A stretch of 64,000 nucleotides of DNA, from NCBI GenBank assembly GCA_026874595.1, contig CM049312.1:77411429-77475428 (forward strand), given 5' to 3'. The notes under the pieces were generated by a model. The model was not told the DNA's origin, searched no databases, and worked only from the letters and a program-made list of their open reading frames with translations. Each line of letters opens with the position of its first letter. Position 1 is the stretch's first letter. The position numbers and the translations under genes were made by a program. This stretch comes from Sipunculus nudus (taxonomy: Eukaryota; Annelida; Sipuncula; Golfingiida; Sipunculidae). Below, in pieces: positions 1 through 64,000 of the stretch.

Positions 1-2029
1 CACATATATATGTAAATATATAATTATTTATTTATTTATAAACCCCCATTTGTTTGCCCCCATTTGTTTGCCAAATTGATGTTGCCAAATATCTTGACAT
101 ACCATGTTTCTGTATATCATGTTTTATTTTTACATTGATTTTGTGCATGTTGACTCATTGCAAAAAAAAAAAACATGGTGTAGTTTAAAATGTGTCATTT
201 GGTGAATTTAATGGCCTCAATGAATAAAAAACAATGGTATGTGGACAGTATGTGCAGTATTGTATAACAGCAGGCTCGAATAATTTCCCATGATTAGCAT
301 TTTCCCTATTTGACAGCATGGATTAACTGTCACCAGTAATTGAGTGTGTGTATATAAATTTATTTATATATATATATATAAATATATGCATATATATATA
401 TATGTTCATATGTATATTGTTTGTAATTTATATATATATATATAATATATTATATATATATATATATATATATGTATAGTTATACTTATAACAGTAATAA
501 CACTGACACATCATTATATTTTCATCTTTTATTAATAATGTGAAATAATCTGATGTATTTTCAGATCCAGAAACTCATTTTCTAAATGTTGGGTGAAGAT
601 TAACAGTGACTGAATTCAGAATTGCTGTTTTGCCCAGACACCATGCATGCAGGCATTGGAAATGAAGACAGTCATCAGGCAACAATATTCACTACAGACT
701 CGTTTCCATCAATTTCTTAGAGTCAGGTATCCATGACACTGTACTTCCAGAGTACTTTTCAGCATATTTTATTATAAACCTGACTGTCCAGGTTGGATGG
801 ACCCAGACACCAAAACTATATTGAAAATCATGCTTTTTTTTCTAAGTCTGACATAATCAGAGCATATCAGATATGTCTCCCTCACAATTTGGTCTTTAAT
901 AACATATCAGGGGTATTAGATATTAGCACTAAGTAAATAGTGCCTCAGATGTAGAAAAGTGAGATAATTTAGAATAATTGCAGAATGATATTTGATTTTT
1001 CACAGTGGCCACTGTCAGGTATACCGCACTAGATAATGGGATAGTTATAGGGCTCTGAAATATTATTTTTTAGTGATAAGGTCCTGTAACTTTGAATTCT
1101 GATAGCGCTTTCATGCCATTATAGTTTGCTTTCATGTAAATAGGGGGCAAAAAAAATTGTGTATCTTCACAAAAACCTGTCTTTACAATGTGGGTGATAA
1201 TACAGCTTGATCGCTGCCACAAAATTGTGCCTGAACTGATGTTCAGAGTCTTTTCAGCTTATTCAAGTACTATATTCTTTATTTCCAGGCTGTTTTTATG
1301 AGAAAAACTTGGTTTTGGGAAGCGGATTCCTGACAGGTAAGAAACATGAACTGTCACTCTATCTTCATACCATAACAAGACTGGATTACAATTCTAGGGC
1401 TAATTTCAATAGGTAAACAACACTTTTTGGTGCCAGATTTGTGTCGGCATTTCACTGGGAGTGGTGCGGATGACTTTTAGGGTGAATGACCGTATATTTG
1501 GGGGGGGGGGGCAGAATGATAAGGGAACAGGGGAACAGGTGGGGGGGGGGGGTAGAAGAAAGGAAATTTTCTACTTTTGGTTCATGACTTGGTATACACA
1601 CACACACATATATATGTAAATATATAATTATTTATTTATTTATAAACCCCCATTTGTTTGCCCCCCATTTGTTTGCCAAATTTGATGTTGCCAAATATCT
1701 TGACATACCATGTTTCTGTATATCATGTTTTATTTTTACATTGATTTTGTGCATGTTGACTCATTGCAAAAAAAAAAACATGGTGTAGTTAAAATGTGTC
1801 ATTTGGTGAATTTAATGGCCTCAATGAATAAAAAACAATGGTATGTGGACAGTATGTGCAGTATTGTATAACAGCAGGCTCGAATAATTTCCCATGATTA
1901 GCATTTTCCCTATTTGACAGCATGGATTAACTGTCACCAGTAATTGAGTGTGTGTATATAAATTTATTTATATATATATATATAAATATATGCATATATA
2001 TATATATGTTCATATGTATATTGTTTGTA

Positions 2030-2087
<58 letters not shown>

Positions 2088-3652
2088 TTATATGTATAGT
2101 TATACTTATAACAGTAATAACACTGACACATCATTATATTTTCATCTTTTATTAATAATGTGAAATAATCTGATGTATTTTCAGATCCAGAAACTCATTT
2201 TCTAAATGTTGGGTGAAGATTAACAGTGACTGAATTCAGAATTGCTGTTTTGCCCAGACACCATGCATGCAGGCATTGGAAATGAAGACAGTCATCAGGC
2301 AACAATATTCACTACAGACTCGTTTCATCAATTTCTTAGAGTCAGGTATCCATGACACTGTACTTCCAGAGTACTTTTCAGCATATTTTATTATAAACCT
2401 GACTGTCCAGGTTGGATGGACCCAGACACCAAAACTATATTGAAAATCATGCTTTTTTTTCTAAGTCTGACATAATCAGAGCATATCAGATATGTCTCCC
2501 TCACAATTTGGTCTTTAATAACATATCAGGGGTATTAGATATTAGCACTAAGTAAATAGTGCCTCAGATGTAGAAAAGTGAGATAAATTTAGAATAATTG
2601 CAGAATGATATTTGATTTTTCACAGTGGCCACTGTCAGGTATACCGCACTAGATAATGGGATAGTTATAGGGCTCTGAAATATTATTTTTTAGTGATAAG
2701 GTCCTGTAACTTTGAATTCTGATAGCGCTTTCATGCCATTATAGTTTGCTTTCATGTAAATAGGGGGCAAAAAAAATTGTGTATCTTCACAAAAACCTGT
2801 CTTTACAATGTGGGTGATAATACAGGCTGATCGCTGCCACAAAATTGTGCCTGAACTGATGTTCAGAGTCTTTTCAGCTTATTCAAGTACTATATTCTTT
2901 ATTTCCAGGCTGTTTTTATGAGAAAAACTTGGTTTTGGGAAGCGGATTCCTGACAGGTAAGAAACATGAACTGTCACTCTATCTTCATACCATAACAAGA
3001 CTGGATTACAATTCTAGGGCTAATTTCAATAGGTAAACAACACTTTTTGGTGCCAGATTTGTGTCGGCATTTCACTGGGAGTGGTGCGGATGACTTTTAG
3101 GGTGAATGACCGTATATTTGGGGGGGGGGGGGGCAGAATGATAAGGGAACAGGGGAACAGGTGGGGGGGGGGGGTAGAAGAAAGGAAATTTTCTACTTTT
3201 GGTTCATGACTTGGTATACACACACACACATATATATGTAAATATATAATTATTTATTTATTTATAAACCCCCATTTGTTTGCCCCCCATTTGTTTGCCA
3301 AATTTGATGTTGCCAAATATCTTGACATACCATGTTTCTGTATATCATGTTTTATTTTTACATTGATTTTGTGCATGTTGACTCATTGCAAAAAAAAAAA
3401 ACATGGTGTAGTTAAAATGTGTCATTTGGTGAATTTAATGGCCTCAATGAATAAAAAACAATGGTATGTGGACAGTATGTGCAGTATTGTATAACAGCAG
3501 GCTCGAATAATTTCCCATGATTAGCATTTTCCCTATTTGACAGCATGGATTAACTGTCACCAGTAATTGAGTGTGTGTATATAAATTTATTTATATATAT
3601 ATATATAAATATATGCATATATATATATATGTTCATATGTATATTGTTTGTA

Positions 3653-3704
<52 letters not shown>

Positions 3705-5271
3705 TTATATGTATAGTTATACTTATAACAGTAATAACACTGACACATCATTATATTTTCATCTTTTATTAATAATGTGAAATAATCTGATGTATTTTCA
3801 GATCCAGAAACTCATTTTCTAAATGTTGGGTGAAGATTAACAGTGACTGAATTCAGAATTGCTGTTTTGCCCAGACACCATGCATGCAGGCATTGGAAAT
3901 GAAGACAGTCATCAGGCAACAATATTCACTACAGACTCGTTTCATCAATTTCTTAGAGTCAGGTATCCATGACACTGTACTTCCAGAGTACTTTTCAGCA
4001 TATTTTATTATAAACCTGACTGTCCAGGTTGGATGGACCCAGACACCAAAACTATATTGAAAATCATGCTTTTTTTTCTAAGTCTGACATAATCAGAGCA
4101 TATCAGATATGTCTCCCTCACAATTTGGTCTTTAATAACATATCAGGGGTATTAGATATTAGCACTAAGTAAATAGTGCCTCAGATGTAGAAAAGTGAGA
4201 TAAATTTAGAATAATTGCAGAATGATATTTGATTTTTCACAGTGGCCACTGTCAGGTATACCGCACTAGATAATGGGATAGTTATAGGGCTCTGAAATAT
4301 TATTTTTTAGTGATAAGGTCCTGTAACTTTGAATTCTGATAGCGCTTTCATGCCATTATAGTTTGCTTTCATGTAAATAGGGGGCAAAAAAAATTGTGTA
4401 TCTTCACAAAAACCTGTCTTTACAATGTGGGTGATAATACAGGCTGATCGCTGCCACAAAATTGTGCCTGAACTGATGTTCAGAGTCTTTTCAGCTTATT
4501 CAAGTACTATATTCTTTATTTCCAGGCTGTTTTTATGAGAAAAACTTGGTTTTGGGAAGCGGATTCCTGACAGGTAAGAAACATGAACTGTCACTCTATC
4601 TTCATACCATAACAAGACTGGATTACAATTCTAGGGCTAATTTCAATAGGTAAACAACACTTTTTGGTGCCAGATTTGTGTCGGCATTTCACTGGGAGTG
4701 GTGCGGATGACTTTTAGGGTGAATGACCGTATATTTGGGGGGGGGGGGGGCAGAATGATAAGGGAACAGGGGAACAGGTGGGGGGGGGGGGGGGGTAGAA
4801 GAAAGGAAATTTTCTACTTTTGGTTCATGACTTGGTATACACACACACACATATATATGTAAATATATAATTATTTATTTATTTATAAACCCCCATTTGT
4901 TTGCCCCCCATTTGTTTGCCAAATTTGATGTTGCCAAATATCTTGACATACCATGTTTCTGTATATCATGTTTTATTTTTACATTGATTTTGTGCATGTT
5001 GACTCATTGCAAAAAAAAAAAACATGGTGTAGTTAAAATGTGTCATTTGGTGAATTTAATGGCCTCAATGAATAAAAAACAATGGTATGTGGACAGTATG
5101 TGCAGTATTGTATAACAGCAGGCTCGAATAATTTCCCATGATTAGCATTTTCCCTATTTGACAGCATGGATTAACTGTCACCAGTAATTGAGTGTGTGTA
5201 TATAAATTTATTTATATATATATATATAAATATATGCATATATATATATGTTCATATGTATATTGTTTGTA

Positions 5272-5335
<64 letters not shown>

Positions 5336-6035
5336 TTATATGTATAGTTATACTTATAACAGTAATAACACTGACACATCATTATATTTTCATCTTTTAT
5401 TAATAATGTGAAATAATCTGATGTATTTTCAGATCCAGAAACTCATTTTCTAAATGTTGGGTGAAGATTAACAGTGACTGAATTCAGAATTGCTGTTTTG
5501 CCCAGACACCATGCATGCAGGCATTGGAAATGAAGACAGTCATCAGGCAACAATATTCACTACAGACTCGTTTCATCAATTTCTTAGAGTCAGGTATCCA
5601 TGACACTGTACTTCCAGAGTACTTTTCAGCATATTTTATTATAAACCTGACTGTCCAGGTTGGATGGACCCAGACACCAAAACTATATTGAAAATCATGC
5701 TTTTTTTTCTAAGTCTGACATAATCAGAGCATATCAGATATGTCTCCCTCACAATTTGGTCTTTAATAACATATCAGGGGTATTAGATATTAGCACTAAG
5801 TAAATAGTGCCTCAGATGTAGAAAAGTGAGATAAATTTAGAATAATTGCAGAATGATATTTGATTTTTCACAGTGGCCACTGTCAGGTATACCGCACTAG
5901 ATAATGGGATAGTTATAGGGCTCTGAAATATTATTTTTTAGTGATAAGGTCCTGTAACTTTGAATTCTGATAGCGCTTTCATGCCATTATAGTTTGCTTT
6001 CATGTAAATAGGGGGCAAAAAAAATTGTGTATCTT
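1..6035. repeat. 1.62 kb tandem repeat array, about 3.7 copies
   Basis: The same landmark (CACATATATATGTAAA) recurs at 1, 1605, 3227 and 4848, so the unit is 1604-1622 bp. The array runs off the left edge of the window. The last copy stops abruptly at 6035, after 'gtgtatctt', where unrelated sequence begins. Copies are nearly identical apart from (TA)n, poly-A and poly-G tract lengths and a few point changes. Each full unit holds a (TA)n microsatellite, two G-runs and a 48 bp exon-like segment (see separate entry). Such high identity suggests recent amplification or an assembly expansion. No long reading frame is present; short frames through the TA tracts are not genes. Confidence 0.95.
2909..2956 (+). 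other. Exon-like segment repeated inside the 1.62 kb unit
   Basis: A 48 bp segment is preceded by a pyrimidine-rich tract ending in 'atttccag' and followed by 'gtaagaa', so both splice-site contexts are good. The same segment lies at 1289-1336 and 4526-4573. One frame is open and would encode CFYEKNLVLGSGFLT plus split end codons. The length is a multiple of three, so repeated inclusion would keep frame. I do not recognise the peptide and no flanking exon is convincing, so this may be chance. Confidence 0.25.
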
Positions 6036-6438
6036 AAGGTCACGTGGTCCTATTTGTTTACATGACCTGGGGTCACCAAGCCCTGAACCTGAAGGAGAGT
6101 AGTAAATGGTCTGGCTTTCTCTGGTTGGCTCTAGCCATCATGTGCTGGAGCATCAAAAACACCCCATTGTTTGATTTTTAAGTATGTTAAGCATAATTTC
6201 CAATAAAATTGACAGTATTGGTCATTTTTTTTAAAATCTATGGCCAATCAAAGAGATGTTGTCCAAATGCTTGTTTGGGACTGCTTGGTGGGGTATTTTG
6301 GGCTTCACTGCATTCGGGCCAGGATGGTTAAAAAATGAGATACACAAGCCCCCTTTTTCTTGGTCTTGTTTGACTGGAGAAACAACAAATTCTCAGGTAA
6401 AAAAAAGTTTAATATCAGAATTTATTTTGAAAATTATT
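6036..6438. other. Unassigned spacer
   Basis: Unique-looking sequence between the tandem array and the transposase remnant. A 92-codon open stretch at 6256-6534 shows no recognisable domain and overlaps the remnant on the other strand. I see no supported gene here. Confidence 0.5.
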
Positions 6439-7053
6439 TTAAAGAGGCCCAAACCTCAGGTGTTTTATAGATGTTATATAGGGAAAATAAATACAGCCAC
6501 GTGTCCTCAAGTGAAGCGGGTCGGCCTTCGGTAGGCTCTCTAACCACGATAGAACACCTTCGACATGAACAAATGCCTCTGAAGCTGTGGGTGGGGGCTT
6601 CACGGGGGCTGATGTGTCTTCCTCATTATCAGATGTCTCGGGAGCAGCTTCTTGAGTGACTGACTGCACAATCTCCTCGTCTGTCAGCATTGCAGCAGTT
6701 GGTAGATCACCATCACAGTGGAGCCAGTCAGCAACTATCAGTTCACTGTTGTCCGAGTCCACCGCCTTGGCAACTGAGCTGACCTGAATGTCTGTCGGTG
6801 ATTCCACCTCATCCGCATCAGCTGGGGGCTGAGCACCAGCAGGAGATTTAAGCTCCAGAAAAAGGGAATTCTTCCAGCACTTGTGGATTGTAGACTGTCT
6901 CAGGTCATTCCAGGCATCACCTAACAGGTTGATGGCATCACGCAAGTTGAAACCGCGCATCCGTTCTATGATGGACAAGCTGTTGTAGACGCAGTCTGCA
7001 AGCAAGGATGACAGCACAGGCGCTTGAATCCCTATTTGTAATAAAGTCTTCAT
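6439..7053 (-). pseudogene. pogo/Tigger-type DDE transposase, C-terminal remnant
   Basis: The 204-residue minus-strand frame contains FNLRDAINLLGDAWNDL followed by STIHKCWKNSLF. This matches the conserved region after the DDE domain in pogo/Tigger and jerky-like transposases, where a helix 'DAI..iaqAW..v...TI.kCWkk' is usual. An acidic, Pro/Ala-rich tail with LTDEEIVQSV follows, also typical. The catalytic DDE core and DNA-binding domain are missing: the frame meets a stop just upstream of the first Met, next to a hairpin and a repeat boundary. It is therefore a truncated transposon relic rather than a host gene, although the 200-codon open frame suggests it is not very old. A domesticated fragment is a less likely alternative. 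Confidence 0.7.
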
Positions 7054-7097
7054 ATCCCCAGTGTTCTTAAAAATACTACGAAAGAATCAGTTAAAAA

Positions 7098-7182
7098 AAA
7101 CAATAAAAAAAAAACGGTCATACCATACTATCTATTATATTGTAATAGATAGTATGGTATGACCGTTTTTTTTTTATTGTTT
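7098..7182. repeat. Perfect 40 bp inverted repeat (hairpin)
   Basis: Arms 7098-7137 and 7143-7182 are exact reverse complements, separated by the 5 bp loop TATTG. The arms include poly-A/poly-T tracts and the core CGGTCATACCATACTATC. It sits between the transposase remnant and the start of the 7183 repeat. It could be fused transposon ends or a foldback formed at a break. Confidence 0.9.
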
Positions 7183-8935
7183 GATGAAATATTACCAACC
7201 TGTCTTAAGGGGCAAACACAAGTTGGAATTTTATCAAAGGAGTGTCACACATTTGGTTCGAATGAAAGAGGTTAGACCGTGTTTCTAGATGATAACTCCA
7301 GTTTGCATTGACATATTGGTATCAAACTTGACTTAAATATGGCCAACCAATGATGTAAGAGCCCTTTTGGTTTTGACTGAGCGATCACTCTCTGTCCGTC
7401 GTCAGTCTGTCTGTCTATCCGTCCGTCCGTCTGTCTGTCCGTCCGTTACGGGGCACAAATCGTAACCACTGGACATACAATCTTCTTACTTGCGTCCATA
7501 AGGGTCTTTATGTAAAATCTCCTTGGAAACCTGAAATGAAGTTCCCGTTACTCATATCCTCCGAACTATGGGTCTCAGAAGTACCCCCAGAATCATAAAA
7601 AAATTTGATCCAAATGTTCGAGTATCTTAACAACTAATGCAAGCATTGGTCAACATGATTCTTTGCATGCTTATTTATAATGGAGTGTTTCATTAATTTC
7701 TGCAGACTGGTGGGGCCACCTGGATTGTTTTAAAATTTTACGCATTTTTTTTCTATTTTTGAGACCTCTCAAGATGTGGTCGTCTGTTAACAAGGCACAA
7801 ATCGTAATCACTGGACCTAGAAGCTTCTATGTTGACTAAGTTGACATCCTGGGAGGTCCATGAAAAGTCTCCTAACAAATTTGAAATTAGATCTCTGTTA
7901 CCTTTAGCCTCCGAGTTATGGGGCTTATAAATACCCCCAAGAATAATTGTAAATTTGATACCAAAGCAGAGCACAAATAATAACCATTGGATCTAGAATC
8001 ATCTTCTAATTTGACATCGTGAGAGTTATCTTCAGAAATATGAAATTAAGTCTCTGTTACCTGTATCCTTCGAGCTAACTTGCCCGAAAGTACCCCCCTT
8101 AGAATAAATAAATTGATACAAAAATTCAGGTATCTGAACAACTTATGCATTGATCACCATGAATCATTGTATGCATATTGATCATGGCGTGGTGCCACCT
8201 GGATGTTTCTGTAGAATGTTTAGCATTTTTTCTATATTTTTGAAACCTTTAAAGATGTGGATGTCTGTTAACAGGGCACAAATCATAACCACGGTACATG
8301 GAATCTTCGACCTGGAAAACCAGGGAGGTTCATGAAAAGTTTTCTTGGAGACCTGAAATTAGGTATTTGTTACCCATATCATCCGACCTATGGAGCTCAG
8401 CAATACCCCTAGAATAAGTAAAAGTTTGATACAAAAGCTCCAGTATATGAACAACTCATGCATCAGCCACCATGATATTTTGTATGCATATTGATAATGG
8501 AGTGTTTCATCATTTCCTGCAAACTTGTAGCACCACATGGAGTTTACTTTTAATTTTTAAGCATTTTTTTCTATACTTTTGAAACCTTTACAGATGCAGT
8601 CATCAGTAAACAGGGCACAAATCAAAACCACTGTACCTAGAATCTTCTAACTTGACATCCATGGAGGTCCATGAAAAGTCTCTTTGGAAACCTGAAATTA
8701 GGTCTCTGTTACCAATATTCTCTAAGCTTTGAGGCTTATAAGCACCCCACAGAATAATTGAAAATTTGATACCAAAGCAAGGCATAAATCATAACCATTG
8801 GACCTAGAATCTCCATACTTGATATCATGAGTTTTATACAAAAGTTCTCCTCAGAAACCTGAAATTTGGTCACTGTGACCTATATTCTCTGCGTTATTGG
8901 CCTTGTTTGAGCACCCCTGAAAATGCAAAATACAC
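7183..8935 (+). repeat. Interspersed repeat family R1, copy 1
   Basis: Starts GATGAAATATTACCAACCTG and contains a CCGT/CTGT-rich run at 7395-7446. Several internal units of roughly 310 bp follow, each with 'cacaaatcgtaaccactgg', then 'aggtccatgaaaagtctcc', 'ctctgttacc', 'gagttatggggct' and 'gcatttttt...tatttttgagacc'. The same family occurs at 14396-15690, 57020-58165 (reversed) and 59145-61010. It has no coding potential I can recognise and is probably a non-autonomous mobile element with an internal tandem structure. Confidence 0.85.
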
Positions 8936-9052
8936 ACAAAGTGTCAGATTCTTCAGAAAAACGGCTTGAACGGTAAAATCTAAATATACAGTAAATACAG
9001 TGACACTCACAACCACTCATCTTCCTAATGTTGTCCTTTGTTCCTTAGGCCT

Positions 9053-9754
9053 CAGGGTTGGGGACAGGTACAAGTGAAAGTACCAAGGTACAGGTACAGG
9101 TACATGTGAATGGGCCAGGTACAGGTACAGGTACAGGTACTTGATTTTCACAGAGTACCTGGGTACAGGTACAGGTACTTTAGAAAGTACCTAGGTACAG
9201 GTACAGGTACAGGAACATTAATTTTAGGATCAATTCAAAGACATTTTACGGATAATAATAGCGGTATAAATTCACATATATGCAAGTTAACATGCCCTTT
9301 TCTATCAAACAATATTGAAGTCATTTGCTAAAGCATATTTTATTCACACTTATTATCTGTTTGGTACCATACATTCACAAACATGATATTCAAGTCTACT
9401 GAAAGTCCAAATGATTTGCTCAGTTAGTGGTTACAGCTGATTTCACACATGTGATTGTTCTGGAGGTGTGATAACAATTCAGCTCATGAGCGCTTTATCA
9501 CACTGATGGCTTGCTTGTTATTTTACACTACAGGTAACCAAACTTAATACTTAAAGAGACAAAAAACTAAAAAAAAAAAATGAAAAATATGAAAATGTAC
9601 CTGGAGTACCTTGTACCAGGTACAGGTACTTTAGGTACAGGTACAGGTACAGGTACAAGGTACTTCCTACTCATGACTGGCAGGTACAGGTACAGGTACT
9701 CTGAAATGTGTACCTAGGTACAGGTACAGGTACAAGTACCTGGCCCTAAACCTG
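9053..9754. mobile_element. hAT-like non-autonomous DNA transposon with GGTACA-rich ends
   Basis: Flanked by an exact 8 bp direct repeat TTAGGCCT (9045-9052 and 9755-9762), the target duplication size of hAT transposons. The ends are imperfect inverted repeats: CAGGGTTGGGGACAGGTAC on the left and, reversed, CAGGTTTAGGGCCAGGTAC on the right (16 of 19 match). Both subterminal zones carry many GGTACA repeats (9066-9211 and 9600-9740), a possible multi-copy transposase-binding array. The roughly 380 bp core has no transposase, so movement would need a transposase supplied in trans. Confidence 0.85.
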
Positions 9755-9762
9755 TTAGGCCT

Positions 9763-12100
9763 ATCATGTGTTTTATTTGTCCATATAATGGTTTGAAGGT
9801 AAGGTCATTTAAATTTCGAAAGCCATAGTTAACATTAATAGCAGAATTTGTTACTGGTATAGTCCGTTTCGGATCCATCTTTATTATTTCTTTACTTGTC
9901 CATGATTTCCATTTGGCATATATATACTGGCAGACACCCTGCACATTTCACTGTGAGATTCTACCACCTTGTTAAATTTATAGTACCATCCGTTTTGATG
10001 ACTATCTTTCAACTGACCGCTATGCAAGAGAATTTTTCACGTATTGTCATTATCCTAATAAGCTTAATGGTATGGTTTTCCTCTTTCTACATATCGTAAT
10101 TTCAATTACCCTATGAGTAAGTATAGGGGAGGTAAGTAAGCAATAGATTGGACCTGCGTGTTCGTTTTCGTTTGAATCTTCTTAAATCATATTTAGTGCA
10201 ATTATAAACCTGAGATGACTTATCAATACTTAAGGTCGTTTCCCCGTCGACCTCTCGTCCGTTGATTCTCAGAGCACGTTTTGAAAACGCTAGATCAACG
10301 AATCCGAAATTTACATTCAGATAGATGTTCTAAAGATCTCCTTTCAAGCCCAAAGGTAAGTCACTGTGACCTCGTTCCTTTAAGAAATTAATCACAGTTT
10401 GTATTTACCACTATTGCCGAAATTGCAGATGATATGAAAAAAAAAGAACTTTTTTTCTCTATATTAACATTTATTAAATAAATATTGATTTTGAAAAAAT
10501 AAAGTGCAAAATCTTAAATAAAAAGCATAAGAGTAATGGTCAAATCAATGAAATTAATGAAAATCAACACCTTGAGTTTCTCAAAAGTTTTTCAGGTAAA
10601 CCCTTTGTAAATCATTCACTTCTGTTTAAAATTTTAGTTATTATAACCAACTTATTATGTTAATGTAATTTATAATTTCTTGCAAAAAATATTATAATAA
10701 TAGAATTCAGGTTGAATAAATGAATTATTTGCATGCTTAAGATACATTAGTAAATATATTAATTGACAGTGATAATAACTCTGTAGCCATGTATCTGCAC
10801 TGAAAAATGTTTACTTTTTAAATGTTTCAATTTATGGCTTTGACTGTTGTTTCACATTGAGATCAGTTACTAATATTATAAAGTTAATATTAAAATATCA
10901 CGGGTGTATATTTTTTTTCAAGTTCAATGATCAATTTGAGACTGACTGGTAACATTCATGGCTCTGTATTTTACTCACATATTACTTTTACATAGCTGAA
11001 AAACTGAGACTTTTACAAATATGTCATCATCAGAAACTCCTGCATATGTGATTAGGTTCATCGAAGTGTATAGTATTAGATTAGCATTCATATATTAAAT
11101 TTTTAATTATCTTTAAAAAGCAAGGTACTTTCCTCCTAGCCTTTCAAATGCTAATATATATAAAAAACATAAGAATAAGTAAATTTGCGTTTGCTAAAAT
11201 TTTACAAAATTCAGCTTAGCGCCATGACCCATGGGTCTCTTGTTTAGGAATTCGTGTAACGTTTTCCTTCTTCAATATTCTTGGAGTAGTTCCTGATACA
11301 GCAACTATGTTAAATAATATTGTTAGGGATGTTGTTCTGCTTCTTGAATTCCAAGAATCTGTTCACCTCCGGCCCTGGTGCATTATTTGTGTAGTTTTCC
11401 CAGGATATCAATCACTATATGTTCTGTTATTTGAATACTCTCTATTCCAGGTATGGGAACTGGTGTTTTCATTTTATAAGGTTTCTTGCGTGGTTTTTAG
11501 AAGCTTGTATAAAATATTGCAATGAATATGATTAAATGAATTATTTTGAAATTGGGAGACCTTTTTTATTTTATATGGATTTACATATTTTGTAAAATTA
11601 TGAAATGGTTGTCATTTTTGATGAAATATAACATTGAGAAATTCTTGGATCATAATTAAGAAATACTGAATAAATTATTTAATTATATATTATTTAAATG
11701 TTGATTTTTCTGCATTTGCGCATGCAAGCTGCATCAAATTCAAGGCACATTCCTTTTATTATAAAAATGATAAAGATTCCTGAATTATTTAATTTATACA
11801 CACGTCCAATGGATTATAAATTGGTAGATATTTTCCGTGAATTATAAAGCGAATGAGCTATACTTTGAATTATAAAGTGAGAGGCCAGATCCGCTCTAGA
11901 ATTTCAGACAGGGCCGTGTTTCATCACTTTCATGTTAAATTATTGCAAGGGAAATGACGTGATTCAGTGTTAAAAATCCGGGTTCAATAGACCATTAAAC
12001 TTGTATTATTCTTAATAAGGTTACGACCGTTGCCAATAAAAACAATTTCACGTAATATACATTGTTTGATGGATTCCAGGGTTAAACATTGAACGAGTGG
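9763..12100. other. AT-rich intergenic sequence
   Basis: No gene is supported. Open stretches at 9896-10099 and 11307-11525 lack domains, splice context or coding bias. Around 11215-11250 the sequence 'ccatgacccatgggtctcttgttt' resembles a repeat end common in bivalve genomes, as recalled from general knowledge. Confidence 0.5.
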
Positions 12101-12108
12101 GCATTTTT

Positions 12109-12190
12109 TGCTCAGCTGACTCTAAGTCATCAGCAATAGCGATGGCCCCCAGTCCGTCGTCCGTCTATCCGTCAATAAATCCGTCAATAA
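12109..12190 (+). repeat. Terminal fragment of the R1 repeat family
   Basis: Contains 'gctcagctgactctaagtcat', 'agcgatggcc' and a GTCCGTCGTCCGTCTATCCGTC run. This matches the CAGCTGA / 'agcgatcactc' / CCGT boundary seen at 59150-59215. Confidence 0.6.
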
Positions 12191-12334
12191 ATGTTTTGTT
12201 TACATTAGATGAAGACAGCGGTGTACGCCCAACTGGCTAATTATCTACACTTCACTAGGGCTGAGCTAGGCTTCCCCTCTACGACGTGAGTTTACCTCCC
12301 ACTTCCCGCTTTTTCAATTTTTTAGATTAATTTA

Positions 12335-12445
12335 GGGGCAGGTAACCGCCTCCATTTTTAACGCTGACTTATCTAATTCTTAAACTAACTGTACATCTTC
12401 CATTTCGGTTTGGAACAACTTGACAGGGCGGTAGCACTCGCCACC
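12335..12445 (+). repeat. Short interspersed repeat shared with 53985-54095
   Basis: Both copies carry 'ggtaaccgcctccattttt', an intermediate 'tctaat/tgtaat' section, 'catttcggttt..gaac' and 'acttgacagg.c.gtagca'. Family unknown; possibly a SINE body. Confidence 0.5.
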
Positions 12446-14395
12446 TGTCATTTTATTTTATTTCCTGATGATGTCACTGGTGATCGACGTATCTGTCCTA
12501 AACAAAATTATAACATTACTCCAAAATACAATTAGTTAATTAAATTTAATTATCATTTGGCCACTTTTGATACAATTTACTAATAAAAAACTGAAAACTG
12601 ATCATTGTAAACCGTTATTATATATATTTGCAAAATAAATCATTTCAACATGCCTGGTGGTTTTGGCTGATAAAACCATTTCTATTTACTAGTTGTACAC
12701 CAGCCTTGATAAATAATCGGACCTTTCGTTCCATGAATGATCATTTATTTTGATGCCTCATCAAAGTCTATTTCTAGACTACATTTTTATACAGTTTAAT
12801 TAATTATTAAAAAGGTGTCATCCTGGATGACAATAATTTTGCATTTATATTGGTGACTAATGTGAAGGAGTACATGTACTTGTAACGAATTTTACAATAT
12901 TGTACGCTGTATTTATAGACTCGTCTTCTTGTGTATGTCCAGTAACACGTCACCATGTTTTCACATAAATTTTTATTCAATAAACTTGCCGTAATGTCTT
13001 AGACAGCGAAACAGGTGTTCTGGGAATTGGTAATAGAGTATAATTATATAAAATTATGGAACTTTAACAAATGGGTTTAGCAGACCACTCCCATTAGTAT
13101 AATAAGATGCATTCCGATACTTCTCAGCGCAGCATACGATGCTTAATACATAATTATTGGTAAATGGTGTACCCGCTGATCCCCTGACAAATACAGAGGC
13201 CACCTGTCTCATGTACCTACCAAGGACACACCGACCGTGGACCACGTCCCGAAAGTGGGTTAGTGCTATGTTTACTGGTTTGAAGTGACCGGTGCACTCT
13301 AAGAGGGGCCAGTTGTTCGTCACAACATACTGAAGCCTCTTGACAGCCCGGGTACGGTATCGAAATTGACGGTACTTTTTTTCTTTATTGATTGTTTATC
13401 TTTAATATAAAAGTAGATATTTTCAAATTTAAATATATTAATAGTTCGGTAACCTTTATTAAGCGTGTATATTATGCACTGTAAAATTGAATATGAGATG
13501 TCATCCACAGGAAGATTGCCGCCGACGGCGACGCAACAGGTTTCAGGTTTCTTTTGCGTCGCCGGCCTGCCGAAGGACTAACTCAGGTAATAGCACGATA
13601 CAATCTATTACTCTCAGAAAGGAAATTGAATAAAATATTTCCTTTGGTTCAAACATACCAATGTTCACATATAATGTTGTATGTCGAAGGGCTTGTAATT
13701 AAAAATAACCATTCTGGAAAGCATGAAGCACCTGTAACAAAAATAACTGTTTTATTTGTCCAGATTGAATTGAAGCATTAACAGCCTGAAAGTCATGTTC
13801 TATTTGGTGGCAGTCCTGTTTAATGCTTTAGGCATGTGTGCTATTCTGTTCATATTTTCACTTCCTTGGTGCAAAATAGTGCTACGAATAGAACAGTAAT
13901 GTTTTCCAGTGGTCAAATATACAATACACATAGATGTACTGAACATTAATCAATGGATATCCGTTAAATCTCACTGTTGTGTATTGAGTGTTATAATCAC
14001 AGTTAACTGCAGGGGCAATCTATGGACTCTACATTGCGTCAGTAACAAAAAAAAAAAAAAAAAAAAAAGATCGAGGAGTCCATTCTTATGGGCTTACAGG
14101 AAGACTGCATAATGCTTTATACTAATATAACTGCTATTATCAGCCAAATGTAACATAGTTCTAGTCAGGTGAATTGATGTAACAGGAAGACTTTAACCGA
14201 TTATCAGTATCAGCTGTTAGCACCTTCACTCGCCAGGCAGCAATAATAAATTGTTATACAACGAATCATAGCTAGGAAACAATAAATACGACAATACACT
14301 GGCATTGAACTCTGTAATGCATCTGATTAATTTCATATTTGTTCAATTCATGTTTTGAAAACTAAGATTCAGCATGATGGATAGCACACCGGCTT
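12446..14395. other. Intergenic, no supported gene
   Basis: A minus-strand open stretch at 13054-13323 (89 codons) has no recognisable domain. A GC-rich near-hairpin lies at about 13520-13565 (GACGGCGACGCAA paired with TTGCGTCGCCGGC). A poly-A run lies at 14047-14068. Confidence 0.45.
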
Positions 14396-15690
14396 GATGA
14401 AATATTACCAACTTGTCTTAAGGGGGAATTACAAGTTGGAATATTATCAAGGGAGTGTGACATATTTGGTTAAAACACTTAGCGAATGGCGGGTAAATAA
14501 GAAGCAGTGTCTAAAAAAGATCGCTGGTAATTAAGAGCGGGGGGGGGGGGGGGGGGGAGGGGTTTCGAATGAAAGAGGTTAGATTATGTTTCTAGATGAT
14601 AACTCCCGTTTGGATTGGCCTATTAGTATCAAACTTTACTTAAATATGACCAACCAATGATGTAAGAGCCCTTTTGATTTTGACTTAGCAATCACTCTGT
14701 CTATCCGTCCGTCCGTCAGTCGTCTGTCTGTCCGTCCGTTAATAGGGCACAAATCGTAACCACTGGACACAGAATCTTCCTACTTGACATCCAGAAAGGT
14801 CCATGTAAGATCTCTTTGGAAACCTGAAATTAAGTCTCCGTTACCCATATCCTCCGAATTATGGGGTTATGAAGTACCCCCAGAATAATTAAAAAGTTGA
14901 TACAAATGTTCGAGTATCTGAATAACTGATGCAAGCATTGATCAACATGATTCTTAGCATGCTTATTCATCATGGAGTGTTTCGTTAATTTCTGCAGACT
15001 GGTGGGGCCACCTAGATTGTTTTAAAGTTTTACGCATTTTTTATTTTCTATTTTTGAGACCTCTCAAGATGTGGTCGTCCGTTAACAGGACAGAAATCGT
15101 AATCACTGGACCTAGAAGCTTCTATGTTGACCAAGTTGACATCCTGGGTGGTCCATTAAAAGTCTCCTAACAAATTTGAAATTAGATCTCTGTTGCCTAT
15201 ACCCTCCGAGTTATGGGGCTTTTAAGTACCCCCCGAATAATTGAAAATTTGATACCAAACCAGAGCACAAATAATAACCATTGGATCTAGAATCATCTTC
15301 TAATTTGACATCCTGAGAGTTATCCTCAGAAATATGAAATTAAGTCTCTGTTACCTGTATCCTCCGAACTAACGGGCCCGAATGTACCCCCCCCCCCCCC
15401 CCCCCACCTAGAATAATTAAAAATTGATACAAAAACTCAGGTATCTGAACAACTTATTCATTGATAACCATGAATCCTTGTATGCATATTGATCATAGAG
15501 TGGTGCCACCTGGATGTTTCTGTAGAATTTTTAGCATTTTTTCTATGTTTTTGAAACCTTTAAAGATGCGGTTGTCTGTTAACAGGTCACAAATCATAAC
15601 CACGGTACCTGTAATCTTCTTCCTGGTAAACAAGGGAGGTCCATGAAAAGTCATCTTGGATACAAAAGTTTGATACCGCATAAATGGCAA
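14396..15690 (+). repeat. Interspersed repeat family R1, copy 2
   Basis: Begins GATGAAATATTACCAACTTG and follows copy 1 in order through the CCGT run (14704-14740) and the internal 'cactggac...agaatcttc' units. A poly-G run (about 14540-14560) and a poly-C run (about 15388-15406) are inserted relative to copy 1. No supported gene. Confidence 0.85.
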
Positions 15691-15873
15691 ATCCAACAAA
15701 TTAACAATAACTGTAGATCATGTATGCTATTTCTCAATCATATAAATATGTATTTCATATATATGTGCGCCATATTTTATGTTTGTAACATTATTCTCAA
15801 AACTATACATATGAACCTAACCAAATTCCTTAATCACCACATTGACTCAACATCAGAGCCCGATTTCATGGCT

Positions 15874-16390
15874 CAGCTGAGATAACAAACTGTTGGGCGT
15901 TAATTATGTAATAGTAACATCTTAAATATTAAGAGCTCGAACTTTTGGGTAACTTTTAATCAGCTGAGATGACAAAACTGTTGGACGTTAAATATGTATC
16001 ATTAATTTTTTAAACATTGAGAGCTTGACTCTTTGGGTAATTTTCAGTCAGCTGAGAAAACAAAACTGTTAGACGTTAATTATGAAATATTAACACCTTA
16101 AAATTGAGAGCCCGACTTCGTGGTTACTTTTCAATCAGCTAAGGTAAAAAAGCTGGTAGACGTTAATTATGTATTAGTGATATCTTAAACACTGAAAACC
16201 CTGCTTCATAAGTAACTTTAAGGCAAATTATATAGGCAAACTGTTGTACATAAATGATGTACTATTGACTTCGTGGGTAACTTTCAACCAGCTGAGGTAA
16301 AAAACTGCTGGATGTTAATTATCTATTATTGACATGTTATACATTGACAACTCTTCTTTTAGGGTAACTTTGAGTCAGCTGAGATTTGAC
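15874..16390 (+). repeat. 87-88 bp tandem satellite, about six units
   Basis: CAGCTGAG boxes at 15874, 15961, 16049, 16136 (degenerate), 16289 and 16376 are spaced 87-88 bp, or twice that across one decayed unit near 16220. Each unit carries 'caaactgttggacgttaattatgta', a 'taa(c/t)atcttaaa' section, 'gagcccgact' and 'gggtaactttcaa'. Units differ by about 15-25%, so the array is old. Confidence 0.85.
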
Positions 16391-18260
16391 TCCGTCTTTA
16401 TTCGTAGATTTTTTCTCACACATTATTAAATTATCTTGTTTACTTCATACAAATCTTAGCATCTGAGACAAGAGATGGTTACCCGTTATAGGAGAGTGTC
16501 AGTATTACCTTTACCCCGAAATGACCGTTAACCATGGCAGGAGAACTTAATTGTTTTTATTTAAATTCATTAAAACGCAAATTTCATTGTTATTGGGGAA
16601 GAGAAATTCAGCCCTTTATCTTCATTCGCAGATTCATTATACAGACTAGAAACCCTTAAAAATTATAATTATTATTATATATTCCCGGTTGTTTTCTTAA
16701 AATACTTCCTTTGCTCGTTTGCTTACAACGCACACTTTTTATAACTCTAGTAATTATTAGAAATAAGAAAGATTTGCTTCGTTCATAGAAATCATTTATT
16801 ACCGTGTGCACAGGATGCAATATTTTGATCGCACTGAGTCTTGCACATAATATAAAAAGAACCGATAGTAAGTGGGAATTGTGTGTGTTTTAGCTGGAGA
16901 AATACAAGTTTCCCAAGCATTTTGCATTGGGACATAAAACTGGCATTAAGGGAAAGTGTAACCGCACAAAAGCTGTTAAAATACATGTAACTAGTACGTG
17001 TATTAAATTTCAGTACAACTATATGATATTTTTAACTGAACAAATAAAGGTTTACATGAATGTTAAGTTGATCGTAAATTTAATATCCTTACTATTCTTC
17101 ACGGTTATATCAAGCTCCTTATTTGAAACCAGACAGGATAACTGAGTTTCCTTCATCCCTCACTTCTGTAAAGCAGTTAATACATTCGTTAGCATGCAAA
17201 TAAATGGATGTCAAACAGGAAAACAGATATGAAATATTAATATATAGTTGCACCGCAAAGGACACTTTTATTTAATAGTGCAGGATTCAACAAATTTTAT
17301 CAAGTTTTAGCACAATTGCAGTAGGTTCACACAAGGCACATAATCCATACAGCTGACAGGTGTGAGCTTCTTACATAGGTTGGTGTCCAGCCACGCACGC
17401 ATTCAGTCTGGTATAAGAGGTATAAGCAAGATAAACTTTATATTTTGTGGATTGTCTACTTTATTTTATTATATATAAATATAAACGTATCTATTTTACA
17501 TGGATTATACAAATAGCCATTTAACTTATCAAGGCATTCTAGCAACCCCTGATAAAATAGAAATATAATATGCGATATATAATAAAATATGCTCTGGAGC
17601 AGAGAAGGTCCTCCAACCCTGAGGTCCGCGCATGGCCGAATCAGCTGTCGTATGTAGTCTATAAACTTCGAAATGCTTTTGCAATCTTTATCTTTCGCAG
17701 TGGGCACAGCGTTCCTTACAGAATGTTATGTCTCCACATATTCAGTATTGCTCATCAAGCCTTCACATGGTCTCGCACATTGTTAATTATCAAGTTTCCA
17801 GTCTGCATTATGACCAGACACAATGTGACTGATGTGTATACCAGGTCACACGTTTTTCGATCATACTTTACACTGAACTTTCGTCCAGTATCCATCCGTT
17901 AAATAATTGCAGTTAAATAGCAGATATTAAATAGCAGATATTATATTTGATATTACTGCCTATTTAGTTAATATTTGTTTCCAGCCCCACCACCCTCAGA
18001 TAAGAATGTGTAGTTTTATTTACGGGCATAGACTGTCACAGCAAACATTCTTTTGCTTTGTTTCCAGGGCGTGTCTATAATTTCTTCCTTGACTGCAAGT
18101 GACTAAGTACCTACATATAAGTACCTTTAATGATGCAGGTGGGAAACTATCGTTTTGGAGAAATGGCCTGTACATAAGCTTATGGGAATTTTAGATTTCC
18201 CGCGGTGTACTTTCCTCTGAGAACATTGTGTCATTGATAACCTAGAATTGCTAGAAATAT
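16391..18260. other. Intergenic, no supported gene
   Basis: Several open stretches (16927-17145, 17570-17902) show no domain and no coherent splice structure. Sequence is AT-rich. Confidence 0.45.
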
Positions 18261-18269
18261 TTCAGCTTC

Positions 18270-18800
18270 GAAGCTTACATTGCCATCTTTTAGCGGGAGC
18301 CCGAAAATTTCGCAAATTGGTAGCAATTTTGATACTTTTATAGCAACTTTGCCATCCAGGAAAGAGGACCCATGGTCTGTCAAATACGCAAATTTCTACC
18401 AGTACAGCAAATTTGAAAGCATCTTTGTAAGCAGGTGAGGACGACCATTTGAAAGCCATTTGTCAATTAACTTCAAAATTTGCTACCAATTTCGCAACTT
18501 TGAAAGCAACTGGTCCATCGCGGAAAGAGGACCCCCAAGCTGTCAAATCGCAAATTGCTAGCATTCTGCAACTTTGAAAGCAACTTTCTATTCTTGTAGA
18601 GTTGCAATTTGCAAAAAAATTGGCAACTTTGAAAGCAAGCCGGTGGGGACGATCACCACTCTGTTGTGATCGTACATTGCTAGCGATTCATCAATTTTGA
18701 AAGCAACTTTGCAAGCGGGCTGGAACGATTCCCAGATCGCAATCGGCTCGCAATTTACTTCGGCAAAGGCAAAGTAGTAAACATCGACAAATGAACACGC
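18270..18800. repeat. Degenerate repeat of GCAACTTTGAAAGCAA
   Basis: The motif 'gcaactttgaaagcaa' or close variants occur around 18343, 18412, 18496, 18567, 18628 and 18692, interleaved with 'gaaagaggaccc' (about 18362 and 18522) and 'caaattgctagc'. Irregular spacing indicates an old, decayed minisatellite. Confidence 0.6.
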
Positions 18801-18829
18801 TGACATTTGCTGCGCCTAGTAGCCGAACT

Positions 18830-20172
18830 GGCGATGCTGTAGTAACAGCAGAATAATCTAAGTTCCGTGGAGAGGTGGATTCGGGAATAAGGATGGTTTA
18901 CCCCTACCTTACCCTTACGGTAATATAAATACTTTTTATTGGAACCGTTTTCTCCCTATTCCCTTGTAGAGAGGTCCCGACATTTTTTTAGCGTATTTAA
19001 TCGTTGATGTTAATAGTGACCATCTAACAAATCCTGGATCAGGCCATTTTCAGGAAAAAAGGTAAAATGTATATTGTAAATCTAGGGAATTATTCAGTTA
19101 ACCAGCTAAGTAGTTCATCCATTGCTGCCTATTTTATTGGTGTGAAACATCACTTCAGTATATCAGATGTCATACAGCAAACACTGTAAGACACAGCATG
19201 GGAGGAAAGAGGGTTATGTACACATGATATTTCAGCGCTTTATAAAAATCAAATAAACAAAAAAAATTATTACGGTTATTACTATTAAATGTAAATCTTG
19301 CGCTGTAAAACGGGGAGGCATATTAGCATTGAAGAGTTTATTTCTATTATATATTTGGGTAAAAAGAATTGGTGGGCTGTGCTAGATCTATAATATGGCT
19401 CATTTTCAAACTCTGCATCTTGGGCACCTCTTATTTATTTTTACTTGAACTTTATTCCAATGATACTTCCTTGTTTTATTTAAATTATTTTTTTATAAAT
19501 TTTATTTATATTATTTTTCAAATGTTACACTATTGTTTATCGGCATAACACATTACATAAATGTTATATTTTAGAAATTTCACCGAATATGGAAATAATT
19601 TAATTTTTTCCCTTATATAATTAAATATAGTTCTTTTCTAATTTGAATAAGATATCGCATTATTCTGTTGGATTGTCCATATTAATTTAAGAATTCTTTA
19701 AGGTCTTTTATTGTATGAATTAAAAGCATACAATTGCAGACATACAGCTTGAATGTTTTAGTAAATTCAGCAGAATCCGTGTCGCATTATGGAAAGGAAT
19801 CCTAAAATAGCGACGACCAAACGGCATGCTTTGACACAATCTGAGAACGAAATCGAGTCGATGGAAAATAGACTTTCTGTCGATACACGACCAGACTTCC
19901 TCAACAATACCAAAGATGGATCATGAAAAAATTGCTTATTCCAAATTATTACGAATTCGCGTTGTTTTATATTTTCCGAGCTTCCTGGCTACGTTTGCGT
20001 AACGCAAAGAATGAAGGCTGAAGACAATACTTTAGGAAAATGTTGAAATGGTCAATGTGCAATACTGTTGCCCTACTGGGGGACAAATCACTCATGTTTT
20101 CCAAGAAAAAAAATCCCTTGAAATCATGTTCTATAATTTGGCAGATATATTTCTACTTACTAGAGTTGGTTT
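18830..20172. other. Downstream flank of nucleoside hydrolase A
   Basis: AT-rich sequence with the R4 repeat in its middle. No additional coding exon is visible. The likely 3' untranslated region of hydrolase A begins at 20172 and runs leftward, but I could not place a confident polyadenylation signal. Confidence 0.4.
19310..19475 (+). repeat. Interspersed repeat family R4, copy 1
   Basis: Matches the block 'gaggcatatt..gtt', 'atatggctcattttcaaa', 'cttgggcac' and 'acttgaactttattccaa', also present at 26840-27175, 35620-35920 and 42470-42705. Confidence 0.55.
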
Positions 20173-20496
20173 TTACGCGACCATTCCTTTCGCAAATTTT
20201 TTCAGTTTTTCTAAATTTAAATTTAACACAAGTTGGACATTTGGTTCTTTACCAGTCCTGTTTTGCCAGTCGACCACCATCTGACCCCTGGTCAGTTCCC
20301 CACTCAGCTCCACGTCACAGAACACTAGTTGACTCTCCAAAATAATGGACTCGTCCAATCCTACGGCAACTGCTGATTGGTCACAGAGAAAAAATTGAAC
20401 ATTCCTCGCTTTATGTCTCTTCATAATGTTTGACATGATTTCCTTCAGAAGACGAGCTCTTTTGTTTCCGACAGCAACCAGACTGTGAAAGATGTC
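20173..20496 (-). CDS. Nucleoside hydrolase A, coding exon 6
   Basis: Acceptor 'tcgttttccag', 324 bp to a TAA stop. It starts DIFHSLVAVGNKRARLL, contains FLCDQSAVAVGLDESII and DVELSGELTRGQMVVDW, and ends with the C-terminal strand and helix VQLVLNLNLEKLKKF. Confidence 0.9.
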   Translation of the reverse strand, partial: DIFHSLVAVGNKRARLLKEIMSNIMKRHKARNVQFFLCDQSAVAVGLDESIILESQLVFCDVELSGELTRGQMVVDWQNRTGKEPNVQLVLNLNLEKLKKFAKGMVA

Positions 20497-23400
20497 CTGG
20501 AAAACGAAATCACAGCTGCGTTACAAGATATCTCCATTGTTTTCGCCGCCTAAATAGAAAATCTAAGAAGAGCAGGGCTGAAAAGACCGGTAAAATGTTG
20601 GCACCCATCCCCCACCTCGCCGTCTCCTGTGATTAACCATATTATGCAATAAGAAGATTATGGGTCATTCTTAAAGTAAGATAAAACACAGGCCTGCAAC
20701 GCACAAGTTCAGCCACTTATTTCGCAATAAAACCTATCATTTCTTGTGACATAAAAAAACAAAGTCCCCACCCCCATCTTGGCTCGATCCCTCGATATTG
20801 CAAGTACCATTTTAAGTCTACTACTGCCTCCCCCATTCTCTCCCATAAATGTTTGGCTTTGCCGCATAAGTTATTCGTCACAGATTGCACGATAAGAATA
20901 TTGACTCGTTCTGAACAGGAACACCTTTTAACACGTACCCATCCATATCGTACCCTCTCATATACCACCTCCCACGTGACCAGCTGGATTGTGCAAGTCA
21001 TTCGGTGCAGAGTCAGACGAGCTGCCTCAGGATCGGCGTAGAAATTGAACTCGGCTGCTGTGCTAATGTTTCCCTTTCCTAGAATTAAAGTCATTTGATA
21101 TAATAAGCGCCCTATGCGCCCGACTTTGTCAAATCGCCTATACGTGAATGAACTTTAATGCAAATGATGTCGTGCAATAGCCGACAGCCAGTAATTTCAA
21201 ATTTGAGCCATGTATTCGTAGTCTTAATTTGAACAAGAATATTCGATTGATATGATCATTTATGACTGAAAGACATTACCACTTTTGAAATCAGCAGATT
21301 TAGAGGTTCTACAAAGTCATTAGGGGCCGCTTTATAATGGAAGGGCGCTCATTAGGTTTGACACAGTGATGCATATTGTTCAAAATACAAATATTTTTTT
21401 AGAATAACAAATAATTTACTGTGGCTGAAAACTCTTGCCCTTGGATTCCCGATACGTATCTGGATTTCCGATCCGGATCATCTTCAGTTTTTTTTTTAAA
21501 AAAAAAACGTTACTTATATAAATTTTTTAAATGGAAAATGTCCTCCCTTCGCTAATAGTGTCAGTTCCAGTAAATGGGGGCTTTTGAAACTGACCGTAAT
21601 TAGCGTATATACCTTTTTACACTGGGGGCGAATCCAGAGGAGGTAAGGAGGCTAAATCCCTTACTAGAACTTTTCAATTTTTTAAAGCTAAACCCTCCCC
21701 CTTTATGTGTTTTTGCATATTTGTTTGGATTTTATTCCATCGGTGACAACTGTACCTCGTCCCCTTCTTGAATTCCTAGATCGGCCTTCTTTAAAGGAGT
21801 TTTGAGGATATTTCAGTAATGTGGTTCACATGAATAAATTGGCTATTTCCATTTACAGTCCAGTCGAGCAATTGCTATATTTCGCCTGGATCAGTTTGAT
21901 AGAAAAAGAAAGTTTATACTGGAAAATAAAGGCCACAGGCCAAATGTTCCTACAATACAATCAACATTTAGAAGTCTTATTATACATTATCAGTTGAATA
22001 CGATGATTCCGAGTGAATCTTCTGGGGTGCGGGAAAAATGAAATGCAATGAAAATGGCTGCATGCTCCAACATTAATAAACTATAATTTACGTTAGTGAA
22101 ACTCGACTGTTGTCAGCATCACCTCCCTGACCACACATCAGAAATGCTCGTTTTGGGTCGTAATTATTCGAGAACGATGCCAAGAGTGACCTAAGAGGGT
22201 TCATTTTCATATTTTCCATAATCGGGAGAAATTTCACATTATTTCGCCAATCATGGCGCAAGTGAACTCGGCCCGTAGAAACCCGGCTGGCACAAACACG
22301 GCCGAATTTAATCGGACCTGTCCCAAAGCAAGAAAAAGTAATATATTATTTCTACTGATGCTTTAACGGGCAATCCATAAATATTGAATTGTTAATGGTT
22401 TGTTTGTTTACTATGAACAAAGTAAGCTGTGTTTTAGGAAATATATTAAACAGGCCTACATAGCCATTCTCAAAACAAAATAGGTGATCTCATAGTTACG
22501 AATAGTTACGTAACTGAATACATCCGCGATTATTTCTTTTAAAATGTTTGGTGATATAAAATGGATGATAGAACCCATCTGTTTGGTGACTCAGGTCGCT
22601 AAAACGTGAGATATATAGAACCATGGAAGATGCCACTCACACATGTTGACCCGGAGTTAATTATTTTTCCTCCTTGTGAGGTGTTGTCCAATTTATTATA
22701 CAAGCACACGTTATTTATAACATGGGCAGATCCAGGATTTATGAAGAGGAGTTGTCCATCCAAGCAGGACTCATGACAAAGCCTTAAAAATGTCCACAGA
22801 TCCGGAAAAGGGGTGTCCAAGACGCAAAAATTGTAACCCTTGAAAATAGGAAGAGGCGGCTGAAACAGGTCCGAACCCCTGGACCCCCCCACCTCCGATC
22901 CACTTCTGTATATTGGTCAGTTACACAAGTCATTCACAACCATAATTAATATCTACATTGTTCAATAGCTTAGCTATAGAAAATGCAACCCCATGCAAAT
23001 ATTTAAGTTCTTATTCCCGATCCGATTACTTGGCGAGAACTACTCGTACTCGGGTACTCCAGTACTCCAGTACTCCAATAAATATTGTTACCATGGATGT
23101 TGCCGCCCATGATGACGCATCTTTTGAGCTTCTTGCCAAGGTCAGGGTCAAGTTGGAGAGCGGTAGCCACGTTGGTCAATGGCGCGAGAGCTATCAGAGT
23201 CACCTCTCCTGTTAAAGTATACAAAATCGACAAATAAGGTCTAGGTCAATAAAAAAAAGTAAAAATAAAATGCACATTCGTCACCTGTGGCTATTACGCT
23301 ATTTATTAATCATTTTGCCAAATTAGCGGCATTGGAGATCTAGCGTAGAAACGGAGAGAGATAAAATATATAAAATATCAACAAATTAAATTTCTCATTG

Positions 23401-26400
23401 ATGGTTTTGCTCATGAGAGGACCTATTAGACCCCTCCCAATAAAAAAATGCACTTAAAATATTTATAAATGAATAAAATCATCAGCTTCTAAATGTGTCC
23501 TCTTCTTACCCTTGTGATGCTGAAACGTATATTTTATACTACAGCCCGAGTAAAAATAATTATGTCAGAATGTATTTAAATAATTAGGCCAAAAGTAGTT
23601 AAACATAATAAAGTGGCCTCAAATCTCAATGGTCTAGTCCGACTCATCATTACGTACTGTGATACATACATACATCGCCTGCTATCCCTAGGTTAGTTTC
23701 AACTAGCCCGAACATACGGTGTCTTTTCATAGGAATGGAGTCAAAATATTTATTGGGGAGAGTTACACCCCTGAGTCGAGCAGACCTCAAACGAGTACCT
23801 TGTACAAATTAAAAGAGCCATGTGTGCAAATAACCTCAAAGCACCAATTAGAGAGTGCCTACCTCATATGTCCCCATGGCGTCGTTTAAAGATAGACCTC
23901 CTTGTAGCATTGAGACCGATGATCGATTTTAATCGATGATCGGTCTGATGCAGACGACCTGACGATCGATCTTGCATTGCCATAATCGGTCAGAGAATTT
24001 TCCCGAAAAGTTTAGGCTTTATAACAAATTTAAATACACCCCTATGGTTTACTTTAATCTGAACTAATCATACAGTTTAAGCTATTTTATATCTCTTATG
24101 TTGCTATTTATGACTTAAGAAAGATCACATTTATCGTCGTATGATCGACTGGATATGTACACTTATCGGTGCTACCACATCACAGCGGCTCGTGTCAGCA
24201 ATGATATACGAAAGTTACAAACGATCCTCGTTATTGTTTAAATAAACGGCCACTTTATATATTGTAACTATATAATACTTATTTATTCCACTTTGTGATC
24301 TCATTGGAATATTTCGCATGATATTCCATTATTTTAACTCTGTATTAATCCGTAGGGAAGCAATTTCTCAAGGTTCATTGATACCTGCATACTCTGCACT
24401 ACATGTTCGACAACAGGTGAAACTAATGTTCAAAACGTAGGGAAAATCAAGTGCTATTTTAAGAGAAGAAATGTGATTCTAGATACGAGAACTATTAAAG
24501 ACTAAAATAATAATAATAATAATAATAATATTTTTTATATTGTTTATAATAGTTTATTCAAGTGTCAAAGCCTCCGGCCAATAGAACCATATACATGTAA
24601 TTATTTGGCGCTTAACCTTGGAGATGCACATGCATTTTAAATCGACTGATAATACAATTGAAGAAACAAATTTAAAAGAAACATAATACATAAAAAATTA
24701 AATATTTCCAACAGTTTGCAAATATGTGTGTAAGGCTTACATATTTGAATACATGAAACATCATTTGTAACGCGAACTGGATAACAATGAATTCTCAACT
24801 AGCACTAAGATATAGGACAGATTTACAAATACTCGCTGAAATTGCAAGGTAGTGCAAGTGCTGCCATCTACCGTGAGATAAGTGTATCAACTACTATAGC
24901 TAGGACTATAAAAAAAGACCGAGTTTGAAATACCGTTTAGTCTATTCATTATCAGGTTACGTATTTTATGCTATATATGAAACGAAAGATTTGGCCCATA
25001 ATTTAAAAGTGAGTGCTTACTAGCGCCTTAAGAATATGGAAATGCCAGCTTAACTTTTATCAGAAAAATGGCACACAAACAAAACTGAAGCGTATCGGCA
25101 ATATGTATCGGAAGTTGCTTCTTTTAGCTTCCTCTGTGTTAATATTTATGATGTATCTGTAATTTTGGTGCTGAAAAGTGCTTATAACGCCTTCGTGAAT
25201 TATGTATGACCTTCCTTATCAACAACATGTTTGTAAACTCAGCAATGTTGACAAACAGGGTAAAGCATGTAACTTAGGGTGGTGGGTTGCATATATTGAG
25301 GAGGTAGAAAGGGCACTTGTTGCAATGCGCCATTTGCAAAGCCCTGGCTTATCTGACCTGCTGTCGAATGCGTTTGTAGAATTTGGTTTGAGTATTTTGG
25401 CGGGCCCCAAAATATTATAAACACGATGATATAAACAAAAAAGGACAGCCTGTGTTGCGGTGCTATCAACGTTTTCTGTCCTATTTTTATAAAAGCTAAA
25501 AGGGATAAGCTTTAGTTTCTAATGGCCAGAAAGGTGACTGACCCCTTTAAGGATATTGCAATACGTATTCTTCCTGAATGGGCTGACCAATAAGCATCAC
25601 AACTTATCAGAACATCTATGCGTATGTGACGAAGATTTTTCTTCTGGTGGTCTGGAGAACAATAAAGTCTGATTGAGGGACGTCAATATAGTGTGTGTGA
25701 ATGGGGGGGGGGGGTCAATGTAATTCCCCCTTAAGATTCAGAGAATAATATCTATATATTGGAATGAAATATATTAATAATTAGAATTATAGACTTAGTT
25801 AACTGTAAAATATTATATACCTCAAATTCGTTTAGAATTACCATAAACTCTAAATATTCCTATCTTTTAAAGCCGTATACTAAATTGTAATATATTTGAA
25901 TTGTTTCACAAATTACACAAATTGTATGTATATATGTATATATGTGTGTACGTCTGTATTTTTTTAAAGGTCCCAATTTTGGATATCCTGCACACTTGCG
26001 AGTCATGCGCCCCCCCCCCCCCCCTCATATGAAGATAAATTGACGCTACAGGTCTGATTTAAAGAACTCCGAAAACCAGGTCTCTGGAAAAAGGTCTCAA
26101 ACGTCAAAGGTCTAGTCCAAGACCTTGAAAAAGGTGGCCTCTAGTTAATATAAGACTCGAGGATGCGGACTCGACCCCTACATCACAAGCTACTTATAAT
26201 TTATCCCACCCCCCCACACACACACACACCGAAGGGTGGATCCAAGATTTAAGAAAAGGAGGGGTCCAACCCTGGAGGACTTATGATAAAACCTAAAAAA
26301 GGTCTCCAGGTCCGGGAAAGAGGGGGTATAGGCCCCAAATAGTGAAAAATAATTATTACATTACCTCTAGTGTTCAAAGCTTAATGAAATAAATATGAAA

Positions 26401-29400
26401 CCCCCCCCCCCAAATGGAACACATTGTCATCTCCGCAAAGGTCATATACATTTGATAAAACAAAACATTTATTTTACAATGAAGATAACTCTTTCTTTAT
26501 AGTACGTAGTATATCGTGATCCATGGATCGACATTTCATTCTAACATCTCCTGAATAAAAGATTCAATTCTACCTTTGTGTTCGTTTATCAGTCTAACCA
26601 TAGCGTTCACTGCATGTTCTTTTTTTATCAGGGACATGTCTGGGGTTGAATGCCAATCACAGTCACCCAAGCCGTCGTCTCCATGGTGATCAGCGGCCCC
26701 ATTCCTTTCTGATATAAAAGGCTGGGTGCAACCCCTATACACCGGCACCTAAAATATTAAATAAAAACGCTACACATTAATACGTTTAAGATTTGGAATA
26801 AATCTTCAATGAACTGTAATGTAGCCCCCCCCCCCTTAAGACGTTGAGGCTTATCGGGGTTGATGAGTTTATTTCAGTTTTTTTCTCAAAACCATTTTTG
26901 GTAAAATTGGTTGTGGGTGGACCTACCTAGGTTCCCCGAGTGAAAAACGACAGGTTTTATTAATTATTCTTACTTTCTTCTGTCATTTTCTGTTTGCTGA
27001 TCTAGCCATATCACTGAATCTCCAATATGGCTGATTTTCAAAAGCTGAAATTTGGGCACAATATTAGTCCTAGGTCACAGATTTGCACCTGATATTTATT
27101 TTTTACCTGAACCTTATTCCCAAGGTAAACTCCGTACCTGATTCCCCATTATCGCTCAACAGCGCACCATAAGGGGGAGATCCGAAGGTTAGGTATACCT
27201 AATAGCACGTGGTTGGGTTATATACGTAGAGCATTTCATCCAGAACAGAGACTGAAGCAAAGTGTGATGTCACAGGCACAAGTTAGAAATGACTTAAATT
27301 TAGCAATCATTGTTTTTATTCTTCCTTGAAAATTATATAAAAATAAATACTTAGCTTTTGATGAGATCAAGAATTCTCAGTCACAGGTTTTTTTTTCCTT
27401 TTCTTGACAAGAAGGGATTGCTTAGCGACTACATACAGCTACTTGTAAAGAGCTGCATGACTGAAGTTTTGCATAGTTAAATGATATATTTCACTAAATA
27501 TCTTATGATACCACTGTTAAATTAATAAATATCTGTTAACAATGGAAAAATATTCATCACGGGCCTGTTAAATATCGTCTTCTTTACCCACAGGTAAACC
27601 TTCAAGAACAGTACTTCACGCATGCACGAAGCTGACTTTGTTTAACGATATTTAAACACGTTAATTATAACACCTTATTACAATGAGATTCGAAACGCGC
27701 CTCGGAGAGGTCAACCTGTGATAATCTCTCTTGTATAATTAAATACTATTTTAGAGACCTTTAATACAGCACGGCGACAGGAATCTGTTATCCTTTGGTT
27801 TTCTTATTTTCAATGGCATATCATATATCCCTCATTTATGCTTATTTATTCAGCTGTGTTATAGTACACTATTGTTTTAATAGTGCAAATAAACAAGACC
27901 GAAATAAACCCACGTAGGCATCTAACGGCAGAGGTCAATAGATCAATTGCTTGTTTAACACTCACATTTAAAGACATGACAGGTCAGGTACGATTCCCAG
28001 TTGCTATAATTAGATTTTCCCGATTTTGTATTAGGGTAAGCCATGTTGACAGCAGTGTAGCTATGACAACACGTGGCCATATCCTAATTTTAAGGGATCA
28101 CAATTTATGTAAACAAAATTGAAATCGAATTAGTACTATGTATAAATAGGTTTTCATTATTTTTATTGTATTTTTAATTTATGAAATATTTGTACAGAGG
28201 ATTTTCATTATAACATATGAAATAGTAACACTGTGTATATCTCTTAAAAACCCTATAGGAAACTTACATCCAATCTTTCACAGACTTCCAGGACCCTAAG
28301 GGTGTTACGGCACACCTTGTCTAAAGTCACGTTTCCGTTGACGCAAGTGATAGCAATCACGGGGGCTGATAACGTCACTGATAGCGCCATCATGAGAGCC
28401 TGGGCGTCATCCACTCCTGTGTCCACGTCTATAATGTACTTGGTCCCCATTTCCTAAGAGGAAATTTTAGGAATAATTTATTTATCTGTTTATCACACAA
28501 TATTTCAACAGGATAGCTCATTCTGCAAGTGCTTTTTTCAATGACGTCCTTCTACAATTCAGAACATAAACTACAATGAATAAAGTTGACATATAGACAT
28601 GAGTACAAACAAGAAGTAGATAATATATATTGCATTTCAGTTTTACTCTAACAAGACATTTTAGGATGATCGACTCGACTACATTGATGCCAAAGATACC
28701 TAATGACTACATAGGCCACCATTAAGAACTAACATGAAAAAAAAATATCTGTATATTAGAACGTTACTGAGATATCAGTAAAACCGTACACTAAGATACC
28801 ATATGAACGTATAAGGGATATCAAAGATTAAAAACTTAAAGGAATTGACATTTCTCGGAGTGTGTGTTTCAATTATCTCTTGAAAGAAGGAAAATGGTTT
28901 TACCTCAAGAAATTGAGTAGCGCGTCTGTTCTACTCGAGAGTTTGAAAATGGGGTTTTGTAAATGTTGTGTGTGTTTTCAGGAGTACAAATTTACCCGTG
29001 CTGACATCTCAATCATATAGTTATAAACAAATACTCATAACATGAACCCAGTATAACCCTTTGCTTCCTAATCTTGTCGGCACGGTAATTCAAGTCAAAG
29101 GTATTATTCAGAAGTATTTCATTGCCCTGGAGTTTGCGGATTATTGTGTCAACCGTATGAATGTGTACATAGATAGCTTGAAATGAGCCTGTGTATTCAA
29201 GCAATATTTTTATTATTTGGATAATATGATTACGAGTCGGACTAATAAATTCATCCTTATGCGTGTCAGTGAGTGCGCGACTACGAATTCTAATAATGTA
29301 CCTCTGTTTGTTTTATTAGTACAATTAATTATTGTATTTACTTTGTCCTTTGGACTTCCCGTTCAGTGCGCTGGTGTGACTAGTAATAGACATGTGTCCT

Positions 29401-32400
29401 TGACGGTGGCAGTAATGCACTTAAATAACCTTATTGCACCATCTCGTGTGTTTTACATTTTTTGGTTCACTCTTCAAATCTGATCAAACTGTCTACTTAC
29501 AATATGAACCTTTCTTAACACCTCATCAGACGTTTCCCTGTAGTAAAGAATAAATCGCTTAGTTGCAGGAAACAAGGAACAGAAAATTTAAAGGGGCCCA
29601 ATCACCTATCTGACCTTTAAAATCTTAAGGTAATCCCTGGGAGCTTTTATAAAAATAGGCCAGAAAGCATGGACTTCACCGTACACAGGCTGCTTGTTTT
29701 GTTTATTCAAATGTGTTTATAAAATTTGGGGGCCCGCCAAAAATAATCAAAACAAATTTAACAAAGGCATCTAGCGGCAAGTCAAATAAGTCAGAGCTTT
29801 GGATATGGCGTTTTGACCTTTCTAACATCCGCATATGTGCAACCTACCACCTTACATTTTTTCATGTTTGTTAGCATTGCTGGGTTTACAAACATGCTGT
29901 TGATAAACAAGTTCATGCATTCTTCACGAGGGCCTTTTAAGAACTTTTCACAACCAAAATTACACGTTGATCATTTATATATACACAGAGGAAGCCAGAA
30001 ATCACATAAAATCCTTTTTCAAAAGGTAGGTGAATGGGCATCTTTTAAAGCCATCACAGTATAGATTCATATACATACTCCCATGTCTTTAGTAGCTACT
30101 CGTTCACAGACCTTGATTCAGTGATCCTTTCTAGTGTCCATTTCATGAATAATGGCAGTTGAACCAATCAAATGACTCGTGTAAATTTGTTTTATGCAAC
30201 TGCCGGAGAACGTTCTGGAACACGTGTTTACCATAGCCACGGGGCACGAGGGAATCGAAGTTTTGCCCAACCAAAGCCATATAAACCGATTCCGTTTCTT
30301 TTGCATGTGTTCTTGTTCATACAGCGTGTAAACAATGTATCGTTTTCAATTTTTGCTTTGGATTTGATTGACAATTTTGATTTGAATTCTAAAACGTAAG
30401 GACTAGTAATGAAATATAGGGCCACAGTGGGTCGCTAAATCAAGGCCTGTGAAAAGCTAAGCTGCCACATACTTGATTGTATGATTATAAACATATTGCA
30501 TTTAACAATGTATTCACAAAAAAAAATGTTTCGTGTAATGAAAAAAAAGTCCTTGAAACTTATGAATTTGCATAAAACCTACCAGCTTCCCTCAAACCGT
30601 CAGTTTGCAGCCGAGATGCTCCACGTTCAACCCGAGAGAGTTTATCAGCGAGAGATCATGCAAGGGTATATGCATTGTACTTTGCAATCTGATAGTATCA
30701 TGGTGACTTGACATATATTTTCCTCTGACATTAACATTCATTGCCCTTTGACAAAAAGGCCACAGCATAACTATAATTTACGGAATAGCCTCTCTTATAA
30801 TTAAGTCCGGAGTAATATTGCTGAGGCCACACCATACAAATATATTGTTCTGCCGACACTGGAAGAAACAAAATATAGAGCAAGCTGTCGATTTTTAGTT
30901 TGGTTATTAACTGCACAGGATTAAAGTTTTCCTTTTAATATCTTGGCCTGTCACTGGCAAACAAACAGTGTTATATGTAATATCCTTTGGTGCGATTCGC
31001 AGGGGAGACTATTTTCAAACATTAATGTGGCCTTCCATCTACCATTTTATCTCTTTGCATTATTGCCCTCTGATATTGCAGAGCCTATACGACCAGCGTA
31101 TTGGCTGTCAGAGTGCCGTTACGTCTTTCAACGAGGAAAGACCTTTAAGGTTCTATGAGGATGCAAATATTTTCGTCATATTGGACAACGCCTCATGGCC
31201 TACAAGTTCACTATCAATTAACATAAACCAGACAAATTCTTGGGTTGTTTTGTTTACTTTTTAACAACACCTACCACGAGCGAGAAAAATACCGTTTTAA
31301 CTCAGCATATCGGTAAATCCCTCTGTATATTTGTTGACTTTCAGACCGCAAGGATCGCACGGGTTTCTAAACGGAATCCAACGTCCACGCGATACAGGAA
31401 ATAACTCGTTACCATAGAGACGGACGGAGTTTTGTGGTTATTCATCATTCGTAGCCTAATGTTAAGGGCTGTTTACCACCTTATCAGTGCAACATGATTG
31501 AATAACACTGAGTTGCATTTCTCCGTACAGCTTGTATCACTACTCAAGTTAGGCTTACCAGCCCAATATACCTACCAACTGAGGCTGGGCTGGGCCGGCG
31601 AGTGCACACAGACCTTCCGATTTCGCGCGCTTATTACCAGATTGTTCCGGCCATTTTGATCACTTCTGCTTTCATCTTATGGATTGCTTTTGTCGTAAAG
31701 AGTGATGAAAAAGGAAAAAAAATGGTGGAAAAGACGGCCGATATTCTGGTCGGTTCCGTCATCACATCTACCGAATTTTCCATCCTGATAAAAATTCACC
31801 CAAAATCCTCGACTGATTTTTCTTCCAGATTAAAAAAAAAAAAATTCGACCGTGACCCCCTGACAAAATTTTTTTCGGCTCCAAAAAACTCGTTAGATGG
31901 GAGGCCGGCTTTAAACAGTGATAAGAGATGTTTTAATGAATTGTATATTCTATGATGAAGAAATGTCTTTATATAATTTCAAGTTTTATAAATTTGGAAT
32001 TTTGAAAGAGTACTGCTTAAAGATTATTTATTTAAAATTATTTTTACATTTTAATGTGTTTATTTTGTTAAGCCTAATTCTTCAGCTTTTTATTAGAATG
32101 GTGCACATACAGTATAGCATAAATTATGACTACAGCTTAGTTGTGGAATTAATACACTTAAAACTAGAAATATGCTTTATCAGGAATGCAGGTCTCCATT
32201 TTGACGGTTCTAAATGTGGGATGCTTCCCCAAAACGCATTAGCATTCTCTTATTCGACCCTAGGTAAAACCAAATAGTTTTATCGAGATGGAGTTAGTAC
32301 TGGGATCGATGTACAGCATTAAAAAGATACGCGTGGCAGCACCCGTGGTTTTATTGCTGCTGCCTATTGGACTCTGGGGGCCCATTGTATTCGCGGTGTT

Positions 32401-33582
32401 TCGTTATCGCGACACCTTGTTAAAGTCAGACAGTACAACTGCTGCGTCCGATGCTGTTTGCGGTAGCCATGCCTTAGCACTGGTATGCTGAGTGATTTCC
32501 ATAAATTTTCATGAAATTTTATGCAAGCGGAAGTTAAAATTTAATGCATCTCCATCATCTAATTAAAAGACACATATATGCGCAGTCACCGGCTACCGAC
32601 TCCTTATATACCGGTTGCCACACTTAGTGTTTTTGGAGTCCCGCTGCTTTCAATCTCAGCATGTCCAGTGCGAAGCAGTGCTGGATATATATATAAAATA
32701 GCACTGTGATTTTTTTATTGTTTCTGACATTACTGCACAGCTGCAGTATTATTTTATTCTTCCCAAAAAAAGTCAATTTTATATGCTTGCAATTGAGGTA
32801 ATTTCTTTGCGTGTAACTTATCGGTGAGCAAAGCGCGCCGTTGTTAAAAATTGGTCTGTCCCGGCTGAAAAATGAGTGGCGTTCCTATACAATAACATAA
32901 TTTTCGAAGATGTTTTATGCCAGAAAATCCCCTGGTGAAATCTGCTTTAATACCAAGTAACCTACAATGTTACAGTGCCAACTAAATTTATGCTAATTAA
33001 ATCTTACAAGTTCATTACATCGGAAAAGAATATTTATCTGGTATATGACAGCTTCCTCGCCATCCTCGGCGATGTATCAGGGATAACAATAACGCAGTAG
33101 GCGAGCGCCGGTAGCCAGATCAAAGAGCTTTAACACCTTGTTGCTAGGTTTCTTATCAAGATCGCAAGCGACATCAGACGCGAACCGCGATCCCAGTGCT
33201 AACTCCATCTTATTGTATCTTCGTGGTACAACCAGTACCGCTTGTCTGTGTCAACAAGCTTGTTGAGATAAACAAGCGGTACTGGTTGTACCAAATTCGG
33301 CCCATACTCCCAGGTTCATTCGTGCAGAAGTTCCCCCAACCTTTGAAATGGGACCTGACGTTGAATTACATTAAAGTCATTTAAACTGGTTGCATGTAAT
33401 AGAGAGCAAACTCCCTTTAACGATAATCACGGAGAAACACCCCAGATAATTGTCCTGTACATAAATTATGTTCACAAATGGTTCAAGGGTGTTTATTTAA
33501 CAGTTTTATACAAACAAATGCTACTTACCCGACTTAATTCTTCCTCACTGTACGACTCATCCATTTGTCGACTGACGGCCAT
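20173..33582 (-). CDS. Nucleoside hydrolase A (IU-nucleoside hydrolase family), six coding exons
   Basis: Predicted to hydrolyse the N-glycosidic bond of ribonucleosides, releasing base and ribose for purine/pyrimidine salvage, probably in the cytosol: no signal peptide is seen. Coding exons in order: 33582-33529, 28453-28268, 26748-26574, 23208-23092, 21078-20939, 20496-20173. They sum to 996 bp (331 residues), normal for the family, with junction phases 0,0,1,1,0 and GT-AG introns. The calcium/ribose signature DVDTGVDDA is at residues 27-35. EFN (E187, N189) and DPEAA match the ribose-binding segment. Near the C-terminus the active-site pair usually written His-Asp is Cys-Asp (C262-D263), so leaving-group activation or base preference may differ from protozoan enzymes. 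Substrate is not known. It lies head to head with the lectin gene and has a tandem paralogue at 50.5-63.5 kb. Introns hold MITEs and repeats. Start chosen at MAVSRQMDE in exon 1; an internal Met in exon 2 is the alternative. Confidence 0.88.
20939..21078 (-). CDS. Nucleoside hydrolase A, coding exon 5
   Basis: Acceptor 'taattctag', donor 'gtacgtgt', 140 bp, phase 1 to 0. It encodes KGNIST.AEFNFYADPEAARL and ends in YGW. The donor is fixed by comparison with paralogue B, which breaks at the same codon with the same gtacgtg; the open frame continuing into the intron is not coding. Confidence 0.88.
22731..22908. mobile_element. MITE 'GGATCCAGGATTT' family, copy in intron 4 of hydrolase A
   Basis: The ends CATGGGCAGATCCAG and, reversed, CAGAAGTGGATCGG resemble the terminal repeats of the better copy at 56642-56847. 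Internal blocks 'ccacagatccggaaaaggggtgtcca' and 'gaacccctggacccccc' are shared. Flanks TATAA / TATAT give only a partial target duplication. Confidence 0.7.
23092..23208 (-). CDS. Nucleoside hydrolase A, coding exon 4
   Basis: Acceptor 'ctttaacag', donor 'gtaacaat', 117 bp, phase 1 to 1. It encodes EVTLIALAPLTNVATAL, then CVIMGGNIHG, the core beta-strand and substrate pocket. The protein is identical to exon 4 of paralogue B. Confidence 0.93.
24517..24640 (-). repeat. (TAA)n microsatellite plus LINE-like 3' tail
   Basis: A (TAA/TTA)n tract is followed by reverse-complement sequence containing 'ggccggaggctttgacacttgaataaac', typical in style of non-LTR retrotransposon 3' untranslated ends. 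No coding part remains. Confidence 0.4.
25100..25550 (-). mobile_element. TTAA-flanked MITE, reversed copy in intron 3 of hydrolase A
   Basis: Reverse complement of the family at 29588-30048 and 40196-40662: it shares 'cttataacgcc', 'atcaacaac', 'gcaatgttgacaaac', 'gggtggtgggttgcatat', 'ggcgggcccc' and the end 'aaaggtgactgaccccTTTAA'. The right TTAA is at 25547-25550. The left end is decayed, so its boundary is approximate. Confidence 0.7.
25676..26050 (+). mobile_element. 'GATAAATTGACG' repeat family, copy 1
   Basis: Starts near 'gagggacgtcaata', contains 'agagaataatatctatatattggaatgaaatatattaataattaga' and ends 'gaagataaattgacgcta'. It is colinear with 37415-37810. A poly-C run sits near its right end. 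It lies in intron 3 of hydrolase A. Confidence 0.65.
26230..26345 (+). mobile_element. MITE 'GGATCCAGGATTT' family, truncated copy
   Basis: Starts 'gggtggatccaagatttaag' and keeps 'ggggtccaaccctgga', 'ccaggtccgggaaagaggggg' and 'aggcccc'; the right terminal repeat is lost. Confidence 0.6.
26574..26748 (-). CDS. Nucleoside hydrolase A, coding exon 3
   Basis: Acceptor 'aatattttag', donor 'gtagaatt', 175 bp, entering in phase 0 and leaving in phase 1. It encodes VPVYRGC, the HGDDGLGD loop and KEHAVNAMVRLINEHK, all family landmarks. It begins with a GTG valine codon after the splice, not a start. Confidence 0.92.
26840..27175 (+). repeat. Interspersed repeat family R4, copy 2 (best copy)
   Basis: Contains 'ggcttatcggggttgatgag', 'gttgtgggtggacctacctaggt', 'tcttctgtcattttctgtttgc', 'aaagctgaaatttgggcac', 'gtcctaggtcacagatt' and 'cccattatcgctca'. 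It shares these in order with three other copies. It lies in intron 2 of hydrolase A. Confidence 0.65.
28268..28453 (-). CDS. Nucleoside hydrolase A, coding exon 2
   Basis: Acceptor 'tttcctcttag', donor 'gtaagttt', 186 bp, phase 0 at both ends. It encodes the N-terminal strand with DVDTGVDDA and the CVNGN / NTLRVLE segment that supplies the metal and ribose ligands of this family. Confidence 0.92.
29588..30048 (+). mobile_element. TTAA-flanked MITE in intron 1 of hydrolase A
   Basis: TTAA at 29588-29591 and 30045-30048 bound the copy. Ends are imperfect inverted repeats: TTAAAGGGGCCCAATCACC on the left and, reversed, AAGATGCCCATTCACC on the right. The core matches 40196-40662 ('taaaaataggccagaaa', 'ggcatctagcggcaagtca', 'gcatatgtgcaacctac'). 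TTAA targeting suggests piggyBac-like mobilisation. No transposase. Confidence 0.78.
30060..33200. other. Rest of hydrolase A intron 1, no supported gene
   Basis: Several open stretches occur (30172-30399, 30943-31264, 31602-31955, 32288-32491). Two have hydrophobic segments but none shows a domain, homologous partner or matching splice sites. The block 'gagatggagttag.actgggatcg' at 32284-32308 recurs inverted at 33190-33213, pointing to repeat content. Confidence 0.4.
33224..33293. repeat. Nested inverted repeat (22 bp arms around a 16 bp palindrome)
   Basis: Arms 33224-33245 (TGGTACAACCAGTACCGCTT...) and 33272-33293 are exact reverse complements. The loop contains a second perfect palindrome, TCAACAAGCTTGTTGA, at 33252-33267. 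It lies about 240 bp from coding exon 1 of hydrolase A. Confidence 0.85.
33529..33582 (-). CDS. Nucleoside hydrolase A, coding exon 1
   Basis: Encodes MAVSRQMDESYSEEELSR, 18 codons, ending with donor gtaagtag in phase 0. It precedes the catalytic domain and adds a short acidic N-terminal extension. It is linked to exon 2 only by phase and splice sites, about 5.1 kb away, so it is the least certain exon of this gene. Confidence 0.65.
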
Positions 33583-34049
33583 CAATCCTCGTGCAGTCTT
33601 CTGGCCAATGCATGCGTATTATTAAGCAGTACGGCCTTTCACAGCCGACGCGTGCCTTAACCATAGACCTATTTGGCCTAAAAGTGCATGTTTATCTTAA
33701 ATAACTTTTTTCCTGAAGAGATTACAACGAACTGCTTGCTTGGCTATAAAAAGTATTTATCAGTTAGTTAGCTTTGTTCACAAATCACGGCATTGATCTG
33801 ACCTTTGTTTATTATCTGGAAAAAAACTTCCGCTTTGTTGTAAACACGTGCGTTTGTGGTCATCGTGTCCATTCAAATGAAGCAGCTTGTTGTGAGTGAA
33901 AGCCCATCAGGAAAACGACTTGCCGAGAGAATGGCGAGCAGAAGGACCGAAATCTGAGAAGCCCATTCTGGGTTGTAAAATAAGACTGTTATCAGTTTTA
34001 GATTTCGTGGCGAGTATTATTTTTGATCCGAAAATTAAGGTCGCACAAC

Positions 34050-34400
34050 ATTATTTTCCTACCTGTACTGTAGTGCGGGGCGAGTTTTCCTACCTGTAGT
34101 GCGGGGCGAGTTTTCCTACCTGTAATGCGGGACGAGTTTTTCTACCTGTAGTGCGGGACGAGTTTTCCTACCTGTATTGTAGTGTGGGGCGGGTTTTCCT
34201 ACCTGTAGTGCGTGTTGAGTTTCCTACCTGTAGTGGGGACGTGTTTTACTACCTGTTCTGTGGGGCGATTTTTCCTACCTGTACTGTAGTAAGGGGGCGT
34301 GTTTCCTGCCTGTAGTGCGAGACGAGTTTTCCTACGTTAACTACAGTGTGGGGCAAGTTTTCCCACCTGTAGTGTTGGACAAGTTTTCCTATCCTAATGT
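34050..34400 (+). repeat. Minisatellite, 26-32 bp unit
   Basis: About a dozen imperfect repeats of 'ttttcctacctgtagtgcggggcgag', with insertions such as 'tactgtag'. It lies in the interval between the divergent hydrolase A and lectin genes. Confidence 0.85.
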
Positions 34401-34559
34401 ATAATTTGATATTTAAAAGCTAACTAGTTGGTAATGGAATGCAAATGTCCACCGTTTTCATTGGAATTTTCATTCAAATTGCAAATTAACAAATTTACAT
34501 TGCGATTCCAGTTTCAAATAACTGACTTAGGAATAGCTAGCCGAATAAAATTCCGAACT

Positions 34560-34860
34560 TGAACTGGATAATGAAAACTGTGGCATTAACATCTGAAAGG
34601 TTAGAATGCCAAACTTTACACTTTGCATTCCTGGTCGTCGTTCATATCTCGGCTTCCTGGGGAGCATACACCCAGCACACGTCAACATGGGCGCAATAAG
34701 GTTATCTAGTCTACATGTCGCCTGGCTTACATCCATGACCTGTACCCAATGACTCCTTGGTGGAAAGAGCGCAGCCTGTTGCAAAAGACTAAGCGGCAGT
34801 CTTAGCTAGGAAAGCGGTCTGAGTTGGACTCGAACCGACAACCATACGCTCAGTTTTGCA
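34560..34860 (-). repeat. Possible tRNA-derived SINE, minus strand
   Basis: The reverse strand carries a good pol III B-box-like sequence (GGTTCGAGTCC near 34834-34844). A body of about 280 bp with no coding potential follows. The A-box is not clear. The head side abuts an (ATTT)n tract. Confidence 0.35.
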
Positions 34861-35537
34861 AAATAATCATTTATTTATTTATTTATTTATTCATTCTAAG
34901 TGTACCCTTACTTCAGGGAATGAAGATCATACAAAATCGGTGAGCCTATAGATGTGAATGAAAGATTTTAATGTCACATCTATTGAAGACAGTTCCTCTG
35001 CTGGTGGAATTAAGTACTCGAAAGACAAGTTGGTCATCAATCTGGCGTTGGTGGACATATATGCTCGCCTTGTGTTCCGTAACCCATCGACTGACAATTT
35101 TCCTCTTTCTCATTTATGTGAGAAGAAACCAATTAATAATTCAATTAGCAACTTGAAACCAAGACAGACTAACCAATTAATGTAATTGTATCGGCAATAA
35201 TGGTAAGTATTAATACTTACAATAGTTTAGTTACCCTATTCAACACCTGCCAGGGCATCTTACTGAAGCGAGTTTATGGAATCAATAATACTCTATAAAC
35301 ATGTCAGCCTTAACAAGAGAAACTAGGCTAGAAACTAACACATGCATTGTATATACTTTTAATGAATAATTTAATTATTATAGGGAGATTCATCTAAAAA
35401 AAAAAATGCAAGCATTTTCGGACATTGTTAATGTAATATGTGGATTGTTGCATTTCGTACGTTCCCAATGCTCTGTTCAGAGAGGGAATGGTTACAAGCG
35501 GCAGCACCGAGTCATGAAGCTTAAGTACACAGAGACT

Positions 35538-35592
35538 ATGGGACTAAAACCTGAAGTGAATTTAATCATGTTCTTGGTCGCTAGTATTTCAG
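35538..35592 (+). CDS. Lectin gene, coding exon 1 (signal peptide)
   Basis: Encodes MGLKPEVNLIMFLVASIS, ending in phase 1 with donor gtaaaata. The alternative start MKLKYTET at 35514 is in the same frame. Joining to exon 2 gives a hydrophobic core ending VCSA|A, a plausible signal peptidase site. Confidence 0.75.
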
Positions 35593-37659
35593 GTAAAATA
35601 ACCATTAAGCCTTCCCAGCATGGGGGAGGCTTATAAGGGGTGATGAGATTATTACAATATCATAATTTGGTCAAATGTGTTTGTGGGTGGAATTCATTAG
35701 GTACCCCAAAAGGGCACAATTATCAATTACATTTTTTTCTTTTTTTTTTCTTCCTGCTGTCCGTTTCTTGTGCTTAATCTAAAATATGGGTGATTTAAAT
35801 AACTATATTAGGCGCATTAGTCATTGGTGATAGACCTGCACATTATACTATTGTTTAATTTGACCGATGATTGCCAAGATCGTTCAATCGATAGCCGATT
35901 TCCCATTATAGCTCAGTTTAAAAAATCTGGAGAGACTTTCAGTACTTGCAAAAATCTGATTTAATGTATATTTGATATTTATATCTAACACAGCATTCAT
36001 TAATCTGTTGTTTTATGTAACCGTTACAGTTTGTTCTGCTGCCATGACAACAGGGAGACTGTATCGACAGGAGGATAATCTCAGGGCTTTGACAGATGAT
36101 ATAAGAATCGTGCGAACTAACGGAAAAAATAAAGAACAGCACATCCAATGTATGTTTGAGTGTAATGCAAGGCTCTCTTGTACGGCTGTCAATCTGTTCA
36201 AAAATAGAAGCTGTCAACTTGTCCTGTCGTCGAGGTATGACTTGGTGCCATGCGACGGATGTTACGTCATCAGTGCTCAACGCGGTGAGCCAGGTGAGAG
36301 TTTATGTGTCGATTATGATGTGCAAGCCGATACCTTAAAGCAATTCATTATTGTCCGTTACTCACCCACATTTTCTGAAGAATTTTTGTGATTACTGTCT
36401 TACTCTGCGTACATATTAATAAACTGTAGGTATTTTCTGAGAGGAACAGTTCTTATTACGCCTCTGTGGAGGGTGTATAAGCTTGTTTATCTTCAAGTTG
36501 TTTTAAACACAGCAATGTAACATACGGAGAAACTAAACAGTCTAAGGTGGATCCCTGCCTATACGAGGAATTGAACGGTCACTAGTTGCAAAATACCCTT
36601 AGCAAAACTCCTCCCACAATGCTGAATGTTTTTTAATTATTTTGGCTGCCCCCTGTTATAAACGCGTGCATAAAAACAAAACGAAGAATCAGTGTTTGGT
36701 GGGATACGCGTTTTTTTTGGCCTATTTTTAGGGTCAAGGGACTTTTTAGTTAATAGACGTCAGATATTGATATAGGCCCCTTTAAAATGTAAAGGGCATG
36801 AAATGCCAGCCTGTAAACAGACGTGAAACTCAGCATAATGCCATAACAAAATAAATTAGTCATACAAGAGACTCTAGGACCGAAAAACTGATCGCTTGGA
36901 TGAATACAAATAAAAATATTTACATGGTGCATATAAAAAAGCGCATTCCATTTTCATATTATGGTGGCTGATTCAGGACTCTACAAAAAAAATTGATCTT
37001 GAGTAATAGAACTCGAGATCTCGGGGGGGGGGGGGGTGTCAAAATTGCCACCTGTCGCAATCGAAGACTTCCCACAAATACATCTGGCCTAGATTCAGAC
37101 AAACTAGAGTTGTTTAAATGACAAAAGATTGAATTTTGACAAACACGTGGAAATGAACATAAGGTACAGCATGTACCCAGTGGGATCATTTTGATTTTGC
37201 TTATATTTATAACAGGTTCCAGGTATCAGATATCGGAATAGATACCTTCACCTTTGTTACATCTGCGTAATATCTTTTACGCAGATATTATCTGCGTAAT
37301 CACCTGTGTAATATCTCCAGATATTATATTTTTTCTGTGTCCTAATTGAGCCAAAAACATACCTGATGAGAATATTGCCAAGAGAACTTTATATGAGAAC
37401 TTTATAATGATATGCAGGGGCGTCAATACAAGGTTGATGGGGGCATATACACTCCCCCCCCAAACATTTCAGCAAGGGTGGATGGTCAATGTAATCATCC
37501 GCCTGATATTAAGAGAATAATATCTATATATTGGAAATGAAATATATTAATAATTAGAAAAAAAACTTTAGTTCCTTTTCTAAGTTTACTTTTAAATATT
37601 TTATATCTTAAATGGTTTAGAATTAACGTATCCTTTATTTTGTCAACTTTACACTAATT

Positions 37660-37718
<59 letters not shown>

Positions 37719-40700
37719 GATTACCCTTCCACGCCTGCCATACTTGCAGGTCATCTCCCCGCCGTTGGAATTACCCCCACCCCACCCTTGAAGATAAATT
37801 GACAACACTAATGACATGCATATAAACAAAAATGATTTACGTAGAAAGATTCTGTAGAAGATTAATTCTTCATCTACATGTATCTTCTATGTAGCGGGTT
37901 CAGAGGAAAACACTCGCCCTACGCCTGAACCCTCCCGACATGATTTGAGCGCCACTACAAGGACACCTCACAAATACGTGTACAATAAGACCGAACTGGA
38001 AGAAACTGGCTACGATGGTAATATCATGGCACTTTGTCAATGTATAATAACATTAAAGTTGCTTGTTACACCAAACGTATCATTACGCTGGTTAAGGTTT
38101 GTAAATTTGTTTTCCAGTTTGTCCGTCTGCTTGTTTGTTCTTCGTTTGCAAGACTGCGCAAAAACGTGGAGCATTATGGCTAATAGCAAAAGTGAAAAAA
38201 ATGGCATCTATATCCTAAAGCATGTCTCAGAATTTAAAGGGCGCAAGGTGTCAGTCTATTTTACCCAGAATAAGCCAAAACTAAAAAGCATAATCATTTT
38301 TTTATACAAGTGCGCAATTAGTTTTAATAGTGGTCACAACCAAATGTGTGGCGATTTGCTCGACCGAATATTATATTTATTATGACATCTTGCAGGGTAG
38401 CATTTATCAAAAGAATCAAAAGGAAATTCTGTTTACAATGAGGATGAGTGGAATCAATAAACAAAGATAAGAACACGATTTCCTTTAGAGAATATAAAAA
38501 TAGAGAAGAAAGTGCGGCAATAGATACTAACCATATAAACGACGTCGGATTACAAACATTAAGATAAAACACCGCAACATGGAAAAAGTATGGATGAAGT
38601 GCAGGAATACGTTACTAGGAATATGCGTTCTAACAAATGCATGCCTTTGTGAAGTGTGTAAGTGTGGATGAGTGTGTGGGGGTGGGGGGGGGGGAGATTT
38701 TTTTTTTGGTGGGGGTCCCTATTGTGGGATGCTCCCAAAACCTTGTTTGCGTTCACTTATTCGGTCCATATTCCAGGTTTATTCGTGCATAAGTGACAGT
38801 ACACTTATGAATATTATTTTATACCGTTCATGAATCCTTTAATGTGTCGGATCTACACCAAAATCTAATCGATTCTTCATTAGCACATTCCCGAAATGCC
38901 CTGAAAAGTTCATGATATTCCGTTCAATTTTGCGTGTAGTTATGCTGGGAAGAAACACAAACAAACAAACACACACGAACGGGGATGTAGCCATACCTTC
39001 CTGGCGGGACAGTGAGTATTAAACGCAAGAAATGGGAGTTCGGTAGCCTTTTAAACCTCTTTTCTGTGGTGATTTGTTTAAGAAAATCCGGAAGGCAGTT
39101 CCACTTTACACATAATTAACACTACTTACATAAAAATATGAGGTATCTTGAAAGAGTTCACCTGTTAATCATTTGCTTTTGATGCAAGATTCATTATCTT
39201 CAATTTCTTGTAGTTATTCTTGTACAATAATTAAACTTGTTGTAAATATGACTGATATTTTCATGTTTTCAAAAATTCTTTCGTGCTACAATTTTTCTAA
39301 GTAGAAATTTAATGCATCTAGAAATTTTCCCCTCAATATTACATGCAAAGTCAGATGAATGGTGGTGGTGGTGGGTGGGGGGGGGGGGGGTTGGGGGGGG
39401 GGGGGTTAGGGAGTGACTATGCGATGGGCCGTGTGTGGCCGAAATTATGTAGACTGGCCCAGTCGATGCAGTGGTTAAGACTTGATTCCTCTCGTTGACA
39501 GAGCCATCTAACTTTTTTTTGCTGTGTCAGCAACGCCGGTAGGATGTTTTTCCCCTGCTTGTTACTTCATCTGTATACCTTATGTTTTCTTAAATAACTC
39601 ACATTTCATTTGATTTTGTATTTAAAAACAGCTACAAGACCTCCAAAATGTGAGCTTAATCTGGAAAGCTTACAACCAAAGTTTGATGCATCGATGGAAG
39701 TTGATGGAGGAAGGAAAGGGATGTCGCGGTTTGTAAAAATGCTCAACACCCGAGGTAAAACTGCAAAGAAGAAAGCAAAAACGTGACTGTCAGTAACTAA
39801 CCGAATTAGATTAATTTATTGATTCTATATGGTTTTAATTGTATTTATAATTATTATATGCCCAAACATCCAACGTCTCACTTCCTGACATAACTTCTAG
39901 CCTATCGCCTTACAGTATTATCGTGACCTGTCACTCTCTACGTGAATAATTAACGGATACGCCCCCTTAGAATACCGAGTGTGTGAAAAATGTGCTTAGC
40001 ACCTGCGTTGTGAATGATGTCTACACCAAAACAATGCTTCAATAGAAAAGTGGATGGGCCAGCTTCTACGAGTTTGACAAGAAAAAAATCCCACAGAGTT
40101 ATGAATGATTAGAACCCGATGTAAAACTAAACACCGGGGTTCCCTATATCTAAGTTCCAACGCTAATACCGATACATGATATAGCATACAATACATTAAA
40201 GGGGCCAGTCACATGACCATTATAAAGTGAAAATAATCCTTTGGAGTTTTTATAAAAATAGGCCAGAAAACTTGGATATCATGGCACACATGCTGCCTGT
40301 TTTGTTTATATCAATATGTTTGTTATATGTGGGGGCCCGCAATAATAATCAAAATGAATTCAACAAAGGCATCTAGCGGCAAGTCATATAAGCCAGAGCT
40401 TTGAAAATGGCGTTTTGCAACAAGTGATCTTTCTACCTCCGCATATGTGCAACCTACTACCTTGGGTTACAAGTTTTTCCCGTTTGTCAACATTGCTGTA
40501 TTTAAAAACACGTTGTTGATAAACAAGTTCATACATCCTACACGGAGGCGTTATAAGAACTTTTCATAACAAGATTTACCCTTAGATCATTAATGTATAA
40601 ACAGACAATGCCAGAAGTCACACAAATTCTTTTTCCAAAGGTAGGTGAATGGGCACCTTTAAATTTGTGAAATTAATCTTATCTGGATACAGTTAACTTA

Positions 40701-43166
40701 CTTTAAGGTATATTGTATAATAATATGATAAATATAATATAAAATATAATAAATAGAAAACTTAGAAAATGTTCAACTTAGAAAATCATTTGTGAACATG
40801 TAGTAAGTATTCTTTATATAAATCAGTGTAATCTATATATTCCGGGCCTGCTTTGAGGTTCACCTCCTTATGGTAATGAACGTACCCATCCCTGCGTTTC
40901 TGTGGACACCTTCATTACTGGGCCGAGGGTTTATAATATTTGAATATTAATTTACAATCTAGACGAAACTTTGCGTGACCTCTCGTGTCAAGATGTCTCG
41001 TTTCATATCCTTCTCCTTATATTGGTACCAGTGGAAGCGGGACACTACGAAATGCTTTAAAAGTAATATGTAAGGCGATTTTGAACGAATAATGGCATAT
41101 TAGGCATACACAGTAAGAAAAAAAGTTTGGTTAATGATCAGATATGCTAAAACGACAGTTAGGCGGAGGCCTTACAAGGCTTATTATATCACCCCCCGGC
41201 CCCTCCCGCCCCCCCCCCCCCACACACATAGTGACAAGTGACTTTGGTATGCCCATCCCGTCAACAAGACCGCTCCGTTTACACATGATAATATTTATCC
41301 TAATGTAAAAAAAAAATAAATAAAAATAAATAATAAAAGTATGTTTATCAGGTAATTTTTCAAAAGAAATAAATGTGACAGGATCGATATTTTGTACCTT
41401 TTTCATAACCTTTCTTTCGATGAAAAGTTCATATAGTCAGTAGACAACATAATTATAACAGACATAACAGAAAAAATCATAGCAAAACGAAATTTTATCC
41501 TTTAATCATTAATTTTCTTACAAGAAAATCTTTAAAGATTTACTGAAAATCAAATTGATTTATATTAATGCGTGGGGTGCGCGGTACTTCAGTAAAAAAA
41601 AAACATTTTTTATTTATTTTTAGAGGCCTTACCCGTTTCTTTTTAGTTTGTCCGGAAGGCTTTGGGAACTGGTTTCGTCCAATGTCAGGGGACGCTGCGC
41701 CCTCATGTTACAAGTTGTCAAGTGAGTCGTTGACGTGGCAGAGAGCTCGGGATTATTGTCTGTCCAGAAACGCTGATCTCATCAGTATCGAAACACCACA
41801 GGAGAACTCTCACATCACTATGATAATCATGGACAAAGGTAACCCATAAATACATATAAAGATTTTATAAATTTATGTTTGTATCTGGGTGTGTGCCACT
41901 GCGCGTTTCACTGAATGCTTATATCGTGCCTTTATATGACATTCTGACTACAGTGGAGTTTGAGGGTAAGCTGTCAGCGCAGTTTTGGATGCTTTGTTTG
42001 AGGTAGCCGGTACCAACCAATCACTGCTGCAATATATATATATATATATATATATTACATACATACATACATACATATATATTGTTCAGTCGCACGGTGC
42101 TAATATGATGCCTACCCACCAGTTCCACCACCTGGGCAACTAAAGTTTCCCTTAAGCCGGTTTAGTTTAGACTATAAACGTGCTGTGACTATCATGGCGC
42201 TCGGCCGGCGCCATCACTGAAGGATCCAAGGCCTCCGGTGCTTCATAACTAGAGACACTGGAGCAGAGACACTTAAAATTACATGTTGATTGTCACAGAC
42301 GCATGGAAGAACATTTTTTTAATGTAGCTATCAAAGTTAGGCTGGCATTCCATGTCACTTTCAAGTATTGAGAGCCAGAAGAACCAGAAGTATGTGAACT
42401 CTGAATATTTTTGCTTCTTTAGCCTGGTATTGGTAAAAATTTTTGTAAGTGGACATACTTAGCCCCCTCCTCCCGCCATAAGTACAAAACCATCGATTTC
42501 AATATTTTTCCTTTTATTTCTCTTTCTTTACGACTTTCTGTTTTCTGAGCTCGAAATATGACTTATTTTAAAAAGCTGAAATTTGGGCACACTATCAGTC
42601 CTAGGTCACAGATTTTTTCTCCTGATATAAATTTTAACCTTGACTTTATTCCCAAAGTCGTGCACTCCATAGCCGATTCCCATTATCGCTCATTTGCGCT
42701 CTGGGGCGATTGCATACATTTAGTTTTCATCTACATTTATCTGTTGGCTGATAGCGGACTGAATATTTGGTAACATTTACGGTCTGGGCTGGTGCGGGCT
42801 GCAATTAAAATGTTTGGTGTAGGTATGGAGCGGCGGGGAGGCTCGAGGGTTTTCCAAATGCGGGGCAGGGCGGGTTTTCTCACCTGTGGGGCTGGGCTTC
42901 CAATGGTCATTCGGCCGTTGCATGCATCTAATTGTAATGCTTTTTTTTTAACAGCAGCCTGGACGTCTGGTTCCGATGTACAACAGGAAGGGCACTACAA
43001 GTGGCTGGCAACAGGAGCAGATGTCGTCTACTTTTCCTGGAAAACACACCAGCCTGATGACCACAAAGGCGTGGAAGATTTTATAGAGGTGTCTGGAATA
43101 TACTGGAATGATGTGCCCTGCTTAAAGGAGTTACATGCTCTCTGTGAGATTCAGGCAAAACTCTAG
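35538..43166 (+). CDS. Secreted PAN/apple-like and C-type lectin domain protein, six coding exons
   Basis: Coding exons: 35538-35592, 36030-36293, 37895-38017, 39632-39754, 41647-41838, 42955-43166; total 969 bp, 322 residues. Every junction is phase 1 with GT-AG sites. Exon 1 plus the start of exon 2 gives a signal peptide (MGLKPEVNLIMFLVASISVC.), so the product is probably secreted. Exon 2 (residues 19-106) is Cys-rich with QCMFECNARLSCTAVN, like a PAN/apple domain. Exons 3-4 form a Thr/Pro-rich and basic linker. Exons 5-6 (189-322) form a C-type lectin domain: SCYK, TWQRARDYC, ADLISIE, then QPDD and YWNDVPC, ending ALCEIQAKL. QPD and WND are the calcium/sugar-binding motifs; QPD usually goes with galactose-type ligands. 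The Cys normally after 'ED' is Phe (VEDF), so one conserved disulfide seems lost. A role in innate recognition is family inference. An in-frame upstream ATG at 35514 would add eight residues. Confidence 0.85.
35620..35920 (+). repeat. Interspersed repeat family R4, copy 3
   Basis: Shares 'ggcttataaggggtgatgag', 'gtttgtgggtgga', 'tgtccgtttcttgtgctt', 'atgggtgattt' and 'cccattatagctca' with the copy at 26840-27175. It lies in lectin intron 1. Confidence 0.55.
36030..36293 (+). CDS. Lectin gene, coding exon 2 (PAN/apple-like)
   Basis: Acceptor 'aaccgttacag', 264 bp, phase 1 to 1. Two donors lie 9 bp apart: after 36284 (gtgagcc) and after 36293 (gtgagag). Both keep frame and differ by three residues. 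Cysteines occur in QCMFEC, LSCT, RSCQ and PCDGC. Confidence 0.82.
37415..37810 (+). mobile_element. 'GATAAATTGACG' element, best-bounded copy (hAT-like MITE)
   Basis: Flanks ATGATATG (37407-37414) and ATGACATG (37811-37818) match at 7 of 8 positions, a hAT-sized target duplication. Ends CAGGGGCGTCAAT and, reversed, TAGTGTTGTCAAT are imperfect inverted repeats. A (TA)n microsatellite occupies 37662-37713. It lies in lectin intron 2. No coding capacity. Confidence 0.7.
37895..38017 (+). CDS. Lectin gene, coding exon 3 (linker)
   Basis: Acceptor 'cttctatgtag' with a second in-frame AG 9 bp later (exon from 37904); donor 'gtaatatc'; phase 1 to 1. Encodes a hydrophilic Thr/Pro-rich linker including RTPHKYVYNKTELEETGYD, with a possible N-glycosylation site NKT. 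Confidence 0.72.
39340..39410 (+). repeat. G-rich microsatellite
   Basis: GGT/G-rich run with very long G homopolymers; likely length-variable and error-prone in assembly. It lies in lectin intron 3. Confidence 0.8.
39632..39754 (+). CDS. Lectin gene, coding exon 4 (linker)
   Basis: Acceptor 'gtatttaaaaacag', donor 'gtaaaact', 123 bp, phase 1 to 1, the same length as exon 3. Encodes ATRPPKCELNLESLQPKFD then GGRKGMSRFVKMLNTR. No domain recognised. Confidence 0.7.
40196..40662 (+). mobile_element. TTAA-flanked MITE in lectin intron 4 (best copy)
   Basis: TTAA at 40196-40199 and 40659-40662. Ends TTAAAGGGGCCAGTCAC and, reversed, TTAAAGGTGCCCATTCAC form inverted repeats. 467 bp, no open reading frame. 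It shares its core with 29588-30048 and, reversed, with 25100-25550. Confidence 0.8.
41647..41838 (+). CDS. Lectin gene, coding exon 5 (N-terminal half of C-type lectin domain)
   Basis: Acceptor 'gtttctttttag', donor 'gtaaccca', 192 bp, phase 1 to 1. Encodes VCPEGFGNWF, SCYKLS, the helix LTWQRARDYCLSRNADLISI and ETPQENSHI. Confidence 0.9.
42031..42079. repeat. (TA)n / (CATA)n microsatellite
   Basis: TA dinucleotide run followed by ACAT tetranucleotides, in lectin intron 5. Confidence 0.8.
42470..42705 (+). repeat. Interspersed repeat family R4, copy 4
   Basis: Contains 'aaaagctgaaatttgggcac', 'gtcctaggtcacagatt', 'gactttattcccaaag' and 'cccattatcgctca', closely matching 27030-27170. It lies in lectin intron 5. 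Confidence 0.65.
42955..43166 (+). CDS. Lectin gene, coding exon 6 (C-terminal half of C-type lectin domain)
   Basis: Acceptor after a T-rich tract ending 'taacag', 212 bp to a TAG stop. Encodes AAWTSGSD, GHYKWLATGAD, THQPDDHKGVEDF and IYWNDVPCLKELHALCEIQ. QPD and WND are intact, while the Cys after 'ED' is replaced by Phe. Confidence 0.9.
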
Positions 43167-43315
43167 GGACATGAGGCAAAACTAAAGGTTGGTCTCTCAG
43201 GCACCACGGGCATAAATTTGCCCAAACCCCCGGCATCAAAACTTTTTAATTGGACTTTTTGGGTAGAAATTTGCCGAATTTGTGCTCTGGAATACCGTTC
43301 AGACTATTTATTTCC

Positions 43316-43321
43316 AATAAA
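43316..43321 (+). promoter_or_regulatory. Polyadenylation signal of the lectin gene
   Basis: AATAAA 150 bp after the stop codon, in AT-rich sequence. It is the first canonical hexamer downstream. Confidence 0.6.
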
Positions 43322-43329
43322 CTAAAATG

Positions 43330-45500
43330 ATAAAATATCGAAAAAATATTGTTTTCTAATTTTGTGTTTTATCTTTCTAGCAAATAAAACAATATCTGTT
43401 ATTATATATGTTGTCATGTGAAATATTTATTGAAAAATGTAATGAAAAGGTTGAAAAAAGTCTTCCTGCATTTATTGGAAAAAAGTACCAGAGGACCCGA
43501 TCTTTATTTTATCTGGCCTAATAAAATACGATGACCGACCTTAATATGTTTGCGATATTCACATGGATGTGTTTAATCATTTGGTTGCATATAAATCCAG
43601 TTCAAAGATAAAATACACGGATTTGTGGATTCAGATACGGATATCTTTTATTTAGACCTCTACTTGACGACATTCGTTTCAGTACTGTGGGTCTGTGGCA
43701 TTATTGTGCATAAAACGAGTGCTTTCATAGCCGGGTGGCAATGCTATTCATTATTCAGAAAAAAAAGAAAACAAAATTAAAGAAACCATATAAGGTACAA
43801 GGCCGTTTTTCCGAACGCCTTTTTTTCCGAAATTTTAAATGACAACTTATTTGCCATGTTTTAAGTTATTTTGGTAAATGAAGTTTCTTACAATTGTAAA
43901 ACATAGCACCTAATCAAGGTTACCGTGTATGTCCCATATTCCTTATATATCAAATAAATAGTGTCGGTTAGCCCATTCAACATCGGTTGTAAATGGAATT
44001 TGGTCCACAAACCCAAAACAGCAGAGTCGTACTCATGTTAGTCCGAGTCTGCGCAGTGTGCATTATGACATCAAGGCTAGAAAGGACATTTCAATACCAA
44101 TAATATACATACGTTGAATAAGAAATAGGCATTTCGATTCCTTTAAACAGTTATTCCATACATTTTAAGCATTTTTGCCATCAAGCCCTTTAAAAACATA
44201 ACATATTCAAACATGACAAAACATATTTCAGTGATACACAAATATTGGTAAAATTATAGAAAATATATGGAAATAAATAATCAGTGATAATTACCATTCA
44301 GTTGACAGGTAATCTATACTAAAAGTCTATAAACTGATCTACAAGTTTTCATTAATCAAACTTCAATATATTTTGTAATTTTCCACATATAGAGACATAC
44401 TGACGATATCAAACGAAAGCTGCGGATTCGCTCTTTCTATGTATAAACAAGCGTTTCAGGCTTTCGCATGCAAACTGTAGAACAGAAAATTGAAGAAAAC
44501 AGTTAGTTTCATTGACATTTTCTCCTACAAGAGACAATGTTATATTTTTAGAAGTAACACTATATATGTTATGCATATACGTACACTGATTTATACAATG
44601 TATATATGTTTTCTGAAAACTGTTTTTTATTTTTTGCTGTATAATGAATGACATTGTGCTTCAACATGAACGGCGAATCGAAAAAAATGACCTTATATAC
44701 TCTATCAATAAACATGCTTTTAATTGTTATTGCGTCAAAATTTTCAATCTCACCATTTAATATATCATGATGTCGACATCCCAAGCATGGGTGGTGGTGC
44801 GCGAGGGACCCTTGTTGCCCAGTTCGACTCTGCTTGTTAGGGTTTATGGGCTTCGAAATCCTAGCCCAACAATGCCCGGGGCTTCCACATACACCATCAG
44901 CGTAGGAATTAACTGAGTGAAGAGAGTAATGTAGTCCGTTCACATAAGTTGGATGAGAATTATTTCAAGGCAAATTACATAACATAGGTGTTTTTGTGGC
45001 AAGGACTTCGGAGAATAAGTACTATTTTATAAGCATGCGCATGTGAAATGTAAACAGGTGTTTGCTTGAAATGTCGCAACTTTTGATTTTGAAGTTTAAG
45101 AGCCGAGACAAGTAGTCCCGCTCACCCTCACAATTCCAAACGACCTCTGGCGGAAGAATGAATACACAGCCGTAATTTCTGATAGAGACTATGTTTTACA
45201 AAGATGATGATATTGATATGTACTTGAATAATATGTTTGATGCATGTGATGATGATGTTACACATGATAACAATGATTAAGTTCATGCTGATGCTGTTGA
45301 CAGTCACAATGATAATGATAAAGTTCATGCTGATATTGATAATCACAATGTACATGAAGGTATGACTACTAATGCATTGAGCAAATGTAGTACAGATGTT
45401 GAACAGGATGAGTATGAGTGGTTTGAGCAGATAGAGATTTGTGAAGCTGAACAGCAGCTAAATTTCAAATTGTATTCTGGGTCTTAAATAAATATAATAC
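43330..45500. other. Intergenic, no supported gene
   Basis: AT-rich sequence after the lectin gene. The 124-codon minus-strand open stretch at 44569-44943 has no domain. A GAT/CAT-rich region at 45200-45360 is low complexity and may be the decayed 5' part of the neighbouring retroelement. Confidence 0.4.
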
Positions 45501-46156
45501 CAAACAAGGTGTATAAAGATCTAGAAAAACCAGGTAAGATGAACAATGTCAAGTGAGGATTACTGCATATAACAGAGATAGCCTACGAGTTGTTGGAAAA
45601 GTGATATTAACTTTAGAGCAGAAGAAAGGTTGTATCCATTAGAATGCTTCACTGTAGATTCTATACCTATACTGGGATTGAAGATATTGACAGAACTTAA
45701 TATGGTTCAGAGAATCCATGCTGTGCAAAGAGATTCTTACATACAAGATGATCTGTTACACAGTTCCAAGATGTATTGAAAGGGTTAGGAGAACTAAAAG
45801 GTAAATATGACATTAAACTACAGGAGAATATAGAACTAGTAGCTTACCCAGTGAGAAGAGTTCCAGAAAGTATAAAATCAAAATTGAAAGCTTATTTAGT
45901 CAAGATCTTCAAAAACAAAATAATAACACCAGTGGATGAACATACAGGTTGGGTTAACGGTTTGGTAGTTGAGAAGCCAGATTAATCACTCAGAATATGT
46001 TTAAACCCCAGAGAGCTGAACAAGGGAATAAAACGAGAGCATTACACAATACCATCTGTGGAAGATTTTCAGGCAAGACTAGCAGGTTTTAAGTATTTCA
46101 CCACCTTAGATTGCTCATCAGGGTACTGGTAAGTAAAACTCTCAGATAAAATCTCG

Positions 46157-46393
46157 ATGTTAACAACCTTAAACACACCATTTTGGCGTTACAGGTTTAA
46201 AAGAATGCCTTTTGAATTTCTAGTGCACAAAAGGTGTTTCAGAAAAAGGGTCAGTCAACTGTTAGAAGGAATAACAGGCACTGTAAACTATGTGGATGAC
46301 ATTTTGTATTATGCCAGAACAGAACAGGAGCATGATCAAATATTACAACAGGTACTGGGAACATGTAAAGAAAACATCAAACTGAACAAGTAG
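46157..46393 (+). pseudogene. Gypsy reverse transcriptase fragment
   Basis: Open 78-codon piece carrying RFKRMPFEF, a palm-region motif, and YVDDILYY with the two catalytic aspartates. It ends at a stop; the same frame continues after it with GIIKYLGHIIT. Confidence 0.8.
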
Positions 46394-46621
46394 AAATATC
46401 AGATAAAACCGGGTATCATAAAGTATTTAGGGCATATTATCACAGGAGAAGGGATGTCACAAGATCTATCCAAGGTTAAGCTATTGTCAATATGGAAAGA
46501 TCAACAGATAAACAGGGTGTACACAGGTTACTTGGTTTGGTTAACCAGATTTATTTCCAATATCTCAGATTTGACTGACAGAACCACTTAGAAGTGTGAT
46601 GAAAAAGGATGTAGAATTTCA

Positions 46622-46856
46622 GTGGGAAAACAAGATCAAAGTACACATGTTTTGAAATATTATAATATTGATGATGAAGTAATAAAATCATGTGATGCAA
46701 GCAAAACAGGATTAGGTGCTGTGTTGTTACAGCAAGGGCAACCTGTGTCCTGTGCTGCTTACAGACCTCTTACACAGACAGAACAAAATTATGCACAAAT
46801 AGAAAAAGAATGTTTATTAGTAGTTCTTGCATGTGAAAGAATTCACAAGTACACTT
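46622..46856 (+). pseudogene. Gypsy RNase H fragment, interrupted
   Basis: Carries DASKTGLGAVLLQQGQ, YAQIEKECLLVVLACE and HKYT, then stops matching at 46857 where a small LTR element is inserted. The match resumes at 47277 with YGKKVQIENDHKPLE. Confidence 0.85.
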
Positions 46857-46998
46857 TGTCACGGGGTGACATAAAAGCGGACCGAACTGTCTCGCTAGTG
46901 AAGCATGCTTTTTGGTACGCCGGACTTGTGCGCCACCGACATGGGTTCGAATTACGGATCGGCCGATATTTTCCCCTGAACAATTTGTCTTCGTAACA
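46857..46998 (+). repeat. LTR1 of the TRIM
   Basis: 142 bp, TGTCACGGGGTGAC...GTAACA. Compared with LTR2 it lacks about 13 bp holding the A-box-like sequence; its B-box-like sequence is nearly consensus. Confidence 0.78.
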
Positions 46999-47114
46999 AA
47001 TGGGGGCTCATCCAACGTGACGGTAAACATTTTGTCCCAGGGAATAAGCTCACCAGAGTGTGACTCCTGGGATAATTAGTCTTGTTCTGATAGCAGAACG
47101 CTCTTAAGAGGGGC

Positions 47115-47272
47115 TGTTTTACGGGGTGACATAATAGCGGACCGGACTGTCTCGCTAGAGAAGCATGCTTTTCTAGCGAATCGGTTGGTACGCCGGACTT
47201 GTGCGCCACCGACTTGTTTTCCAATCCCGGATCGGCCCAGTATTTTCCCGAAAAAAAGTTGTCTTCGTAACA
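47115..47272 (+). repeat. LTR2 of the TRIM
   Basis: 158 bp, TGTTTTACGGGGTGAC...GTAACA. The A-box-like sequence is intact, while the B-box region reads GTTTTCCAATCC and is altered. Confidence 0.78.
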
Positions 47273-47792
47273 ACTTATGGAAAGAAAGTCCAAATTGAAA
47301 ATGATCACAAACCATTAGAAACTATATTTAGAAAACCTCTATGGATTTCCCCTCCAAGAATACAGAGAATGCTCATTAGATTACAGAAACTAGACATTTA
47401 ATTCACCTATAGAAAAGGGAAAGAACTGTACATTGCTGACACTTGTAGAGCACCACAACATAACACAGATAAAACAACAACAGTTTTTGAACAAGGATTA
47501 TATTTTTTGTACATTGTGTACACAGGAACAGACCAGTTACACCAGAGAGAAATGAAAAGATCAGAGAAGCTACAGCAAAAGATGCTGAAATGCAATCACT
47601 CATACACATGATACAAAAGGGCTGGCCAAACTCAGTGAGTAAATGTAAAGATGTCAAGCGAGTTTCACATTTAGAAATGAACTATCTGTAAGTGATGGAC
47701 TTGTAATGAAAGGGACTAGAATAATTATACCAAAGAATATGAGAGGAGATATTTTAACACAATTACACACATGACACTGGGGTATAGGAAGA

Positions 47793-48245
47793 ATGAGACG
47801 TAGAGCACGTGATACTGCCTTCTGGCCAGGTATCTCTAAACACATTGAAAGAATGGTAGAAAACTATAAACCTTGTTGGAAATTTCTGTACAAAATAAAA
47901 AAAAAGATAATGGTACATGAAGTACCAGAGAATCCATTTGAGAAAGTAGGGACAGATCTATTCCAGTACAGAGGTCATGAGTATTTGATAGTTGCTGATT
48001 ATTATTCAAAATTTTGGGATGTAGCCAGGTTAACCGATACAAATGCAGCTACAGTCATAAGAAAGACAAAAGCTATATTTGCAAGATTTGGGATACCAAC
48101 CAAAGTAGAGGGTGACAATGGTCCTCAGTTTTCTTCAGATGAATATAACAAACTTGCCAAAGAATGGAAGTTTAAACATTGCACTAGTTCACATATATGT
48201 ATGGAAAGTACATGGTTTTGCAGAACATATGATGCAGACAGTTAA
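47793..48245 (+). pseudogene. Gypsy integrase fragment
   Basis: 150-codon open piece: MRRRARDTAFWPGISKHIE is the usual region after the zinc-binding domain. VGTDLFQYRGHEYLIVADYY carries the first catalytic Asp and GDNGPQFSS the second. The CX2C of the zinc finger is damaged (KPCWKF). The third acidic residue lies beyond, out of frame. Confidence 0.85.
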
Positions 48246-49230
48246 GAAATTGTTAAAGAAAATGTGAAGAAGATGGCACAGATCCATTCCTTGCACTATT
48301 AGACCATAGAAACACACCAAAAGGTTCAGATTTAGGATCACCTGCTCAATTTCTTCAGTCTAGAAGATTGTGAAGTGTACTACCAACCACAGACAAAGCT
48401 CTGATACCAGAGTTACAGACACACTTAATCCTAATTACAAAGAATGCAAAACACACAGTAAAGTGGTATAACAAAAACAAGAGAAAAAAGAGAGAAATTC
48501 AACCAGGAGATAGAGTAAAATTTCTAGAAAGGGAGAAAAAACAATATCTCAGAAGGGAGGATTATAGATAGAGCAAGAGAACCAATATCATATATAGTCG
48601 CGGACTCTGATGGTTACCGATGCAGAAGGAACAGATCATCCTTCAGACCCACTAATGTCACAAACTATACTGAAGATGAAAGTGTTCAGGTAGAAAACAC
48701 ACAAAATGAAGATAGAAATGATAACTGACATGAGAGAAACATACAACAAAATCATGCTACAAGAACGCAAGAGAACAATAAATGCCAACAGCAAACACTA
48801 GCACACAGACACGAGTCATTACAAGACACAGAAACAAAAGACATTATAGTCCTGTAAAGATGAAATCAAGTGGCAGGAGAGTAGAGAAATTATACAAGTA
48901 TAGCGACTAGAAGAACATGTTTGTATAGCTTAAGTTATTAGATATAAGTAACATGGACACTCAATATTGTTTCTACAGTTTATTTTATACTATGATACAT
49001 CAGAACAATAATATAATTCAGGTTGATAAAATCTGTATCGTATTAACAATCTACAAACTTTTATATGTCCACTTACATATGTATAGACATTACATATAAC
49101 CATATCTGAAACAAATTTGTGTCAACTGAAGTACAGAAAATTGTTACAATCTTTATACATATATTGTTAACAGTAAAGGAAAGCCATATTTAAAATCTGT
49201 TGCAAAAAGCTTTCAATTGAAAAAGGGAGA

Positions 49231-49413
49231 TGTTACATAATGGAACTATTTTATTATGTTTGTATTGTTACACGGCTAAGGTCAAGGTCGTTGGTCTAGA
49301 CGGCCCAGGGATATTGTGAAAGAATAAAGAGAGAAGTTCGGTAATAAAAATGGTGTCTCAAGTGTTACTGCTGTGCAAGCGGGAAGAGTTTGGTGTGAAT
49401 GAACAATATAACA
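49231..49413 (+). repeat. Probable 3' LTR of the gypsy element
   Basis: Begins TGTTACATAATGG immediately after a polypurine tract (GAAAAAGGGAGA, 49219-49230) and ends ATATAACA. An AATAAA lies at 49323-49328. 183 bp. The 5' partner is absent from the window. Confidence 0.6.
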
Positions 49414-49764
49414 GTCAGTAATGTTCAGAAGAAACATATAAATAGACAAATAATATATGGCAACAAACCGCGCGAACAATTTAATGGTATTGGCAACAAA
49501 CTTTGCGAAAAACTAGCTAACTGTGTTTAGCAACAAAACATGCAAACTAACTGGCTGAAAACCCCTACCGTTGGAAACACCCATGAAACAAACTAGGCAA
49601 TAAACTATGCAATCAGTTGATTGAATAATGTTTAGCACCAAACCATGAAACATACCTGTTTCAAATGTTCAAACCAAGCAATAATATGTTGCAAGTTGCA
49701 TGAAACTGTACTACTTGTACAAGGTTAAAAGTAAAATGAAGCGTTCCTCGCACCAAATGCACCT

Positions 49765-49766
<2 letters not shown>

Positions 49767-49817
<51 letters not shown>
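49767..49817. repeat. (TA)n(CA)n microsatellite
   Basis: TA run followed by CA run, in intergenic sequence between the gypsy element and hydrolase B. Confidence 0.85.
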
Positions 49818-49818
<1 letters not shown>

Positions 49819-50117
49819 TATGTTTGGGTGTGCTTGGTATCCAAGATTCTACCAAGAACATTTATTCTTGTAACTTGTTTAATAAAACAGAAAATAAATG
49901 CCACAGCATAAATGACAGTTGAGGGTGGGTAAATAATGGTTATTATTAAAATCAATTTGTCACTTGTTTGGGATGCATAATTCCATATTACCAGTACCTT
50001 AATTATCTCATGACAGATACAAAATCACATCCCCGGTTTGGTTTACTAGTTATAAACGGTTACAGAAATTTAATTTGGCTTATATTTTTATGTATTGAAA
50101 ATTATTTTGCTGCCATG

Positions 50118-50341
50118 ATTTTCCTGGCGTCTGACTGTGTGTGTGTGTGGGGGGGGGGGCTTATATATTGATAAATAGAATTAAAGACTTTGATTCCATT
50201 CCATGAGTTTACTGTGAAATATTATATATCTAAACCTGGAATAGAACTAACCCATACTGGAAACGTAATACATAAAAAATGATAATTTTCTTTTAACTTT
50301 TAACTTAATTGTAATACAATGAATGTTTCACTCAGACAATT

Positions 50342-50391
<50 letters not shown>

Positions 50392-50458
50392 GTGTTTATA
50401 AGAAAGTTGTCCAAACTTTGATTACCACAACCCCCTTTCAAGATAAATTGACGCCACT
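50118..50458 (+). mobile_element. 'GATAAATTGACG' element abutting the end of hydrolase B
   Basis: Starts near CTGGCGTCTGACTG, contains a (TA)n tract (50347-50388) and 'gattaccacaaccccc', and ends AGATAAATTGACGCCACTGG. Its right end lies within a few bases of the ancestral stop codon of hydrolase B (50461-50463). Confidence 0.6.
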
Positions 50459-50535
50459 GGCTACTGCACAGTTCTGGCAAAAAGCTTCAGCAGTTTGTCC
50501 AAGTCAATATTCAACACAAGTTGGACATTTGGCTG

Positions 50536-50784
50536 TTAACCAGTCTTATTTTGCCAGTCGACCACCATCTGACCTCTGGTCAGTTCCCCACTCAACTCCA
50601 CGTCACAGTACACGTGTTGACTTTCCGAAATAATGGACTCGTCCAATCCTACGGCGACAGCTGATTGGTCACAGAGATAATAAGGAACATTCCTCGCTTT
50701 GTCTCTCTTCGTGATGTCTCCTTGAATGTTCTTCAGGAATCTTGCGCGTTTGTTTCCCACAGCAACAAGATTATCAAAAACATC
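50536..50784 (-). CDS. Nucleoside hydrolase B, terminal exon with early TAA
   Basis: Acceptor 'tattgttgtag', 249 bp to TAA. Starts DVFDNLVAVGNKRARFL and ends VVDWQNKTG-stop. If the TAA is ignored, the exon runs to TAG at 50461 and measures 324 bp, exactly as in A. Confidence 0.88.
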   Translation of the reverse strand, partial: DVFDNLVAVGNKRARFLKNIQGDITKRDKARNVPYYLCDQSAVAVGLDESIISESQHVYCDVELSGELTRGQMVVDWQNKTG

Positions 50785-50951
50785 CTACAACAATATGTTG
50801 TGACATCAGATTTCTATTACAAAGGAAATATTGATGTAAAACTCTACTTATTTAAATTTGTATCTGATATTGTTCACCTTAAACATAAGGTTATAATAAC
50901 CTTATTTTTATTATTTTAATAGGTAAACCATGGTTTGCATGGTTTTGCAAC

Positions 50952-50982
<31 letters not shown>

Positions 50983-53900
50983 TTTCGTTAAAAATGTCTG
51001 GCATCGGATATGCCAAAGTAACCAAGATCTCCCCTATATCCCCGATTTTAGGTATATTCTAATATATTTGGCACCTATAGTCTATTTGTGCAATGTGTAT
51101 GAATAATGCGCAGTTGGAATTCGGGATTGGGACACTTCTAAAACTTGAATTGCTGCTTTAGTCACAGACTTAAAATAATACTTTATACCCATGAGTTAAT
51201 AAATGGATAAAGATCACTTCTGTCACCAAATAACTGGCTCTGGTAGGTTTTTGTAAACATTTTAATGTGTTTGTAATAATTATATATAAGTTGTCATATC
51301 TTAATTAATAATACATTGATAATATGTATATACTTTATGACTGTTTAAAGAGTTGTATGAATAGCCATGCTGGTTCACTGCTCTTTCAGCTTTGTTCATT
51401 CTTGCAGCTTTTCTCAGCTCTCCGAGGAGCATTACAACCCAAGCAGTCATGACTGGTAATTCATTCCACATTATTAACTGCCGCCATTGACCAGTACCCA
51501 TTCACGTCTGGGGGAGGAGAGTACACCCTTGTGGTGAAGACTTTTGCCAGAAGTCGGAATGGGATTCGAACTCCCATCCTCGTATCCTAAGATCAGCGCC
51601 CTAACCAATGACCTACCACGCCCCACATACTGACATGTCAGTACCAGGCTGCCTTTCCATACAAGCGGGTATTTGCCCGTGCGGGACCATCGCGGATCCC
51701 CGCATGCGGAGAGCACCTTTCCATATGTGCGGGTCCCCGAATGCGGATGACCCATTTATTGTGGTAAACGCATGCACTAATAATCATATACGAGAGTATA
51801 TACCCCCCCCCCCGGCTTTTACTTAATTGTAATACATTCAGACAATAAATGGTATATATATGTGTGTGCATGTGTGTTTATAAAAAAGTTGTCCCAACTT
51901 TGATTACCCTCTCACGCCTGAGAGTCACCCCCCCCCCCCTTGAAGATAAATTGACGTCAATGGCTACTGCACAATTCTGCCTATCCTCATATCCTAAAAT
52001 CAGCACATTTTCATATGTGTGCGTGTCCCCGAATGCGGATGAGTCATTTATTGCGGTAAACGCATACACTAATAATAACAATTTCTAAAAGTTTAGTGTA
52101 ACTTTTTAATTCAATATTTAGTCTAAACATTTATACAAGTGAGGCAAGGCTTGAGACGGGTATCTCACCAGCCAGGCTTAGATGAAGGCAGATCTACTGC
52201 CACACGTTACCTAGAGTTGGCTTCAGGTCCGTACCTCGATGAAAACTTGTCTTTTATTCTTTTATTTAGCTTCAAAGCACTGTCAGCTCTTTTACCTTTT
52301 CCAAAGACAAGGGCAAATACCAGCATCTTATATACCCCAAGTGGCCCCGCAGAAATCCAACACTGCTGGATCGGAATACGGTACCCGAGGGGTCCCTCCT
52401 GCACTTTAATCTTTTAAGGGTGCTTTCATGGCACGAAGGTTTGAGGGCACGAAGGCACATACCTTTCTGCCCCAACTGTTATGGCATGAATGCACATTTT
52501 CCTTCCATAGCACTGTTAGAGTATGAAGGTAGTCTTACTGTCCAAACAGTTACATTCACACATTCACAAATCTGCATCAAACTGGAAAGAACACCACCAT
52601 TTACTTTGTGTCAAGATATGGGCTTGAAACCCCAGATGAAGAGGTTTGATAAATAAAGAATTCTTGATGCTGCATACAAATGACTTTAGAAACAATTCTA
52701 TAGAAACACACTAACAAGCTTTACACTCAAGCATATTATATTTCAGTACAATTAAGGATAACATGATGCAACTTTTCCACTGGAAGCTTTCTCGTTTGAT
52801 TATATATGGCAAACTGTTGGCTGCCCACATGGTTACATAAATGTTAATGAGAGTGCTGATAGCGCCCTAAATGAGGACACCTTGGAACATATTTGCTGTA
52901 TTCCTGGGTTAGACAATAATTCAATAAATATTAATATTAAACCAATACAGAAGCAGAAGATTTTGCTAACAGCCATTTATTTAATTGTTTAAGACAAAAC
53001 CTTACAAGATTCCCACAACCCCTCTGTTCATAATGTGATCTATTTGACCAGGGGTAAATAAGAGTCATTCGTTATTTTTATATGTCCAGAGAACCTAAAT
53101 TCAAACAATAAAATTGGGTGTTACAGGAAAAGATAAGGTGCAAAATATAGGATATTAAATATATCAGGCTACATGAGATGCACTGATTAAAAGAATGTTT
53201 GTTTTAAGATAAACTCCTGAGTTACTCCAAACTTCAACTTCAGAAAAACTTCAGCAAGCCTGCTGGTTTCATGTGACCAAAGTTTGCAACAAAACTAATT
53301 TGTTGATACAACCTGATAACAGGATCTTACCCATTTGCTCCTATAAAATATTAGTTGTACTGAAAGTGTAATAAATATTAGGAACATTAAGTTTATAAAT
53401 ATGCCGTATAGTATCCTTACAGAAAGGAAGGGGTATTGCTAGACTTGGAAGTATGTTAGGGTTAGAAGGTGTACTTTTATACCCCCAACAGTAAGGCAAA
53501 GAAGGGGCGCTGTTACGGCAGGAAGTGTGAAAGAGCATGAATGTGTACCTGCCTTAAGGGTTGCCTTAATCTTCTGGCATGATAAACTAGAAATATTACG
53601 AGCTAAGAATCTGTATAACAGATAATTGCAAAATTTCATGGGTTGTTCTTAGGGTGTTACGCAAACCCTGTGGCAAATTTCATAAAATCCTTTCAAGACG
53701 GTTTGCCTTAAGTTGCCAACATTCAAATTAACCAATCATCAAAAACATAATACCTTTAGCCATCTGGCAGATATTTATCAAACACGTACCCAGCCATATG
53801 GCAGCCGCTCGCGTACCACCTCTATTGTGACCAGCTGTATGGGGCAGGTCAATCGGTGCAGTGTAAGTCGAGCCGCCACCGGGTCTGCGTAGAAATTAAA

Positions 53901-56900
53901 CTCTCCTGTTGCTGTAATGTTTCCCTTACCTGAGAGGAGAATCAAACTGAATTTAGATTTATCAGATATTTTGCTGACTTTTTTTGTTAGAGGTAACCGC
54001 CTCCATTTTTTATGCTGTCTGTGTAATACATCTGCAGAATTACATTCCGGTTTCGAACTACATGACAGGTCAGTAGCATACGCTTTCTCTCAATTTATAT
54101 CGTGGTGTTGACCAGGCCCGGTGACTACTGCACCTGCGGACCTTGGGTGTGTAATCTCCCCCATTGCTGGGTCATGCCACCGTGGAACCCCCGAAAGTGC
54201 CGTGGGGCACGACTTTCCCATTAGTCCTGTGCTCTACCCTAATACAACAGAAGCCGGGACATTATTAACTGAATGAGAATGAAGGTAATCATGACTACGA
54301 TCAGATTTACTATGGTTGGCCTCATATTCGTGAATATGAAATTCGCTATATTTCAGTTATTTGGTGTTCAATGATGTTTTCTGTTTCGCGATTTAAACAG
54401 AAACATTTTTCTGTAAGTATAAGATTACATCATTTTTTTTTAAATTTTAAAAATGATTATTATCCGATTCTAGTATTCATTTACTGAACTAATCGCAGTA
54501 CTGTCGGAGGCTAGCTAATCACCTTGAACATTTACTCATATTTTAACCCGTGCTTCACGGTCTGGTCTTAATTTCAAGTATATAGGTTTTATATTGGAGT
54601 CCTTATTCCCGATACGATTACTCGGTGAGAACAAATCATACTCGAGCCCTCGATTAAGTACTAGCTGTTACCATGGATATTGCCGCCCATGATGACGCAT
54701 CTTTTGAGCTTCTTGCCAAGGTCAGGGTCAAGTTGGAGAGCTGTAGCCACGTTGGTCAATGGCGCGAGAGCTATCAGAGTCACTTCCCCTGATAAAACAT
54801 ACACAAATATGGATGAATACTCTTATCATGCTTTGATCTATAATTTTTTTCCCCTAACTTTGATCGTTTAAGAATATTTATTCATATATCTTATTTACCC
54901 ATGATACTCCATGTAATCATTTTCACTTTCTTATTGTCAGTGATTCCTAGCTGTTATTTCCTAATAAAATGATTTTATTAGATGAATTTTACGTGTAATA
55001 ATGACAAGTAAGGGAGTGATGCATTGGCATGCAACTTAGTGGGCTAGAGTTCAACTCTGGAAACGCAACTGGTCTAAGAATTTGGGGCACACTACTAGAT
55101 GCGATAAAACATCAACTTGTGGCAAATAATGTCATTCAATTATAATAATCTGAGAAAATTGTTTTGGTATAATTCACAAATTTATTGGGGAAATATTAGA
55201 TGTTGGAGAGGGGGGTTGGGTGTATAATCCTATATCCGAGTGTACAAAATAAAACCATTATTTTAATAGCGGTATATCCTGAATTCCAATATTGGACTTA
55301 CGACATCAGGGTTTTAGTATGTACGCAAATTGAGCCGTTACTTTTTTAAGGGACTGTTCAGGGTATGTTAAGTGTTTTTTTTTTTTAATTTTTATTTTCA
55401 AACATGTTTTACCAGGATAACCTATTCAGCTCATTTGTTGTTTTTCAATAGGGTCCTCGGTAAAGTTAGTTTCACATAAAATAAATAAAATATACACCAT
55501 ACAGATTAGACATGTCATAATGTTATATCGAATACATAATTCAGTATACAGTATAAAAGAATTAAAAAAAAGTTATGCTGTAAGACACATAGTTGTGACA
55601 TAGAAGACATTGAAAATATAAAAAGGACATATCTATATCTCATGTAATTGATAAAAATGTAGGTTAATGGTAAATATACATGAATGATATAAAATTGTGC
55701 AATCGCATCAAAACTTTATATAGACGTTTATAATGGTCGTTATTTGAGGCAGACTTTAAAGAGAAAGGCAGCTGATTCCATTTATATGGACCAGCATAAA
55801 TAAAACTAGACTTAAAACGTTCACACCTGGGCATGGGTAAAATCAATTTATGGCTGTCAGAAGACCGTGTTTCTTATGGCATCCGTTGTAACCTAAGTAC
55901 ACAGGAATACCAAAGGAAAGTACTCTGAGGACAGTCTCAAGGTGGTTTGGTGGCCAACCTAGCACGTAGAAACCGAAGGAACGCTCTGAGGATGACCGCG
56001 CCCTCATCCGAAATTACAGAAGGATGTTGACAGGACAATATCACCCCTGAATACTGGTACTAACATGCCCGTAACAATCCCCACTGCTTACATTTTGAGA
56101 GAGAAAAATGAATGTACAATACGATAATCTACCAACCAAATATAAAGCTGACAACAGATTGGTGTAGTAACTGATTTACATGAATGTATAAATTGTGAAA
56201 CTGATAATATATCAACAAAATTAGTGCAGCAGGGATGACCAGGATTAGTGCCATCAATAAAAGAAAAGTGAATACTTCTGTGTCATCAGGTAACTTTCCC
56301 CAGGAACTTTAAAGATGAATTATTTAATCCCATTTTGTAAAAGCCTGGACTTGAATTTCAACATGCAAACTATAGACCAATCAGTAATTTAAAATTTTTT
56401 GTCAAAAGTTTTGGAGATAGCAATGCTGCTGAGGTTCAACAAACATCGTAACGAACATACTCTCATACCCAGCAATCAACCTGCGTATAGGCCGAATTAT
56501 TCCTGTGAAACTGCTTTACTGAAATTAACTTACGATATCTTAGTGGGAATCACTGAATCTTGCTAGATATGTAGAGTTTTAAATTGCCGAGCAAGAATCT
56601 GCACGAAGCTATAGTCTTAAAAAAGTGTCAAGCATTTACATCAGGGGCGGATCCAGGATTTAGGAAAAAAAGGGGGGGGTCCAACCCAGGAACACTAATG
56701 AAACACAAAAAAAGGTCACCAGGTCTGGAAAAGGGGGGGGGGGGGGGGTCCAGGCCGCAAAATTTTGTCTGAAGCCCTTAAAAAACGTTGTTTCTGATGA
56801 AAAAGGGGGGTCCGGACCCCCTGGACCCCCCTCTGGATCCGCTTCTGTACATTACTTTTTTGCTAGATATGTTAGAAAAGAGATTTGGTGTTTGTGTAAC

Positions 56901-59900
56901 AGCACTACAGTGGATATCAAGCAACCCCAGACCTAGGACGTGTAAAATAAAACACTTTACAACACCAAGAGACCTACAGTTTGAAGTTCGATAGGGCAGA
57001 TGCTCAGGTCTACTTTTCTTTTTGGCCTATTTTAGCACACTCAAATCATGCATTTTGACAATAGACCTTTGATATAGGTTACAGTGACCTTATTCTACAT
57101 CAAGCTGCTACCATTTATTTCCATCTGAGTAACAGAGTGTTAAACTCATGTTCTTTCACACTGCTTGCAGAAAATAGGTCACAGTGACATTATTTCAGGT
57201 TTCCAAGAAATTTTTACAGGAACGTTTACCTCCCTGAATCTTAATCAAATAAGAAGTTTCCAGGTCCACCTGTAACCATGCATGCAAATCTGTCCTATAG
57301 GGTGCTCAAATCATGTTCTTTCACATATCTTGCAGAATATAGGCCACTATGACCTAATTTCAGGTTTCCTAGGATATTTGCCTAAGACCTCCCTGGATGT
57401 AAAGATAGATGATTACAGGTCTAACGGTTACAGTTTGTGCCCTATTAACAGGCAGACTGCTTCATTTGAAGGTCTCAAAAATAGAGAAAAAAAATGCATG
57501 AAAAAATCGAAAAAAAATACAGGTTGCGCCACCAGTCTGCAGGGACTAATGAAACACTGCATGATCAATATGCATGCAAAGAATCATGACGATCAATGCA
57601 TTTTTGATTCAGATACTGCATCTTTTCTTTCAACTTTTAAATTATTCGGAGGGGGTTTTACGAGTCCAATAGCTTAGAGGATATAGGTAACAGAGACCTA
57701 ATTTCAGGTTTCCAAGGAGATTTTTTATGGACCTCCCTGGCTGTCAAGTTTGAAGATTCTACGACAAAATCTTTGAAGGTCTAAACAAATAGAGGGAAAA
57801 ATGCTTGAACATTCGAAAAATTACAGTCTGCAGGAACTGATGAAACACTCCATGATCAATATGCATGCAAAAAAAATCATGACAATCAATGCATTAGTTA
57901 TTCAGATACTGGAGCTTTTGTATCAAATTTTTAATTATTCTGAAGGGTACTTAGGAGCCCCATAGCTCAGAGGATATGGACAACAGAGACCTAATTTCAG
58001 GTTTCCAAGGAGAATTTTCATTGATCTCCCTGTATGTCAAGATAAAACATCCTAGGTCCAGTGGTTACGATTTGTGCCCTGTTAACGGACGGACAGACAG
58101 ACACACAGACAGACGACGGTCAAAGAGTGATCGCTATAGCTCAGATGACTTTCAGTCAGCTGAGTTAAAAACTGCAAAACTGCAATGATAAACCTCCAGA
58201 AAATAAGATCTTTCAGGCGGTTTCTCACAACTGAAGCAACCAAAATTCTAGTCCTCAGCCTGGTGATGTCACATATTGACTTTTCAAATAGTATATTGTA
58301 GGAACTGCACATCTGGCATTACAAACAAAAATGCAAAGAATTCAAAACATTTGTGCAAAACTGGTTTTGCAGAGAGACGGATATTACAGTTTAACACAAG
58401 CCTTTAAAGAACTGCATTGGCTACCAGTAGCCCAACGTATTAAATTAAAAAAAATACTAGGTTTTGTGTTTCAATAGTAAGAAAATTTATTCATTAAAAC
58501 GGACACAAGACGTGTTAACCTCAGGTCGAATAACAAATTTAAACAGTTATATGTGCCGTTAAATGCTATAAAAAAGTTTGCTGACCTGTTGCCAACATGT
58601 GGATCTTCTCTTTGGAATGAGCTTTCTAATGATGTTAAATGTAGCGAAAATATAGACGATTTTAAATAAACTTGAAAACGTATCTTTTTTTACTAAGTTT
58701 TTATTAAATTTTAGCTCTTGTTTCATGATATATTTTAGTTCTTTTGTTAAGCGCGACTGAATATGTATGTATAAATGTAAACGCTACATTAAAGGAATAA
58801 AGTTTAAGTTTAAATGTATATACATTACGAAACAAGTGCCATCAAAGTTATTTTATATAGAAGCGGACAATTATACTAGCATAAGATACGTACTGTAAAC
58901 ATGTTGTTAACGCAAATCACATCAGTCCGTGCGTGACCTGAATCAATGTACACGCCACTCGTTTACTCAAGGGTTAAATGACTCTTATAAATCAATCAAA
59001 CAGGTAGAGGTCAGTGTTAATGTCATTTTTATTATCATGGCACCACAAGGACAAGCCACTAAGAAATCCTACGATATTGCAGCGAATCAGATAAGAAACA
59101 CTCCCCAGCTAGTACCCGTTCGCTACAATTAATCTGCAGTTTTAAGCTCAGCCGACTGAAAGTCATCTGAGCTATAGCGATCACTCCTTGTCCGTCGTCC
59201 GTCCGTCTGTTTGTCCGTTAACAGGGCACAAATCGTAGCCGTTAGACCTAGAACCCTGTTACTTAACATTCAGGGAAGTCCTTTAAAAATCTCCTTGAGA
59301 ACCAGAAATTAGGTCACTGCGACCTATATTCTCCGAGTTATTGGGCACGATTTGGCACCCCAGAATAATGAAAAATTTGATACAAAAGCTACTGTATCTC
59401 AATAATTAATGCATGAGTTGCCATGAATCTTGCCTTGAATATTGATCTTGACTAGTTTTATCAGTTGCCATAGTGTTGGCGCCATTTTTTAGCTCACCTG
59501 TCCGTCATCTGACCGTCTGTCCGTTAACAAGGCACATTTGACCTTGAATCTTCTAACTTCACATCCAGAGAAGACCTGGAAAAATCTCCTCGGACATTAG
59601 GTCACTGTGACATATATTATCTGGTTATTGGGCTAGTTTGTGCACCCCAGAATAATAAAAAATTTGATACAGTATCTGAATAACTAATGCTTCAATTGCC
59701 ATGATACTTTCCATGCATATGGATCGTCCAGAGTTTCTTCAGTTCCCTAAGGCTGGTGGCACAACCTTGATTTTTATCTTATTTTTACGCATTTTTTTTC
59801 TTTAATTTTGAGACCTTCAAATGAAGCAGTCCGACCGGTACCAGGGCAGAAACCGTGACTGTTAGACCTAGAAACTTTTTACTGTGTATCAAGGGAGGTT

Positions 59901-62900
59901 CACGGCAAATCTACTTGGACACCTGAAATTAGCTCATTGTGACCAAGATAACATGATTTTAAGCACCCAGACGGCTCACAAGTTGTAAACATTTGGTCTA
60001 GAATATTCTAACATAATATTCAGGAGAGTCCTGGGCAAATGTCCTTGAAAACATAAAATTAGATCACTGTGACTTATTTTCTGCGAGCTAAAGGAAAAAA
60101 ACATGTTTTGAGCATCCTGTTGGTCTTTGAAACCTGAAACTAGGTCATAATGAACTAAATTTTGAGAGCGACTGGCTAAAACATGATTTGAAGCACCCAG
60201 ACAGTCAGACAGGACATAAAAATGTTACAGTTGGACCAGGCACCTTCTAATATGACATCCTTGGAGGTCCTCGGGAAATCTCCTGAATTCTGAAATTCGG
60301 TTACTGTGACCTATATTCTTTGAGATATGGGTAAAATACCAAATATTGAGCTTCCAGAAAGTCAGACAAGGCACAAATCTTAACTATTGAATCTAGAAAT
60401 GTCTTCCTTAATGTAATGGGAGGACGTTGTAATGTCTCCTTTGACATCCAAAATAAGGTCACTGTAAACTGTATTTTGTGAGCTATGTAAAAGAACATGA
60501 TTTGAGTACCCTGTAAGTCAGATGGACAGAAGTTGTAGCAGTTTGCCATAGAAATTTCTAATTAGCATTTTGGGAGTTCCTGGTAAAATCATCTTGGAAA
60601 CCTCAATAAGATCGTTGTTACCTATTTTCTAAGGATTGGGCAAAAAAAAATTCTTTGAGCTATGGGTATAATACCAAATTTTGAGCTCCCAGAAAGTCAG
60701 ACAGGGCACAAATCCTAACTGTTGGATCAACAAACGTCTTACTTAATGTAATGGGAGGACGTTGTAATGGCTCCTTTGACATCCAAAATAAGGTCACTGT
60801 AAACTATATTTTGTGAACTATGTAAAAGAACATGATTTGAGTACCATGTTAACCAGATGGACAGAAGTTGTAGCAGTTTGCCGTAGAAACTTTTAATTAG
60901 CATCTTGGGAGTTCCTGGTAAAATCATCTTGGAAACCTCAATAAGATCGTTGTTACCTATTTTCTAAGGACTCTGGGCAAAAAACAATTTGAGCACTCGG
61001 GAGGTCATTCCATCCATTGTTCAAGGTTCATCAACAAATATTTTTCACCAGATCATCACCTCAATAATTGATGCGTCAAATTTTGCTGAGCATCATGACA
61101 CATGGATCACTTGTTTTGTAGGGGCTACTAGTTACCGGTATCTACAGCGCTTCTGCTACCAACAACATAGCCATAACTTACGATATATACCGAACACACA
61201 CGACTAGCTACATATAAGAAAGCATTCTTGAGATTCACTAGAAAGCTGCTAGGCTACATAATGCTATACGGATGATAGTTTGGATGAACGTATTTAGATT
61301 AGGACTGATTGGTGTTTGTATCATTCCGAGGCAACTCTTGTACTGTTCACATCAATACTCTGGCACAATATGGAAGAGCTTATATAAGAACGTATGGAGT
61401 TGCTGATGTTATGACCTGGTATTGAGAGAGAAATGGCAGGGACAGATGCAGCGTTAGGATGTCAGGATTATATGCACATCTTCATCCTGTTGTACTTCCT
61501 AGTGCACATCTTCCTCCTCTTGCTGCCGCTGGACCTCCTCCTCATCCTGTACCTCCTTCATGACAATAAATGTACTGTTTGATTGAATGACGGCTGATCT
61601 TACCTCTCCCTGGCTGCTGCAAACTTCCTTTATGGTTGCAAGGATCACGTAAAATTGGGCTATGTAGACACAGAACTAACCCTTTGATGATGCACGATAC
61701 CCTGATATTATAACCGAAGAAACGTAATAAACGTAATTTTTTCGTAGCGCTAGGTAACAGCTTTGTAGCTGTAACGTAGCCCCCAAGTAATACGTTATAG
61801 CTGTATCGTCAGTACTTCTTGCTGCATCGTAAGTAATTTGGGTTATGTCCTAGTGCGTACGTCTTTATGATTCTTAGCAATTTCGGAATTGTTCTTATAA
61901 TACTGCTAAGGTCCTGCTTATGTAATTAATACCTTATCGTAGCCAGTTCTAAAGGATTCGTTGTACTTCGTGGCATTAACCAAATGATACAAACATGTGT
62001 ATTGCCTAGGGAGCACCACGTTGACCCCGACGTTATACCGACTAGTATACATTAAGCTTAAGACCTACCAGTAAGTTCCGAAAATTGTATAAGAAGCAAT
62101 TTTAAGAGCTGCATGTGACCTAACACATTTCAAAACACGTAGCAGCGAGAAAAAATTTTGAAGTCCACTCAAAACTATAATCGCTCACTCACGCTTCGCC
62201 AATAGTCTTCACGTTACGTGTGCGAACTACACAGAAGCGGATCATGACGACGAAGAGCCAAGAAGCCAAATTATTTCCAATTGTTACCGCATCTCGGGCC
62301 CTATTCCTGGAAGTGGGAATGCTCCTATATTAACTTACAGTAAAATAGGCCACTTACAGTTTTAATTAACCAACCATCCAACCTAACCTAGATTGCTTTC
62401 ATTGCCAAAATCAGTTCATAATTCATCTTATGCAAAGTTTCACACTTTATTATTTAAATTCCTCCTGAAATGAATTCAATTCTTACCTTTGTTTTCGTTA
62501 ATTAATCTAACCATAGCATTCACTGCGTGTTCTTTTTGTAGCAGTGTCATGTCGGGGTCAGAGGGCCATTGATAGTCACCCAGGCCGTCTTGACCGTGCA
62601 CAGAAGCATTCGTAAGTTTTCTATCTAATGGCTGGCTGCAACCCTGGTAAACTGGCGTCTGGAATAATAGATTACATAATTGGACATTTTAAGTTTAGCA
62701 CTGTGGTGATATGGTTAAAGATGATATGATTAAATTAACGTGAAGATGTGCAATAAGAGTTTCCTGATTTCTCTGAGTTGTTCTTTTAATGTTGTGGATG
62801 AACCGAATACATGATGGGAAGGCCAGTTTAAACAAATCTCTGCGGCTCTAGCCATTATGCCAGGTGGCGGCTACTCTATGGCGAAACTGATGATGGCACA

Positions 62901-63484
62901 ATGCTCCGCTAAAAGGATGTCTGCAAATCATGTTCACACGCAGCCTGAATATGAATCCCTAAATCTTCCTCTAGATTAACTTTGGCGAACCAACACCAGT
63001 ATTTTTGTTGCGAAAAATATGAACCACGAGTTTAGAGAATCGTTAAAACACTTTCCTTGCTCGCATGGTCTAAATATTTAAAAATAACAAAATGTTATTA
63101 TGTGCATAAAAAGCCACATTAATTGACTATAGGTACCTTCCAGTTGATAAAAGTGCAATAATACCCACACACGTGAAAAATCCAGCCGCTAATTTTTCTT
63201 TATCTGAGTTATTACGTCTTCTTATTTTTTCAGAGATTCCCATTCAATGAAAATGTAATACCGGAAATAATTCTTTAACATTAGTATAGAAAACTTACAT
63301 CCAGTTTATCACAGGCTTCCAGGACCCTCAGGGTGTTACGACAAACCTTGTCCTGCGACACGTTCCCATTGACGCACGTGATCGCTATCACGTGGGCTGA
63401 TGACGTCACTGAGAGCGCCATCATGATGGCCTGAGCATCATCAATGCCTGTATCTACGTCTAAAATGTACTTGTTCTCCATCGT
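50536..63484 (-). CDS. Nucleoside hydrolase B, paralogue with premature stop (5' partial in window)
   Basis: Tandem paralogue of hydrolase A with the same gene structure. Exons in order: 63484-63299, 62658-62487, 54788-54672, 53929-53790, 50784-50536; the first coding exon is beyond the window. Exon lengths (186, 172, 117, 140) and phases match gene A except for one codon lost in the second. Landmarks present: DVDTGIDDA, TPVYQGC, HGQDGLGD, CVIMGGNIHG, GEFNFYADP, LCDQSAVAVGLDES and DVELSGELTRGQMVVDW. Differences from A include DPVAA for DPEAA and VTIEVV for VTWEVV. The reading frame meets TAA at 50536-50538, where A has AAA. Frame and length beyond are conserved to a TAG at 50461-50463, so the last 25 codons (C-terminal strand and helix) are cut off. 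It may be a recent pseudogene, a truncated enzyme, a polymorphic null or a sequencing error. Confidence 0.82.
50949..50980. repeat. Poly-A run
   Basis: More than 30 consecutive A in intron sequence next to the terminal exon of B; possibly the tail of an old retroposon. Confidence 0.7.
51553..51624 (-). repeat. tRNA-like SINE head
   Basis: The reverse strand reads GGGGCGTGGTAGGTCATTGG... with an A-box-like GGTCATTGGTTAGGGCGC and a perfect B-box GAGTTCGAATCCC, 72 nt in all. The acceptor ends do not pair, so it is a tRNA-derived SINE head rather than a working tRNA. It lies in hydrolase B's last intron and is transcribed on the same strand. Confidence 0.55.
51716..52082 (+). repeat. Local duplication within hydrolase B's last intron
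   Basis: The block 'catatgtgcgggtccccgaatgcggatga.....tttattg.ggtaaacgcat.cactaataat' occurs at about 51723-51785 and again at about 52013-52078, offset near 292 bp. Between them lies a 'GATAAATTGACG' end followed by a copy of the last bases of the hydrolase B exon (51961-51979). Confidence 0.65.
53790..53929 (-). CDS. Nucleoside hydrolase B, exon 5 equivalent
   Basis: Acceptor 'tctcctctcag', donor 'gtacgtgt', 140 bp. Encodes KGNITATGEFNFYADPVAARL through ERLPYGW. About three quarters of residues match A. Confidence 0.9.
53985..54095 (+). repeat. Short interspersed repeat shared with 12335-12445
   Basis: Contains 'ggtaaccgcctccatttttt', 'cattccggtttcgaactacatgacaggtc.gtagca'. The 'ggtttcgaac' resembles a pol III B-box. 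It lies in the intron between exons 4 and 5 of hydrolase B. Confidence 0.5.
54672..54788 (-). CDS. Nucleoside hydrolase B, exon 4 equivalent
   Basis: Acceptor 'gttttatcag', donor 'gtaacagc', 117 bp, phase 1 to 1. The protein is identical to exon 4 of A, with only a few silent changes at DNA level. Confidence 0.93.
55374..55860 (-). mobile_element. Non-LTR retrotransposon 3' end, minus strand
   Basis: The minus-strand frame 55846-55664 reads LPMPRCERFKSSFIYAGPYKWNQLPFSLKSA, typical of the C-terminal tail after the reverse transcriptase in CR1/RTE-like LINEs ('fk.SF.y.g...WN.LP'). About 280 bp of 3' untranslated sequence follows, ending in an A-rich tail (T-run at 55376-55386). Confidence 0.65.
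56642..56847. mobile_element. MITE 'GGATCCAGGATTT' family, intact copy
   Basis: 206 bp bounded by inverted repeats CAGGGGCGGATCCAG and, reversed, CAGAAGCGGATCCAG (13 of 15), with target duplication TACAT (56637-56641 and 56848-56852). It is inserted in the LINE. No coding capacity. Confidence 0.82.
57020..58165 (-). repeat. R1 repeat family, reversed copy (left arm)
   Basis: On the reverse strand it shows the CAGCTGACTGAAAGTCATC start, 'agctatagcgatcactc', the CTGT/CCGT run (58085-58118) and repeated 'cacaaatcgtaacc', 'aggtc....ctgaaatt', 'gcatgcatattgatcatg' units. It interrupts the LINE. Confidence 0.8.
59145..61010 (+). repeat. R1 repeat family, forward copy (right arm)
   Basis: Starts AGCTCAGCCGACTGAAAGTCATC and 'gagctatagcgatcactcc', then the CCGT run and diverged internal units through 61000. 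Together with 57020-58165 it forms an inverted pair around a spacer of about 980 bp. Confidence 0.8.
61010..62486. other. Hydrolase B intron sequence, no supported gene
   Basis: Includes a CTTCCTCCT-rich pyrimidine stretch (about 61475-61560). Open stretch 60989-61207 has no domain. Confidence 0.45.
62487..62658 (-). CDS. Nucleoside hydrolase B, exon 3 equivalent
   Basis: Acceptor 'ctattattccag', donor 'gtaagaat', 172 bp, phase 0 to 1. Encodes TPVYQGCSQPLD, ASVHGQDGLGDYQW and KEHAVNAMVRLINENK. Too short in any one start-to-stop frame to be seen as an open reading frame, but clear by alignment to gene A. Confidence 0.9.
63299..63484 (-). CDS. Nucleoside hydrolase B, exon 2 equivalent
   Basis: Acceptor 'tttcctttaag', donor 'gtaagttt', 186 bp. 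Encodes TMENKYILDVDTGIDDAQAI through NTLRVLEACDKLD. The acceptor shows that an upstream exon exists beyond the right edge. Confidence 0.9.
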
Positions 63485-63779
63485 CTTAAAGGAAACGAAA
63501 TAATAAATAAGCTAAGAATCTAAACTAAAACACTCATATTACTGAATAAATGAACTAGAGGTTTGCAACATTCGAGCGATCTTGTGGAAACTTATTTTTT
63601 ACAATTAAACTTTCGATAAACATATGGTATCTATAATTAAGTTCACACAGAATATCTATAAATATACACAAAATAATATTATGTGTACATGTGTGTCATC
63701 CTAGATCTATGGGCATGCAGAATTTTAGACCGATACGCCATACCCCTCCTGAGATAAATGCCTGAATGTATTCTACAAA

Positions 63780-63980
63780 AACGTATTTGTAGGTGGCGCC
63801 ACCAGTCTTGTGTATGAGAAATCTACCCAACATGGATCCACATGCACAATTTCATGCCGATACGCCAAACCAATCCTGACATATGTGTGATTTTCACCCA
63901 AAACAGATGCATGGACGAATAGCATGCAAAAACGATTGTAGGTGGCGCTACCAGGCTTGTGTATGAGATTAAATTTCAGG
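63780..63980 (+). repeat. Two tandem units of about 150 bp at the right edge
   Basis: 'tgtaggtggcgccaccagtcttgtgtatgaga' at about 63788 recurs as 'tgtaggtggcgctaccaggcttgtgtatgaga' at about 63938, with 'gccgatacgccaa' also repeated upstream. May continue past the window. Confidence 0.6.
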
Positions 63981-64000
63981 CGGATTTGTCAAAACACTCA

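What the first reader, a model, noticed from the sequence alone, without database searches (positions are those of the whole stretch)
46857..47272. Animal TRIM-like element whose LTRs carry a tRNA-like pol III promoter
Seen: TG...CA terminal repeats, primer-binding-like TGGGGGCTCATCC, purine tract, exact ACTT target duplication, non-coding interior. Also seen: an A-box-like motif in LTR2 and a B-box-like motif in LTR1. Known: plant Cassandra TRIMs carry a 5S rRNA-derived pol III promoter in their LTRs. Inferred: the intact ancestor had both boxes and could have been transcribed by pol III, a hybrid of SINE and LTR element. I do not know of a described animal family of this type.
Basis: partly seen in the sequence, partly recalled or inferred. 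Interest (0 to 1): 0.82.

Follow-up and report, generated by a model that had tools for sequence, protein, structure and literature searches.

The report
Degraded miniature LTR retrotransposon, probably Helenus
This is an old, broken copy of a tiny parasitic DNA element sitting inside a bigger dead one; elements of this layout with tRNA-like ends were already described in animals in 2024, so it is a fairly ordinary example.

Summary
A 416-bp element lies at 46857-47272 with TG...CA terminal repeats (142 and 158 bp, 16 mismatches in 142 aligned columns plus three indels), a 116-bp non-coding interior, a primer site 2 nt after LTR1 matching the tRNA-Pro complement at 12 of 13 bases, a short purine tract, and an exact ACTT duplication. 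It interrupts the RNase H domain of a degraded Gypsy-like pol gene; the Pfam profile breaks at positions 68|69 around it. So it is a TRIM, inserted by an LTR-element integrase.

The tRNA/pol III promoter is not significant in either LTR alone (59 and 364 of 1000 shuffles do as well; no Rfam or ARAGORN tRNA); only scoring both LTRs together stands out (1 of 1000). The supposed A box overlaps a hairpin arm. That no animal family is known is wrong: Kojima 2024 (PMC10886601) describes Helenus, TRIMs with tRNA-like LTRs, 4-bp duplications in animals and 51 bivalve families, tRNA-Pro among the bivalve primers. Most likely a decayed Helenus copy. The host genome could not be searched (11 attempts unanswered).

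The parts
46853..46856 (.). left target-site duplication ACTT
   Evidence: exact match with 47273-47276
46857..46998 (+). LTR1, 142 bp, TG...CA
   Evidence: aligned with LTR2, 126 of 142 columns identical, 3 indels
46944..46954 (+). B-box-like GGTTCGAATTA (2 mismatches to GGTTCGANTCC); not significant alone
46999..47114 (+). non-coding interior, 116 bp; predicted hairpins (z -1.92, 8 of 200 shuffles as good)
47001..47013 (+). [quoted passage not shown]
   Evidence: reference letters in PMC12217144 and PMC1769482
47106..47113 (+). short purine tract AAGAGGGG before LTR2
   Evidence: sequence, by eye
47115..47272 (+). LTR2, 158 bp, TG...CA, with a 13-nt stretch that LTR1 lacks
47152..47179 (+). 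28-bp near-perfect palindrome (hairpin) in LTR2; its right arm overlaps the A-box-like motif
   Evidence: I2, 94%; folding z -4.82, 0 of 200 shuffles, for 47145-47185, a stretch picked after seeing it
47174..47184 (+). A-box-like TAGCGAATCGG, LTR2 only
   Evidence: sequence; 6 of 8 specified bases of TRGCNNARNNGG by my own count
47273..47276 (.). right target-site duplication ACTT
46202..46856 (+). interrupted Gypsy-like pol, left side: RT fragment (below cut-off), a stretch without Pfam hit (46394-46591), RNase H up to profile position 68
   Evidence: Pfam RVT_1, RT_RNaseH_2, RT_RNaseH
47273..48245 (+). interrupted Gypsy-like pol, right side: RNase H from profile position 69 (E 0.0014, below cut-off), integrase zinc-binding and core at 47775-48245
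   Evidence: Pfam RT_RNaseH, Integrase_H2C2, rve

Best explanation
A decayed copy of a miniature, non-coding LTR retrotransposon (TRIM), most likely of the published Helenus group. Shown: two terminal repeats, a tRNA-Pro-type primer site, a short purine tract, a 4-bp target duplication and a precise insertion into a Gypsy-like pol gene. Inferred: an LTR-promoted RNA was packaged and copied by the enzymes of a Gypsy element, with tRNA-Pro priming the first strand and the purine tract the second, and then integrated. The tRNA-like part of the LTR may once have recruited pol III; in this copy neither LTR carries a convincing promoter.
For: LTRs, TG...CA, interior, ACTT duplication. Joining the flanks at one ACTT gives an open RNase H frame, and the RT_RNaseH profile ends at 68 on the left and starts at 69 on the right. 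Primer site, 1 mismatch in 13, 2 nt from LTR1. Length 416 (Helenus 311-1263 bp), duplication of 4 bp, tRNA-Pro among the primers, Gypsy as the superfamily sharing primer sites: all as reported for animal or bivalve Helenus. Either-LTR column scoring gives a full B box, and 1 of 1000 column shuffles reaches the total. GGTTC, the conserved box-B core of Helenus, is in LTR1. Against 24 phage T5 tRNAs, LTR1 matches tRNA-Thr(UGU) best, 16 of 500 shuffles as good; seven bivalve Helenus families are reported able to encode a tRNA-Thr.
Against: No tRNA family hit to either LTR in Rfam at E up to 10 and none by ARAGORN. LTR2 is no better than shuffles against tRNAs (133 of 500, best match tRNA-Tyr and outside the tRNA-like stretch) or boxes (364 of 1000); of 405 pieces of 158 bp of the window, 13 score at least as LTR1 and 62 at least as LTR2. 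Helenus box A is reported as TRGCY in most families; here it is TAGCG, and LTR2 has TTTTC in place of GGTTC. Kojima's figure aligns molluscan Helenus with tRNA-Lys, not tRNA-Thr (legend). Seven runs of T4 or more lie on the + strand (about 1.5 expected), three of them (46969, 47030, 47117) between LTR1's B box and the hairpin of LTR2, which would tend to stop pol III (recalled rule). Host species and other copies unknown.
Confidence: 0.68

Rival explanations
1. An ordinary TRIM with a pol II promoter; the A- and B-box-like motifs are chance, the A box being part of a hairpin arm.
For: Box pair not significant in either LTR; no Rfam or ARAGORN tRNA; the A-box-like motif overlaps the right arm of a 28-bp palindrome; T4 runs are above expectation; a TATA-like CATAAA lies at 46870 in LTR1, though LTR2 has CATAAT there.
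Against: Either-LTR column scoring 1 of 1000; LTR1 against tRNAs 16 of 500; the B box, when both LTRs are read together, is complete.
Confidence: 0.27
2. A dimer of a tRNA-derived SINE.
For: Two similar units with some tRNA-like motifs.
Against: Exact 4-bp duplication, TG...CA ends, primer site directly after unit 1, purine tract before unit 2, and the element ends in AACA, not in oligo-A (a run of seven A at 47251-47257 lies inside LTR2, not at its end).
Confidence: 0.03
3. A copy of biv-TRIM, the bivalve TRIM of Satovic et al. 2019.
For: Same kind of element; reported from bivalves.
Against: biv-TRIM repeats are 202-218 bp, interior 77-80 bp, with TGATCCCAAAGGAC in nearly all species and mostly GGGGAGA; here 142/158 bp, 116 bp, and neither motif is present (GGGGAGA looked for on the + strand only).
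Confidence: 0.02

Closest known systems
Helenus (Kojima 2024, PMC10886601), animal type
   Same: TRIM size, 4-bp target duplication, primer site for a tRNA 3' end (tRNA-Pro is among those of bivalves), Gypsy as likely partner, tRNA-like motifs in the LTRs
   Different: boxes are split between the two LTRs and weak here; box A is TAGCG, not TRGCY; no sequence comparison with published families was possible
Cassandra (plants)
   Same: TRIM with a pol III promoter in the LTRs (there 5S, here only proposed and tRNA-like)
   Different: Cassandra carries 5S rRNA sequence; no 5S hit here
Ajax (nemerteans)
   Same: animal TRIM with small-RNA-derived LTRs
   Different: 5S-derived, 5-bp duplications, tRNA-Leu primer
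biv-TRIM (bivalves)
   Same: TRIM
   Different: other lengths and interior motif; no unambiguous primer site reported

Membership tests
TRIM | under 1000 bp, two LTRs, non-coding interior | tested here: met
   416 bp, 142/116/158
TRIM | primer-binding site after LTR1 | tested here: met
   12 of 13 to the tRNA-Pro complement, 2 of 100 shuffled windows hold such a site anywhere
TRIM | polypurine tract before LTR2 | tested here: inconclusive
   AAGAGGGG plus C before LTR2, seen by eye, short, not tested against chance
TRIM | target-site duplication of LTR-integrase length | tested here: met
   ACTT, exact; RNase H profile split at 68|69
Helenus | tRNA-derived sequence in the LTRs with boxes A and B | tested here: inconclusive
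   LTR1 59 of 1000, LTR2 364 of 1000, both read together 1 of 1000; LTR1 16 of 500 and LTR2 133 of 500 against T5 tRNAs; no Rfam tRNA
Helenus | 4-bp target duplication in animals | tested here: met
Helenus | in bivalves, primer tRNA Lys, His, Ile, Pro, Glu or Ser | tested here: met
   tRNA-Pro type; that the host is a bivalve is not shown
Helenus | sequence similarity to a published Helenus consensus | not testable with these tools
Cassandra | 5S rRNA sequence in the LTRs | tested here: not met
   no Rfam 5S hit
biv-TRIM | repeats 202-218 bp, interior 77-80 bp with TGATCCCAAAGGAC | tested here: not met
SINE dimer | oligo-A or simple tail and variable longer duplications | tested here: not met
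   ends in AACA followed by the 4-bp duplication

The most novel reading that the evidence does not exclude
A Helenus lineage, not yet catalogued, whose LTR combines a tRNA-Thr-like pol III promoter with a near-perfect hairpin overlapping box A, so that promoter use and RNA folding are coupled, and whose T-runs make pol III yield a short tRNA-like RNA while the full-length RNA comes from another promoter.
Probability: 0.08. Interest if true: 0.5.

Novelty: new member of a known kind. Interest (0 to 1): 0.22.

Why it matters
Pol III-promoted LTR elements link SINE and LTR biology, and for Helenus the promoter has not been tested by experiment (Kojima says so). This copy adds an aged, nested example with a tRNA-Pro primer site, and one caution: it holds T4 runs that a pol III genomic transcript would have to cross. 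It does not open a new class.

Tried and rejected
SINE dimer and biv-TRIM were rejected on anatomy. Cassandra/Ajax-type 5S promoter: no 5S hit. Relation to the 1.62-kb tandem array at 43-6035 (its CAAACAAATGGGGG shares 13 bases with the LTR-end/primer junction): reading the first 3400 bases I saw AT-rich satellite-like sequence and no LTR of this kind; blastn shows no LTR there. Searches that found nothing: two LTR patterns in viral contigs, one in genome contigs (bacteria and archaea, so little expected), LTR letters in papers (1 paper, an unrelated psyllid assay). Phage DNA, distant mode: 27 records, E 5 in the 20 rows listed, chance. The 16-base primer-site pattern with up to 3 mismatches missed the site (0 matches), because bases 14-16 also differ; the 13-base form finds it (at up to 2 mismatches 26 of 100 shuffled windows have a hit, at up to 1 mismatch 2 of 100).

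Literature: the paper search (7 searches; for most only the listing was seen). PMC10886601 was read in parts 1, 2, 3, 4 and 6 of 6, plus passages; part 5 was not opened. PMC6934838: parts 1-2 of 5. PMC12217144 and PMC1769482: passages only. No supplement was opened.

Full report
What is there. The 416 bp at 46857-47272 are a complete small LTR element: LTR1 46857-46998, interior 46999-47114, LTR2 47115-47272. Both LTRs begin TG and end CA. They agree at 126 of 142 aligned columns (4 transitions, 12 transversions) with three indels, K2P 0.122, so the copy is old. A BLAST of the element against the window finds, besides itself, only the two LTRs matching each other and matches of 34 bp or less. 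The duplication ACTT is exact on both sides.

It was inserted by an LTR-type integrase. The flanks belong to a degraded Gypsy-like pol gene. Pfam RT_RNaseH covers profile positions 5-68 in the left flank (E 2e-12) and 69-104 in the right flank (E 0.0014, below the curated cut-off), so no residue is missing at the junction; integrase zinc-binding and core domains follow at 47775-48245, both above cut-off, and a fragment of reverse transcriptase (below cut-off) precedes at 46202-46393; the piece 46394-46591 has no hit. Joined at one ACTT, the flanks give one open frame through the RNase H region.

Primer site. TGGGGGCTCATCC starts two bases after LTR1. It matches the complement of the tRNA-Pro 3' end at 12 of 13 bases and at 13 of 18 over the longer stretch, so the match ends at base 13. 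It is the only site in 64 kb with at most one mismatch; 2 of 100 shuffled windows had one anywhere. A binomial estimate for at least 12 of 13 to any of 46 tRNAs (assumed number) at 5 offsets is 1.4e-4, or 1.4e-3 at a fixed place if TGG is taken as given. The tRNA-Pro letters were seen in a primer table for human tRNA-Pro-TGG (PMC12217144, passage) and in a statement on a murine leukaemia virus (PMC1769482, passage); no bivalve tRNA was available.

Is there a tRNA-like pol III promoter? Their weight is small. The best A+B pair at 35-65 nt spacing scores 14 of 18 in LTR1 (59 of 1000 dinucleotide shuffles reach it), 13 of 18 in LTR2 (364 of 1000) and 14 in the whole element (92 of 500). Of 405 adjoining 158-bp pieces of the window, 13 reach the score of LTR1 and 62 that of LTR2. 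If a column counts when either LTR has the base, the score is 16 and 1 of 1000 column shuffles reaches it (these keep the two-base columns but not the dinucleotides). Rfam has no tRNA hit in the region at E up to 10 nor any hit in the window at gathering scores; ARAGORN finds none. Against 24 tRNAs of phage T5 (bacterial-type, used because no animal tRNA set was on hand), LTR1 is best matched by tRNA-Thr(UGU), anticodon and T-arm in register, with 16 of 500 shuffles as good; LTR2 by tRNA-Tyr, mostly outside the tRNA-like stretch, 133 of 500; the reverse strands 313 and 318 of 500. Summed over all 24, LTR1 22 of 300, LTR2 57 of 300, reverse strands 95 and 192 of 300. This leans to a tRNA-Thr-like ancestor but does not prove it; several scores were tried and none was corrected for that.

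Against pol III use in this copy: the A-box-like motif lies mostly in a 13-nt stretch absent from LTR1 and overlaps one arm of a 28-bp palindrome that folds well (47145-47185, z -4.82, 0 of 200 shuffles, stretch chosen after seeing it); LTR1 as a whole folds no better than its shuffles (z 0.41, 125 of 200). The + strand holds seven runs of four or more T (two in LTR1, one in the interior, four in LTR2) where composition predicts about 1.5. That T4 stops pol III is recalled, as is that T4 alone can be leaky in animals. One run, TATTTTCCC, sits at the same place downstream of the B box in both LTRs. A pol III start in LTR1 would most simply give a short tRNA-like RNA.

What is known. Kojima 2024 (PMC10886601; parts 1-4 and 6 of 6 read) named Helenus: TRIMs whose LTRs hold a tRNA-like sequence, in fungi, one plant and six animal phyla; animal ones make 4-bp duplications and share primer-site similarity only with Gypsy elements; 51 families were found in pteriomorph bivalves, with tRNA-Lys, His, Ile, Pro, Glu or Ser primers, and Gypsy-13_CGi is a tRNA-Pro user. 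[quoted passage not shown] here LTR2 has TAGCG and CGG, and LTR1 has GGTTC. The present element fits in length, duplication, primer and partner superfamily; the defining tRNA part is inconclusive in a copy this decayed.

Verdict. A TRIM: about 0.95. Helenus-type: about 0.7. A functional pol III promoter in this copy: unlikely. Novelty is that of one more, decayed member; whether its family is already catalogued could not be tested.

Noticed in passing
43-6035: Tandem array of a ~1.62-kb unit, three full copies and a partial one (4890-6035), the others 98.4-99.3% identical to the copy at 1647-3268, with TA-rich stretches.
   Followed up: partly
20173-20520 (-), 20717-21154 (-), 53778-54089 (-): Pieces of inosine-uridine preferring nucleoside hydrolase (Pfam IU_nuc_hydro; the 53.8-kb one just below cut-off); 20203-20498 is 83% identical to 50491-50786, suggesting a duplicated gene.
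   Followed up: partly
41559-41849 (+), 42774-43166 (+): C-type lectin domain pieces, at (22.6 of 22.6 bits) and below (19.3) the Pfam cut-off.
   Followed up: no
34826-34836 (-): The only perfect GGTTCGANTCC in the window; by eye I recognise no A box before it and ARAGORN finds no tRNA.
   Followed up: partly
60315-60989: Two head-to-tail copies of a 335-bp unit, 92% matching.
   Followed up: no
6439-7086 (-): Open frame resembling the end of a DDE transposase (Pfam DDE_1, E 0.005, below cut-off).
   Followed up: no
46999-47114: The interior is predicted to fold into hairpins (z -1.92, 8 of 200 shuffles as good); could be a packaging signal, untested.
   Followed up: no
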